Below are positions 1-37,998 of a DNA stretch of 37,998 nucleotides, one piece after another. The notes under the pieces are model-generated. The model did not search any database. It saw only the letters and a list, made by a program, of their open reading frames with translations, and was not told the origin of the DNA. The number at the start of each line of letters is the position of its first letter. Position 1 is the first letter of the stretch. Source of the DNA: a virus; IMG/VR virus record IMGVR_UViG_3300034120_000377, positions 1 through 37,998 of that record; one strand, 5' to 3'. The position numbers and the translations under genes were made by a program.

Positions 1-146
1 CAGATAGACTGAAGTAGCTTGAGTCCATCCATGCACCTTGATCGTCTGGTGTAAGACTCACCTGAGTCGGCTATGATCCTGCCGTTGCGGGACAGGATGC
101 GCCATCTCCACTGCTTACGGGCATCTTGGTAAATAATAGCCTTCAT
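1..146 (-). CDS. DUF1508 (YegP-like) small protein, 3'-truncated by the window edge
   Basis: ATG at 144-146, reading off the window edge after about 48 codons. The protein begins MKAIIYQDARKQWRWRILS and continues NGRIIADSGESYT, which is the DUF1508/YegP pattern (an aromatic strand followed by WRWR, NGxIIAdSgE and a Y). Proteins of this family are small beta-sheet proteins of poorly defined role. The second copy at 36068-36244 is complete and shows the missing C-terminus. It lies 13 bases downstream of the DUF736 stop, so the two are probably co-transcribed. The family call is from motif memory. Confidence 0.8.
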   Translation of the reverse strand, partial: MKAIIYQDARKQWRWRILSRNGRIIADSGESYTRRSRCMDGLKLLQSI

Positions 147-159
147 TTGACTTATAGCG

Positions 160-408
160 TTAGAAAGGTAAATCTGAGTGTCCTACATTAACCGACTGCC
201 GATCGTTCGTCTGAGGGCTTGTATTGGCTTTATACGGCTCTTTAATCGATATGCTCAGATACTTCTGCCCGGATTTGCTGGTTCTGACCCATGCAGCGAG
301 GTCCTTCGGCTTGCCATCAACCATGCACTTCCCGTTGTAGTCGGGATGATTGTCTGCTGTCTTCTTGTCGTTGGCGAAGAGTACGCCTGAATTGTCTTTC
401 TGTTCCAT
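160..408 (-). CDS. DUF736-like small protein (copy A)
   Basis: 82 residues starting MEQKDNSGVLFANDKK. The pattern G-x-LFxNdKK, nHPDYnGkc, a W-x-x-tSKsG and then GQKYLSISI resembles the DUF736 family of small, possibly nucleic-acid-binding proteins found in phages and plasmids. The C-terminal 20 residues are polar and ungrouped. The start is preceded by a CAACAACA leader with no Shine-Dalgarno site. Copy B at 36258-36506 differs at only three residues (S/T, V/A and R/K), showing purifying selection. As the first gene after the candidate origin, a role in replication or ssDNA handling is possible but is inference. Confidence 0.85.
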   Translation of the reverse strand: MEQKDNSGVLFANDKKTADNHPDYNGKCMVDGKPKDLAAWVRTSKSGQKYLSISIKEPYKANTSPQTNDRQSVNVGHSDLPF

Positions 409-855
409 TGTTGTTGTTTATTTTGATTAACTTGTAAACGTAGTTTTTAAATCCATGCACTGCTCAATAGTTGATGAATCTTCATCAGAAATTCATTGTG
501 ATGATGCGTGATGATAATGTTAGGAATTGTGACGTTCTAACTTATTGATTTTCTAACTATGTTATGATGTTATGATACTAATCATAACAATAGGTAAAGA
601 AAGAATTAAAAAAAATAATATAATATATATAAAATAGATAGCCTTGGGATCATCACATAATCGTTATCTTACAATATCAGCGAGTTAGATCCTCGCAACA
701 ACGTCACACGATCCTCACGCATCATCACATCTGCCTCGTTTTTGCCCCACATCATCCCGCAAGATCCCCACATGACCCTCACCGATCCCGCCAGTAATGA
801 TCGAAGTCGCACATTGACCGGGCATAGACATGACCTCTGGCATCATGTGCATGGA
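409..855. other. 447-base noncoding region, candidate replication origin (copy A)
   Basis: No convincing gene. Direct repeats GTGATGAT (498-505, 508-515) and GTTATGAT (561-568, 569-576) lie on one side of an AT-rich tract (about 591-646, A-run then alternating A/T). On the other side are the complementary motif ATCATCAC (649-656, 721-728) and variants ATCCTCGC (689-696) and ATCCTCAC (711-718). GTTATGAT at 569-576 also pairs with ATCATAAC at 581-588 across a 4-base spacer. Iteron-like repeats flanking an AT-rich core next to the primase fit an origin. Most of the repeats and the AT core are kept in copy B. Origin function is inference. Confidence 0.5.
435..467 (-). promoter_or_regulatory. Candidate Bacteroidota-type promoter for DUF736 and downstream genes (copy A)
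   Basis: On the minus strand a TTG (465-467) is followed after 22 bases by TACGTTTA (435-442), close to the Bacteroidota -33 TTG / -7 TAnnTTTG pattern; the last base is A instead of G. The same two boxes with the same 22-base spacing are kept in copy B (36532-36564), although the sequence around them has diverged. It lies about 27 bases upstream of the start codon. Confidence 0.45.
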
Positions 856-3237
856 TCACCCCACCGTAAAGTAAACCCCATCTCTGCTTGTCTTCTTGGT
901 GACATTGCGATTCATGAACTTGAAGGTGTCGATGATCCACTGCATGATGGTTCTGTGCATGGTCTTCTGATGCTCTTGGAATGCTGACCTGATCTGATCA
1001 ACTATATCAGTGAGCTTGTACTCGACTCCGACAATGACGAACTCCTTGATCCACTGCATGACTTCTTCCGGGACTGTGTTGATGAGTTTCTTGTAACGGA
1101 GGGTGTTGTTGGTGCTTGGTAAGAGTCCGACATCAAGGTACTGAGCCACGCAGTACATCATGAAGTTATCGAATAATTGCCACTGCTTAACATCCCATCC
1201 ATCGAAGAGGTTGTGCTTGAAGTACTGTACCGGCTTGTAGTCCTTGTGGAAGAATCGCTTGAGTTCGATCTCATGCTTACGTCTCTCTTGCGAGTCACCG
1301 TGTCCGCTGATGACATAGTTGGAGGTGATCATCACCTTCGGTGCGTCAGCGTAGTCGATGTAGTATGAGTCTTTGTTTTTCTTCTCGATCTCGATGCCAT
1401 CGGTGATGAGGGAGAATAGTTTCTCGAAGTTAAAGTTTTTCAACACGTCCTCCCATGCGAGGACCTGAGTGGCGAGGGTGACACGTTGGTATAGGAAGGG
1501 CTTCGTCCATGACCATAGCTTACCATCGAACTTCACGGTGCGCTTGATGTGCGAGATGCCTTGTATGAATATGCCCTTGCCGACACCACCTTGCGCTGTG
1601 TCTGAGATGATCTCATCAGTGATGATGACTGCTTTCGGGTTGGACTTGTCCTTGTAGCCGTGCAGGAGGAAGCCGATGGTGTTGCAGATAGAGTCGAAGT
1701 TTCTGATGTTCTCTTCTGTCATCTGATCTCCGGTGCTGATGAGTCGGATGAAGTCCCAATATTCGGAGTAAGGAATCTGATCTTTGGTCAGCAGTTCGAA
1801 GTCTCTGTCGATGATCTGATCAGCCCAGATGTAGGAGTCCATCGTGGTGGTGTAGTCGCACACTTCGATGTTATTGGCTGTTACCTTGAGCATACAATTG
1901 CGATAGTAGAAGTAGGCTGTGTTAAGGTCATCACGGTTGAACTTGATCTGATAGTCTTCCAGCCATGCAAGTTTGTCTGGGCGCAGGAAGTTCTCGTCAA
2001 GTCGGTCTTCCAGTTGGTTCTGGATTATGTGCTTGGGCGTATTGTTGATCGTGACAGGCAGTGAGTCGAAGTGTCTGCGGATGATGTCTTTCATCTCGTC
2101 AATCACGATCTCTCTGACCTTGCACCCATCGATCTGCACCATCATCCAAGTCTTGGAGTTGATCTTGTATCGTCTGATCGCATAACGCTCGTATATCTTA
2201 CGTAGGGCGGTCTTGTCAACGTGGTACATGATGCCTACTTTAGTCTTGCGCTCATACCAGAAGATGTCTGATGCAGGTGCGTTGCTTGCTTCGGTGATGA
2301 TGTCATCTGCTTGCTGCCCGGTGATCTGATAGTTGGTGATCAGCTGGCTCTTGATGTCTTGCAGTGGTAGCTGTTGTCGCTTCCATTGCTGGACTGCGTA
2401 CAGTGGTTCTGCGTCCTTGAAGAACTCTGTCTTGTGTTCGCTCTGGTTGAGGTTGTACGCTGACTTGACGGTGCGCTCGATCTCTTCACTGCTGAAGTCT
2501 GGTTGAGCGTACTGTTGCAGGTAGCGCAGTGCTTCAACGATGGTGATGCCATAGCGATTGAGGGCGCAGGCGAACTTGTGGATGTAGTTGTTGCGTCCTG
2601 CCGTGAACGAGTCAGTGCGGTCGATCCACTTCTGGAGCTTGTCGATGATGCGTGACGAGTTAGTCATCAGCAGTCCTGCTGGTATCTGCGTAAATGATTT
2701 GAACGACTCTGTGTAGTTCATCTTGAGATAGACAGGTGCATCAGTGTTGATGTAGATGTCCGGGTCCTCAGTGTCATAGCACGCTGTCGATATGTTCTTG
2801 ACCTTGATGTCGAAGGTAGGAAGGTTGAAGTGATCCTTAAGAGAGAGGAAGTAGTTGGTATGATCTTCTATGGAAGGAGGGATCCTGACAAGCACCTTAT
2901 ACCCCTTGCCTGATGGCGATAGGAAACAAGCATAGATGTATTCGCCCCCTGCACGTAGGATGTTCTCACGTGTCTCGTTGTCGAAGTCGAGGCAGATGAG
3001 TCCTGAGTGCTGTTGAATAGACGCTGTGTTCTTCCGTGTAAACATCCCGGAGAAGCAGTATGCAGGTAGCGTTCGCTTGAGTTCATCACGCTGCGCCTTG
3101 TCTGTCGAGTTGCGGATGCGTTGTATGAGGTCATGCTGCTTTGGGTTGTTCTTAATGCGTTGCAGTGCGGTCTCTATGGTGATGAAGTGACCAGACGATG
3201 TCTCTCTCACCGAAGGGAAGATGGTGATCTTGCTCAT
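856..3237 (-). CDS. Primase-polymerase / helicase, BT4734-like N-terminus with SF3-like ATPase
   Basis: 793 residues. Residues 1-170 look like a BT4734-like (VirE N-terminal type) archaeo-eukaryotic primase fold: LICLDFDNE around 80-88 supplies a DxD metal motif, SPSGKGYKVLV (107-117) fits the second motif, and STACYDTEDPDIY follows near 150. Residues around 215-265 resemble a primase C-terminal helical domain. An ATPase/helicase part follows, with Walker A-like GGVGKG at about 550-555 and hydrophobic-acidic strands after it, of the DUF5906/phage replicative type. It should prime and unwind at the phage origin, which lies directly downstream. ATG at 3237 follows a CAACAAC leader. The C-terminal 345 residues are repeated in copy B with four substitutions. 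Confidence 0.88.
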   Translation of the reverse strand: MSKITIFPSVRETSSGHFITIETALQRIKNNPKQHDLIQRIRNSTDKAQRDELKRTLPAYCFSGMFTRKNTASIQQHSGLICLDFDNETRENILRAGGEYIYACFLSPSGKGYKVLVRIPPSIEDHTNYFLSLKDHFNLPTFDIKVKNISTACYDTEDPDIYINTDAPVYLKMNYTESFKSFTQIPAGLLMTNSSRIIDKLQKWIDRTDSFTAGRNNYIHKFACALNRYGITIVEALRYLQQYAQPDFSSEEIERTVKSAYNLNQSEHKTEFFKDAEPLYAVQQWKRQQLPLQDIKSQLITNYQITGQQADDIITEASNAPASDIFWYERKTKVGIMYHVDKTALRKIYERYAIRRYKINSKTWMMVQIDGCKVREIVIDEMKDIIRRHFDSLPVTINNTPKHIIQNQLEDRLDENFLRPDKLAWLEDYQIKFNRDDLNTAYFYYRNCMLKVTANNIEVCDYTTTMDSYIWADQIIDRDFELLTKDQIPYSEYWDFIRLISTGDQMTEENIRNFDSICNTIGFLLHGYKDKSNPKAVIITDEIISDTAQGGVGKGIFIQGISHIKRTVKFDGKLWSWTKPFLYQRVTLATQVLAWEDVLKNFNFEKLFSLITDGIEIEKKNKDSYYIDYADAPKVMITSNYVISGHGDSQERRKHEIELKRFFHKDYKPVQYFKHNLFDGWDVKQWQLFDNFMMYCVAQYLDVGLLPSTNNTLRYKKLINTVPEEVMQWIKEFVIVGVEYKLTDIVDQIRSAFQEHQKTMHRTIMQWIIDTFKFMNRNVTKKTSRDGVYFTVG

Positions 3238-3253
3238 GTTGTTGTGGTAGTGA

Positions 3254-3397
3254 TCACCTCCACTGCCAACCCGGAGGGAGTACAGTGCGTGTGTTGGTGT
3301 TGTTGATGCGTAGTACGATGTCGAGGACTGAGGGAGTGCCGTTGATCTGCCTGCACCGTAGGAAGTGCATAAGCAGTGATTGGTTGATGTTGATCAT
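3254..3397 (-). CDS. Small hypothetical protein, 47 aa
   Basis: ATG at 3395-3397 directly after an ACAACAACA leader; stop TGA at 3254-3256, 17 bases before the primase start. Sequence begins MININQSLLMHFLRCRQ and ends PPGWQWR. I do not recognise a family. The start context matches the early genes around it, and it fills an otherwise empty 170-base gap between the 76-aa gene and the primase. The overlapping glutamine-rich ORF in another frame (3234-3449) has no such start context. Confidence 0.6.
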   Translation of the reverse strand: MININQSLLMHFLRCRQINGTPSVLDIVLRINNTNTRTVLPPGWQWR

Positions 3398-3411
3398 GTT
3401 GTTGTTGGTAG

Positions 3412-3642
3412 TTAAGAGTTGTTCCAGTCTTGGTGCGTGAGTATCTCATCGAGCAGTCGAGATAGTCTCGCCCACTTGCGCTTGCTCACGATGTAGTATT
3501 CACGCAGGTGTGGAGGTGCGATGTCGATGCCATCGAGAGCCTCGAAGTAGCGAGAGATGCATGAGTTGTATGCGCTTTGTGATGGTCGGACTTTGAGTCC
3601 GATGTCATCCCATTGGATCAGGAGGTTGTTGAGATAGTTCAT
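3412..3642 (-). CDS. Small hypothetical protein, 76 aa
   Basis: Begins MNYLNNLLIQWDDIGLKVR; contains SRYFEALDGIDIAPPHLREYY and a basic helix with KRKWARLSRLLDE. Soluble and predicted mostly helical. Its first 38 bases overlap the 3' end of the cytosine methyltransferase gene, indicating translational coupling in the same operon. No family recognised; an accessory replication or host-takeover role is possible only by position. Confidence 0.75.
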   Translation of the reverse strand: MNYLNNLLIQWDDIGLKVRPSQSAYNSCISRYFEALDGIDIAPPHLREYYIVSKRKWARLSRLLDEILTHQDWNNS

Positions 3643-4846
3643 ATTGTTCTATTGATTTGAATATTTGATACACTACTTGAGGGACTATGGCGTTTCCACC
3701 GCCTTTGATTGACTCTTGTCTCCATTTAGGAAAGGTAATTCCGTCCAGTCGGGAGGAAAACCCATCATCTCCATTACAAATTGGGGATTGAGTTGGGAAG
3801 TTTTGCCAGTTACCAATCTCGCCCGCTTCGTTAGTGAATCTTGATTTTCCAATCCCGTTGATTTCTCTCCGCAATCGGATGCCATCGGTGTCGGTAGGAG
3901 TCCTTGATTCATCAGTCCATTCTTCAGGCAAGTTCCCCCTTGTGCATAGTTTGTGTTCCTGTCGCAACCAGTCGCTGTCGGTGTCGGTAGGAGTCCCTCC
4001 TTCTGCAATAGTGCCATCTTTCCGCTCAACATATTCGCAGTTCCGTCCGACCTCAACTGACCCTTCCAGTCTCCTGATATCGGTGTCGGCAACATTCCGT
4101 GGAATTGAAGATGGTCTAATATTGAGTTCGGTCTTGCTTCCCCGTTCGCTCTGCTGAACATTGATGTTGCTCCTGTTTCTTGTAGTGCTTGTACTCTCTC
4201 CGGGTGTTCCCGTTGAATTGCTGTCGGGGTTGGGAGCATCCCCATTTTCTTTGCATATTCCGATGGACTCATTGTCCTTCCTTTGGCAAATTCCTCCGAT
4301 CTTGGTATCTCGTTTGCTCTTGGTGTTGAAAGCCACAAACCAAACTCGGTCCCTTCGATGGGGAGCGTTGACGGCACAAGCTGGAAGTACATACGATTGG
4401 ACTTCGTACCCTTGAGCTTCCAAGTCAGCTTGCACCTCTTCGAATACCAGCCCTCCTGACCAATTAACAATGCCGAGAACATTCTCGCCCACGATCCATT
4501 TCGGCTGAACTTCCCGAATGACTCTAAGCATTTCCGGGAAGAGATGTCTCTCGTCTTCTTTGCCCAATCGTTTTCCTGCCATAGAGTAGGGTTGGCATGG
4601 GAAGCCACCGGTGATGATGATGTCATCATTTCTCCAGTCTGATCCAAATCTTCTGGAAAGTTCAATGTCGATTGTTTCATAAGTTAATGTGTGAATGTCT
4701 CTGTGATGATAGGCATCTGCCCAGTAATATTCAAGTATTTTGTTTCCGAATTCATTGATCTCGCAACTGAGGTAGTTCTTCCATCCCATCCACTCTGATG
4801 CAAGATCAAATCCACCGATGCCTGAGAATAGTGAGAAGTGAATCAT
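3605..4846 (-). CDS. DNA C5-cytosine methyltransferase
   Basis: 413 residues from ATG 4846, which overlaps the upstream stop as ATGA; the longer reading frame upstream has no family similarity. Motif I FSLFSGIGGFD (4-14), motif IV GGFPCQPYSMAG (80-91) with the catalytic Cys84, motif VI ENV (121-123), motif VIII RRDR (164-167) and the late motif GNAIVP (384-389) are all present. It should methylate cytosine in DNA, most likely protecting phage DNA from host restriction or marking it. No restriction partner is visible. Residues about 175-370, the target-recognition region, are low complexity with repeated TPTDTDS/VADTD strings, because a second ORF is read through this DNA in the +1 frame (3685-4680). 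Confidence 0.92.
   Translation of the reverse strand: MIHFSLFSGIGGFDLASEWMGWKNYLSCEINEFGNKILEYYWADAYHHRDIHTLTYETIDIELSRRFGSDWRNDDIIITGGFPCQPYSMAGKRLGKEDERHLFPEMLRVIREVQPKWIVGENVLGIVNWSGGLVFEEVQADLEAQGYEVQSYVLPACAVNAPHRRDRVWFVAFNTKSKRDTKIGGICQRKDNESIGICKENGDAPNPDSNSTGTPGESTSTTRNRSNINVQQSERGSKTELNIRPSSIPRNVADTDIRRLEGSVEVGRNCEYVERKDGTIAEGGTPTDTDSDWLRQEHKLCTRGNLPEEWTDESRTPTDTDGIRLRREINGIGKSRFTNEAGEIGNWQNFPTQSPICNGDDGFSSRLDGITFPKWRQESIKGGGNAIVPQVVYQIFKSIEQYELSQQPPDPMG
3685..4680 (-). CDS. Overprinted 331-aa ORF inside the cytosine methyltransferase gene (LPTP-repeat protein)
   Basis: An ATG-initiated frame, +1 relative to the methyltransferase, fully nested within it. The product looks protein-like: CKLTWKLKGTKSNRMYF (83-99), four LPTP motifs (149-152, 197-200, 231-234, 262-265), LNPQFVMEMMGFPPDWTEL (297-315) and a C-terminus ending SKAVETP. 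I recall LLPTPTASD...MGFPxxWTELP sequences from phage proteins annotated as DNA methylase-like, so I think this frame is a real, recurrent family, but I could not search for it. The methyltransferase TPTDTDS strings are the shifted reading of LPTPTA codons. The start lacks a strong ribosome site; it may be translated by internal initiation or reached by frameshift. Confidence 0.6.
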   Translation of the reverse strand: MKQSTLNFPEDLDQTGEMMTSSSPVASHANPTLWQENDWAKKTRDISSRKCLESFGKFSRNGSWARMFSALLIGQEGWYSKRCKLTWKLKGTKSNRMYFQLVPSTLPIEGTEFGLWLSTPRANEIPRSEEFAKGRTMSPSEYAKKMGMLPTPTAIQREHPERVQALQETGATSMFSRANGEARPNSILDHLQFHGMLPTPISGDWKGQLRSDGTANMLSGKMALLQKEGLLPTPTATGCDRNTNYAQGGTCLKNGLMNQGLLPTPMASDCGEKSTGLENQDSLTKRARLVTGKTSQLNPQFVMEMMGFPPDWTELPFLNGDKSQSKAVETP

Positions 4847-5268
4847 CTCCACCCCCTCCAGCTCATGTGATTGACTACGATGCCACCGATCGCACCGATG
4901 GCGATTGCCTTCCACCAGTGGTTTCCCTTCTTGCGCTTGGCGAGGTCTTTCTCCAGCCCTCTGATCTTGAACTCCTGATCTGTTGTGAGCGTCTCGTACA
5001 CGCTCACAGACTCACGCAGTGAAGCGATCTTACTCTTGTGCATGGCTTGTATGCTGTCGGTGACAGACAGTGCCTGCTCATAGTTGGTGTTGACTTCCAT
5101 GCACAGACGCAGTTGTTCCCGGTCATCATCACAGCGTACCAAGTCCTGCACCATCTTAGTCACGATGCGCTTGGGCAGTGCGATGATGGAGTCCTTACTT
5201 GTAGCGGTTTGTGAGAAAGCGGACAAGCTCGTCATTAGACATACGAGCAATGATAGAGTTCTTCTCAT
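4843..5268 (-). CDS. Exported coiled-coil protein, Rz-like partner
   Basis: 141 residues. N-terminal signal-like segment MRRTLSLLVCLMTSLSAFSQ (cleavage plausible after AFS or FSQ), a central helical region with several coiled-coil heptads (about 45-110), and a short C-terminal hydrophobic stretch WKAIAIGAIGGIVV. It overlaps the upstream Rz-like gene by 74 bases and the methyltransferase start by 4. A nested pair of a signal-anchored coiled-coil protein and an exported protein resembles spanin (Rz/Rz1) pairs that disrupt the outer membrane at lysis, but no lipobox cysteine is seen and it is distant from the endolysin. Confidence 0.65.
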   Translation of the reverse strand: MRRTLSLLVCLMTSLSAFSQTATSKDSIIALPKRIVTKMVQDLVRCDDDREQLRLCMEVNTNYEQALSVTDSIQAMHKSKIASLRESVSVYETLTTDQEFKIRGLEKDLAKRKKGNHWWKAIAIGAIGGIVVNHMSWRGWR

Positions 5269-5515
5269 GGTTGATGCGTGTTAGTTTGGTGATTTGTTTC
5301 TGTTTCAGTTCGATCTCTTTGACAAGCAGCGTCAGAGAGTCGTGCATAGTGTTGATGCGCTCGTCTTGATGATTGATCTCAGTGACGAGTTCGTTGATGC
5401 GTCCTGTGTCTTCGGTGATGCGCTCTTCGATCTTGACTCTTTCAGGACGGAAGAGCAGGACCACGACTGTCAGCGACAGTACAGCGATGATGGTGTAGAG
5501 TAGTTTCTGGTTCAT
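5195..5515 (-). CDS. Rz-like membrane-anchored coiled-coil protein
   Basis: 106 residues. An N-terminal transmembrane helix (LLYTIIAVLSLTVVVLLF, about 4-21) is followed by a long acidic/basic coiled coil rich in I/L heptads to the end. This is the shape of an inner-membrane spanin (Rz). The 3' end overlaps the next exported coiled-coil gene by 74 bases, as Rz and Rz1 genes often do. The ATG overlaps the FkbM methyltransferase stop by 4 bases. No enzymatic motif. Function inferred from topology and gene arrangement only. Confidence 0.65.
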   Translation of the reverse strand: MNQKLLYTIIAVLSLTVVVLLFRPERVKIEERITEDTGRINELVTEINHQDERINTMHDSLTLLVKEIELKQKQITKLTRINHEKNSIIARMSNDELVRFLTNRYK

Positions 5516-6159
5516 AGTAGTGTATTGATGAGTAGTGCGTCTCCGTTGTAGTCATGCACAAGCTCCCAATCAGGGAGCAGTGCAAGGATGCCATTGAGAT
5601 CAAGACATCCTTCATAGAGTTCAGAGTTGTTGTACTCCGTGTAAAGATATCGAGTATGTTTCAATGCTTGCTGTCCTCCATTGATGAGATCGATCTCTGC
5701 TCCTTGAATATCTGCCCAGATGAAGTCAATGCGTTTATCTGTTAGACCGATTGACTCAATGAAGGTATCGAAGGTCATCGCAGTGCATCGCTGCGTTGTG
5801 AAGGTCATGCGCTCCCATGCTTGGGTGACTAACTTAGGACTGCGGATGCTGCTGCTACCGTAGTAGCTTCCATGTTGTGGGTGTGATCCTCCACTTACGT
5901 GCAAGTCGAGTTCACCGTTCTCTGATGCAATGGCGATGTTGTGTTTCTGCCCTGCATACTTAAGATGTATTCGATCATAGAGGTGCTTGACTGGTTCAAC
6001 ACCGTGATAAGTGTATGGCTTATTGAGAGAGTGCAGTTGCTCCAGCATCAGATTGCTGTGATAGCCATCGCACATTCCAAGTTCGATGATGACCGGGTGC
6101 GGATGCAGGAGTAGGGGAGTAATGTCTTTGACTTGCATAGTTACTTTATATTGTTCCAT
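5512..6159 (-). CDS. FkbM-family SAM-dependent methyltransferase
   Basis: 215 residues from ATG 6159 (MEQYKVTMQVKD), chosen over an upstream in-frame ATG that lies within the preceding gene. VIIELGMCDGYHS near residues 22-34 is the SAM-binding motif I; a following acidic turn YHGVEP and IDFIWADIQGAEIDLI fit the FkbM pattern (DxQGaE). Such enzymes O-methylate sugars or small molecules. A second FkbM-like gene lies at 9838-10407 and three glycosyltransferases are elsewhere on the genome, suggesting glycan decoration. The substrate is unknown. Confidence 0.82.
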   Translation of the reverse strand: MEQYKVTMQVKDITPLLLHPHPVIIELGMCDGYHSNLMLEQLHSLNKPYTYHGVEPVKHLYDRIHLKYAGQKHNIAIASENGELDLHVSGGSHPQHGSYYGSSSIRSPKLVTQAWERMTFTTQRCTAMTFDTFIESIGLTDKRIDFIWADIQGAEIDLINGGQQALKHTRYLYTEYNNSELYEGCLDLNGILALLPDWELVHDYNGDALLINTLL

Positions 6160-6584
6160 TCTTGTATGAATTGTTCCCATGTCCGGGCGATGATGTACAC
6201 ACCTCCGGTACGTTCGATCTCTGCCTTGATCTTGAGTTGATCCGCTGACATCTTATCCTTGCCCCACTTGACTTCGATGGCTACTGCGATGCCGTAGATG
6301 CGATCATCGTACTCGACCTTCTTAGTTGCCATAATGTCTGCGATGCCCTTGCGAGTCCCTCCACTGCGATACTTACCTGTCCTCTTGTCGTAGATGCCCA
6401 CGTTGTTGATGCGATCGCAGTAATGTCCGGTGATGCGGATGAACGCCTCGATGGACCTTGTGAGTGAGTTCGCATCTCTCGCAGTGAATGGAAGGGGAAG
6501 GAACGCCTCGCTCCTTGCTGCGGAGTAAGGATAGCGAGATAGTTTCTCCTGCCATACCGCTTGCGTGAGTTCTTGCAGGGTCAT
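6141..6584 (-). CDS. VRR-NUC domain nuclease
   Basis: 147 residues. The C-terminal half reads GTRKGIADIMA, then AIEVKWGKDKMS and later RTGGVYIIAR, which is the VRR-NUC (PD-(D/E)XK type) core: an Asp in the GxxD element, then the E-V-K catalytic pair, then Q...GG-Y. These phage-encoded nucleases act on branched or recombining DNA. It sits in the replication/recombination block near ERF and the primase. Neighbouring genes overlap at both ends (4 bases upstream; 19 bases downstream), indicating one operon. Confidence 0.85.
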   Translation of the reverse strand: MTLQELTQAVWQEKLSRYPYSAARSEAFLPLPFTARDANSLTRSIEAFIRITGHYCDRINNVGIYDKRTGKYRSGGTRKGIADIMATKKVEYDDRIYGIAVAIEVKWGKDKMSADQLKIKAEIERTGGVYIIARTWEQFIQEWNNIK

Positions 6585-6952
6585 GATGGCTCAGAGAGTT
6601 GTTGTTCGATAGGAGTGATCGGAGTGATCTGCTCTTCGATCTTGATGTTGCCATTGACGAACTCCAGCATCCCGGTGTACAGAAGTTCACGCTTCTCGAT
6701 GGGCAGTTCCATCATCAGGCGCATGAGGTCAGACCATACGCTTGCGTGATCGACAAGATCATCGAAGTTGTACAGGTCAGTGATATGATTCATCAGCGAC
6801 TTCGCACCTGCAAGATAGCGATTGAGGATCATCTTGGACTCCATGCGAAGGTTGTCCTTGAGGAAGTATGCCCACCCCTCAGCCTGTTGACTGAGGGTGA
6901 TGAACATAAAGAGGGCGAACTGCTTCTGGGTGATTGGTTCTTTATTCTCCAT
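6581..6952 (-). CDS. Hypothetical helical protein, 123 aa
   Basis: Begins MENKEPITQKQFALFMFITL and is almost entirely helical, with two leucine/methionine-rich helices and a short polar tail. No motif recognised. The stop overlaps the VRR-NUC start (ATGA), and the start overlaps the preceding gene by 11 bases. By position it belongs to the replication/recombination operon. Confidence 0.75.
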   Translation of the reverse strand: MENKEPITQKQFALFMFITLSQQAEGWAYFLKDNLRMESKMILNRYLAGAKSLMNHITDLYNFDDLVDHASVWSDLMRLMMELPIEKRELLYTGMLEFVNGNIKIEEQITPITPIEQQLSEPS

Positions 6953-7412
6953 TGTGTCTTAGTACGATATAGTTCTTAGATTGTACGAATCTTATGATAT
7001 CTTCGATTGGTAGTTGAGATAGCCAATCGTTGATGCTTGGAACTGCTGGAGTCTGCAATTGTAATTGTGTTTGCTTCTGCTCTTCTAACTTTCTTTGTTT
7101 AGCTTTCTCATTACCTTCTTTATAAAGTCTGCTTGAGTATTCTCGGCACAATTGATATATCTCATCAATCGTTTGTTTTGGATTCAATGATAATTTCATT
7201 GTCCAATCTGGATTCATATATACATAACCTTCCTTTATGATAATAACATTAATATGTTTAAGAATATAGCCCAAATAATTATTGACATGATATTCTTTTG
7301 TTATCATATTTCTGATTTCATCTAATCTTACTTTTTTTACAGCAATCAAATTAATGATTGCTACAATAGCTTGCTTGAAAGTTTCTGGATTGTGTGGAGT
7401 TCTCTGTCTCAT
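6942..7412 (-). CDS. Hypothetical AT-rich gene, 156 aa, possible winged-helix protein
   Basis: Basic N-terminal half with alternating helices and a hairpin-like KEGYVYMNPDW (rough residues 60-70), which could be a winged-helix wing, then a KQRKLEEQKQTQLQLQ charged/glutamine linker and a small C-terminal domain. Visibly more AT-rich than its neighbours, with many AAA, AAT and ATT codons, so it may be a recent acquisition. A CAACAACAA leader precedes ATG 7412. DNA binding is a guess from the fold pattern. Confidence 0.65.
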   Translation of the reverse strand: MRQRTPHNPETFKQAIVAIINLIAVKKVRLDEIRNMITKEYHVNNYLGYILKHINVIIIKEGYVYMNPDWTMKLSLNPKQTIDEIYQLCREYSSRLYKEGNEKAKQRKLEEQKQTQLQLQTPAVPSINDWLSQLPIEDIIRFVQSKNYIVLRHNGE

Positions 7413-7425
7413 TGTTGTTGTTGAG

Positions 7426-7932
7426 TTAAGGTTTAAATGTACATTGATATGTTGTTGTTGATCTTCTTATAGGTGCATGAATAGTGATGATCTCACCTGT
7501 GGACTCGTCCACTACGGTCATCGAGTCCTTCACTGTCCGCAAGAACTTCTCGATCTCCTTGCACTGATCAGTGAGTATAGCAATCTGCTGCTTCAGCTCG
7601 TTGTAGTGTGCATGATTACAGTTAGAATAATCATAACTCACTCCTGCCTCCTTTATTTGGAAGGTAGCACCGTGCTTGGTGATGTCTTGCCCCTTCGGGT
7701 ATTTGGAGAGTTCGTTGATGACGTACTCACGTAGTTTCTCCTTTGCCAACTCCATCACATCTTGCAGGTACTTCATCTGCATGGCTACTGAGAGAGGGTC
7801 GATGTGACCCTCTTCGATCAGTTGCAGTAGACTCTTAGCGTGATCCACGATGATCGCCTTGCTGACATCATGACTGCTCTGCATCACATGGTCAGTGATG
7901 TCGAGCGGGTGGTTTGAATAGTTATTGTTCAT
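7426..7932 (-). CDS. Hypothetical protein, 168 aa, partner of the ERF gene
   Basis: Helical protein with a central KYPKGQDITKHGATFQIKE segment and a second helical half ending in a beta-like TGEIITIHAPI. The N-terminal part is rich in helix-forming residues (HAKSLLQLIEEGH). Its start overlaps the ERF stop by 11 bases, so it is likely translated with it. I recall similar proteins beside recombination genes in Bacteroidota phages but cannot give a function. Confidence 0.72.
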   Translation of the reverse strand: MNNNYSNHPLDITDHVMQSSHDVSKAIIVDHAKSLLQLIEEGHIDPLSVAMQMKYLQDVMELAKEKLREYVINELSKYPKGQDITKHGATFQIKEAGVSYDYSNCNHAHYNELKQQIAILTDQCKEIEKFLRTVKDSMTVVDESTGEIITIHAPIRRSTTTYQCTFKP

Positions 7933-8494
7933 TGGTTATAAGTTCAAGTTGTTTCGGTGTTACACTGTATTTGCTCTTCACCTGCTCCAGCGTGTAGCCA
8001 TCAGCCATCGCCTTCTTGATTGCAGGTATCTGCGAGTCCTTGAGAGGTGTTACTACCGTGCCAGTACTCGTTGCACCGTCATCGTCATCCTCTGCGTTGA
8101 CAGCGAGAAGGGCAGAAATGCAGTACCTCTTTAAATAGGTCAGCCCCCCTCCTGCGTTCTGGAGGTTGTTGGTATTGTTCCCGGTCATCGGTACAAAGCC
8201 CACTCTGGAGGCAATGAACTGACCGCTCTCATGCACGACCATCGTGATGACATCGCCACCAGCGAGAGATTGGATGAGGAACATTCCGGAGTCAGCGAGG
8301 ACTGGTTTGATCACACGCATGATCTCGTCAAGCGTTGTGTAGGATCTGGTCCTGTTGCCCCCAACCGGGACTGTTCTGTCCTTGCTAACCCTGATCTCAG
8401 AGCGATGGAACTTCAATAACGCAGGGATGATCTTGTCCTGCTCGGCACTCTGCCAGAAATGATCAGTGTGCCAGATGTTGTTTGTTGTTGTCAT
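7922..8494 (-). CDS. erf: ERF-family single-strand annealing protein
   Basis: 190 residues. YTTLDEIMRVIKPVLADSG followed by GMFLIQSL and the signature GGGLTYLKRYCISALLAV with NAEDDDDG directly after are typical of the ERF superfamily (Pfam ERF). These proteins coat and anneal ssDNA during phage recombination and circularisation. The C-terminal 60 residues form a small HeH-like helical domain (TLEQVKSKYSVTPKQLEL). ATG 8494 follows an unusually clear (CAA) leader. Together with VRR-NUC and the PrimPol it forms the replication/recombination module. Confidence 0.88.
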   Translation of the reverse strand: MTTTNNIWHTDHFWQSAEQDKIIPALLKFHRSEIRVSKDRTVPVGGNRTRSYTTLDEIMRVIKPVLADSGMFLIQSLAGGDVITMVVHESGQFIASRVGFVPMTGNNTNNLQNAGGGLTYLKRYCISALLAVNAEDDDDGATSTGTVVTPLKDSQIPAIKKAMADGYTLEQVKSKYSVTPKQLELITNEQ

Positions 8495-8509
8495 GTTGTT
8501 GTTGTTGTT
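8495..8509 (-). promoter_or_regulatory. CAA-repeat leader upstream of erf
   Basis: Minus strand reads five AAC/ACA triplets (ATAACAACAACAACAAC) directly before the erf ATG, with no Shine-Dalgarno site. Similar CAA-type leaders precede the starts at 408, 3237, 3397, 7412, 9202, 9436, 9687 and 36506, all in the early block, and are absent from the structural genes. Probably a translation-enhancing unstructured leader. Confidence 0.6.
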
Positions 8510-8687
8510 ATGAGATTAATAAGTCCTTCTTCATCTCGGCTGCTAACTCATAGAGTTCAAGCGCAGCAGCGAGGTCGATCAAGCTCCAGCAATACTCGTC
8601 ATCGGGACTTACATCGAACTCTGTCCTGATAATGTTTGCGAGTAACTCAAGGTGTATGGAGGTCAAGAGTATAGAGAAGTGATCCAT
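8508..8687 (-). CDS. Small hypothetical protein, 59 aa
   Basis: ATG at 8685-8687, stop TAA at 8508-8510, immediately before the erf CAA leader. The product begins MDHFSILLTSIHLELL, is acidic and helical, and ends MKKDLLIS. No family recognised. It overlaps the 3' end of the 41-aa gene by 41 bases in another frame. It fills the space between the HTH gene and erf, in keeping with the dense gene packing here. Confidence 0.6.
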   Translation of the reverse strand: MDHFSILLTSIHLELLANIIRTEFDVSPDDEYCWSLIDLAAALELYELAAEMKKDLLIS

Positions 8688-8772
8688 TGGCAGTGATATA
8701 GATGGTTGTGTTTTCGTTTAGTTCAGTCCACCTAAGGTAGCGCATAAACGAGTTGGTGACGATGATGGTCAT
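8647..8772 (-). CDS. Small hypothetical protein, 41 aa
   Basis: ATG at 8770-8772 overlaps the stop of the HTH gene as ATGA; stop TGA at 8647-8649. The product begins MTIIVTNSFMRYLRWTEL and ends LYTLDLHTP, with alternating strands that suggest a small beta protein. No family recognised. The ATGA coupling is the main support. Confidence 0.55.
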   Translation of the reverse strand: MTIIVTNSFMRYLRWTELNENTTIYITANGSLLYTLDLHTP

Positions 8773-9002
8773 AGCTTTCCGTATTTCGGTTTGATGACCG
8801 TTCTAAGATATTCAATTCTATCCTCCCTCAACTTGATGAGGTGCTTGGCATGGTCGATAACCATCTTCGCTGTGTCGGTCATTGCATCGCCTCTGAGCGC
8901 AGCTTGCACGGTGACAGTGCTGACACCGCACTCGGCTGCGATGATCGCCACGTCACCGAACTTTAGGGATGTCTTGATGGCTTTAAGTTCGTGTTGTTTC
9001 AT
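8769..9002 (-). CDS. HTH DNA-binding protein, putative early regulator
   Basis: 77 residues from ATG 9002 (MKQHELKAIKTSLKFG), which overlaps the upstream stop as ATGA; an earlier in-frame ATG lies inside that gene. DVAIIAAECGVSTVTVQAAL is a helix-turn-helix pattern like Cro/LacI-type or phage transcriptional regulators, followed by a basic/acidic helix. It is the only obvious regulator in the window. Its position in the first early genes downstream of the 9724-9756 promoter suggests it controls early transcription. Confidence 0.72.
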   Translation of the reverse strand: MKQHELKAIKTSLKFGDVAIIAAECGVSTVTVQAALRGDAMTDTAKMVIDHAKHLIKLREDRIEYLRTVIKPKYGKL

Positions 9003-9202
9003 AGTATAGTAATGTGTAATTGATTTACTTCTTTCCACATAGTGATCACAGTATGGTTGACTTTAATCTCTAAGACTACGGGAGTGTCCCGGCTAATCGT
9101 AAATTCAAAGAAACCGATGTGGATTCCACCAGTGTTTAGATGGTATTGCTCACCATCTCTACTGAAGTATCGTTCGATGATTTGTTGTTGCTCTGTTGTC
9201 AT
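8999..9202 (-). CDS. Small hypothetical beta-rich protein, 67 aa
   Basis: Begins MTTEQQQIIERYFSRDG, then alternating strands (YHLNTGGIHIGFFEFTIS, VVLEIKVNHTVITMW). No family recognised. The start follows a CAACAACAA leader and the 25-base repeated leader at 9211-9235. The stop overlaps the HTH start (ATGA). It belongs to the cluster of very small early genes. Confidence 0.7.
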   Translation of the reverse strand: MTTEQQQIIERYFSRDGEQYHLNTGGIHIGFFEFTISRDTPVVLEIKVNHTVITMWKEVNQLHITIL

Positions 9203-9210
9203 TGTTGTTG

Positions 9211-9235
9211 TTGCAGTGTAGGATGCTGCGCCCCG
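9211..9235 (-). repeat. 25-base repeated leader, copy 1
   Basis: Identical to 9473-9497 and placed the same way: on the minus strand it begins CGGGGCGCAGCATCC and runs into the CAA leader of the next gene. GCAG and CTGC within it could pair into a short hairpin with a 9-base loop. It may be a regulator-binding site or an RNA element for the two small genes. Confidence 0.8.
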
Positions 9236-9241
9236 ATGCTG

Positions 9242-9436
9242 TTAGTTAAAATAGAATTCTGTCGTTAATCCTGCGCCACTTATCAGGACATACCGTCCAC
9301 CGCCATTCCGGGGATGAACTGATATTCCTGCATTGTTTGGAACTCTGCGAGAATGCTCCTCTCTGAAACATTGCTTCGCCAGTTTAATGGCTTGTTTTGC
9401 CGTAAGATTGCGGTGTGTTTGTGAATTTGTTTTCAT
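9242..9436 (-). CDS. Small hypothetical basic protein, 64 aa
   Basis: Begins MKTNSQTHRNLTAKQAIKLA; the C-terminus is a beta-like GGGRYVLISGAGLTTEFYFN. Basic overall; no family recognised. The start follows an ACAACAAC...AAATAAAT leader, and the second copy of the 25-base repeat lies about 37 bases upstream, so it is probably controlled together with the 67-aa gene. Confidence 0.68.
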   Translation of the reverse strand: MKTNSQTHRNLTAKQAIKLAKQCFREEHSRRVPNNAGISVHPRNGGGRYVLISGAGLTTEFYFN

Positions 9437-9472
9437 ATTTATTTGTTTTTTGTGTTGTTGTTGTTGTTGTTA

Positions 9473-9497
9473 TTGCAGTGTAGGATGCTGCGCCCCG
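9473..9497 (-). repeat. 25-base repeated leader, copy 2
   Basis: Exact copy of 9211-9235, 262 bases away, again between the stop of one small early gene and the CAA leader of the next. Confidence 0.8.
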
Positions 9498-9504
9498 TTG
9501 GGAG

Positions 9505-9687
9505 TTATATAATTTTATTACCGAAGTCCCATCCTGACAATACTTTACCCTCTTTAATCATTGAAACATAGAGTGTGTTATTCTTTTGACAAACATACAT
9601 TCTGTTACATAACTTAGTGCTGAGTTCTCTCGCTTCCTCGTTTACCATTTTGAATGTGATTGATTTTTTGATGTCTATTGCTTTCAT
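9505..9687 (-). CDS. Small hypothetical protein, 60 aa
   Basis: ATG 9687 (MKAIDIKKSITFKMVNEEA) was chosen because the longer in-frame ORF to 9738 would start upstream of the promoter box at 9724-9731. The product has a central LCNRMYVCQKNNTLYVSM and ends SGWDFGNKII. Leader AAACAACAAC with no Shine-Dalgarno. First gene of the early operon; no family recognised. Confidence 0.65.
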   Translation of the reverse strand: MKAIDIKKSITFKMVNEEARELSTKLCNRMYVCQKNNTLYVSMIKEGKVLSGWDFGNKII

Positions 9688-9723
9688 GTTGTTGTTTATT
9701 TGTTGTTGTTGTTTATCGATAGG

Positions 9724-9756
9724 CAAATATACAGTCATACTTTCTTAACTTCCAAA
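9724..9756 (-). promoter_or_regulatory. Bacteroidota-type early promoter
   Basis: Minus strand TTTG (9753-9756), 21 bases, TATATTTG (9724-9731), a close match to the -33 TTTG / -7 TAnnTTTG consensus. It lies in the 150-base gap between the FkbM gene and the first small early gene, giving a leader of roughly 30 bases before ATG 9687. It is the best promoter candidate in the window and probably drives the early operon down to the primase. Confidence 0.75.
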
Positions 9757-9837
9757 TTAAACAAGTAAATAAACATAACATTTCCGCTAACTGCTTGACA
9801 ATCAGCGACAAAATTTTACTTAAAATCTATAGAATTC

Positions 9838-10407
9838 TTAGCTGATCCGCCCGAAAATAAGGTTCTCACCGTTCCGGTCCAGCACCTGATACCCCTCCAA
9901 TTGCAGGTCCTGACCATCATGCTCCACCACCCATACCTTCACATCAGGCATCCGGGCAGACATCCACCGGAACAGATCAGCACTACCTCCCTCGACATCG
10001 ATGCTCACTAAGTCATAAGCATAACCATGCTCGTCAAGTATCTCCGAGATAGGTGTGGTCATCATCGTGCATTCGTGAAACGGTGTTGCCTTCAACCACT
10101 TCTCGTAGTTGCCTATGTTCATGGTAGCAGTTGCCTCTGTGTTGTCGAAGAACGTCACCTCTCTGCTCTCTTCAATATCAACAAGTGCATGGATCAGCGT
10201 GACTGACTCCTGCGTGATGTTTTTCTTCAGCAGTTCAAAAGTCATCGGACTGCCTTCGATCATCACACCACTCCACCCATCTAACACCAGCGAATAGGTG
10301 TTACTTAAAGCGATGCCATCATACGCACCGATGTCAAGGAAGCGTCCGATCTTTCCTTGAAAGTAATTACTGATGATCGTCTGTTCGTTGTTTTGGCTGT
10401 ACTTCAT
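9838..10407 (-). CDS. FkbM-family SAM-dependent methyltransferase (second copy type)
   Basis: 189 residues. FLDIGAYDG (23-31) is the SAM motif I, with VMIEGSP downstream and LVSIDVEGGSADLF as the FkbM acidic motif; SQNNEQTIISNYF at the N-terminus is the usual FkbM lead-in. It is not close in sequence to the other FkbM gene (5512-6159), so they probably differ in substrate. It is the last gene of the late block after the fibres and holin, in keeping with a role in modifying surface glycans of the virion or host. Confidence 0.85.
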   Translation of the reverse strand: MKYSQNNEQTIISNYFQGKIGRFLDIGAYDGIALSNTYSLVLDGWSGVMIEGSPMTFELLKKNITQESVTLIHALVDIEESREVTFFDNTEATATMNIGNYEKWLKATPFHECTMMTTPISEILDEHGYAYDLVSIDVEGGSADLFRWMSARMPDVKVWVVEHDGQDLQLEGYQVLDRNGENLIFGRIS

Positions 10408-10541
10408 AAGCTATCCACGCACATAGTGGTATGGTTGGTAGGAGTAGTAATGTTGCTGCAATCAAAATCATACTTCATCAGTATTATTATTGTCAGCAGG
10501 AGAATCAGCAGTAGAATCTCCACTTGGTATCTTCTTCTCAT
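10404..10541 (-). CDS. Candidate overlapping membrane peptide, 45 aa
   Basis: A +1-frame ORF over the 3' end of the holin-like gene. It starts [20 protein letters not shown], an arginine-led single transmembrane helix, and ends in a polar cysteine-containing tail. Its stop overlaps the FkbM start as ATGA and it covers the 60 bases that would otherwise be empty. A lysis accessory role (antiholin or Rz1-like) is possible but unproven; it could also be a by-product of the low-complexity tail of the other frame. Confidence 0.42.
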   Translation of the reverse strand: MRRRYQVEILLLILLLTIIILMKYDFDCSNITTPTNHTTMCVDSL

Positions 10542-10722
10542 CAGCCGTGAAATTAGTAATAAATTTTCCAACCACACCACTTCCGAGACAGATGATGGCG
10601 ATATCCTTCTGCCCCTCCATGATGCCATAACTACTCGCAAGAGTACCGACACCGAGCAGCGTGTCACCGACTGCTCGCATCGTCTTCGTTGTCGGCTTCC
10701 AGTAATTAGTCCACTTTATCAT
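10468..10722 (-). CDS. Holin-like membrane protein, 84 aa
   Basis: Begins [19 protein letters not shown]. Two hydrophobic segments ([15 protein letters not shown] and [15 protein letters not shown]) are joined by a short polar loop and followed by a hydrophilic tail rich in D, N, S and T. Size and topology match class II-like holins of Bacteroidota phages, and the endolysin lies in the same block. The start overlaps the fibre stop (ATGA). Confidence 0.62.
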
Positions 10723-12077
10723 TGGAATGTCTGTGAGTTGATCTGAATACTATTGCCCTTCCAGAAAGGACTCTGGCGCATATCTTTCCAGCTCCAGTAG
10801 AAGGGCTTGACATTGCCCACCCACTTAGTCGCATCAGTCGGATCGAAGTATAACTCTTCAAAGTTCCATATGACTGATGTGCCTAATGTCTTCAATTTAC
10901 TTCCTCCTGTAAACCACGGAATATTCTTCACGTATAGGTGCGGATATCCAAGCACAGACTCAGCGTCTATCAGCACGTTGTCGTACTGACTGTACACATC
11001 GGAGATCGTCATATATCCTGACGCAAGTTTCACCTTGATCCCTGCTACCGTTGACTTGCTCTCGATGTGGAATCCTTCGATCTTCCCATCCTTCACCACT
11101 GTCGCTCCCTTAGAGTCCCAGAAGACATGATGCTGCGGATCGCCACCCTCGCTGATGCTCTGACGGATGATCACACCGGATGCACCGATGACTGAGATGG
11201 CACTGAAGTTACCACCACGATTGAAGACACGCACCTGCTCGATTAAAGAGTGATTGCTCTGTGCATTGCTGAGTCCTGCACCTGCCCAATCACCATTGTC
11301 AAGCACATAACTCTGTTCGCTGATGGAGTTGCTCAATGAATTGCGGATCGTGGTCATAAGTCCGAACTTAACATGGATGCCGACCTTCGCATTGATGACA
11401 TTGACTCCTTCAATGCGTGAGTTGTAGGTCGCACCAAGATCAAGCAGTGTGCCTGTCTGCGTTGCGCTCTTACCTTGTAACGCACCATTGAGCAAGATGA
11501 ATGCCCAACTCTGCATGATGTTCAGTGCTTCGTTCTGATCTGCTGGCTTTCGTCCTATGAGATAGGTCAGACCATTGGCAGAGTTATCAAATATCGTGTT
11601 TCCACACAAATCAATCACCATACCCTTGAATCTGTTGGGCGATGTCTTAGGTAGGTTGAGCGACTGCGTGAGTCCGATGTCTTGCACGATGTAAATCTTC
11701 GCAGCGTTAGCAGTGACTGCATTGCGTAGCTCTGTCTCGTTAGTGACATAGTATGTCTTCCCTGTCGGTATGCTTCCACCTCCACTGCCAGCAGGACCCT
11801 GTGGTCCCGGAGGACCCTGCGGTCCTGTCTCACCTTGCATACCCTGTGGACCTGTCAATCCAGTATTACCCAATGGACCTTGTGGACCCGCAGGACCTTG
11901 AGGTCCAGTCGCACCAAACGGAAGCACTACCTTTATCCATCCTTGTGGATCTTGCCACACGTATGATGTGTTATCATCCAAGATCATCAGATCACGATTC
12001 ACTTGGAATCCATTGGGACGAGTAGTGGGCAGTGCGTCTCTAAACCACAGCCGTGCTTGTTCAAGATTGTATTGCAT
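10719..12077 (-). CDS. Collagen-stalked beta-helix tail fibre / tailspike
   Basis: 452 residues. An N-terminal attachment region (1-53) is followed by Gly-X-Y collagen-like repeats (about 54-98, e.g. [13 protein letters not shown]) and a GSGGG hinge, then a long region of short parallel strands with the right-handed beta-helix look ([37 protein letters not shown]). Such proteins trimerise through the collagen stalk and bind or degrade surface polysaccharide. No catalytic residues could be assigned. The collagen codons are visibly repetitive at the DNA level (about 11785-11912). Confidence 0.82.
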
Positions 12078-12549
12078 CTATGCGTTTAATTTGAAAGTGC
12101 ATACCATCAGGAGTAGTGCGCCAGTCAGCACCGCAGTCCATGTAAGATCGACTCACCTTGATGAACTCCTTGCTGAATGGTTTCAACCCTCTCTCGATGG
12201 CTTGCTCTCTGGTTAGTTTAAATGGATTGTGAGTAGCGTTGAAGTCTATCGCCATACCGAAGGCATGGACGCTAAGTGTACTCTGCCCTCTCTTATTGCG
12301 GACATTCCAGCATCCATCATAGGTCTTGATCTCTTTGATCAGATCACCGAAGGTGAGAGCAGTGAGCCAGACATCAACGACATCAATGAACTCTCGGTGC
12401 ATATAGATGATGTTTGGCAGGAACGGATTCTTCTCTTTGATGAATCCGGGTACACGATAGTACCTCATGTTCTGCCTCTCCCACGCAGATGTGTTGATGC
12501 GTGGATCACCGTACGCTTGTATGAGTTCGCTGCTACTGATTAAAGACAT
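12061..12549 (-). CDS. M15-family peptidase endolysin (VanY/DD- or LD-endopeptidase type)
   Basis: 162 residues. [15 protein letters not shown] (90-104) gives the SxHxxGxAxD zinc motif with His95 and Asp102, and DGMHFQ supplies the third ligand His151; [13 protein letters not shown] is the usual C-terminal block. The enzyme cleaves peptidoglycan stem peptides to release progeny. No signal peptide, so a holin would be needed for access. Overlaps the membrane gene upstream by 17 bases and the fibre downstream by 17. Confidence 0.9.
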
Positions 12550-12733
12550 ATCTCTCTACTCTTGTTAATCTGTCTTCGTGGTATTCGATTCGCTCACTCT
12601 GTTGGATCACCTTATCTCTGGTCAGCTTGAAGTCACGGTAGATATCCGCAACTAAGAAGGTGATGACAGGCAAGAACAAGATGGTTGACCATTGATGCAG
12701 GTGCGTGACTACTTGCTTCTGTTGTGGAGACAT
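12533..12733 (-). CDS. Small single-TM protein, candidate holin or spanin component
   Basis: 66 residues. One hydrophobic helix (STILFLPVITFLVADIY, about 16-32) is followed by a charged coiled coil (RDKVIQQSERIEYHEDRL). It directly precedes and overlaps the endolysin gene, the usual place for a holin or lysis accessory protein. Topology N-out/C-in or the reverse cannot be decided. Confidence 0.65.
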   Translation of the reverse strand: MSPQQKQVVTHLHQWSTILFLPVITFLVADIYRDFKLTRDKVIQQSERIEYHEDRLTRVERYVFNQ

Positions 12734-12736
12734 ATA

Positions 12737-14128
12737 TCAATTCAATGGTTTCTCGAATCGTACTCGTGATATTACAGGCACAGTTGCTGTTGCCCAGATG
12801 TTCGGATAGGTAACAGTGTTGATCACATCAGCAGCGGTGGATGGTCCACCTTGCAGAGTGATGTTCTTCAAGTCCCATGATGATGTGCCTCCGGTAGTAT
12901 CAATCTGCTTTAGTTTCCACGACTGATTCGTGAGGCAGTCCCTGATCACGATGTGATTAGTTGCATTCACAGACTCTGACTCCAACAACACTACGTTAGC
13001 AGCCGATGATTGCCAGAAGACTCTTCGCACCTCACAGGTGAATGGATCACTACCCTTTATGCCGATGATGGCATTTGTGTACTTGTTGCCACCACCGATC
13101 TCTGCGTGGACACCGCTGATCAGAACATTCTTCGCCACCGTTGTAGAAGAGTTGTCTATGTAGATGCCATACGCACCATCAGTGCCTTCGACTGTACAGC
13201 GATAGAACTCTACGCTGTCGCAACCGATGATCCCTGCACCGATAGAGCTGGGGTCTGTGGTTCTGAATCGGCAGTTGACAAACATCGGTTGATTGCCAGC
13301 AGTAGAATATCCTGCACCACTCCACCATCCCTTGTCGATCTTCACACCATACTCAGCGCAGAAGTTAGTGTTGACATTAGTGAATAGAGAATTGAGCAGA
13401 AATCCACCTTCAAATCCATTGGCATCAAGACCTTCAAATTCCACGTTTCTCATGTCGAGCGATCGACACGCACCGAGCCTCATCCCTACCGATACACCTC
13501 CACCGGGACCTTGCACGATCTTACAGTTCGACCATGCCCATGTATTGAATATCGCCTTGTCATCTGCTTCAGTCTGATCTGCAATCTCTGATGTGAATCC
13601 ATACGGCTGCGATCCACGACAGAAGAAGGTGCATCCTTGCCCATCGAAGACGAACTGATTCGGATACCCTGATGATCCAGTCCCCTTGTATGCAGGAAGT
13701 ATGATCTCATGCCCTGATAGGATGAAGTCACCATACCCTGCATTGAGTTGCTTGATCTTGTTGCTTCCAAGACCGAGCGTCAGGAACGCTTCTTGAATCA
13801 CAGCAGTATCGTAATCAGTGGAGGAAGCAGTGATGCTCCCCCATGCAGCAGCAGTGAGAGGGAACTGTGTCGCTGCTGATCCATCGGTATATCCGAGTGA
13901 TGATAGCGTGCGTGGTGTGCCTGTCCCTACCGTGTTAGTACCATCTTCGAAGTCAGCGAAGCGCAGCGTATTGCCACCTGTCACGGTGACATTGCTGACG
14001 AGTCCACCGATGTCTCCGAGTGTTAGCGATCTGTCGATGTACTGACCACCACTGAAGCGTGCGACACGCACAAGGTCATTGCCCTGTGCGTTCACACCAT
14101 CTGTAAGTTGAGATATCTTCTGTCCCAT
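12737..14128 (-). CDS. Beta-helix tail fibre / receptor-binding protein
   Basis: 463 residues. N-terminal MGQKISQLTDG plus a repeated domain look (DLVRVARFSGGQYIDRSL) resembles the N-termini of phage tail fibre subunits that attach to the tail; it then runs into repeated short strands with Asn/Gly/Cys turns (CKIVQGPGGGVSVGMRLG, NVEFEGLDANGFEGGF, CTVEGTDGAYGIYIDNS) of a pectate-lyase-like right-handed beta-helix. Probably recognises capsule or O-antigen. ATG is 3 bases after the stop of the frameshifted tail tube extension. Confidence 0.78.
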   Translation of the reverse strand: MGQKISQLTDGVNAQGNDLVRVARFSGGQYIDRSLTLGDIGGLVSNVTVTGGNTLRFADFEDGTNTVGTGTPRTLSSLGYTDGSAATQFPLTAAAWGSITASSTDYDTAVIQEAFLTLGLGSNKIKQLNAGYGDFILSGHEIILPAYKGTGSSGYPNQFVFDGQGCTFFCRGSQPYGFTSEIADQTEADDKAIFNTWAWSNCKIVQGPGGGVSVGMRLGACRSLDMRNVEFEGLDANGFEGGFLLNSLFTNVNTNFCAEYGVKIDKGWWSGAGYSTAGNQPMFVNCRFRTTDPSSIGAGIIGCDSVEFYRCTVEGTDGAYGIYIDNSSTTVAKNVLISGVHAEIGGGNKYTNAIIGIKGSDPFTCEVRRVFWQSSAANVVLLESESVNATNHIVIRDCLTNQSWKLKQIDTTGGTSSWDLKNITLQGGPSTAADVINTVTYPNIWATATVPVISRVRFEKPLN

Positions 14129-14131
14129 TGA

Positions 14132-14224
14132 TTAAGTTTCAAGCAGTGAATAATCACCATCCTCTAAGAGTGCAGGTAGCCCATCTTCCAGCAGTTCGAA
14201 GTTGCCATCTTCAGGCTCTACACT
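14132..14224 (-). CDS. -1 frame C-terminal extension of the tail tube protein
   Basis: 30 sense codons open in the -1 frame after the slippery site, encoding SVEPEDGNFELLEDG, then LPALLEDG and DYSLLET, followed by TAA at 14132-14134. The repeated LLEDG unit and strong acidic bias look like coding sequence, and the frame ends 3 bases before the next gene's ATG. Without it there would be an 89-base gap. It would give a 213-residue long form. Alternatives are an independent GTG-started 35-aa gene or a sequencing indel. Confidence 0.62.
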   Translation of the reverse strand, partial: SVEPEDGNFELLEDGLPALLEDGDYSLLET

Positions 14225-14772
14225 AAAGGGATATAACACTGATCGAACGTACCCTCAGGAGTAGGGTAGGGACATGGCAAGTTGCTGTTCTGCCACTTCA
14301 CTTGTACCTCATAGGTAACAACTGCCTTCAGATCATCAGCTATTGGAATCTTAGGAGTGATCGTTGCTGGCGCACCTGCCTCCCATATCTTGCTCGATGT
14401 TCTGAACCATACAGTGTAGTCACTGCTGTTCTTAATCGCATTGTAGAAGTTGCAGTTTGTAGTTGAGTTCGGGTCTTTGTAAGTCAGAATGTGAGTTGCA
14501 CCACCATTGTTTGTCTCGGCATCGCCAAATCCAACAACCTCTTCAATGACACTCCCGTCATAAGATCCCGAAGTTGCCCATATTACAATGATGTCTCCTG
14601 TTCCGAGTCCTGTATTCCACTCATTAGGATCGGAAGGATCGGTAAATGAGAATGTGTTCTTGACGAACGCCACCGATCTGATTCTCGCAGTTTCAAATTC
14701 TGGGCAAGGGTTACAGCTATACTGTGGAATTGCACCACCTCCACAATTAGACGCTGGATAATATACTGACAT
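14218..14772 (-). CDS. Major tail (tube) protein, unshifted form
   Basis: 184 residues. After a Cys/Pro-rich N-terminus (CGGGAIPQYSCNPCPEFE) the sequence runs ARIRSVAFVKNTFSFTDPSD, WNTGLGTGDIIVIW, GSYDGSVIEEVVGFGD, then LTYKDPNSTTNCNFYNAI and DLKAVVTYEVQVKWQNSNLP. I recall this pattern from the tail tube proteins of Bacteroidota phages. It lies just after the tail completion gene, as expected. The stop TAG at 14218-14220 is two codons after a CCCTTTA slippery heptamer, and a -1 shift extends the protein by 30 residues (see 14132-14224). Confidence 0.7.
   Translation of the reverse strand: MSVYYPASNCGGGAIPQYSCNPCPEFETARIRSVAFVKNTFSFTDPSDPNEWNTGLGTGDIIVIWATSGSYDGSVIEEVVGFGDAETNNGGATHILTYKDPNSTTNCNFYNAIKNSSDYTVWFRTSSKIWEAGAPATITPKIPIADDLKAVVTYEVQVKWQNSNLPCPYPTPEGTFDQCYIPLV
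14224..14230 (-). promoter_or_regulatory. Candidate -1 ribosomal slippery heptamer C_CCU_UUA
   Basis: Minus strand reads CCCTTTA in phase (ATC CCT TTA GTG TAG), the X_XXY_YYZ form. The TAG is two codons downstream. Tandem slippage puts the ribosome into the open extension frame. No strong downstream hairpin is apparent by eye. Confidence 0.6.
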
Positions 14773-14784
14773 TTGTTTTGTGTT

Positions 14785-15387
14785 TTAACAAGTTAAACAA
14801 TCATCAATACATGACAAGTCATAGTCTGTCGTGATAACATAATCTAACGCCATGTATATGTGATGTGGTTGCAAAGGATAAGCCGTTGCAGGTAATCTGT
14901 ATTCGTTGGAGAATATCTCAACGCTGTTGTAATTCGTGATGTTAGCTTCGATTGTAGCAGTGAATAGTCCCGGATAGTTTGTCAACTGCGAGTACGCTAA
15001 CTGCTGCTGTATTCCACTACTCAGCAGGAAGCTCAACTGCTGTGGTGTGGTCTTCGTGATTGTCCTGTTTGCGAATACATACATACGCATCCGTGCTTCT
15101 TCTCTTGCTGTGTTGAGTCCATCACCGAACTGAAACTCACTCTCGATGATCTCTGTCTCCACGCACCTGTGATAGATGACGATGCTCTTGCTGTCATCAA
15201 ATCCTGAGAAGGTGATGTTATTTGTCAATGATACCAGTGCAGGAATTGCGTTCTGATCGTCATTGATATGTCGTGGTAAAAGTTCAGCCAGTCCGTGCAG
15301 TTGCTTACGGAATCGAATGTCATCCTTAATCTTGCCATTGGCAAGAGTGTTGTTGATGATGTCAACGATCTGACTGATGTATGGCAT
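14785..15387 (-). CDS. Tail completion / terminator-like protein
   Basis: 200 residues, mixed alpha/beta, beginning MPYISQIVDIINNTLANGKI. Its position between the virion morphogenesis protein (15387-15821) and the tail tube is that of tail terminator or head-tail joining proteins, and the size fits. No decisive motif; the C-terminus has a cysteine cluster (CIDDCLTC). The start overlaps the preceding stop by one base (TAATG). Confidence 0.6.
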   Translation of the reverse strand: MPYISQIVDIINNTLANGKIKDDIRFRKQLHGLAELLPRHINDDQNAIPALVSLTNNITFSGFDDSKSIVIYHRCVETEIIESEFQFGDGLNTAREEARMRMYVFANRTITKTTPQQLSFLLSSGIQQQLAYSQLTNYPGLFTATIEANITNYNSVEIFSNEYRLPATAYPLQPHHIYMALDYVITTDYDLSCIDDCLTC

Positions 15388-15821
15388 TATAATTTGTTTA
15401 AGTATTCTTTAATGATGTCACGCACTTGAGAGAGTTCATCGTCTGTGAGTGCGAATATTCTTCCGTAGCGTTGGGTGTTCCACTTGGCTTTGTCGGCATT
15501 GTTATCGTCAGTATATCCAAGACCGTACTCTGTGTCTGATATTGGTATGATCTTATAGTCTTTTTCCATATCTCCTGTGAATACAAGATTTACATTGGTA
15601 TTACTACGATCTTGTTGCTCTCGCCTTAGTTCAAGATATGAAGGACTATAAGTTCCAATCTGCGAACCATCTGACTTGATGCCCTGCTCATGTATCCTTG
15701 TGCTTGTAACACTCAGCATACTTGATGCAATCTCACGCAACAGAGAGTCAGTCTGCGCTAATGTAAGCACTCGCTTCTTCAAGTCAACAAGAGCAGAAAC
15801 ATCAACATCAACGCTGATCAT
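15387..15821 (-). CDS. Phage virion morphogenesis protein (gpS / HK97 gp10-like)
   Basis: 144 residues. The N-terminal helix VSALVDLKKRVLTLAQ, then SDGSQIGTYSPSYLELRREQ, VFTGDMEKDYKII, and the closing YGRIFALTDDELSQVRDI are the pattern of the phage virion morphogenesis / tail completion family (Pfam Phage_tail_S). Such proteins join head and tail. ATG overlaps a 16-aa peptide's stop (ATGA). Confidence 0.82.
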   Translation of the reverse strand: MISVDVDVSALVDLKKRVLTLAQTDSLLREIASSMLSVTSTRIHEQGIKSDGSQIGTYSPSYLELRREQQDRSNTNVNLVFTGDMEKDYKIIPISDTEYGLGYTDDNNADKAKWNTQRYGRIFALTDDELSQVRDIIKEYLNKL

Positions 15822-15868
15822 TTCTTACCTCCACGCTTACCGCCTCTGCATCCACATTTATTTCTCAT
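15818..15868 (-). CDS. Candidate 16-aa Gly/Arg/Lys-rich micropeptide
   Basis: MRNKCGCRGGKRGGKK, with ATG two bases after the upstream stop and its own stop TGA overlapping the next ATG (ATGA). Both junctions follow the tight-packing style of this genome, and it fills the only space between the two genes. Very basic with a CxC pair. Too short for statistical support, so it may be only a translational coupling leader. Confidence 0.45.
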   Translation of the reverse strand: MRNKCGCRGGKRGGKK

Positions 15869-15869
15869 A

Positions 15870-16868
15870 TCAATAGAATTGTGTTGCTTCCCTTAACTGT
15901 ACTGGTTCATTGCACTCGATACAACAGTCGCATGAGAGTTTGAATCCTCCTGCTACCTGCGTCAATGTTTTGTTGTACTCGACCTGATACTCTGCACGGA
16001 GAGCATCCATGCGCTGAAGGTTCACAGTGGTGTATTGGTTTAGCTTGTTGCTGTATAATAATTCGGTGAGCATCTCGATACCTAAGAGATACCACCATGC
16101 ACGGGAGAACAATACTTTGTTCTGGCAGATCAGCGCATCCCAATTACAGACGATGCTGAAGATACCACTCATGCCATAGGTGTTGCTTCCGAATGATCCT
16201 GCTAACAACTCACCATCACTGCTGTATCCTTGCAGACGAATATCACAGCATGACATCATTGATCTTGAATACGGAAGTACAAGATCAAACGTGCCTGACA
16301 CCTGCGTGATGTCAAACATGACTGCTACCCTCCATGCAGGATTGATATAGAGATTGTGAAAAGTAGTGTTTACTTCAATGATGTTCTTTCCTGCAACCAA
16401 TGAGCTGGCATAACTCCCAAGCAGATTACCAGTATCTAAATCAAAAACATAGAAATCAATACTCTGATATTGGTTGTCAGAGTAGAAAACAATCTGCTGA
16501 AGATGAATCGAAGCGAGTGGTGATGGAACAAACTCATAGTTTGCATCAATCATCTCGATGGTGAACCCTGCTAAGTTCGCAGGTGTTGAGACTGATGCAG
16601 CACCGATGTCGTTGCCTACATTAATCCCTTGCATGAGACTGTTCAACTTATAGTGCTTGCCCATTGCTTCACGCACATCGAGAGAGAAACGCAGCCCTGC
16701 ACGTTGCTGTATCATATTCCATACATCAACGTAAGTTGCGTTCTCCTGATTGGTGAGCTTGACGAGTATCTCGTTGGAGATGCCCGGCAGATCGTTCACG
16801 TACAATCCGCTTGGTGGTGTAGTATCACCACACCCTCTCAGTCCTACATAGCCAGTTAAACAGTTCAT
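15870..16868 (-). CDS. Head-tail connector / structural protein, 332 aa
   Basis: N-terminus MNCLTGYVGLRGCG followed by SGLYVNDLPGIS resembles structural proteins I recall after the capsid gene in Bacteroidota phages. The middle is beta-rich (HLQQIVFYSDNQYQSIDFYV), and the C-terminal part is helical, ending in SCDCCIECNE cysteines. It lies between the capsid and the gpS-like gene, so an adaptor or head completion role is likely. Confidence 0.65.
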   Translation of the reverse strand: MNCLTGYVGLRGCGDTTPPSGLYVNDLPGISNEILVKLTNQENATYVDVWNMIQQRAGLRFSLDVREAMGKHYKLNSLMQGINVGNDIGAASVSTPANLAGFTIEMIDANYEFVPSPLASIHLQQIVFYSDNQYQSIDFYVFDLDTGNLLGSYASSLVAGKNIIEVNTTFHNLYINPAWRVAVMFDITQVSGTFDLVLPYSRSMMSCCDIRLQGYSSDGELLAGSFGSNTYGMSGIFSIVCNWDALICQNKVLFSRAWWYLLGIEMLTELLYSNKLNQYTTVNLQRMDALRAEYQVEYNKTLTQVAGGFKLSCDCCIECNEPVQLREATQFY

Positions 16869-16885
16869 TCAGTTAAGGATTAATG

Positions 16886-16910
16886 AAAGGGAGCGAGCGA
16901 ACCCGCCCCC
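16886..16910 (-). terminator. Terminator-like hairpin after the capsid gene
   Basis: On the minus strand GGGGGCG (16904-16910) pairs with CGCTCCC (16889-16895), one G-T wobble, with an 8-base loop, followed by TTTC. It lies 25 bases after the capsid stop, within the 66-base gap before the 332-aa gene. The short T tract suggests partial termination, which would favour capsid mRNA over downstream genes. Confidence 0.6.
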
Positions 16911-16934
16911 AATCGACAACAACAAGAACAAATC

Positions 16935-18068
16935 TTATGTATTAGAAACAACGTAGCGGAGTGTGCCATTGCTTCCTGCCATACGATCACCGCCATCGAA
17001 GGCATCCTTCGGTGTTGTGAACAGACCGTAACGCTTCTTGATGTAGAGAGCATAACCACGATTAGCAGTGAAGTTATCAGGATTCACATAGCCAGCAGCG
17101 AGGTTCGCAAGGTCTTCTGGACAGTCGATGTACTTCACTTGCAAGTCGAAGGCGATGTTTCCAAGACCGTTCGGAGTCCAGCACTGAGTGCGTGGATCAA
17201 CGATAGTGGTGAAGAACGAAGTACCACGCTGACCAGCGAATGATCCTACGTTGTCCTGACGCTCTACGAGGTGAACGCTACCCGGTGCGAACATACCAAC
17301 GTGCTGTGCGCCCCATGTGCTACCAGTCTGTCCAGATGCGAAGAACTGGAAGTCATTAGTCATAGCACCGAAGTCAACACCAGCAGAAGCAAGTCCGAGC
17401 GCAGCACGATTCTTCTGGATGCTATACGAGTGCATGAGTGACCCCAAAGCCCCCACAAACACCGCTTGCCCGCACATTTCGTTGGCAGCAAAATCTGTTA
17501 ATAGCTTAGTCATACCAGTGCCGAGATCATTGAGAGTACCATCTTGCTCGATGTTCACAGCCACAGCAGTCGCAGTGCCTGTAGCAACGTGGTTACCGAA
17601 GGTAGAAGCCATGCTTGTAGTCAGCACGTTCTCCATCTTCTGATAGATTCCATTCATCGCATGAAGGATTCCACGCAGATGTTCAGTCATCAGCTGAGTA
17701 GCTGGCTGACCTACTGCAACGGTGCGTGAAGCATCTTCGCAGTATTGACGTACTGTATCGTCAGCGATCCAGAGTCCTGACTGCGCTACGTTGTTCACGC
17801 TCACAGTAGTCTCTTTGTATGCGGGTTGCAGATCGATAGCGCAAGAGTCAGAAGTTGACACCTGTGCAGGCACGGTGCGAGGCATATATTTTACATTCAC
17901 TGTACGGTAGTGACCGCCTTGATAACCTTCCTGAATTGCAGAAGGACGATCAGGTGAAGTCACCAACATATTCAAGAAGCCCGGCATTGTTACTTTCTGT
18001 CCGGGATAGTTTTGCCCTGCGATAGATTCAAGGTGAAGTAGCAGAGCTTCGCAATATCCATTAGCCAT
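16935..18068 (-). CDS. Major capsid protein
   Basis: 377 residues, starting MANGYCEALLLHLESIAG. N-terminal strand QKVTMPGFLNMLVTSPDRP, a long middle with SHYRT/VKYMPRTVPAQVS type strands, and a C-terminus of mixed beta/alpha. It has the length and position (directly after the scaffold and before a terminator hairpin and connector genes) of an HK97-fold capsid. I do not see a protease upstream. Call is by position, size and composition rather than a defined motif. Confidence 0.75.
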   Translation of the reverse strand: MANGYCEALLLHLESIAGQNYPGQKVTMPGFLNMLVTSPDRPSAIQEGYQGGHYRTVNVKYMPRTVPAQVSTSDSCAIDLQPAYKETTVSVNNVAQSGLWIADDTVRQYCEDASRTVAVGQPATQLMTEHLRGILHAMNGIYQKMENVLTTSMASTFGNHVATGTATAVAVNIEQDGTLNDLGTGMTKLLTDFAANEMCGQAVFVGALGSLMHSYSIQKNRAALGLASAGVDFGAMTNDFQFFASGQTGSTWGAQHVGMFAPGSVHLVERQDNVGSFAGQRGTSFFTTIVDPRTQCWTPNGLGNIAFDLQVKYIDCPEDLANLAAGYVNPDNFTANRGYALYIKKRYGLFTTPKDAFDGGDRMAGSNGTLRYVVSNT

Positions 18069-18163
18069 TTTTATAGAGGATAAATTAGAAGTTTAAATTG
18101 GAATACTAAGTGTTGGCTTGCGCCCTGCTATTGGTCATCAGACCCTATCACTAATCACGAATT

Positions 18164-19039
18164 TCAGTTCGATCCTGCACGGAAGTCAGCGAGTGCTTGA
18201 CTCACTTGACTCTTCGCTGCTGGTGCAATTGGTTTTGTCGGCAATGGTGTTGGCACTGGCTGACCTGCAACTGGTGCAGGTGCTTGCGCCCCTTTCACCT
18301 TCAACAACTTCGCATCGGCAAGTACCGACTCTGTGAAGTTGCGGATGTCGACAGGCTTGTTGTCAATTGTAAATGGAAGATCGGGTGCATCGTTGTTCAC
18401 GAGCTTGAGTCCAGTCTGATCATAGACATACTTCCCTCCCCTCTCTCTAAGTTTCTTCTCCCACAGATTCCTTGCAGTAGTGATGGTCACATCACGATCT
18501 AAGTCGAGAGCGTAATCATAACCAGTGAACATCGAGTTCAGTTCTTTATCTGTGAGCTGTTGTTGCCATTGTGAGTTCACTGCTTCAATGTCCTTCTTGC
18601 GTGAATCCTTCTCGGTGTTCAGCAAGGTTGTCAGTTCATTGATCTTGTCAAGCAGTGCTTTCTTCTCTCCACCTGTTGCGCTGATTGCCTTCTCCCTCGC
18701 ATCAGAGATGGCTTTCGCAAGAAGACCGATACGATTGTAAGACGATTGCTCGCTCATGATTGATGACTTGATCTCGTCATCGAACTCATACGAGTCAATC
18801 ACATCTTTGATCTTGAGATCGACAGCGTTCAGTGCAGTAGCAGTGAAGTGCTTCTTGATTGTTGGATTGTACTTCGCCTCGTCTTCAGTCATCAGTTTAC
18901 CCTGCACGCCTGAGGCGATGCTTGAAGGTACAGCGATAGAAGAGAGTGCAGGATTGGTGACAATCTGCTTTAATTGTTCATCTGCATTGTCCATGCCGAT
19001 GCGGTCAGCGATGTTCTGAATAAATTCAGCTACGTTCAT
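18164..19039 (-). CDS. Capsid scaffold-like protein
   Basis: 291 residues. Helical N-terminal half, a coiled coil around 140-170 (KKALLDKINELTTLLNTEK), then a flexible Pro/Ala-rich segment (APAPVAGQPVPTPLPTKP) and a short basic/polar C-terminal tail SQALADFRAGSN. Placement immediately before the capsid gene and its extended helical composition fit a scaffold that binds capsid through its C-terminus. Confidence 0.68.
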   Translation of the reverse strand: MNVAEFIQNIADRIGMDNADEQLKQIVTNPALSSIAVPSSIASGVQGKLMTEDEAKYNPTIKKHFTATALNAVDLKIKDVIDSYEFDDEIKSSIMSEQSSYNRIGLLAKAISDAREKAISATGGEKKALLDKINELTTLLNTEKDSRKKDIEAVNSQWQQQLTDKELNSMFTGYDYALDLDRDVTITTARNLWEKKLRERGGKYVYDQTGLKLVNNDAPDLPFTIDNKPVDIRNFTESVLADAKLLKVKGAQAPAPVAGQPVPTPLPTKPIAPAAKSQVSQALADFRAGSN

Positions 19040-19040
19040 G

Positions 19041-19238
19041 TTATTTCTTTTTTGTTGTCATCGTTATTGTCTTCTCCTGAACCTTCAGAAGCTTGACCTC
19101 ATTGTCCACTGGCACGATCTCACACACGGCATCAACACCATCCTTCATCAGCATGGCTCTCACGTTGACCTCGTTGTCGGCTGGGAATTCAAACCAGTCC
19201 TGACCGTACTTTGTGACCTTTAAAAACTTTTGATTCAT
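19041..19238 (-). CDS. Small hypothetical protein, 65 aa
   Basis: MNQKFLKVTKYGQDWFEFPA, then two beta-like stretches (NVRAMLMKDGV, CEIVPVDNEVKLL) and a lysine tail. Lies between MuF-like protein and scaffold. A TATATTTG box (19244-19251) ends 5 bases before the ATG, so a leaderless transcript is possible. No family recognised. Confidence 0.7.
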   Translation of the reverse strand: MNQKFLKVTKYGQDWFEFPADNEVNVRAMLMKDGVDAVCEIVPVDNEVKLLKVQEKTITMTTKKK

Positions 19239-19243
19239 ATATA

Positions 19244-19251
19244 CAAATATA
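19244..19251 (-). promoter_or_regulatory. Candidate -7 box upstream of the head genes
   Basis: TATATTTG on the minus strand, matching the Bacteroidota -7 consensus, 5 bases before the ATG at 19238. No -33 TTG at the usual distance; the nearest is 26 bases upstream. If active it would start a leaderless or nearly leaderless mRNA for the scaffold and capsid genes. Confidence 0.4.
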
Positions 19252-19253
19252 CA

Positions 19254-20177
19254 CTATTTTCCTGCGAATTTATCACGCAATTTCTTCGGCACAATGGCTG
19301 CGCTGACAGCGTATAACTGATGGTTGCAATTGTACCCACCTCGATTGATGCGGAAGTTGGCAGCGTTCGTTCCGGGTATCATCCCTTGCGGAAGTCCTGT
19401 CTTGTCATAGATCGGGACCCTCTCTCCGCAGACATAGCCATCCACGATCTCCTGCAACTGACTGCGATGGATGAAAGGCATACAGCCCTTCTTCGCTTCG
19501 ATCAGCGCATCACAGATCGGTCGTGATGTGTCTTTGAGTGATCCACTATACTGATACCATTCCAGACCGAGATCGTCAGTCAGGACTGCTGAGTAGTTGG
19601 CAGAATACTGATTGAGGGAATCTGTCACGATCTGCTTGGTGTACTTGGCTAACTTACCTTCCCCTGCATCTGTGTCGAGGATGTATTCACGCACCTGCTC
19701 GATGAACTCTGCACGGCTTCCTCCTGTGGTCACGTTCTTGACGAGGATGTCACGCACCGGGTCCACGAAGTTTACACCGATTGCATCTTGTCCGAGCTGA
19801 TCTATCACTGACTCCCGTGCAAGGCTGCTGATCTGCTCCATCACCGAAGGCACTTTGAACTTGCCTACCGTAGCAGTGAAATATTGGTTCTGCAACTTAG
19901 TAATCTCGTTGTAGTCTTCCAGCAGAAGATCGAGATCGTCCTGATATCGCTTGTCGAAGATCACTCTGTTGAGTTCATCCTTGATCTTGCTGATGATCTT
20001 GATGTTCTTAGTCGTTGGCTTGATCTTACCATCCGCATCTGTGTCGAGGTCAGCAGTCAGGTTCAGCACGACATCATAGGACTGACGCTGGAGTTCTGGC
20101 ATACGCTCCCCCCACTGAGATACACGCATCTCAATGACCTCTGTCAGTTGCTCAATGATCTCTGCTTGTGTAGCCAT
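19254..20177 (-). CDS. MuF-like head morphogenesis protein
   Basis: 307 residues. A helical N-terminal part is followed by the C-terminal MuF-type domain: DTSRPICDALIEA, IHRSQLQEIVDGYV, PGTNAANFRINRGGYNCNHQ. The D-T-R-x-x-C and the closing RxGxxCxHxL are family hallmarks. It lies directly after the portal gene, as usual, and is normally a minor head protein needed for assembly. Overlaps the portal stop by one base. Confidence 0.85.
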   Translation of the reverse strand: MATQAEIIEQLTEVIEMRVSQWGERMPELQRQSYDVVLNLTADLDTDADGKIKPTTKNIKIISKIKDELNRVIFDKRYQDDLDLLLEDYNEITKLQNQYFTATVGKFKVPSVMEQISSLARESVIDQLGQDAIGVNFVDPVRDILVKNVTTGGSRAEFIEQVREYILDTDAGEGKLAKYTKQIVTDSLNQYSANYSAVLTDDLGLEWYQYSGSLKDTSRPICDALIEAKKGCMPFIHRSQLQEIVDGYVCGERVPIYDKTGLPQGMIPGTNAANFRINRGGYNCNHQLYAVSAAIVPKKLRDKFAGK

Positions 20178-21856
20178 TATAATCCAGTATCAGGAGGTGT
20201 CGCTGGTAGTCGTGATGGTGTGCGCTCCCTTGCGTATTGCAGCATCTGATTCATCTGCTCCTGATATGTAAGTCCTGCGAAGTTCTCAATCTCATTGATT
20301 GCACGACTCACGAACTTGTTGATGTTGGCATGGATGATAAGATCGTCCTGTTCAATCGCTCCGTACATACGTTGAAGACTGATGTTCTCCTCCGGCACTC
20401 CTGCGAATGGATCGAGTCTCAACTTCAACACCACCATATCCTTCACGTCACTATCGTTGAACTTCTTCCCGGCAAGCTCAATCTGCGCTGCGTTGATGAT
20501 CGCAGGATCAACCTTCGCCTGTACCATACTTGTCAACTCATCAACAAGGACCTTGCCACTAAGCATATCATAACGTTCAGGGACTGGTATGTATGGCAAC
20601 AACTCTCTGATGTCATTGGTCACACCTGAGTATCTCCATGCACAGATGTCATAGATCACCTCGTCCATGATGCGAACGATGTCCTCTGCGATGCTATGGA
20701 CGAACGAGTACAACTCTTCACGATCTACTTGCTTGGCAACGCCTGATTGAGCAAGTGGACTCTCTGCAAGGAACTCCATGTTGATAGCACTCAGCGCATC
20801 GTAGATATGCTGACGGATGCGCTCTTCTTGTATCTTGACAATCTCAGTATCCTTCTGTACATAGCCAATCGGAGGAGTAGGTATCGCTGGCTCTCCTGCT
20901 CTGGGTACTGCAAGGATCAAATGCTCGAACGGATTCAATGGCATCAGTCCCTTGCCCGAACAACTTGAACACTTTACGGGTGCTGAATTCTCCTTCGGTA
21001 TCTCACCGAGTCCCTTGCATCGTCCGCACTGCTGCGGTTGCATCGACCATAGTGTGCTATGAATATGTTGTACCACCTCTGACTGGAGGTCACTGTATTC
21101 ACGCACAGCCTCATTCATCTTAGGCACGATGCCACTGATGCGAGACTCATACAAAGCACGATGCTCATAGTTCTCAAGCACCATGCCATACGTGTGTCTG
21201 CATGGTATGTATCCGAGTGGATTGACCGCCTGAAATACCTCACGTACTTGGTAGTCTTTGACTTCAAATATCTGAATCACATCGGGCTGAATCATCCAAT
21301 ACTTATCCTGATCATGCTCCTTGAGCAGATAGAACATACCCTCCTTGTAATCCAGTACATCAGGTGCGTTGAAGATCATCGGATAGGGTTGGAAGTATTC
21401 ATTGTCTGGTATCTCCCATCGTGTCGGCAGAGTGAGGATGACAGCGTTCGCATCAATCAGATACTGCTTCATGCACACACCGAACATCCAGTTGGTGATG
21501 CTCCCATTGCGAGGAAACTTATACATGAGATACTTCTCAGGTGACTCGTCCTCGCTGATGCGTGGAGGAAGATCACCAGAGAATTGAATCATCCAGTCCT
21601 GACTCTTGCGAATCTTCATCAGTGAGTTCTGAATCTTGGTGAACACAGGCTTTGTGATCGGAACGAATATCTTCTTGCGATAGTTCTTTATGTCTTCACT
21701 CTCAGCAGGTCTGCGCTGATCAATAAGATCATGTGGATACTCACCATCTGCGTGGACTTCAAGTTCCTCGTATAACTCATACGCATCATCATAGTCTTCG
21801 TGCCTGTGCTTCTGCATCAGGTATGGTTCGAGGAAAGAGGGAGATACTATCGGCAT
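20177..21856 (-). CDS. Portal protein with an internal DnaJ-type zinc-ribbon pair
   Basis: 559 residues. Helical with an N-terminal RPAESEDIKNYRKKIF and central strands, positioned before MuF, scaffold and capsid. Two CxxCxGxG motifs, CGRCKGLG near 274-281 and CSSCSGKG near 295-302, resemble half of the DnaJ cysteine-rich domain and should bind zinc. They sit just before the VQKDTEIVKIQEERIRQ helix, where the portal stem/clip is expected. I infer portal from gene order, length and composition. Confidence 0.78.
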   Translation of the reverse strand: MPIVSPSFLEPYLMQKHRHEDYDDAYELYEELEVHADGEYPHDLIDQRRPAESEDIKNYRKKIFVPITKPVFTKIQNSLMKIRKSQDWMIQFSGDLPPRISEDESPEKYLMYKFPRNGSITNWMFGVCMKQYLIDANAVILTLPTRWEIPDNEYFQPYPMIFNAPDVLDYKEGMFYLLKEHDQDKYWMIQPDVIQIFEVKDYQVREVFQAVNPLGYIPCRHTYGMVLENYEHRALYESRISGIVPKMNEAVREYSDLQSEVVQHIHSTLWSMQPQQCGRCKGLGEIPKENSAPVKCSSCSGKGLMPLNPFEHLILAVPRAGEPAIPTPPIGYVQKDTEIVKIQEERIRQHIYDALSAINMEFLAESPLAQSGVAKQVDREELYSFVHSIAEDIVRIMDEVIYDICAWRYSGVTNDIRELLPYIPVPERYDMLSGKVLVDELTSMVQAKVDPAIINAAQIELAGKKFNDSDVKDMVVLKLRLDPFAGVPEENISLQRMYGAIEQDDLIIHANINKFVSRAINEIENFAGLTYQEQMNQMLQYARERTPSRLPATPPDTGL

Positions 21857-21859
21857 TGT

Positions 21860-22714
21860 CTATATTACTGTACGTTCAGGTAATTGATTCATCTTATGTG
21901 TTACCTTCAAGGTCGGCATTTTCATTTTGTACGATGCGTTCTTGGCGAACTCATCATAGATCAGTTGTTGTTGCTTGGGTATCATCTTACCACCTACACT
22001 GAAGGCAAGATACTTTCTCTTGATCTCTATCGCTGGCATCGGTCGCTTCATAGCAGGTTGCCAGTAGGTAGGTTGATAAGGCAGTGCATGAGGCTTGTGA
22101 TCCGCTTCGATCAGCGCAAGGTTGAAGAACGGTTCATCAGGCTTATCCCCTGCGAAGCTCCGTGTCGTTAGCTTGCCCTCATCGTAGTGCTTCCGTGCTG
22201 ATACAAAGATACGATCAGAGAGCGGGCATCGCTTCCAGTATATCCACTCACTGCTCAGATCGAACCACTGCTTGACATCACCGTATGACTGCTTGAGCAT
22301 ATCGGGATTCACCCATTCAGAGATGCCCTTGTCCGGGTCATTACTCCCACGATTCGCCATCGTCCATCTCACGTTTCTCATGCTCTCCCAGAACGAAGGC
22401 ATATCAGCGAGCTGACTAAAGATCATGTCAGCATCCACGAACAGCGTCTCTTCAAATGGTGTGAGATCGTTCAGGTAGAACTTGCACACAAGCGGAAGCT
22501 TCTTCTCTCCCCTGCACCATTGCGATTCCTCTGGTGTGATGATGTGATCGAATACCATGCGCTGCGCCTGACTCAGGTGAGCGATCCCTGCATCATCAGC
22601 GATCACCGCCACTGGCAAGGTAGGATCATTCGCCTTGATCGAGAGGGCAAGGTTGTAAGCATAGCGTCCGTATAGTGCATGCTTCAGTGCGATGGTTATG
22701 ATTCCTCTTAGCAT
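21860..22714 (-). CDS. Glycosyltransferase-like (GT-A fold) protein
   Basis: 284 residues. Rossmann-like N-terminus (RGIITIALKHALYGRYAYN, VAVIADDAG), then ETLFVDADMIFSQ with the DxD metal/sugar-nucleotide motif at 94-96. The region after it (WTMANRGSN, YWKRCPLSD) is consistent with an acceptor-binding half. It lies in the structural operon between a tail gene and the portal gene, 3 bases from the latter, so it is co-expressed with the virion proteins. Decoration of virion proteins is a possibility; substrate unknown. Confidence 0.75.
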   Translation of the reverse strand: MLRGIITIALKHALYGRYAYNLALSIKANDPTLPVAVIADDAGIAHLSQAQRMVFDHIITPEESQWCRGEKKLPLVCKFYLNDLTPFEETLFVDADMIFSQLADMPSFWESMRNVRWTMANRGSNDPDKGISEWVNPDMLKQSYGDVKQWFDLSSEWIYWKRCPLSDRIFVSARKHYDEGKLTTRSFAGDKPDEPFFNLALIEADHKPHALPYQPTYWQPAMKRPMPAIEIKRKYLAFSVGGKMIPKQQQLIYDEFAKNASYKMKMPTLKVTHKMNQLPERTVI

Positions 22715-24345
22715 GACTTGTTGTATAGCGTTGGCTCAGTCACCATCTGCAAGGTGACACGACTCTGTGCAAGATTGTACTTTCCATTCTCGCCCCACTC
22801 AGGCTCATAGTCTTCAGCAAGACAAAAGAAGTTCACATTGTCAATCGTCAACGTATCGCAGAGCATCTGCAATCTGATGATGTCGTGTGTGACTTCATCC
22901 ACATAGTCGAACCACGCTTGTCTCTGTTTGCTTGACTGTGCATAGGAGCGTGTTCTGTTTCCGTTGCTGTATAAGTATTCATTCACCACAGCTGGATAAA
23001 TAGGATTGAATTGCAGAATCCTCAGTCGTTGTCCGAGAGTGAACTGTGTTGATGTGCTTGGATCAGAGAAGAAGAAGCCGAAAGCATAGCCATCATTACT
23101 ACCTTCCACCCATCGAGAGCAATCCCATCCAAGCACATTGTAGTTGATGAAGTTCGTGCTTGTGTATTGTCCAAGCACTTCCCCACAACAATCTTGTATC
23201 TGCACCTTATAGCATCCGCTTGTCAGTGAGATGTCATCTTCATCAGTAGGATCACGCAATTGGTTGAGATTAAAACACCAGATGATTCTGTCTTGATAGA
23301 ATGTGACAGGATGCGTCAGATCGGTAGAATCATACCACTTAGTAAGTGCATTGTCTTCTAAATCTAAAATGCGAAATTGTTGATCATAGCAAGCAATCAA
23401 CACATCAATCACCACAACACCATCAAACATTGCATCGGCTTCAAGACATAGTTGCTCACTTGCTGGGGTGTGCGTGTAATAAACTACATAACTACCATTC
23501 TGCGCTTGCGTGTCGATTATTGTCGCACTCGTATCTGTTGTCAATGTCAGACTTCCATTCGTCTGATCTGTGATTGTATATCTGATGATGTAAGTCTGTC
23601 CTGTGGCTAATCCAAAAGTCTGACTGCATATATTGCTGAATGCTGCGTTCGGTATCGCTTGATAACCATTCACGCTCTCAACATATCTCCAATTCTTCGT
23701 GTCAACATCACCGAGATCATAACAGTATTGTGCGCCCAATGCGCCAGCTATCTCTACTGCCTTGATGTCTTTGATTGTAAAGATTGACCCGGCACTGTTT
23801 GCAAACACGCAAAAGTCTGATCCTAATGAAGTGTCAATGAAGAATGTGAATCTGTTATCTATATTCTTAACTGATGCTGTGGTAAGAACAACTGTATTCA
23901 GATTCAATGTAGCTGCATCACCAATGCCAATCTGAACATCTCCACTCTGTATATCCAGATCAAAACTAACAAGCCAATATCCTCCTGTTGCAGCAATCGT
24001 TTGATAGAATCCTGCATACTGAGTTCCATCGCACGTAGCCCCTGCGCTGCTGATTGTGAAGTGAGGGAATCCCGGATCAGGAGTAGGAGGAGTATTGTCG
24101 AATAGCACACTCGTCCATCCTGTGAAGTCAACAGTCAGTGATCCATTCGTCAACTGATTTGGTATTGCTCCAATGTTAGTATCACAAGTTGACTCACATC
24201 CTTCGTTAATCACCTGCACGCACATCTCATCGTTCTGTTGCATCAGTGGAGCATAGGCTCTCTGATCTTTATTCAAACACGGCTGTGCAGGAAAGTCACT
24301 TGCCTCAAATAATATTGGTTGATTGGGTATAAAACTAACTGCCAT
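22708..24345 (-). CDS. Large tail-tip / structural protein, 545 aa
   Basis: ATG 24345 (MAVSFIPNQPILFEASDF) is preferred over 24384, which lies farther inside the upstream gene. Beta-rich with many Cys, Asp and Asn; two CBM-like beta-sandwich segments (NGSLTVDFTGWTSVLFD, GYWLVSFDLDIQSGDVQIG). Located between the 683-aa tail protein and the glycosyltransferase. Probably a distal tail or carbohydrate-binding baseplate component. Family not identified. Confidence 0.65.
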   Translation of the reverse strand: MAVSFIPNQPILFEASDFPAQPCLNKDQRAYAPLMQQNDEMCVQVINEGCESTCDTNIGAIPNQLTNGSLTVDFTGWTSVLFDNTPPTPDPGFPHFTISSAGATCDGTQYAGFYQTIAATGGYWLVSFDLDIQSGDVQIGIGDAATLNLNTVVLTTASVKNIDNRFTFFIDTSLGSDFCVFANSAGSIFTIKDIKAVEIAGALGAQYCYDLGDVDTKNWRYVESVNGYQAIPNAAFSNICSQTFGLATGQTYIIRYTITDQTNGSLTLTTDTSATIIDTQAQNGSYVVYYTHTPASEQLCLEADAMFDGVVVIDVLIACYDQQFRILDLEDNALTKWYDSTDLTHPVTFYQDRIIWCFNLNQLRDPTDEDDISLTSGCYKVQIQDCCGEVLGQYTSTNFINYNVLGWDCSRWVEGSNDGYAFGFFFSDPSTSTQFTLGQRLRILQFNPIYPAVVNEYLYSNGNRTRSYAQSSKQRQAWFDYVDEVTHDIIRLQMLCDTLTIDNVNFFCLAEDYEPEWGENGKYNLAQSRVTLQMVTEPTLYNKSC

Positions 24346-26386
24346 ACTGAGATGCTTTAGATGTCTGCAATGTGATGTCTGCAAGACCAGTTGTGTGATT
24401 GTACTTTAATTCTTGAATCCATCCGAATCGAGGGTCCTGACCATTCATGCCGAAGGTAAATCGACCAACAGGATTCGCAAGGATAGCATCGAAGTCTGTC
24501 TGCGTCATTGGATAAGTGAACTTGTGAAGTTGCACTCTTATGTTTCGTTGATCCACATTTACAAATATACCACCATAATTGTTCGCAGTCGTACATTCAA
24601 AGTAAGTATTGTCAATGCCTCCGATGATCGTTCCCCTGTTCGATCCTAACACACTACCGATAGGATAGGGTGGACCGAAAGGATATGCAGTAGTCGCAGG
24701 ATCATATTTCACTTGCATATCAATGTAATCTCCCTGCGTCATTGCTATCGATGTAGGTGCGATGATGCCGTTAATTGTCACACCCAGAATTGTATTCGGT
24801 CCGATGTACATCACCTGATTGTTGATGGTCGGGAATGTTGGATTCGGTGTGATGTATGGATTCGTAGGATTCAAGATCGGATCGTACATCTGATATATCT
24901 GTATGACATTGCCAACAGCATCACGATGCACGCACCAGAACTGATAGTATCCTTTACCATTCAATGTACCTGCCTGACACTGTATCCTGATCTGTGCTTT
25001 GAAATTATACACGCCAGTCTCCAATGCTGTGTACCTGCACAAGACAGGATCGTAGTAGTTTCCGAAGTCAAAGCTTTCAGTCGTGTTAAACTGAGTAGTA
25101 GTGACAGGAGTCAGATAGTTCGGTGTTCCACTACACGCAAGATTAGTGGCTCTGTAAGCGAGCGCACGCCCATCTTGCGTCTCTACGAAGAACGCTGCAA
25201 GACTATCGCTCAAGTCCTCAATGTATCTATCTGCAATATTCTGATTGTTCAACTCCTCATTGTAGAAGAATCGTGCAGGATTAGATCCTATGAAATTCGT
25301 GTTCGTTGTCCTTCCTGATGTCGCATTTGTCAAAATCGAATCAATGAGGAATATATTGTTGTCATAGCCCTGATCACCGAAGTCAACAAGACGCTGGATG
25401 ATGTTACTCGATGTGATCCAGTCGCACGTGAGATCAAGAGTCTGATCAAGGTTGCACGTGCCTAAGATGTGGAACTCTTCTTGCTTAAATCCATAGAAGT
25501 TGATCGTCTCAGGAAAGTCCGTGAAGGTATCATCGACAGGACTGCCGAAACGCACCACCGCATAGAGTTTATCCTGATCGTAACTGCTAACGATCTCCTC
25601 GATGTCATTAGCTGAATATACGATGTTCGCATTGTTCAGATAGTCAATGCTCTCGATTCTCACCACTGGTGATCCATAAGGATCATCAATGAGTAAGACA
25701 ATCGGAATCCGCTTGTTGATCTCATTGAACAGATCATTGAAACTGAATGGCTCCCATCTTCCTACCAGAATACTTGGAGTAACGCCACGTAATCGCTCCC
25801 CTGTGGTGATGCACAGCCCTTCCCATTGTCCATTGATGCCGAAAAGACTTGAAGAGAAACCTACCTTGTTGTCACTCATAAACGAGATATAATACTTGAA
25901 CGCTTCAAACACCCTGCAACAATCAACTGTGTACTTGAGTACATTGTTCAACACACGATGTACGTCAAGTTCATATACTACCGGAGCAGTGATCTGTGCA
26001 AGGTTCTTCGTGAAGTCCGCATCGAGAGCAGTATCTATATTCTTGTTGTTGTTTATACGACTGAAAAAACTCATGTCGTTGACCTTGCAATTCGCAATAC
26101 AAGTGCGCTCGTTGATCTCGACATCTACGATAAACAGTGTGCCTTTGAAGATCAGTTGCTCCTGACCATCGCATTCTTTCAAGATTGAAACAACGATCTC
26201 CTCGCAGAAAGTATCACCATCAACGATCGCTTTGATATAAGCGAATCCACTACCATCGAACTCCAGAGTATATTCTTGAAACAACAAGAACAGATTCTGA
26301 TCCTTGTCACGCCTCAATGTAGATGTGATCTCCTGCCAGTTAAGAGCAGGATCGACATAGTTACCATCGAACATGAACTTCATCAT
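24335..26386 (-). CDS. Large tail protein (distal tail / tail-associated), 683 aa
   Basis: First gene after the tape measure and overlapping it by 4 bases, which is where distal tail and baseplate hub proteins normally sit. The N-terminal third has beta strands with SFFSRINNNKNIDTALDAD, and the rest is beta/loop with aromatic-rich strands. Cysteine-containing NERTCIANCKVND. No catalytic motif. Assignment is by position and length. Confidence 0.65.
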   Translation of the reverse strand: MMKFMFDGNYVDPALNWQEITSTLRRDKDQNLFLLFQEYTLEFDGSGFAYIKAIVDGDTFCEEIVVSILKECDGQEQLIFKGTLFIVDVEINERTCIANCKVNDMSFFSRINNNKNIDTALDADFTKNLAQITAPVVYELDVHRVLNNVLKYTVDCCRVFEAFKYYISFMSDNKVGFSSSLFGINGQWEGLCITTGERLRGVTPSILVGRWEPFSFNDLFNEINKRIPIVLLIDDPYGSPVVRIESIDYLNNANIVYSANDIEEIVSSYDQDKLYAVVRFGSPVDDTFTDFPETINFYGFKQEEFHILGTCNLDQTLDLTCDWITSSNIIQRLVDFGDQGYDNNIFLIDSILTNATSGRTTNTNFIGSNPARFFYNEELNNQNIADRYIEDLSDSLAAFFVETQDGRALAYRATNLACSGTPNYLTPVTTTQFNTTESFDFGNYYDPVLCRYTALETGVYNFKAQIRIQCQAGTLNGKGYYQFWCVHRDAVGNVIQIYQMYDPILNPTNPYITPNPTFPTINNQVMYIGPNTILGVTINGIIAPTSIAMTQGDYIDMQVKYDPATTAYPFGPPYPIGSVLGSNRGTIIGGIDNTYFECTTANNYGGIFVNVDQRNIRVQLHKFTYPMTQTDFDAILANPVGRFTFGMNGQDPRFGWIQELKYNHTTGLADITLQTSKASQYGS

Positions 26387-28512
26387 AGCATCTGCCTCCT
26401 GTTAATGCGTCCTGCCAGTTCACTCGCAATCGCCTTACCTACGATCTGTGCATTCTCAATCTGCACTCCCTTGTTACGACTCATTGCCTTGCTCAATGCG
26501 TATGTGTCAACCTTCGCAGTCACCGTATCTCGTCCGATACTACCACGCCCTGCAAGACGATTCAACACATAAGCATTGATATCTGATGGACTGATCTGCT
26601 TCTCGTAGATCGCCTTGAGTGTAGGATGGTATGACCTGTTGCGATCGGCAGGAATCACGGCTTCACCCGGATGCAACATTGCAAGACTGCCACCATCAGC
26701 ATCGAGGTTGCCACCGCCTACGTTGAGAGTACCCTGCTTGAATCTTGGTACTGGAGTAGCAATGATCTTTGCAAGGTTCAACCCTCCTACTGCTGCTGCT
26801 AATGCTAACGCTGCTGGAGGATTCGGTGTTGTGAGTGCTTTGACTAACGCCTCTGTGAATGCTAACGTAGCTGCGAAGACTGAGAACTCTTTCTCCTGCT
26901 TGGCTGCATCATTCTTGATCTTCCTGAGTTTTGCCTGATATTCTTCCTCTGTGATGATGCCCTGCTCTTTCTGTTGTTCAAGATCATTTATCTGTGCTTG
27001 TATTGATGCTTTGCTTAAATCTTGAATGAAGTCAAATGATGCTGCTGCTAAATCTTTGATAAACTTTTGTCGCTCTTCATAGTCTGCTTTAAATTCTTCC
27101 TTTTCTTTATCTTTTATCTCTTTTCTCTTAGCTGCAATCTGTGCATCAATTAACTCAGTATCTTTTGCAAATTGAATAAGTATCTGACGCTTTTTTTCCA
27201 GAGACTCTAACTCAGTAACAAGATTTGCATTCTCCCTGTCCTTAGTGTTTTCTATAATTGTTAGATCAGCAGTCTTTCTAAGATTTGCAAAATCATCAAC
27301 TGCTTTTAATTGATTCTGAAGTTCACTTTCAAATTGTGATTGCAAACCCTTTGTTGCTGAATCTTGTCGTTCACGTTCTGCTTGCTCTCTTAATAATTCT
27401 TCTTGTGCTAAATCAGATATACTTTTCTTTAATTCTTCATTCAGTAGTTTCTCATTTCTCTTAAGATCATTAATAGATGTAGTTATATCCTTTTTCTTTT
27501 CTTCTTCTTTAACTTGATCTTTAATTGAATTCAGAGTATCCTGATTAATCTTATTGAACTCAAGTCTCTTCTTAATTAATTCAGCTTCATTAGCACCTTG
27601 CAATTTCAGAATTGATAATTGTAATTCCTGCTCTTTCCTTAATTCTTCAAATGATTTTAACAGATCATCGGTACTTCCCTTCGCTGCTTCTTCTGAATCA
27701 GCCAAGATATAATATGCTGCTGCGAGTGCGCCAAGAATCAAAACGATAGGACCTAACGAAGCAGCTAATCCTCTGTTCGCTGCTGCTGCTGTTTGAGCAG
27801 ATACAGCCTCTGCTTCATTAGCAACAGTCAACGCTTTCTGCGCTGTTGTTGTGATACCAAGAATAATCTTAACATCCTCATACGCTTCCTTCAATCCTAT
27901 TATTGATTGAATTCCCTGCACGACATTCAATGCACCTTGTAATCTCTGTGCAATCTCCTGCACTCTTTCATTCTCAGCACCGAATGCTTGCAATGCTCCG
28001 GTTGCTACTTGGAACGATCCGAGAATACCCTGACCAAGATTGCTGAATGCTTTGATCTTGTCCTCTGGCTCAATCAATTTAATCTGACGATTCAAATCAT
28101 CAAGCTGAGCAGTCAGCGCACCTGCGTTCTTCCTCGCTGCTTGCGCCTCTGCGCTAAATGGTCCAAATGCAGCCTCTGCTTTCTGAAGTTCTTCCTTTGC
28201 CTCTTTGAGTCGTTGACGAAGTGGAACAAAATCTTTTGCCGTTGTCTTTACTTCTTCATCTAATTTTTTTAGTTTATTATTAAGCTCATCAATTCTTTTC
28301 TGCGCCTCTAACGCTTCTTGACTATTCTCGCCAAACTCTTTATTTAATTTCTCGAGTTCAATTGTAGCCTTCTTGCTGGAGTTCTCTAACTCTTTATAAG
28401 CAGCAGCAGTCTCCTTAGAAACTTTCCCTGCACGAACTAATTTATCGATGCTATCATCGAGTTCGTCACTGACTACACCGAATACGATGTTTACTGTTTC
28501 CGTTATCGCCAT
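26383..28512 (-). CDS. Tail tape measure protein
   Basis: 709 residues. Long coiled-coil N-terminal half (KKATIELEKLNKEF, EELQKAEAAF), hydrophobic segments near residues 250 (LGPIVLILGALAAAYYIL) and 560-600, and a C-terminal NLDADGGSLAMLHPGEAVIP block typical of phage tape measures. By the usual 1.5 Angstrom per residue the tail would be near 105 nm. The central part is distinctly AT-rich. It overlaps the next tail gene by four bases (ATGA). Confidence 0.88.
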   Translation of the reverse strand: MAITETVNIVFGVVSDELDDSIDKLVRAGKVSKETAAAYKELENSSKKATIELEKLNKEFGENSQEALEAQKRIDELNNKLKKLDEEVKTTAKDFVPLRQRLKEAKEELQKAEAAFGPFSAEAQAARKNAGALTAQLDDLNRQIKLIEPEDKIKAFSNLGQGILGSFQVATGALQAFGAENERVQEIAQRLQGALNVVQGIQSIIGLKEAYEDVKIILGITTTAQKALTVANEAEAVSAQTAAAANRGLAASLGPIVLILGALAAAYYILADSEEAAKGSTDDLLKSFEELRKEQELQLSILKLQGANEAELIKKRLEFNKINQDTLNSIKDQVKEEEKKKDITTSINDLKRNEKLLNEELKKSISDLAQEELLREQAERERQDSATKGLQSQFESELQNQLKAVDDFANLRKTADLTIIENTKDRENANLVTELESLEKKRQILIQFAKDTELIDAQIAAKRKEIKDKEKEEFKADYEERQKFIKDLAAASFDFIQDLSKASIQAQINDLEQQKEQGIITEEEYQAKLRKIKNDAAKQEKEFSVFAATLAFTEALVKALTTPNPPAALALAAAVGGLNLAKIIATPVPRFKQGTLNVGGGNLDADGGSLAMLHPGEAVIPADRNRSYHPTLKAIYEKQISPSDINAYVLNRLAGRGSIGRDTVTAKVDTYALSKAMSRNKGVQIENAQIVGKAIASELAGRINRRQML

Positions 28513-28513
28513 C

Positions 28514-29740
28514 TTAGTATATCTCTAACACTGTTACCAATCCCCCTGCACCTGACCCTCCTGCTCCACTTGTTGTGCCGTTGAGCGTACCACTACCGCC
28601 TCCACCACCTGCACCATAAGACCCACCTGCTGTACCTGCGATGTTGCTTGGAACACCTCCTGCACCGCCTGTGCCGAGACCATACACTCCACTGAGCGAT
28701 GTGCTAAACATAAAGTTCAACGCCTGATTCGCAACACCTGCGTTGCCTGTCGTGGGTCCAGTGATCAACACACCATTCGTATAGACACCACCACCTGTTG
28801 ATGTGGCAACGCCTGATGTGTTAGCCGAGTTTATGCCTTGCCCCCCTGCACCGCCAGCTCCTGCGAGTGATCCACTTAATCCGGGAGTACCTACCGCAGA
28901 GCTTGATGTTGTCTGACCTGCTGACCCACTCGCTGCTGGTGTAGCATAAGGACCATACGCAGGTGATGACGCTGCTGCTGTTCCTCCTGTTCCTGCCGTT
29001 CCTGCTGTCGTTGTTCCACCACTACCACCAACACCACCCTTTGCAATCACTGCACTGCCGAACGAACTATCTCCACCAGTCGTGCCTGTGTTGCCATTGT
29101 TCGATGTTGATGCCTGACCATTTGCGCCACCACCACCAGTACCCACTGTGATCGCATACGATGGACTCATGCTCGATGCTTGGAACATCCTCCACACAAG
29201 CGCACCGCCTCCACCGCCACCACCACCAAATCTGTTCTCACCTGCTGCTCCCTGTCTTCCACTACCTCCTCCACCACCTGCACCCAAGCAGCATACTAAC
29301 GCTGCTTTGAGTGTCGCTGATTTGTTCCACGTGCCACTTGCAATGAACTGCGTCAGGACAAGACTCTCCTGCCCTGCTCCTGTGTTCAGCACCGTCCATC
29401 CATTCTCACGACTGAACTGCAAGGTCGCACCACTGGCAAGCGATGCCTTCACTACGATGTAATTCGTAGCACTCACATCCTTCTGCACCGTGATGATCCT
29501 CGTCACCGTGTCTGCATTGTACACTGTCAAGTGTGCGATCTGCCGAGTCGTACTCGCTCCCGGTGCGCTCACCGCAGTCACTGGTGTAGTGCCAGTGAGC
29601 AATCCCTGACTGCTACTCTGTGGCAGAGTCATCCCTGCACTTGTGTGATCGTTGTACGCCACTGAATAGACAGGCTCATTCGTTGTCGCTGTCGCATCAG
29701 AGAGTATCTCAAGTATATGTGTCGTTGCTGATAAATACAT
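28514..29740 (-). CDS. Glycine-rich tail-associated protein
   Basis: 408 residues. N-terminal 140 residues form a beta-like domain. From about 150 the protein has long runs of Gly, e.g. GAGGGGGSG, then repeated TAGTGGT, GSGAGG and a closing short tail LVTVLEIY. Such Gly-rich domains in phage tip proteins form polyglycine-II type bundles used for receptor contact. The product is very low in charge. It lies before the tape measure gene. Confidence 0.7.
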   Translation of the reverse strand: MYLSATTHILEILSDATATTNEPVYSVAYNDHTSAGMTLPQSSSQGLLTGTTPVTAVSAPGASTTRQIAHLTVYNADTVTRIITVQKDVSATNYIVVKASLASGATLQFSRENGWTVLNTGAGQESLVLTQFIASGTWNKSATLKAALVCCLGAGGGGGSGRQGAAGENRFGGGGGGGGALVWRMFQASSMSPSYAITVGTGGGGANGQASTSNNGNTGTTGGDSSFGSAVIAKGGVGGSGGTTTAGTAGTGGTAAASSPAYGPYATPAASGSAGQTTSSSAVGTPGLSGSLAGAGGAGGQGINSANTSGVATSTGGGVYTNGVLITGPTTGNAGVANQALNFMFSTSLSGVYGLGTGGAGGVPSNIAGTAGGSYGAGGGGGSGTLNGTTSGAGGSGAGGLVTVLEIY

Positions 29741-30522
29741 CAGTATGATGATATGTAAGATAAAGTTAATGCAGGATCGAAGCCACCACCACCACCACTC
29801 ACGCCCATCACTTCAGTGAGTGTGACGATCATGCTCGGTATCGCTGGTCGTGTCGGTGATGATGCTGTGCCTTGCGCCAATAGTTGAACTGATGTTGACG
29901 AACTATGCCATGCAAGTTGAAGATAGTCCCCTGCGTTGAGTGACAAGACGAAGTTCCATGCAGGGACATAAGTGCCGTTGTTGTGATGAATCTCAAACTC
30001 AGTATTGCTGTCAGCGACATTGCTACCATTCAACTTCAACCACAACTGCACATACGCATCAGGACCACTGCCCTTCTCAAACTGTGCGCTGAACTGAAGA
30101 TTGTAAGTCCCGGCATTGACAACGGTGATCTCATCACCATTCTGAATGCTCACACCATTCTCTTCAAATACACTCCCGATCTGGATGATGTTCTCCGCTG
30201 TCGCTCCTGCGTTAGTCTGATTCGTGCTGTCGTAGTAACTGCCGTAGTACACCGATGGCGCATTCGCTGCGTAGTTGTTGATGATCGCATCGATCTTCGT
30301 CTTCAGATCAGTTGCTGAAGTCCCGACAGGTGCAACGCAATCAGTGTAGAGAATAGCATACTGCTGACGCAGAAGATTAGTCTCTAACTGATGCGTGTAG
30401 AAATACACATAGTCACCATACACCGCAGTCAGGCAGTACACCTTCTTGTAGATATACTCCAGACTGTCTTCGGTTAGCTTGACCGTAGTGTCGCTGAAAT
30501 CAACAACAGAGTAGGTTGGCAT
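29740..30522 (-). CDS. C1q-like beta-sandwich virion protein
   Basis: 260 residues. An N-terminal 75-residue helical part with TKIDAIINNY, then a region resembling C1q/TNF-like modules: VFEENGVSIQNGDEITVVNAGTYN is read as strands, with AGDYLQLAWHSSSTSVQLLA and IPSMIVTLTEV at the end. C1q-like modules often serve as trimeric tail tip or head decoration. Between the polyglycine protein and the small 102-aa gene. Confidence 0.65.
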   Translation of the reverse strand: MPTYSVVDFSDTTVKLTEDSLEYIYKKVYCLTAVYGDYVYFYTHQLETNLLRQQYAILYTDCVAPVGTSATDLKTKIDAIINNYAANAPSVYYGSYYDSTNQTNAGATAENIIQIGSVFEENGVSIQNGDEITVVNAGTYNLQFSAQFEKGSGPDAYVQLWLKLNGSNVADSNTEFEIHHNNGTYVPAWNFVLSLNAGDYLQLAWHSSSTSVQLLAQGTASSPTRPAIPSMIVTLTEVMGVSGGGGGFDPALTLSYISSY

Positions 30523-30524
30523 GA

Positions 30525-30833
30525 TTACGGTGCGAGCTGTGCGATCGCTTCAGATAAGTCAGATACTATAACATAAGGACTGTTCACTTCCGATCCATTG
30601 TATCGTAAGACATCATAGTCTCCATTGCTCAATCCGATGTAATGCTGACCGAAATGAATAGATCCGAACTCTGTATTGACAGTGTCACAGAAGGAACTAA
30701 ACTCAGCAATGTTGAAGTAATACAATCGACTGCTTATTGTCTCTTCATTTTCTGTGATTTCAATCTGAACCTTTGCGATGCCAAATGACCCGAAGCCTAA
30801 CTCCGGTGCAAGTATGTTAATTTCTTTTCCCAT
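30525..30833 (-). CDS. Small hypothetical tail-module protein, 102 aa
   Basis: Begins MGKEINILAPELGFGSFGIA; acidic, mixed alpha/beta. ATG overlaps the TAA of the frameshifted chaperone frame (TAATG). That junction is one of the reasons to accept the frameshift. No family recognised; a tail component by position. Confidence 0.7.
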   Translation of the reverse strand: MGKEINILAPELGFGSFGIAKVQIEITENEETISSRLYYFNIAEFSSFCDTVNTEFGSIHFGQHYIGLSNGDYDVLRYNGSEVNSPYVIVSDLSEAIAQLAP

Positions 30834-31084
30834 TATTCTGATTTATTTGTGTGTTCAATTAGTAGTAAGTATTCCCACAATGTGAGCTTCATGCAATTCA
30901 CGCCATACCTCTGATTGATCAGAGTGCGTTGGATGAATCCATTTTCGTTTTGCTTCGCAAGGCGATACGCTGGAGACTCTCCCTCTCCATGATGTTCAAC
31001 TGATCTATTACCGTTAAACAAGTCCGCAAATCTTCCTCTGATAGCGTTGGCAATGGCAGCAAATCCTTCAGCTGCGTCACGATA
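30833..31084 (-). CDS. -1 frame 'T' part of the tail assembly chaperone (GT-type fusion)
   Basis: Open in the -1 frame from exactly the T7 slippery run (31084-31090) to TAA at 30833-30835, 83 sense codons. In this frame an in-frame TGA directly precedes the slippery run, so the open stretch begins at the slippery site. The peptide starts YRDAAEGFAAIANAIRG and ends MKLTLWEYLLLIEHTNKSE, which is protein-like. No good ATG exists near its 5' end. The fusion would be 167 residues of the 0-frame protein plus 83, about 250 aa. Confidence 0.72.
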   Translation of the reverse strand, partial: YRDAAEGFAAIANAIRGRFADLFNGNRSVEHHGEGESPAYRLAKQNENGFIQRTLINQRYGVNCMKLTLWEYLLLIEHTNKSE

Positions 31085-31584
31085 AAAAAATCACTGACAT
31101 CAGCTGCCTCCTTCCAGCGTTCAATCTTCTGCTTGCAATACTCAGGATCGTAACTGTATGGACTCTCATTCTTGTCGAAGAACGCAACACTCGCAAACTT
31201 ATAGATGATCTCCGATGTCGGGACTACCCACTCCACTCGCTCCTTCAAGGCATTCACCATCTTCACCAACTCACCAATCTTAATCTGCTTTGGATCATTG
31301 ATGATCTTGTCGAACGCCTCGATGAACAATACCAGATGCTCCTTCTGCATCCTCATGTTCCACTCTTCATACACCTGCAACGCCATCAGCCCTCGCATAC
31401 TGAAAGTATTGAAGTAGTCCTTCAATCGGTAGTATTGCACTCCTCCACTGATGAAGGCAGGTTCAATCACATGACCCTCTTCAATCTGCCAGATCGGCTT
31501 GTGACCGAGACGAGTGATGATCTTCGCCCAGACGTTGCGAATAGTATTCTTGAATTTCGCCCAATATTGTTTCTTGTTGTCCAT
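30919..31584 (-). CDS. Tail assembly chaperone 'G' form, unshifted
   Basis: 221 residues, beginning MDNKKQYWAKFKNTIRN; the middle has GGVQYYRLKDYFNTFSMRG and long helices. It precedes the tape measure module and overlaps a second open frame at its 3' end, as lambda G/T-type chaperones do. TTTTTTT at 31084-31090 is in phase as GAT TTT TTT ATC. Unshifted translation gives the 221-aa form. Three structural genes separate it from the tape measure, which is unusual. Confidence 0.68.
   Translation of the reverse strand: MDNKKQYWAKFKNTIRNVWAKIITRLGHKPIWQIEEGHVIEPAFISGGVQYYRLKDYFNTFSMRGLMALQVYEEWNMRMQKEHLVLFIEAFDKIINDPKQIKIGELVKMVNALKERVEWVVPTSEIIYKFASVAFFDKNESPYSYDPEYCKQKIERWKEAADVSDFFIVTQLKDLLPLPTLSEEDLRTCLTVIDQLNIMERESLQRIALRSKTKMDSSNAL
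31084..31090 (-). promoter_or_regulatory. -1 ribosomal slippery heptamer U_UUU_UUU
   Basis: Minus strand T7, phased GAT TTT TTT ATC, so it reads as the X_XXY_YYZ heptamer T TTT TTT. A -1 slip continues TAT CGT GAC GCA. In the -1 frame a TGA ends directly upstream of the run, so the new frame opens exactly there. Confidence 0.75.
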
Positions 31585-31750
31585 ATCTCGTAGTTCTTCC
31601 GTTGTGTCTTAACTGCCATCTCCCATCGTTGAACAGCATCACCTCATGACCATCGCTGTGCTTCCATCGGAATGGCTTGCCCTTACAAGCACATCGCCCC
31701 AGAGGGAAGTATTGCATCTTGATCAGATATGAGTTGATGATCTCAATCAT
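31481..31750 (-). CDS. Small hypothetical protein, 89 aa
   Basis: Begins MIEIINSYLIKMQYFPLG, contains CACKGKPFRWKHSDGHE and GRWQLRHNGRTTRYG, and ends polar. The start overlaps the preceding gene by 8 bases and the 3' end overlaps the chaperone start by 104 bases. M12 (31717) is a possible alternative start. Basic, with a CxC pair. No family recognised. Confidence 0.6.
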   Translation of the reverse strand: MIEIINSYLIKMQYFPLGRCACKGKPFRWKHSDGHEVMLFNDGRWQLRHNGRTTRYGQQETILGEIQEYYSQRLGEDHHSSRSQADLAD

Positions 31751-32039
31751 GTGCGAAGTATCTGTTATAGATGATCGTGTTGAGAGCAGCGAGTGCCGGG
31801 ATGTACATGATCAGCATCGGCAGATTCCAGTCGAAGGTGAGCCAGTATGGGATCGAGTAGACACTCGCCATGCAAGTCACGCACCCGCCTAACGGTTGCC
31901 ATAGATAGCCGAGCCACTTCTCTCCCCACTTGCCAAGCCATGAGAGGATCATTCCCTCTTCCATTGCTAACTTGAGTCCATTGATGAACATACTGTTGAT
32001 GAGCATGAACATCAGCGTGTCAATCATATTGCTAATCAT
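31743..32039 (-). CDS. Small membrane protein with a CxxC pair, 98 aa
   Basis: ATG 32039 overlaps the stop of the upstream gene as ATGA, so it is preferred to an earlier in-frame ATG. MISNMIDTLMFMLINSMF begins a membrane segment; GGCVTCMASVYSIPYW and LPMLIMYIPALAALNTI are further hydrophobic segments. Two to three membrane helices; the CVTC could hold metal or a disulfide. Located in the tail operon, so it may act in assembly at the membrane or in entry. Family not identified. Confidence 0.65.
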   Translation of the reverse strand: MISNMIDTLMFMLINSMFINGLKLAMEEGMILSWLGKWGEKWLGYLWQPLGGCVTCMASVYSIPYWLTFDWNLPMLIMYIPALAALNTIIYNRYFAHD

Positions 32040-32755
32040 GTCTGCGGTGTTACTGTTGTTGATGGTGTGAATATAAGATTGTAGCAATCGTATGTCGTGT
32101 AACCGATCGTCACCTGTGCAGGATCACCGTTCTCGTCAACGATCGTCACCGTGTAGTTGCTGAAGGTGCTGAACGCACCGACTGGAAAGTCAGCGATGAT
32201 GACTGATGCCTCACCTGTCTCGTCTGTTGTCACCTCGTAGTTGTAGCTGACTCCTGCATTGTTGTCTGTCATCGTGAGTGTATATGTAGTGTCTGCATCA
32301 AGACCGGGCAAGAAGATTGTACTCTCGCATGGATCGGTAGTCACATCGTAGCAGATGTCGCACGGTGTAGTGTCGATCTCTGGACAATCGGGGCAGAGAC
32401 CTTCGTCAACGCACCTTTCTTGTGAAAAGAATCCTGAACTTGCATAAGCACCTGCTTGATCTGTGAATACAAAAAAGACAATGTCATTATCAAATGCAAC
32501 GACAGGATCAGTTGTTAATCCTGTATAATCAATGTTATAAACAGTATAAGATCCACTTGTAGAAGTTGTTATTGTAAATGACCCTCCAAAAAAAGAATTC
32601 AAATAACTTTCTAAATTCGTTAGAAGTTCAGCAAATGAATTTCCAAATCCTGAAGTTAATGTTCCTGAATTTTGAAATACTACACCAAATGTTGACCCAG
32701 TCCAATTGTATAAAGCTGGGTCATTTCTTACTTGCATTTTATACGATAGTGCCAT
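32036..32755 (-). CDS. Ig-like structural protein with cysteine-rich hinge, 239 aa
   Basis: First half beta-rich (GSFTITTSTSGSYTVYN), then a Cys-rich hinge CVDEGLCPDCPEIDTTPC, then an Ig/fibronectin-like C-terminal half (ADTTYTLTMTDNNAG, SNYTVTIVDENGDPAQVT). The first gene after the terminase, preceded by a TTG-N18-TATATTTG promoter. The 5' half is much more AT-rich than the 3' half, hinting at domain exchange. Probably a virion decoration or tail protein. Confidence 0.65.
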   Translation of the reverse strand: MALSYKMQVRNDPALYNWTGSTFGVVFQNSGTLTSGFGNSFAELLTNLESYLNSFFGGSFTITTSTSGSYTVYNIDYTGLTTDPVVAFDNDIVFFVFTDQAGAYASSGFFSQERCVDEGLCPDCPEIDTTPCDICYDVTTDPCESTIFLPGLDADTTYTLTMTDNNAGVSYNYEVTTDETGEASVIIADFPVGAFSTFSNYTVTIVDENGDPAQVTIGYTTYDCYNLIFTPSTTVTPQT

Positions 32756-32760
32756 GCTTA

Positions 32761-32789
32761 CAAATATACATCATAAATATCGAATCCAA
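32761..32789 (-). promoter_or_regulatory. Bacteroidota-type promoter before the tail module
   Basis: Minus strand TTG (32787-32789), 18 bases, TATATTTG (32761-32768). Only 5 bases separate the -7 box from the ATG at 32755, so the transcript would be leaderless or nearly so. The -33 part overlaps the terminase 3' end. It probably opens the tail operon. Confidence 0.6.
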
Positions 32790-33994
32790 TCACGATGAAA
32801 CGTAGCACAGTAGTACCTGAAGCAGTCAAGCAGATCGCTCTTCCGGATGTCCGTCCTACGATCCTTGATGATGTCTCCATCCTCGTCCACCTCCACGTAC
32901 TTCAAGTCAGTGATCAGCCCCTTGCACGATCTGTCAATCTTCACGCAGTAATTCTGAAGCAGACTGTTGACAAGCACCCGCGTATCTCTTACGCTTGGAT
33001 TCACAGCAGGTTGACGCATCTGCATCCTTCCTAACCTCAACCGAGACTGCACCACATCGTAGTACCCGGTGTTCCCGGCAGTGAGCGCAGAACGATTCGC
33101 ACCTGTCGCATCACCAGTCACGATGAGCGATGCCTTCGGATATTTGGCAATGATCGAATCGCACAACTGATAGATGTCGCTGTTACGCAGGGCGAACTCA
33201 CCAATCACATTGATGCATCCGCCTACGTGCTGGACTGCGATGCAAGTGATCGGGTCCACGTTGAAGTCAAAGCTGAGATAGATATGCTGATGCGGATCGA
33301 AAGCAACATCATGCACGTGCTTGTCCACATCGAAAGCGTAAGCGAAAGGATTGTTAGCGAGGTCAACATCCTCTGCAAGTATCTCGCACCGGAAAGTCAA
33401 CTCATCGAGTTGATCACGCAGGTGATCCACCTCTTCGTGATTGATATGCGGATTGTCATAAGTTGACAAGTTAAAACTTGACCAGCTCGGATCGTCTCTG
33501 GTGAATAGCTCCTTGAAGAATGTCCTCCCGAACTTCGGTGTGCTGAGAATCCACGCATCACCCTTGTAGTCCAGCAGCGTAGCCATGATCGTCTGCGTCC
33601 ATGCCTCCCTGAACTTCTTCGCCTTCTCTGCCTCATCAATCACGACCCTCGCATACTTGCGCCCACGACCAGAGTCAGGCTCATCCATACTCCAGAAGTC
33701 AATCACGCCACCTGTCACCAGACGCATCTGCTTCGTCTGCTCGTTCTTGCTCTCGATGATCGGCTTCAATGTGTACTTGAGTTCAAGCCATACATCATGC
33801 AGGTCCTTATACGTGGGTGCATAGTACGCACACGGCTTGCCATCAAGCGCAACCTGAGGAAGCAACTCATTCACCGCAAGCGTGGTCTTACCCCACCTCC
33901 TTCCGATCTTCAAGACATTGTACCTGCTCGCCTCACTGATGACACGCTCCTGACCAGAGTGCAGACGCTTGAGCTTGATGGCGATGTCAGTCAC
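32771..33994 (-). CDS. terL: Terminase large subunit
   Basis: 407 residues. ATPase: Walker A-like GRRWGKTT (31-38) and Walker B VVIDEAEK with D120/E121. Nuclease: the LSFDFNVDP strand (about 240-250), VTGDATGANR (about 290) and KSDLLDCFRYYC near the C-terminus give the RNase H-like acidic triad. It packages DNA into the prohead at the portal. It overlaps the small partner gene by 8 bases. In this genome the tail module, not the portal, follows it. Confidence 0.93.
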   Translation of the reverse strand: MTDIAIKLKRLHSGQERVISEASRYNVLKIGRRWGKTTLAVNELLPQVALDGKPCAYYAPTYKDLHDVWLELKYTLKPIIESKNEQTKQMRLVTGGVIDFWSMDEPDSGRGRKYARVVIDEAEKAKKFREAWTQTIMATLLDYKGDAWILSTPKFGRTFFKELFTRDDPSWSSFNLSTYDNPHINHEEVDHLRDQLDELTFRCEILAEDVDLANNPFAYAFDVDKHVHDVAFDPHQHIYLSFDFNVDPITCIAVQHVGGCINVIGEFALRNSDIYQLCDSIIAKYPKASLIVTGDATGANRSALTAGNTGYYDVVQSRLRLGRMQMRQPAVNPSVRDTRVLVNSLLQNYCVKIDRSCKGLITDLKYVEVDEDGDIIKDRRTDIRKSDLLDCFRYYCATFHRDWIRYL

Positions 33995-34184
33995 GGATGA
34001 TTCTTATGTTGATCGTACCATCGTCAGTCTTCACCTCCTGCCTGTTCATCTTCGGGGTGATGAACTCCGCAAGCGTAGCCATCATCTTCAGACGATCGTG
34101 CGCTGACAACTCAGCGAGGTCTCGCCTCATCGTATACTCGTCATAGGAGTCGAGCAGTCTCTCGATCTTATCCTTGAGCTTCAT
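33987..34184 (-). CDS. Putative small terminase / terminase partner, 65 aa
   Basis: MKLKDKIERLLDSYDEYTM then RLKMMATLAEFITPKMNRQ. A short helical protein directly before and overlapping terL. I recall similar small proteins in this place in Bacteroidota phages, where a canonical small terminase is lacking. Function is inferred from gene order only. Confidence 0.55.
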   Translation of the reverse strand: MKLKDKIERLLDSYDEYTMRRDLAELSAHDRLKMMATLAEFITPKMNRQEVKTDDGTINIRIIRD

Positions 34185-34312
34185 GTCTTCTTCTTCACTT
34201 TACCCGGCAGCGACTGGATCTGCTTCGGTGTGGTCTTACGAGCGAACTCCTTCGCTACTTTCGGATTGGTAGCGTACAGGTAACTCTTCTGTGCTTTTGA
34301 TTTGAAAGGCAT
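34181..34312 (-). CDS. Small basic phage protein, 43 aa
   Basis: ATG at 34310-34312, stop TGA overlapping the next ATG (ATGA). The product begins MPFKSKAQKSYLYATNPKVA and ends SLPGKVKKKT, strongly basic. I recall short proteins beginning MPFKSKAQxxxMYAxNPxxAKxF near phage packaging genes. A TATCTTTG (34317-34324) sits 4 bases upstream of the start, but no -33 box is at the right distance. Confidence 0.7.
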   Translation of the reverse strand: MPFKSKAQKSYLYATNPKVAKEFARKTTPKQIQSLPGKVKKKT

Positions 34313-34313
34313 A

Positions 34314-34559
34314 CTACAAAGATAAAGCAGAAACGTGCCAATGCTTAAGACTTACTACCAGCTTGCGCTCACCACCGAGAATCATCTCAAATCCTTTCTC
34401 AATCGCTTCTGCTGTGGTGATGACATATCTCCGATTTTCTGTTGTATAAACAATCTCGTCATAGTGTTGAAGATTCACACGTTCAAGATTGATCGTCCAT
34501 GATCCACCTGCCATACGCAGTAATGAATCATTCTTCTCTGTCTTAGTCAGCGTTCTCAT
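34314..34559 (-). CDS. Small hypothetical protein, 81 aa
   Basis: MRTLTKTEKNDSLLRMAGG then beta-like NLERVNLQHYDEIVY and NRRYVITTAEAIEKGFEMIL. No family recognised. The ATG overlaps the 101-aa gene's stop by 4 bases and the stop is 1 base before the 43-aa gene's ATG. Confidence 0.7.
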   Translation of the reverse strand: MRTLTKTEKNDSLLRMAGGSWTINLERVNLQHYDEIVYTTENRRYVITTAEAIEKGFEMILGGERKLVVSLKHWHVSALSL

Positions 34560-34861
34560 TCAATCTCGCCCTCCTCTCTCAGCACCCTCTCAGCCCATCT
34601 CAAAGCAGGCTCACCACCCCATAGCAGATAGCTGATCGTCCCACACGCAGTGTCATCGTTAGGATCGTAGTACTCCCCTGCACGACTCAAGTACGAGTAC
34701 ATCCGCTTCACGGTCATCGTAGTGATAGGCTCACGGTTCGCTAACTGCTGCGATCTCACCTTCCCGACCTGCGTAGCACATCGGTTGCCGATCTCATCGT
34801 TTAACCTGATGCCTCGCTCCGCTGCTTCGCTGATCGCTCTCGGATAATCTGTATATGTCAT
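34556..34861 (-). CDS. Conserved phage protein with LSRA...CGTISYLLWGG pattern, 101 aa
   Basis: Reads ERGIRLNDEIGNRCATQVGK, then RMYSYLSRAGEYYDP and ACGTISYLLWGGEPALRWAE. I recall this pattern as a recurrent domain of phage head or packaging regions; I know no biochemical role. ATG overlaps the glycosyltransferase stop (ATGA), so it is translated with the glycosylation genes. Confidence 0.72.
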   Translation of the reverse strand: MTYTDYPRAISEAAERGIRLNDEIGNRCATQVGKVRSQQLANREPITTMTVKRMYSYLSRAGEYYDPNDDTACGTISYLLWGGEPALRWAERVLREEGEIE

Positions 34862-35427
34862 TTATTCGATCTGTATTGGTAGTAGTAGAGAAACTGATCT
34901 ATGAATATCTTGTCCTTCACCAGCCCACTCTCTGCGAGTCTCAGCGCATAGTCATAGTCTTCACCCATGCTGATAGACTTGTATCCGATCTCCCTCGCTA
35001 TGCTCGTCATCACCGGATTGAGATGATTGAGAGGACGAAGGTAACGCATCGATCCATCGTATCTCTCAGGCTTCTCGCTCCAATTCAGCCCGGCACGATG
35101 CACGAACTCCAGAGGCTGCTTTGAGTTGGTAGTGATGATACCCTTGAATCCGACACCATACACATCTCGCTTGAGCTGCGACAAGATCAGATCAACATAG
35201 TTCGTGCTGATCATATCATCGTCATCGATGAAGTTCATGTACTTGGTTGTACATGAGTCCACAGCGTACTGTCGCTTCTCTCCGATGCTATGCTCCTTGT
35301 TGTCCTTAATCACGATCACCTGCACTGGCTTGCAGTCAATCTGGGGATCCAGTCGTGTGCGAAGTCGTGCGAGCATCGACTCCCTCCCGGTGATGGTCAG
35401 GATGTAGATCGTCCACAATGGCTTCAC
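34858..35427 (-). CDS. GT2-like glycosyltransferase with DDDD motif
   Basis: 189 residues from GTG 35427, chosen because GTG and the upstream TGA overlap as GTGA, like the ATGA junctions elsewhere; an ATG at 35481 is inside the upstream gene. WTIYILTITGRESML is the first strand, YMNFIDDDDMIST the metal/sugar-nucleotide motif, and MGEDYDYALRLAE a likely catalytic-base region. The product should transfer a sugar from a nucleotide donor. Downstream of a second GT in the same operon. Confidence 0.8.
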   Translation of the reverse strand: MKPLWTIYILTITGRESMLARLRTRLDPQIDCKPVQVIVIKDNKEHSIGEKRQYAVDSCTTKYMNFIDDDDMISTNYVDLILSQLKRDVYGVGFKGIITTNSKQPLEFVHRAGLNWSEKPERYDGSMRYLRPLNHLNPVMTSIAREIGYKSISMGEDYDYALRLAESGLVKDKIFIDQFLYYYQYRSNK

Positions 35428-36071
35428 AGCGGAAAGCCGATCTTCTGTCGTTGATTGAATAGTCGCTGTCCGTGTGTCCATGCAGTTGCTGAGTTCTCAC
35501 GCTTGTATGTCTCGTCAAGTTGAGACTTGCCTACCGTGTAGTGTCTGTGTTCTATCTCGATGCTCTCGTCAACGTGGTACATACCATGCGCCTTCGCTGT
35601 CTCAGTCAGATCGTTGTCGGCAAACATACTGATGTACTTGGGATGGTAGAGATAGCCGAGTCGCTCGTATGCGCCTCTGTTCATGATCGGGATCGTCAGG
35701 ATGTCCGAGCGAATGCCATCATGCACTTGCAGGACCGCAGGCTCTGGATGCCGAGCGAACCAGTCAAGCAGTAGCGAGTCCCATCCTTGAGGTGCGAACA
35801 TATCATCGCTGACGAGGATCAAGATGTCCTGCCCTGCGATCTTCGCCCCTGCATTGGATGCCATGACCATGTTGGTCGCTCCCGTGCTGATGATGGTGAC
35901 CGGCTCATGCCTGAAGATGTGGATGTATTGCGATGCAGTCGGATCATTGTCGCTAAGTGAGATGATCCACTCATACTCGCAGGCATTGTCGCTCTTCATC
36001 ACCCAATGCTTGTAGCAGTCATGCGCCTGTCGTGGACGCTTGAAGCTGGGGTGTACCAAACTGATGTTCAT
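35424..36071 (-). CDS. Glycosyltransferase family 2-like protein
   Basis: 215 residues from ATG 36071 (MNISLVHPSFKRPRQAHDCY), which overlaps the DUF1508 stop as ATGA; the longer frame upstream is inside DUF1508. YEWIISLSDNDPT and QDILILVSDDMFAP supply a GT-A fold with a DD metal motif, and MFADNDLTETAK is a likely catalytic-acid region. Paired with the next GT. Together they could decorate virion or host glycans, or modified DNA bases, but no base-modifying partner such as a hydroxymethylase is seen. Confidence 0.8.
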   Translation of the reverse strand: MNISLVHPSFKRPRQAHDCYKHWVMKSDNACEYEWIISLSDNDPTASQYIHIFRHEPVTIISTGATNMVMASNAGAKIAGQDILILVSDDMFAPQGWDSLLLDWFARHPEPAVLQVHDGIRSDILTIPIMNRGAYERLGYLYHPKYISMFADNDLTETAKAHGMYHVDESIEIEHRHYTVGKSQLDETYKRENSATAWTHGQRLFNQRQKIGFPL

Positions 36072-36244
36072 GCGATGATGATTTGAATCTCCTGACCGCA
36101 GATAGACTGAAGTAGCTTGAGTCCATCCATGCACCTTGATCGTCTGGTGTAAGACTCACCTGAGTCGGCTATGATCCTGCCGTTGCGGGACAGGATGCGC
36201 CATCTCCACTGCTTACGGGCATCTTTGTAAATAATGGCTTTCAT
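36068..36244 (-). CDS. DUF1508 (YegP-like) protein, complete copy
   Basis: 58 residues. MKAIIYKDARKQWRWRILS, NGRIIADSGESYT and a C-terminus CGQEIQIIIA that is missing from the truncated copy A. Differs from copy A at one residue (K versus Q at position 7) over the shared part. ATG is 13 bases after the DUF736 stop; its own stop overlaps the first glycosyltransferase start. Confidence 0.82.
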   Translation of the reverse strand: MKAIIYKDARKQWRWRILSRNGRIIADSGESYTRRSRCMDGLKLLQSICGQEIQIIIA

Positions 36245-36257
36245 TTCGTTTATAGGC

Positions 36258-36506
36258 TTAGAAAGGCAAATCTGAGTGTCCTACATTAACCGACTGGCGA
36301 TCGTTCGTCTGAGGGCTTGTATTGGCTTTATACGGCTCTTTAATCGAAATGCTCAGATACTTCTGCCCAGACTTGCTGGTCTTGACCCATGCAGCGAGGT
36401 CCTTCGGCTTGCCATCAACCATGCACTTCCCATTGTAGTCAGGATGATTGTCTGCTGTCTTCTTGTCGTTGGCGAACAGTGCGCCAGTGTTGTCTTTCTG
36501 TTCCAT
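36258..36506 (-). CDS. DUF736-like small protein (copy B)
   Basis: 82 residues from ATG 36506 (MEQKDNTGALFANDKK), chosen to match copy A; a longer in-frame start lies in the noncoding leader. Three residues differ from copy A. CAACAACA leader. Followed by DUF1508 and two glycosyltransferases in the same operon, which gives the complete gene order missing from copy A. Confidence 0.85.
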   Translation of the reverse strand: MEQKDNTGALFANDKKTADNHPDYNGKCMVDGKPKDLAAWVKTSKSGQKYLSISIKEPYKANTSPQTNDRQSVNVGHSDLPF

Positions 36507-36932
36507 TGTGTTGTTGTTTATGATTAACTTGTAAACGTAGTTTTTTAATTCATGCACTAATCAATACTTGTTGAATCTTCATCAGAAATTCATTGTGATG
36601 ATGCGTGATGATAATGTGATGAAATGTTATGATCTAACTTATTGATTCTCTTATTATGTTATGATGTTATGATTACTTATATAAAAAAACGTAAAGAAGG
36701 AATATAAAAAAAATAATATAATATATATAAAATAGATAGGCTTGGCATCATCACATAATCGTCATCTTACAATATCAGCGATTTACATCCTCGCAACAAC
36801 GTCACATCAACCTCACACATCATCACATCTGCCTCGTTTTTGCCCCACATGACCCTCACCGATCCCGCCAGTAATCATCGAAGTCGCACATTGACCGGGC
36901 ATAGACATGACCTCTGGCATCATGTGCATGGA
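36507..36932. other. Noncoding region, candidate replication origin (copy B)
   Basis: 426 bases without a supported gene. Keeps the GTGATGAT-type and GTTATGAT repeats, the AT-rich core and the ATCATCAC/ATCCTCGC motifs of copy A, but lacks the inverted arm at 581-588 and the 21-base segment near 753-773. What remains constant between copies is the best guide to functional sites. Confidence 0.5.
36532..36564 (-). promoter_or_regulatory. Candidate promoter for DUF736 operon (copy B)
   Basis: TTG (36562-36564), 22 bases, TACGTTTA (36532-36539) on the minus strand, identical boxes and spacing to copy A. Confidence 0.45.
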
Positions 36933-37998
36933 TCACCCCACCGTAAAGTACACTCCATCTCGGCTTGTCTTCTTGGTGACGTTAAGATTCATGAACTTGA
37001 ATGTGTCTATGATCCACTGCATGATTGTCCTGTGCATGGTCTTCTGATGCTCTTGGAATGCTGACCTGATCTGATCAACTATATCAGTGAGCTTGTATTC
37101 GACTCCGACAATGACGAACTCCTTAATCCATTGCATGACTTCTTCCGGGACTGTGTTGATCAGTTTCTTATAGCGAAGCGTGTTGTTGGTGCTTGGTAAG
37201 AGTCCGACATCAAGGTACTGAGCCACGCAGTACATCATAAAGTTATCAAAGAGCTGCCATTGCTTGGCATCCCATCCATCGAAGAGGTTGTGCTTGAAGT
37301 ATTGGACCGGCTTGTAGTCCTTATGAAAGAATCTCTTGAGTTCTATCTCGTGTTTGCGTCTCTCTTGCGAGTCACCGTGACCGCTGATGACATAGTTGGA
37401 GGTGATCATCACCTTGGGTGCTTCAGCATAGTCGATGTAGTAGGAGTCCTTGTTCTTCTTCTCGATCTCAATACCATCGGTGATCAGGGAGAATAGTTTC
37501 TCGAAGTTAAAGTTCTTGAGGACATCCTCCCATGCAAGCACCTGCGTTGCGAGTGTGACACGCTGGTATAGGAAGGGCTTCGTCCACGACCATAGCTTGC
37601 CATCGAACTTCACGGTGCGCTTGATGTGTGAGATGCCCTGAATGAAGATGCCCTTGCCGACACCTCCCTGCGCTGTGTCTGAGATGATCTCGTCTGTGAT
37701 GATGACTGCCTTCGGGTTGGACTTGTCCTTGTAGCCGTGCAGGAGAAAGCCGATGGTGTTGCAGATAGAGTCGAAGTTACGGATGTTCTCTTCGGTCATC
37801 TGATCTCCGGTGCTGATTAGTCGGATGAAGTCCCAGTATTCAGAGTATGGAATCTGATCTTTGGTCAGCAGTTCGAAGTCTCTGTCGATGATCTGATCAG
37901 CCCAGATGTAGGAGTCCATCGTGGTGGTGTAGTCGCACACTTCGATGTTGTCGGCTGTGACTTTCAGCATACAGTTCCGGTAGTAGAAATAGGCTGTG
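36933..37998 (-). CDS. Primase-helicase, C-terminal part only (copy B, cut by the window edge)
   Basis: At least 345 residues plus the bases to the edge, in the same frame and ending VYFTVG as in copy A. The Walker A-like GGVGKG is present. Versus copy A, only four substitutions (N/D, D/E, V/A, R/L) over 345 residues despite roughly 6 percent nucleotide difference in the part I compared, so both copies look functional. The 5' part is outside the window, not lost. Confidence 0.88.
   Translation of the reverse strand, partial: TAYFYYRNCMLKVTADNIEVCDYTTTMDSYIWADQIIDRDFELLTKDQIPYSEYWDFIRLISTGDQMTEENIRNFDSICNTIGFLLHGYKDKSNPKAVIITDEIISDTAQGGVGKGIFIQGISHIKRTVKFDGKLWSWTKPFLYQRVTLATQVLAWEDVLKNFNFEKLFSLITDGIEIEKKNKDSYYIDYAEAPKVMITSNYVISGHGDSQERRKHEIELKRFFHKDYKPVQYFKHNLFDGWDAKQWQLFDNFMMYCVAQYLDVGLLPSTNNTLRYKKLINTVPEEVMQWIKEFVIVGVEYKLTDIVDQIRSAFQEHQKTMHRTIMQWIIDTFKFMNLNVTKKTSRDGVYFTVG

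Follow-up and report, generated by a model that had tools for sequence, protein, structure and literature searches.

The window, by which we mean the whole stretch of 37,998 nucleotides analysed here (positions 1 to 37,998 of IMG/VR record IMGVR_UViG_3300034120_000377), contains terminase, portal and tail genes and hence derives from a tailed phage. Proteins of PHROG 28855, a primase/helicase-related family, were found at both ends of the window (856-3237 and 36933-37970) and perhaps represent a duplicated or wrapped gene. On the minus strand, two open reading frames, termed alpha and beta, occupy the same DNA. As described in the first-pass annotation of this sequence, the second frame lies in the +1 relation and is open for 331 codons; its offset from alpha is 166 nt. 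The features of the locus were as follows.

3605..4846, minus strand: alpha, a C5-cytosine methyltransferase catalytic subunit of 413 aa (PF00145, TIGR00675, phrog_363)
4799..4828, minus strand: alpha motif I, FSGIGGFDLA (SAM binding), in the alpha-only part
4583..4609, minus strand: alpha motif IV, GGFPCQPYS, with the catalytic Cys; doubly coding, PCQ being invariant in alpha alignment A3
4478..4489, minus strand: alpha motif VI, ENV
4331..4366, minus strand: alpha motif VIII, APHRRDRVWFVA
3788..4300, minus strand: alpha "linker", the beta modules read out of frame; an unconstrained but stop-free protein segment (omega_alpha of 1.11; stop counts)
3671..3697, minus strand: alpha motif X, GNAIVPQVV, the first part of which shares bases with the end of beta
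3685..4680, minus strand: beta, 331 aa, +1 frame, wholly inside alpha; putative variable region and motif IX (phrog_1008, +1 overlap, selection)
4366..4542, minus strand: conserved N-terminal domain of beta, residues 47-105, over alpha motifs VI-VIII (alignments A1/A2; zone 1 selection)
4240..4335, minus strand: beta module 1, WLSTPRANE...
4096..4239, minus strand: beta module 2, MLPTPTAIQ..., a type found at other positions in other betas
3994..4095, minus strand: beta module 3, MLPTPISGDWKG...
3901..3993, minus strand: beta module 4, LLPTPTATGCD...
3793..3900, minus strand: beta module 5, LLPTPMASDCGEK..., resembling one of the commonest types, which is mostly last in the array
3736..3792, minus strand: beta motif IX-like segment, LNPQFVMEMMGFPPDWTEL (pattern LNPxxVExxMGFPxxWT)

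The alpha gene starts at an ATG at 4846 that overlaps the stop of the upstream gene. The sole Pfam match of alpha was to PF00145 (1.9e-38), over residues 4-206 only; alpha also matched TIGR00675 dcm (9.6e-37) and, in PHROGs, phrog_363. The solved C5-methyltransferases M.HhaI and M.HaeIII aligned to alpha up to motif VIII and no further, the M.HhaI alignment covering residues 4-175 only. Motifs of the PF00145 class, namely I, IV (PC), VI (ENV), VIII and X, were all present, with motif X approximately 210 residues beyond motif VIII, and no motif IX was detected in alpha's own frame. An earlier claim that the methyltransferase has all its catalytic motifs thus holds for I, IV, VI, VIII and X and fails for IX, an absence that had been missed. 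The low-complexity middle with TPTDTDS and VADTD strings that had been reported in alpha is present over the LPTP modules; what had escaped notice is that these strings are the other-frame reading of the modules and hence a by-product of beta.

An in-frame TAA precedes the beta ATG at 4680, with a single codon between them. No Shine-Dalgarno (SD) sequence was detected before this ATG in the window; the nearest genome matches of beta suggest a bacteroidote host, for which a missing SD sequence is unremarkable. Many Gram-positive loci have an SD sequence before the beta ATG (e.g., AAAGGAGAGTTTTT ATG and AAGGAGGCGTTTT ATG), and of 190 betas, 184 had an ATG ahead of the conserved core and the remaining six an alternative start. 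Beta matched phrog_1008, "DNA methyltransferase" (3.4e-30), and searches of Pfam, NCBIfam and the PDB with beta, and of the PDB with a beta profile, yielded no match. The four LPTP motifs previously noted in this frame were found (LPTPTAI, LPTPISG, LPTPTAT and LPTPMAS), together with one LSTPRAN, as were GFPPDWTEL in beta and GNAIVPQVV in alpha, and the same bases encode SKAVETP in one frame and GNAIVP in the other. Residues M306, G307, P309 and W312 of the motif IX-like segment were invariant among 81 sequences. This segment had no profile or fold match in the Pfam and PDB searches, and we call it motif IX-like on the basis of its sequence pattern, the motif order and the existence of variants in which it is joined to motif X. 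An AlphaFold model of beta built with the 81-sequence alignment was poor overall (pLDDT of 61, pTM of 0.33) and fairly confident only for the N-terminal domain, predicted as two helices and a hairpin (block pLDDT mostly 66-84), and for part of the module region; comparison of this model with PDB folds gave no match. Folding of beta alone without an alignment was useless (pLDDT of 37).

The likelihood of such an overlap arising by chance was examined by permuting the synonymous codons of alpha. The longest +1 open run averaged 114 codons, and a run of 332 codons was reached in only 1 of 20,000 permutations. Second-frame homologues in independent genomes, a search for which had been proposed in the first-pass annotation, were found in phages, plasmids, IMG/VR and GTDB genomes. 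Among them were phages of Bacteroides, Paenibacillus, Lactobacillus and Synechococcus, genomes ranging from Flavobacterium to Oscillospiraceae and metagenome-assembled genomes of candidate phyla; the loci spanned Bacteroidota to Bacillota. Alpha overlapped beta in the +1 relation in all 257 fetched loci, which had been chosen by similarity to beta. In a second set of 80 loci chosen by the alpha catalytic domain alone, the motif IX pattern was located outside alpha's frame in 59 to 61 loci, nearly always in the +1 frame (59 loci), and in frame 0 in none; most of the exceptions inspected had a variant motif IX in the +1 frame (LMGYPIGHT, LQGFPIGWT or MMGLPQDWT). None of 220 relatives with recognisable motifs had a single-chain (monomeric) arrangement.

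A single member of the pair is annotated in many of the records that we inspected. The annotation of phage HB10c2 contains the label "BsuMI subunit YdiP," and a literature search for the gene pair behind this label found no paper. The text of a paper on the CmoX carboxymethyltransferase does not mention overlapping frames or subunits. A literature search in which older papers were thinly covered detected no account of the phage overlap arrangement, its breadth or its modularity.

Selection on each frame was estimated for 31 disjoint pairs of related loci from counts of differences, as opposed to a full codon model. In the alpha-only N-terminal zone, omega_alpha was 0.11 and the beta-frame statistic was 1.06 (0.55-2.6), which is how a single coding frame should behave. 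Values of 0.136 (0.10-0.17) for omega_alpha and 0.56 (0.41-0.75) for omega_beta were obtained in zone 1, the alpha catalytic half, and values of 0.25 and 0.30, respectively, in zone 3, which contains motif IX. In zone 2, the LPTP modules, which were aligned through alpha with some noise from module misalignment, omega_alpha was 1.11 and omega_beta was 0.59 (0.48-0.72). Both frames are therefore constrained in the catalytic half and at motif IX, whereas only beta is constrained in the LPTP region, where alpha is neutral. Third-position differences per codon fell from 0.231 in the alpha-only part to 0.134 in zone 1, and differences in the module region peaked at alpha position 1, which is the third position of beta.

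Stop codons were counted across 26,044 codons of the module region in loci with motif X in alpha's frame, and 0 were detected in the beta frame, 4 in the alpha frame and 1,717 in the third frame. The per-frame constraint and stop counts that had been suggested as checks on the second frame thus both pointed to a constrained beta. In four loci (L229, L231, L260 and L265), beta carries motif X in its own frame together with the variable region and motif IX, and alpha terminates after motif VIII. The alpha frame of these loci had 42 stops in 625 codons. As this frame is nearly stop-free when motif X is in alpha and stop-rich when motif X is in beta, the long middle of alpha appears to be held open only to get to motif X. 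Searches of Pfam and the PDB with the X-in-beta variants found nothing. In a tree of alpha, L229 and L265 were placed in different clades of X-in-alpha loci (L231 and L260 fell outside the tree), which suggests that motif X switched frame more than once.

The stretch of beta that separates the N-terminal domain from motif IX contains one to six modules (five in the window) with a median length of 41 aa and a start of LPTP or similar. A total of 234 module types were distinguished at 60% identity, and the same type was found at different positions. Furthermore, 96 pairs of modules with 75 to 100% identity were detected in betas whose cores were <55% identical. Such shuffling of modules between betas is what exchanged specificity domains show and, together with the position of the modules, led us to infer that each module may read a DNA target.

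Several relatives had unusual structures. In a lineage of Bacteroides conjugative elements and faecal contigs, alpha contained several in-frame TGA codons and no internal TAA or TAG (L096:2214-3489, L097:2103-3387, L003:1715-3998, L004:1-892, L202, L204, L207, L218, L219 and L224). The TGA sites were mostly Trp in relatives (LAAE*MGW, FSR*RQ and DFRG*RG), and the part of alpha before beta had a dN of 0.08-0.10 with a saturated dS. No tRNA gene was detected in the fetched stretches, and the neighbouring genes were annotated as intact; UGA may be read as Trp, or alpha may be made in several pieces or be dying. In faecal contig MT835926 (L003:2060-3050, approximate coordinates), an intein-like insertion (CFDGDTLV...VVHNC) appears to split alpha precisely at the catalytic Pro-Cys of motif IV, and the beta ORF begins within the end of this insertion. 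Divergent phage contigs (L020:2299 and L021:2267, and L072:2026) had a 6-nt TAACTA insertion at the same Pro-Cys, producing a stop in motif IV of alpha (GGFP*LCQPYS) and merely two extra residues in beta. A Bacteroides finegoldii plasmid-labelled record (L339, NZ_OY725938.1, 8360-14995) had alpha and beta near genes of the Hachiman defence system (HamA and a helicase) and near conjugation genes.

The proposal of genuine overprinting made in the first-pass annotation was borne out by the homologues, the 257 of 257 +1 overlaps, selection in two frames, the stop pattern and the SD sequences of Gram-positive loci. We consider it highly probable, from the arrangement and conservation of the two sequences, that this stretch of DNA encodes a heterodimeric C5-methyltransferase in which alpha is the catalytic subunit and beta supplies target recognition and motif IX. 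Alpha, read in frame 0, would contribute the domain for SAM binding and catalysis (motifs I, IV, VI, VIII and X), and beta would be made in the +1 frame from its own internal ATG; taken over both chains, motifs I to X would follow one another along the DNA as they normally do. The N-terminal domain of beta may dock onto alpha, and the LPTP array would be a set of target-recognition cassettes. In ordinary C5-methyltransferases, motif IX packs near motif X, and the motif IX-like segment of beta probably does the same, judging by motif order, sequence and the variants with IX and X on one chain. The middle of alpha would then be filler, the out-of-frame reading of the module array serving solely to get as far as motif X. 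Methylation of the phage genome itself, and hence escape from restriction by the host, is the probable role of the enzyme, and the set of modules would determine the sites covered. Beta had been proposed as either a target-recognition or a regulatory partner, and the former appears to fit best because beta sits at the position of the variable region and motif IX of single-chain enzymes and runs into motif X in the four variants.

That beta is a passive open frame, generated by the composition and codon use of alpha with no product being made, is scarcely credible. The middle of alpha is compositionally biased, the beta of the window has no SD sequence and many annotations contain one frame only, but just 1 of 20,000 synonymous shuffles left a +1 run of such length, amino-acid-level constraint in zone 2 is present in beta and not in alpha, homologues of beta occur across phyla and SD sites precede beta in Gram-positive loci. 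We also judge it quite unlikely that ribosomes shift frame from alpha to beta past motif VIII, returning for motif X, and so produce a single polypeptide that includes the C-terminal half of beta, with no separate beta subunit. Such a product would account for the single-chain order of I-VIII (frame 0), variable region and IX (+1) and X (frame 0), and the X-in-beta variants would require one shift only; however, the N-terminal domain of beta, being upstream of any shift site, would be outside the fused product and yet is conserved and constrained. This domain starts at an ATG just past an in-frame stop, with an SD sequence in many Gram-positive loci, and an alpha frame kept open through the modules would be pointless if ribosomes shifted out and back.

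A beta that regulates or acts against restriction, overlapping alpha by happenstance and unrelated to target recognition, would be in keeping with the lack of a fold match or of a conserved-domain match beyond phrog_1008. We regard this explanation as very improbable, as the C terminus of beta is motif IX-like and the same chain runs into motif X in L229, L231, L260 and L265, while alpha lacks motif IX, is unconstrained between VIII and X and is present in every beta-selected locus. The heterodimer with a target-recognizing beta is hence the reading that we retain. With rather less assurance, we favour the wider proposal that a recombining array of swappable target-recognition cassettes resides inside the gene of another protein in a widespread phage-borne methyltransferase family. 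If this is true, a cassette could be swapped or gained only when stop-free in two frames, beta gaining a specificity and alpha merely reading through to motif X.

The locus represents a same-strand gene overlap of approximately 1 kb with strong comparative support that has been kept from Bacteroidota to Bacillota. Overprinting would hold both parts of a single enzyme together, and an array of modules is forced to stay open in two frames. These results suggest that annotation of a single frame in such phage methyltransferases overlooks the subunit from which sequence specificity most probably comes, and such annotation may confuse the matching of phage methyltransferases to methylomes. The beta modules offer a ready set of parts for tests of target recognition.

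Pieces of this arrangement are already known, since both ORFs are annotated in Paenibacillus phages and the beta family is in PHROGs. The Paenibacillus larvae phage genes Tadhana_54/55, Bloom_56/57 and Lily_62/63 correspond to this alpha/beta pair, with an identical frame relation, and are listed as two methyltransferases (both ORFs of Tadhana and Bloom being annotated as DNA-cytosine methyltransferase) or, in Lily, as an "internal gene." The beta ORF of M.EcoHK31I also lies inside alpha in another frame, an encoding shared by the phage pair. M.EcoHK31I of E. coli (YGGCCR) has a larger subunit with motifs I-VIII and X and a smaller subunit with motif IX, both of which are needed (PMC3404938, citing Lee et al. 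1995), and its predicted target-recognition domain is on the larger subunit (PMC3404938). The phage alpha similarly has I-VIII and X and beta has IX, the last assigned by sequence pattern. The phage pair differs in that the VIII-X region of alpha has an omega of 1.11 and the variable region is on beta as multiple shuffled modules. M.AquI (CYCGRG) is made of two chains, the break falling in the variable region (PMC3404938). The motif order of L229, L231, L260 and L265, with X on the smaller chain, resembles that of M.AquI, whereas the type found in the window has motif X on alpha and a beta that is entirely overprinted. The multispecific enzymes of Bacillus phages are single chains with tandem domains between motifs VIII and IX. 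M.SPRI, M.phi3TI and M.H2I have tandem target-recognition domains and several target sequences (PMC8936443). The one to six tandem modules of beta likewise occupy the variable region between VIII and IX; unlike these enzymes, the phage methyltransferase is not one polypeptide, its array being on a separate overprinted beta and its catalytic motifs on alpha.

Follow-up and report, generated by a model that had tools for sequence, protein, structure and literature searches.

The window, i.e. the whole 37,998-nucleotide stretch of viral DNA analysed here, contains on its minus strand an open reading frame of 184 codons (14218..14772, minus strand) taken as encoding the short form of the tail tube (major tail) protein. 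Its 3′ end reads ATC CCT TTA GTG TAG, in which the candidate slippery heptamer CCCTTTA (14224..14230, minus strand) sits in X_XXY_YYZ phase (C_CCT_TTA) and is separated by a single codon, GTG, from the zero-frame stop TAG (14218..14220, minus strand). In the -1 reading, CCC TTT is followed by AGT GTA GAG ... GAA ACT TAA, which gives an extension of 30 codons plus stop (SVEPEDGNFELLEDGLPALLEDGDYSLLET; 14132..14224, minus strand), with the codons at 14224-14135 and the TAA at 14134-14132. The +1 frame after the site closes after two codons in the window.

The predicted long product, reading ...CYIPLSVEPEDG... across the frameshift junction, comprises 183 + 30 = 213 aa. The tail of this extension is built of 8-residue LLEDG repeats, two full ones and a half (LLEDGLPA, LLEDGDYS and LLET; 14135..14194, minus strand), which are putatively an anchor and resemble tails at other loci. 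Just three bases past the extension stop, at 14128, lies the ATG of the next gene (12737..14128, minus strand). It encodes a 463-aa protein, a probable tail appendage, with the N-terminus KISQLTDG...DLV and a weak match to a right-handed beta-helix (Pfam Beta_helix, E 0.0014, below the cut-off). The positions and lengths given for site and extension, including the in-phase heptamer, the repeat-bearing extension ending three bases before the next ATG and the 213-aa long form, agree with the preliminary description of the locus.

Further along lies the gene of a 66-aa protein (12533..12733, minus strand), which forms the far edge of an insert according to blastn of the window against the relative L008 and the gene lists. 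Beyond it, a small endolysin-like gene (12061-12549) precedes a second appendage gene (10719-12077, minus strand) with collagen-like G-x-y repeats and tail-fibre matches.

Identity and surroundings of the tube gene

Searches of the tube gene against Pfam, PHROGs and the sequences of the PDB returned no match, and no relatives of the tube, its extension or the extension of the related locus L022 were found among annotated phages (50,697 records for the tube). IMG/VR holds dozens of tube relatives with 35-98% identity, and three further ones occur in metagenome-assembled Bacteroidota genomes, all of the relatives being metagenomic. An AF2 model built from 46 homologues reached a pLDDT of 85, compared with 48 when 14 sequences were used. 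The VIA-align Z of this model is 8.3 both against lambda gpV (135 aa aligned) and against the 80alpha tube, and 7.6 against SPP1 gp17.1 (6yeg), where a Z of 8 is middling and the Foldseek E-values are weak (best 0.009). Among the structural matches listed, nearly all belong to the tube, neck, baseplate or Hcp proteins. In gene order, the portal is followed by genes of connector type, then by a 144-aa protein with a match to tail phrog_6195 (E 1.5e-6) and by a 200-aa ORF, after which comes the tube gene. Because of the structural alignment together with this gene order, the 184-aa product is taken as a tail tube protein, which bears out the identity proposed earlier.

The portal gene (20177-21856, minus strand) was recognised by phrog_7376 (E 3e-14). 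Residues 270-308 of its product form a cysteine-rich patch matching the Anti-TRAP (E 1.5e-4) and DnaJ zinc-binding (0.005) profiles, both below the cut-offs, and this patch is possibly a zinc-binding insert. The order of the region 34000-12000 (minus strand) is unusual, with terminase, tape measure and minor tail genes preceding the portal, connectors and tail tube, and with the tape measure and tube genes ~12 kb apart.

Comparative evidence for a -1 frameshift

As a mere string, CCCTTTA is not more frequent than chance, occurring twice in the window against 1.27 expected and as often in 31 of 100 shuffles. Since the heptamer is expected about once in such a window, the argument for frameshifting must be carried by comparison. 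On the sequences compared here, what goes beyond chance is the phase and place of the heptamer taken together with a conserved C_CCT_TTR and a synonymous-biased change in the -1 frame.

C_CCT_TTR is present at six of six loci with this open -1 extension, namely the window, L001, L003, L051, L021 and L022, the heptamer being either C_CCT_TTA or C_CCT_TTG. These loci represent three divergent tube backgrounds, a small number of extension-bearing lineages for CCCTTTR; the tubes of L001 and L003 are 91-98% identical to that of the window and those of L051, L021 and L022 are 66%, 65% and 64% identical, respectively. The check for retention of CCCTTTA in homologous loci, as suggested in the preliminary description, thus returned a conserved site. 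In contrast, C_CCT_TTR was found in none of the 46 relatives counted as being without this extension, and only two of these (one of them L136) have any in-phase XXXYYYZ at that place.

Furthermore, the extension has changed as a protein-coding sequence would. A comparison of the L051 and L021 extensions gives 16 base differences, distributed as 5, 1 and 10 over the -1-frame codon positions, and these changes alter only 2 amino acids compared with 10.3 expected, a value as low being reached in 0 of 100,000 random trials. Between the window and L051, 4 amino-acid changes are found against 11.4 expected. The tests of -1-frame selection gave P about 1e-5 or less, and the zero and +1 frames of the extension region are interrupted by stops. 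By these substitution patterns, the extension is under protein-level purifying selection in the -1 frame. L021 and L022 possess near-identical tubes and the same C_CCT_TTG followed by extensions of 29 aa and about 136 aa, respectively. In L022, about 107 extra residues, with a weak match to the Ig-like Pfam family PF24025 (E 0.024, below the cut-off), are placed ahead of the LLEDG repeats, and the slip site is kept.

A one-base sequencing or assembly error in what is truly a single in-frame fusion, already raised as a caveat in the preliminary description, is a general possibility in metagenome contigs. The same arrangement of stop and shifted frame occurs in contigs of five other metagenomes, where the stops differ and third codon positions have changed, and this independent recurrence rules the error out, leaving it next to no probability. 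The -1 frame might also yield a separate small protein through re-initiation, for instance at the GTG of CAGTG just before the slip site, and in the window, L001 and L003 this frame does contain a GTG ahead of the heptamer. In L051, L021 and L022, the stretch from the last -1 stop to the extension itself contains no -1-frame ATG, GTG or TTG, yet these loci conserve both extension and slip site. Re-initiation at such codons can therefore not be the shared mechanism, and we consider it extremely unlikely.

Judging from the conserved site and the selection in the -1 frame, the phage very probably makes a short and a long tube protein by a programmed -1 slip, as had been put forward for this locus. 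We have high confidence that the recoding step takes place at C_CCT_TTA. Most ribosomes would end at the TAG and release the 184-aa tube protein, while a minority would shift by -1 at C_CCT_TTA, producing the 213-aa protein with its LLEDG-repeat tail.

No downstream RNA stimulator common to all extension loci was found. In the window, no persuasive stimulatory fold lies behind the site (z about +0.5 at spacers of 5-8; another estimate gave z -1.2), and a pronounced hairpin occurs in L022 alone (z about -2 to -3). The stop codon adjacent to the slip site may serve instead of a stimulatory structure and would perhaps in this way aid slippage. In relatives L004-L013, which lack the extension and the 463-aa gene, the tube gene is immediately followed by a hairpin of terminator type (GGGGAGGGTAACACCTCCCC), which is absent in the window.

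Probable frameshifted tube extensions in distant relatives, and known phage cases

The more distant tube relatives L065, L067, L069 and L070 (35-39% identity) have -1 extensions of 207-219 aa. The first three enter the extension at GAR YTG GGG GAR TAA (GGGGGAR), in a stretch where the -1 stop and the zero-frame stop are four codons apart, and L070 shows eight G in a row. In L065 and L067, the open -1 frame ends where the next gene starts. GGGGGAA is a described phage frameshift motif, 'fivetwo' of PRFect, which is matched exactly in L067; it was described for annotated phage frameshift genes and differs from the site of the window (PMC10885494). Since the CCCTTTR and GGGGGAR sites differ, the tube family has reached -1 extensions at least twice, i.e. 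one family arrives at different extensions via different slip sites.

Two additional relatives deserve mention. The tube gene of L136 (3487-3600; a Chitinophagales MAG) ends in GAT TTT TTA GCA TAG, containing a perfect T_TTT_TTA, and is followed by an acidic -1 extension of 22 codons and then by an appendage-like gene (MGLLSLFKRSVKGSKLTSAELDQNW); it is a possible third independent case of a frameshift extension. In L128 (3040-3730), the tube relative is followed by a -1 ORF of 220 aa with the SD-like GGAGGAGG just before a GTG, an arrangement that fits frameshifting and separate initiation alike.

Tube proteins extended by frameshifting are already known. In SPP1, a +1 shift at CCC_UAA adds an 87-aa FN3 domain to yield gp17.1* (PMC6316719, PMC8718954), and short and long subunits are mixed 3:1 in the tail (PMC8718954). 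SPP1 and the phage studied here share the tube fold and a C-terminally extended form made by a frameshift at the gene end, whereas the shift proposed here is -1 at C_CCU_UUA, the addition is a 30-aa repeat tail and an appendage gene follows. The Tsh proteins of Listeria phages PSA, A118 and A500 likewise give a second major-tail product through a frameshift at a proline codon beside the stop, but the shift is +1 at CCC_UGA (PMC5009743). The SPP1 and PSA precedents invoked in the preliminary description therefore hold as cases of extended tube forms made by frameshifting; both use +1 shifts at CCC-stop and are thus analogues and not examples of the same mechanism.

The lactococcal 936 phages also place a frameshift-fused extension on a tail protein, with MTP-TpeX made at the +1 shifty stop CCC.UAG and the fusion seen in virions (PMC4759559). 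Here TpeX is a carbohydrate-binding module (CBM) which binds host cells (PMC6669499), and the region around mtp is a rearrangement hotspot (PMC4759559, PMC6669499), a further likeness to the present locus. The differences are the +1 shift and the CBM of the 936 phages compared with a -1 shift and a short repeat tail in our phage. Like lambda gpG/gpGT, our locus has its probable -1 shift close to where a tail gene ends, but the lambda product is a chaperone serving another purpose and not a virion tube subunit; -1 frameshifted Ig-like extensions have also been noted on other virion proteins (PMC5009743). In the window, the extension does not arise by +1 at a CCC-stop and contains no folded Ig, FN3 or CBM domain and no Pfam match. 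Our locus is set apart by its -1 heptamer C_CCU_UUR and, as the novel part, by a very short tail of 8-residue repeats that is coupled to an appendage gene.

Repeat tails and the probable appendage cassette

In relatives without the extension and the 463-aa gene, the 66-aa gene directly follows the tube gene. This is the arrangement of L008, where the tube and 66-aa genes are adjacent and, by blastn, the extra DNA of the window (extension plus 463-aa gene) falls between them. Homologues of the 463-aa protein (74-79% identical) were found only beside C_CCT_TTR tubes, and a final scan with the 463-aa family revealed no additional loci. The clade of the window, L001 and L003 (the window clade) is placed by the tube tree among extension-less tubes, apart from L051, L021 and L022, and joining both extension groups as one clade is rejected (p-AU 2.6e-5). 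Both groups nevertheless have homologous tails and next genes of 74-79% identity, above the tube identity of 64-66%. Since two tube clades that cannot be united in the tree both possess the slip site, the extension and the next gene, these three seem to travel together as a cassette, and the lack of both site and extension in most relatives points to an acquired module. From these comparisons, the slip site, tail and appendage gene appear to be inherited and exchanged as one cassette, with repeated loss as the formal alternative to transfer.

Such an insert in the window clade could also have left the -1 ORF as an untranslated, out-of-frame remnant of another phage's protein, recombined in with the appendage gene. 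Similar tails do terminate other carrier proteins elsewhere, and for Ig-like domains it has been suggested that a frameshift came into use once the domain had by chance landed out of frame (PMC5009743). A remnant would not be expected to show protein-level selection in the -1 frame and C_CCT_TTR at all six loci, nor a locus which gained a longer open frame with its site unharmed, and we regard this origin as very unlikely.

Within the tube-family loci, all 11 KIS[QE]L appendage genes found follow a repeat tail, which is located on two different carriers: the -1 extension in six loci and, in L054, L057, L058, L059 and L060, an unrelated protein of GYKF type (the tails of L054 and L057 having TEAG instead of TEDG). 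To extend this comparison, new contigs were fetched by the pattern KIS[QE]L-x12-x-VVQG, and a tail regex fixed beforehand from the tube-family loci was applied. It matched 5 of 36 distinct upstream proteins compared with 3 of 741 other genes of these loci (p 8e-6), and a broader motif, chosen after looking, matched 18/38 and 42/786, respectively. Of 23 double-repeat tails, at loci pre-selected for KIS[QE]L genes, 17 lie immediately ahead of a gene of KIS[QE]L type, and the remaining six precede other genes, several of them appendage-like. Over half of the KIS[QE]L genes are not preceded by a tail of this kind, so other attachments must exist. The measured association suggests that the short repeat tails are an anchor peptide that would bind the product of the next gene.

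By analogy with SPP1, short and long subunits would form mixed rings in the tail shaft with their C-termini outside. The repeat tail would then dock the beta-helix-like 463-aa protein encoded three bases downstream, and the fraction of tube subunits set by the frameshift would carry this appendage (adhesin) along the shaft. For the anchoring of the KISQL protein, a probable beta-helix adhesin, by the repeat tail, we see the chances as evenly balanced. The whole explanation, combining a frameshifted tube, an anchor tail and an appendage cassette, is the one we favour with modest confidence. It would extend frameshift-dosed tail decoration to an uncultured phage lineage, whose nearest cellular matches are Bacteroidota genomes, and it offers a testable rule for adhesin swapping, whereby the appendage gene moves with a short anchor tail and the slip sets the number of carrier subunits.

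The frameshift may also be real and the tail partnerless, acting as an acidic decoration or modulating host contact or assembly, as proposed for the Ig-like and CBM tube extensions. Known frameshifted extensions such as SPP1 FN3 and 936 TpeX CBM act alone (PMC8718954, PMC6669499), and by the gene lists no KIS[QE]L gene follows the extension in L065, L067 and L070. Against this, the tail of the window, with its 8-residue repeats, spans only 30 aa, less than a binding domain usually needs, and tails of this kind are found again on carriers unrelated to each other, immediately ahead of appendage genes. We therefore consider a partnerless tail rather unlikely.

Extending the anchor-tail explanation, we tentatively propose, at somewhat less than an even chance, that C-terminal tails of the form LLxE[DASTN]G-x-x may constitute an anchor code that is widespread among tailed phages and so far undescribed, in which the appendage of KIS[QE]L type encoded next is attached to whichever structural protein bears the tail, and the present lineage doses the anchor along the tail shaft by frameshifting. 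A literature search for LLTEDG/LLEDG repeats found no relevant description. Scanning for the KISQLTD pattern retrieved mostly unrelated proteins, and matches in Cyanophage KBS-S-2A, DSL-LC05, QHHSV-1 and Flavobacterium were set aside, the matched gene having no repeat tail upstream. The pairing of repeat tail and appendage gene occurs as well in the isolate Erythrobacter phage ZS04, where an annotated tail protein ends in LRLTEDGDVRATEAGDLRVLEA, and an annotated minor tail protein starting with MATKKISEL begins at the base after it.

Follow-up and report, generated by a model that had tools for sequence, protein, structure and literature searches.

Loading of the tape measure protein in lambda is the work of gpG and gpGT, and it is through the T domain that the tail tube subunit is recruited (PMC5009743). 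The proteins gpG and gpGT and their analogues are the subject of Xu, Hendrix and Duda 2004, as that work is cited in PMC3711429. Among signals for -1 frameshifting, those of the dnaX and IS911 kind combine a heptamer of the form X_XXY_YYZ with a Shine-Dalgarno (SD) stimulator. In E. coli the stimulatory SD range is 6–17 nt before the second base of the heptamer, and a downstream hairpin or pseudoknot is not present in all prokaryotic -1 cases (PMC4066793).

We compare with these systems a locus of a 38-kb virus record from IMG/VR, of which the whole stretch of 37,998 nucleotides was analysed (hereafter the window). Nearly all of its long ORFs lie on the minus strand, the G/GT locus included. 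Our best explanation for the whole, to which we give a probability of about 0.9, is that a single recoded gene makes G and GT, two putative tail assembly chaperones, through a slippage that is probably raised by an AAGGAGG element in the lineages having seven Ts at the slip site (T7 lineages).

Frame layout at the slip site and its conservation

The zero-frame ORF, G (221 aa; 30919..31584, minus strand), codes for a putative tail assembly chaperone. It contains the slippery heptamer T_TTT_TTT (31084..31090, minus strand), which has the X_XXY_YYZ form and is in phase as GAT TTT TTT ATC. In the -1 frame the codon immediately 5' of the run is TGA, and the frame is then open (T part; 30833..31090, minus strand) for 85 codons, i.e. 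FF plus 83, with the product FFYRDAAEG...EHTNKSE. The closing TAA shares its last A with the ATG of a 102-aa gene (position 30833, TAATG). Between the stop of the 221-aa ORF and this ATG there is a gap of 85 bases. The initial annotation had described the phased T7, the TGA followed by 83 open codons up to a TAA overlapping the next ATG, and the gap that would be left if no shift occurred; all are found as it described them, on the minus strand, and the GT form that it put at about 250 aa is, from the sequence, exactly 250 aa long. Its term “canonical” for the U_UUU_UUU site undersells what is a comparatively weak shift site in E. coli.

According to the mechanism that we propose, the bulk of ribosomes would stop at the zero-frame end and yield G (221 aa). 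With tRNA-Phe in both the P and the A site, a minority would slip by -1 on U_UUU_UUU and yield GT (250 aa), consisting of residues 1–165 of G followed by FF and the 83-residue T domain. We infer this ribosomal slippage, and its G:GT ratio, from the sequence.

IMG/VR was scanned for relatives, the queries being G, the T part and alignments; this gave 42 distinct loci covering the slip site, with identities in the G part from 100% down to about 32%. The peptide patterns of the search exclude the slip site and so do not favour loci with T runs. A search for G among named phages, plasmids and bacterial genomes found none that encodes it. The initial annotation had proposed the conservation of the T7 in relatives as a check: the run is kept in phase in 42/42 loci, with a length of seven in 35, nine in six and eight in one. 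Further T7 runs occur several times on the coding strand, so that a T7 run alone proves little; its phase and its conservation are what count. With the codon usage of the window, the probability of GAT TTT TTT given Asp-Phe-Phe is about 0.045, and the codon comparison across loci gave zero third-base changes at the three heptamer codons (D165, F166 and F167). The codon that carries the first T varies between GAT (Asp), CAT (His), AGT (Ser), GTT (Val) and GCT (Ala); thus at this position the base is kept, not the residue.

In all complete relatives the -1 frame reads through without a stop for 85–102 codons, while the probability that it stays open across the overlap, given the zero-frame amino acids, is 0.003–0.29 per sequence. 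Relatives without the slippery run and the -1 frame, which the initial annotation had named as evidence against its reading, are absent from the 42 loci. It had named as well an 83-aa part with a conserved start codon of its own, and no such start is conserved. This bears on the idea that the -1 ORF is a separate gene with an internal start, the T run being incidental. In the window a TTG at 31021, codon 24 of the -1 product, does open a frame of 62 aa, and in many relatives this codon is ATG or TTG. But codon 24 is CTG in L014, L026 and L103, TTA in L115, and ATT, CTT or GTT in L122 and L125–L127; moreover the -1 frame is also conserved between the T run and codon 24, and the T run is invariant across loci. 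With no ATG, GTG or TTG conserved in the -1 frame, an internal start was rejected, and we regard a separate gene as scarcely credible.

The two frames past the slip site were further compared by the rates of change at codon positions 1/2/3, expressed as changes per site on a tree of 34 loci. These are 2.48/1.66/6.70 before the run and 3.03/2.12/4.76 for the first 33 zero-frame codons past it. The lower third-position rate in the dual-frame overlap (30922..31083, minus strand) fits double coding. Past the zero-frame stop, the positions of the -1 frame give 3.67/1.93/6.41, and this pattern shows coding in the -1 frame. In L041 an insertion of two residues is found at the same place in both frames. 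The overlap is long, since the zero frame continues past the slip site for 54 codons in the window and for 37–55 in the main relatives. Because its sequence is conserved there (IVxQLKDMLPLPTLSEEDLxICL), G has a genuine C-terminus and not a short junk tail.

The AAGGAGG element and the length of the T run

An SD-like sequence, AAGGAGG (31107..31113, minus strand), ends 16 nt before the T run and is a putative stimulator. In the window and most T7 loci it lies 17 nt from the second base of the heptamer, and the corresponding distances in the L109 group are 19 nt to the run and 20 nt to this base. AGGAG(G) is found in 35/35 T7 loci and in 0/7 T8–T9 loci (n = 42), without exception. On the tree at least three changes are needed, and AAGGAGG and the run length switch together each time; L135 and L136, which have T7 and AAGGAG(G), are nested with T8–T9 relatives. 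A naive Fisher test gives p = 4e-8 but overstates this coupling, the loci being related, and the three joint switches are the honest count. The element was tested after it had been noticed in the sequence, i.e. not fully blind, although an SD-like element is a known upstream stimulator.

The codons of the element show no synonymous variation either. Within the main clade of T7 loci (n = 33) the Lys codon is AAG in all 31 that keep Lys, and the Glu codon is GAG in 33/33. Synonymous third-base changes at AAG GAG are zero, versus at least 2 at each of the 28 comparable conserved two-fold codons upstream. Near the site, zero is otherwise reached only by the heptamer codons and by codons after the run that are constrained by the -1 frame. 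Conservation of the peptide Trp-Lys-Glu, together with a preference for AAG and GAG, could by itself keep AAGGAGG without any role in frameshifting. This peptide is indeed conserved, and the window does use AAG and GAG more often than their synonyms (297/102 and 254/168, respectively). We consider this explanation unlikely nevertheless. Besides the contrast in third-base changes and the loss of the element in all T8–T9 loci, the probability of AAG GAG given Lys-Glu is just 0.03–0.21 in L027, L035, L037, L107, L109, L111, L135 and L136, and all eight use AAG GAG; the genomes of several relatives prefer AAA and GAA. In L115 and L116 the Lys is replaced by Ser and one codon is inserted, and AGGAGG is displaced by one codon, yet its spacing is still 16 nt.

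AAGGAGG looks like an internal stimulator of the SD type that a longer T run can replace. It would probably raise slippage in the T7 lineages, from its place 16 nt upstream, and a T8–T9 run would replace it in the other lineages; we infer this role in frameshifting from the pattern of conservation.

No supporting RNA structure was detected downstream of the slip site in the window (z = +1.17), nor a conserved one after or around the slip site in the relatives, for which the consensus is at -4.6 kcal/mol with almost no covariation. Unlike the window, L126 has a strong hairpin directly 3' of its T8 run (L126:6451-6521, z = -3.5), which may be a third type of stimulator there.

The frame could also change by transcriptional slippage, RNA polymerase adding a U, at least in the T8–T9 lineages. 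Runs of nine As or Ts induce slippage of bacterial RNA polymerase (PMC5009743), and six relatives have T9 and one T8, all without AAGGAGG. However, the window and 34 other loci have exactly T7, with the heptamer phased for tandem tRNA slippage, and AAGGAGG has no obvious role in transcriptional slippage. We hold this explanation to be very improbable; for the T8–T9 lineages, transcriptional slippage is a real alternative.

Gene neighbourhood and identity of the products

The 102-aa gene whose start overlaps the -1 stop (30525..30833, minus strand) is followed by two genes (28514..30522, minus strand) coding for proteins of 260 aa, with a weak BclA_C/minor tail match, and 408 aa, glycine-rich and tail-fibre-like. 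Next comes the gene of the tape measure protein (709 aa; 26383..28512, minus strand), which matches the PHROG tail length tape measure families with a best E of 2.6e-6. Thus, in the window, GT and the tape measure gene are separated by 2.3 kb and three genes. The region 28514–30833, with its BclA_C-like, glycine-rich fibre-like and 102-aa proteins, is a variable cassette: one to four variable genes occupy this place in the window and its nearer relatives, the content differs among close relatives, and distant ones have no cassette. In L041, L122, L125–L127 and L134–L136 the -1 stop is followed, at -8 to +9 nt, by the start of a gene for a protein of 665–997 aa. It matches PHROG tail length tape measure families in L126 (E 8.5e-28) and L127 (E 2.5e-4), and unnamed long families only in L122. 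The lambda-type position in the tail operon that the initial annotation had assigned to the pair is therefore seen in these eight distant loci, where it adjoins the tape measure gene, and is loosened in the window by the three intervening genes.

On the other side, a small gene (89 aa; 31481..31750, minus strand) overlaps the start of G, and a small ORF with a similar Cys-rich motif is found 5' of G in L122, L126 and L127. The terminase large subunit gene (32771..33994, minus strand; Pfam Terminase_6N E 4.2e-8, phrog_2 E 2e-39) lies upstream of the tail genes. The order in the window is similar to that of L125–L127, where terminase, a small membrane protein and short genes lie 5' of G. Among the genes 5' of G (small genes and terminase) none matched a major tail protein family in Pfam or PHROG.

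Other genes of the window call for brief mention. An ORF for a C5 cytosine methylase (3605–4915, minus strand, 436 aa) has a Pfam match with E 2.3e-38. Inside its span, in another frame of the same strand, lies a second ORF (3685–4680, minus strand, 331 aa), LPTPTA-rich and with QLNPQFVMEMMGFPPDWTELPF near its end; it has no match in Pfam and could be a long overlapping gene. An FkbM-type methyltransferase and two weak matches to glycosyltransferase family 2 were found at 9838–10407, 34858–35481 and 35424–36134.

Neither the G part nor the T part matched Pfam, PHROG or PDB sequences. G and T were folded as separate chains. The AlphaFold model of G shows a beta hairpin followed by helices (pLDDT 71.6), and its comparison with known folds, including those of the PDB, gave no confident structural match. 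Weak BFVD rows for this model include four annotated tail assembly chaperones at E 0.25–2.3, which prove nothing. The best reading, of high probability, is nonetheless that G and GT form a pair of tail assembly chaperones like lambda G/GT, with position and recoding, rather than common descent, as the grounds for the assignment. What the initial annotation had called a tail assembly chaperone with a -1 frameshift is thus supported by position and G/GT architecture, not by homology. In such a role G and GT would prepare the tape measure protein for polymerisation of the tail tube, as lambda gpG and gpGT do.

This putative chaperone function has to be weighed against a recoded pair with some other function, merely situated within the tail module, as the lack of homology to known chaperone families might suggest. 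But in the eight distant loci G/GT stands immediately 5' of the tape measure gene, the start of which it overlaps for a short stretch, and two products that share an N-terminus, one of them extended at the C-terminus, are the design of the lambda pair (PMC5009743). Another function appears very unlikely to us.

Host range and comparison with described systems

The host is probably a member of the Bacteroidota, because Polaribacter phages are the sole database matches of the portal protein, the protein encoded after the tape measure gene in L126 matches eight records of which seven are Flavobacteriia phages, and the primase has a BT4734-like domain. The ends of the record (window 1–1921 and 36099–37998) are homologous, with 91.5% identity over 1.9 kb, and carry the same primase gene; either a circular genome whose closure joined two strain variants or a chimeric assembly could account for this.

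SD motifs are found at gene starts in 3/35 cases in the window and in 5/81 and 1/40 in relatives, about the background frequency, and the bases upstream of gene starts are A-rich. For a phage whose genes seem to be started without SD signals, a conserved SD-like sequence next to the slip site is unexpected. The ribosomes of Bacteroidia are reported to be blind to SD sequences, their anti-SD being held by bS21, bS18 and bS6 (PMC9976891); if the host belongs to Bacteroidia, this argues against AAGGAGG acting via the anti-SD. Flavobacterium johnsoniae prfB retains its frameshift motif, with low efficiency (PMC12421855). Either the anti-SD acts during elongation here, or AAGGAGG works otherwise, or the host is outside that class. 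If the hosts are Bacteroidota, the question is whether a sequestered anti-SD can still act in elongation (PMC9976891), the same puzzle as for prfB (PMC12421855). We propose tentatively, at somewhat worse than even odds, that phages of SD-ignoring hosts use an internal AAGGAGG for the -1 shift in an unrecognised family of tail chaperones, and that between lineages this stimulator and a longer T run (possibly with transcriptional slippage) replace each other in either direction. If so, elongating ribosomes of Bacteroidota would have, or be given, access to the anti-SD.

Some isolated Flavobacteriia phages have a single-frame protein of 208–215 aa overlapping the tape measure start (L129:3357-3983, L130:4631-5260 and L131:2334-2981), which is likely a chaperone without frameshift. 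The likeness of Polaribacter P12002L, Leeuwenhoekiella Arctus_1 and Olleya Harreka_1 to our locus is this 208–215 aa protein immediately 5' of the tape measure gene. These proteins differ from G in having a single frame and no T-run shift site. Homology of G to such pre-tape-measure proteins was considered and rejected, profile comparison detecting none.

The frameshift signal resembles those of dnaX and IS911 by an SD-like element 5' of an X_XXY_YYZ heptamer, its 17 nt being at the edge of the 6–17 nt range (PMC4066793, PMC6321510). It differs from dnaX by a spacing longer than the reported 8–11 nt. In contrast to both, the window has no supporting hairpin 3' of the site, and its gene starts show no SD signal above background.

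With lambda gpG/gpGT the likeness lies in a predicted -1 shift that yields two products, one short and one long, with the same N-terminus, the T part being in the -1 frame, and in the position of G/GT 5' of the tape measure gene in distant relatives. There is no detectable sequence relation, and the shift site here is U_UUU_UUU. Lambda G ends soon after the slip site, whereas G here continues for 54 codons past it, and in the lineage of the window a cassette precedes the tape measure gene. G/GT thus belongs to a known kind of system; it is new in that its proteins fall in no recognised family, that the overlap coding in both frames is long, and that the upstream signal can be exchanged. To the tail chaperones that a frameshift has brought to light, the locus adds a family for which our Pfam and PHROG searches gave no match, with roughly 40–55 codons read in both frames. 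The coupling between AAGGAGG and run length is a natural experiment in the maintenance of a frameshift ratio.
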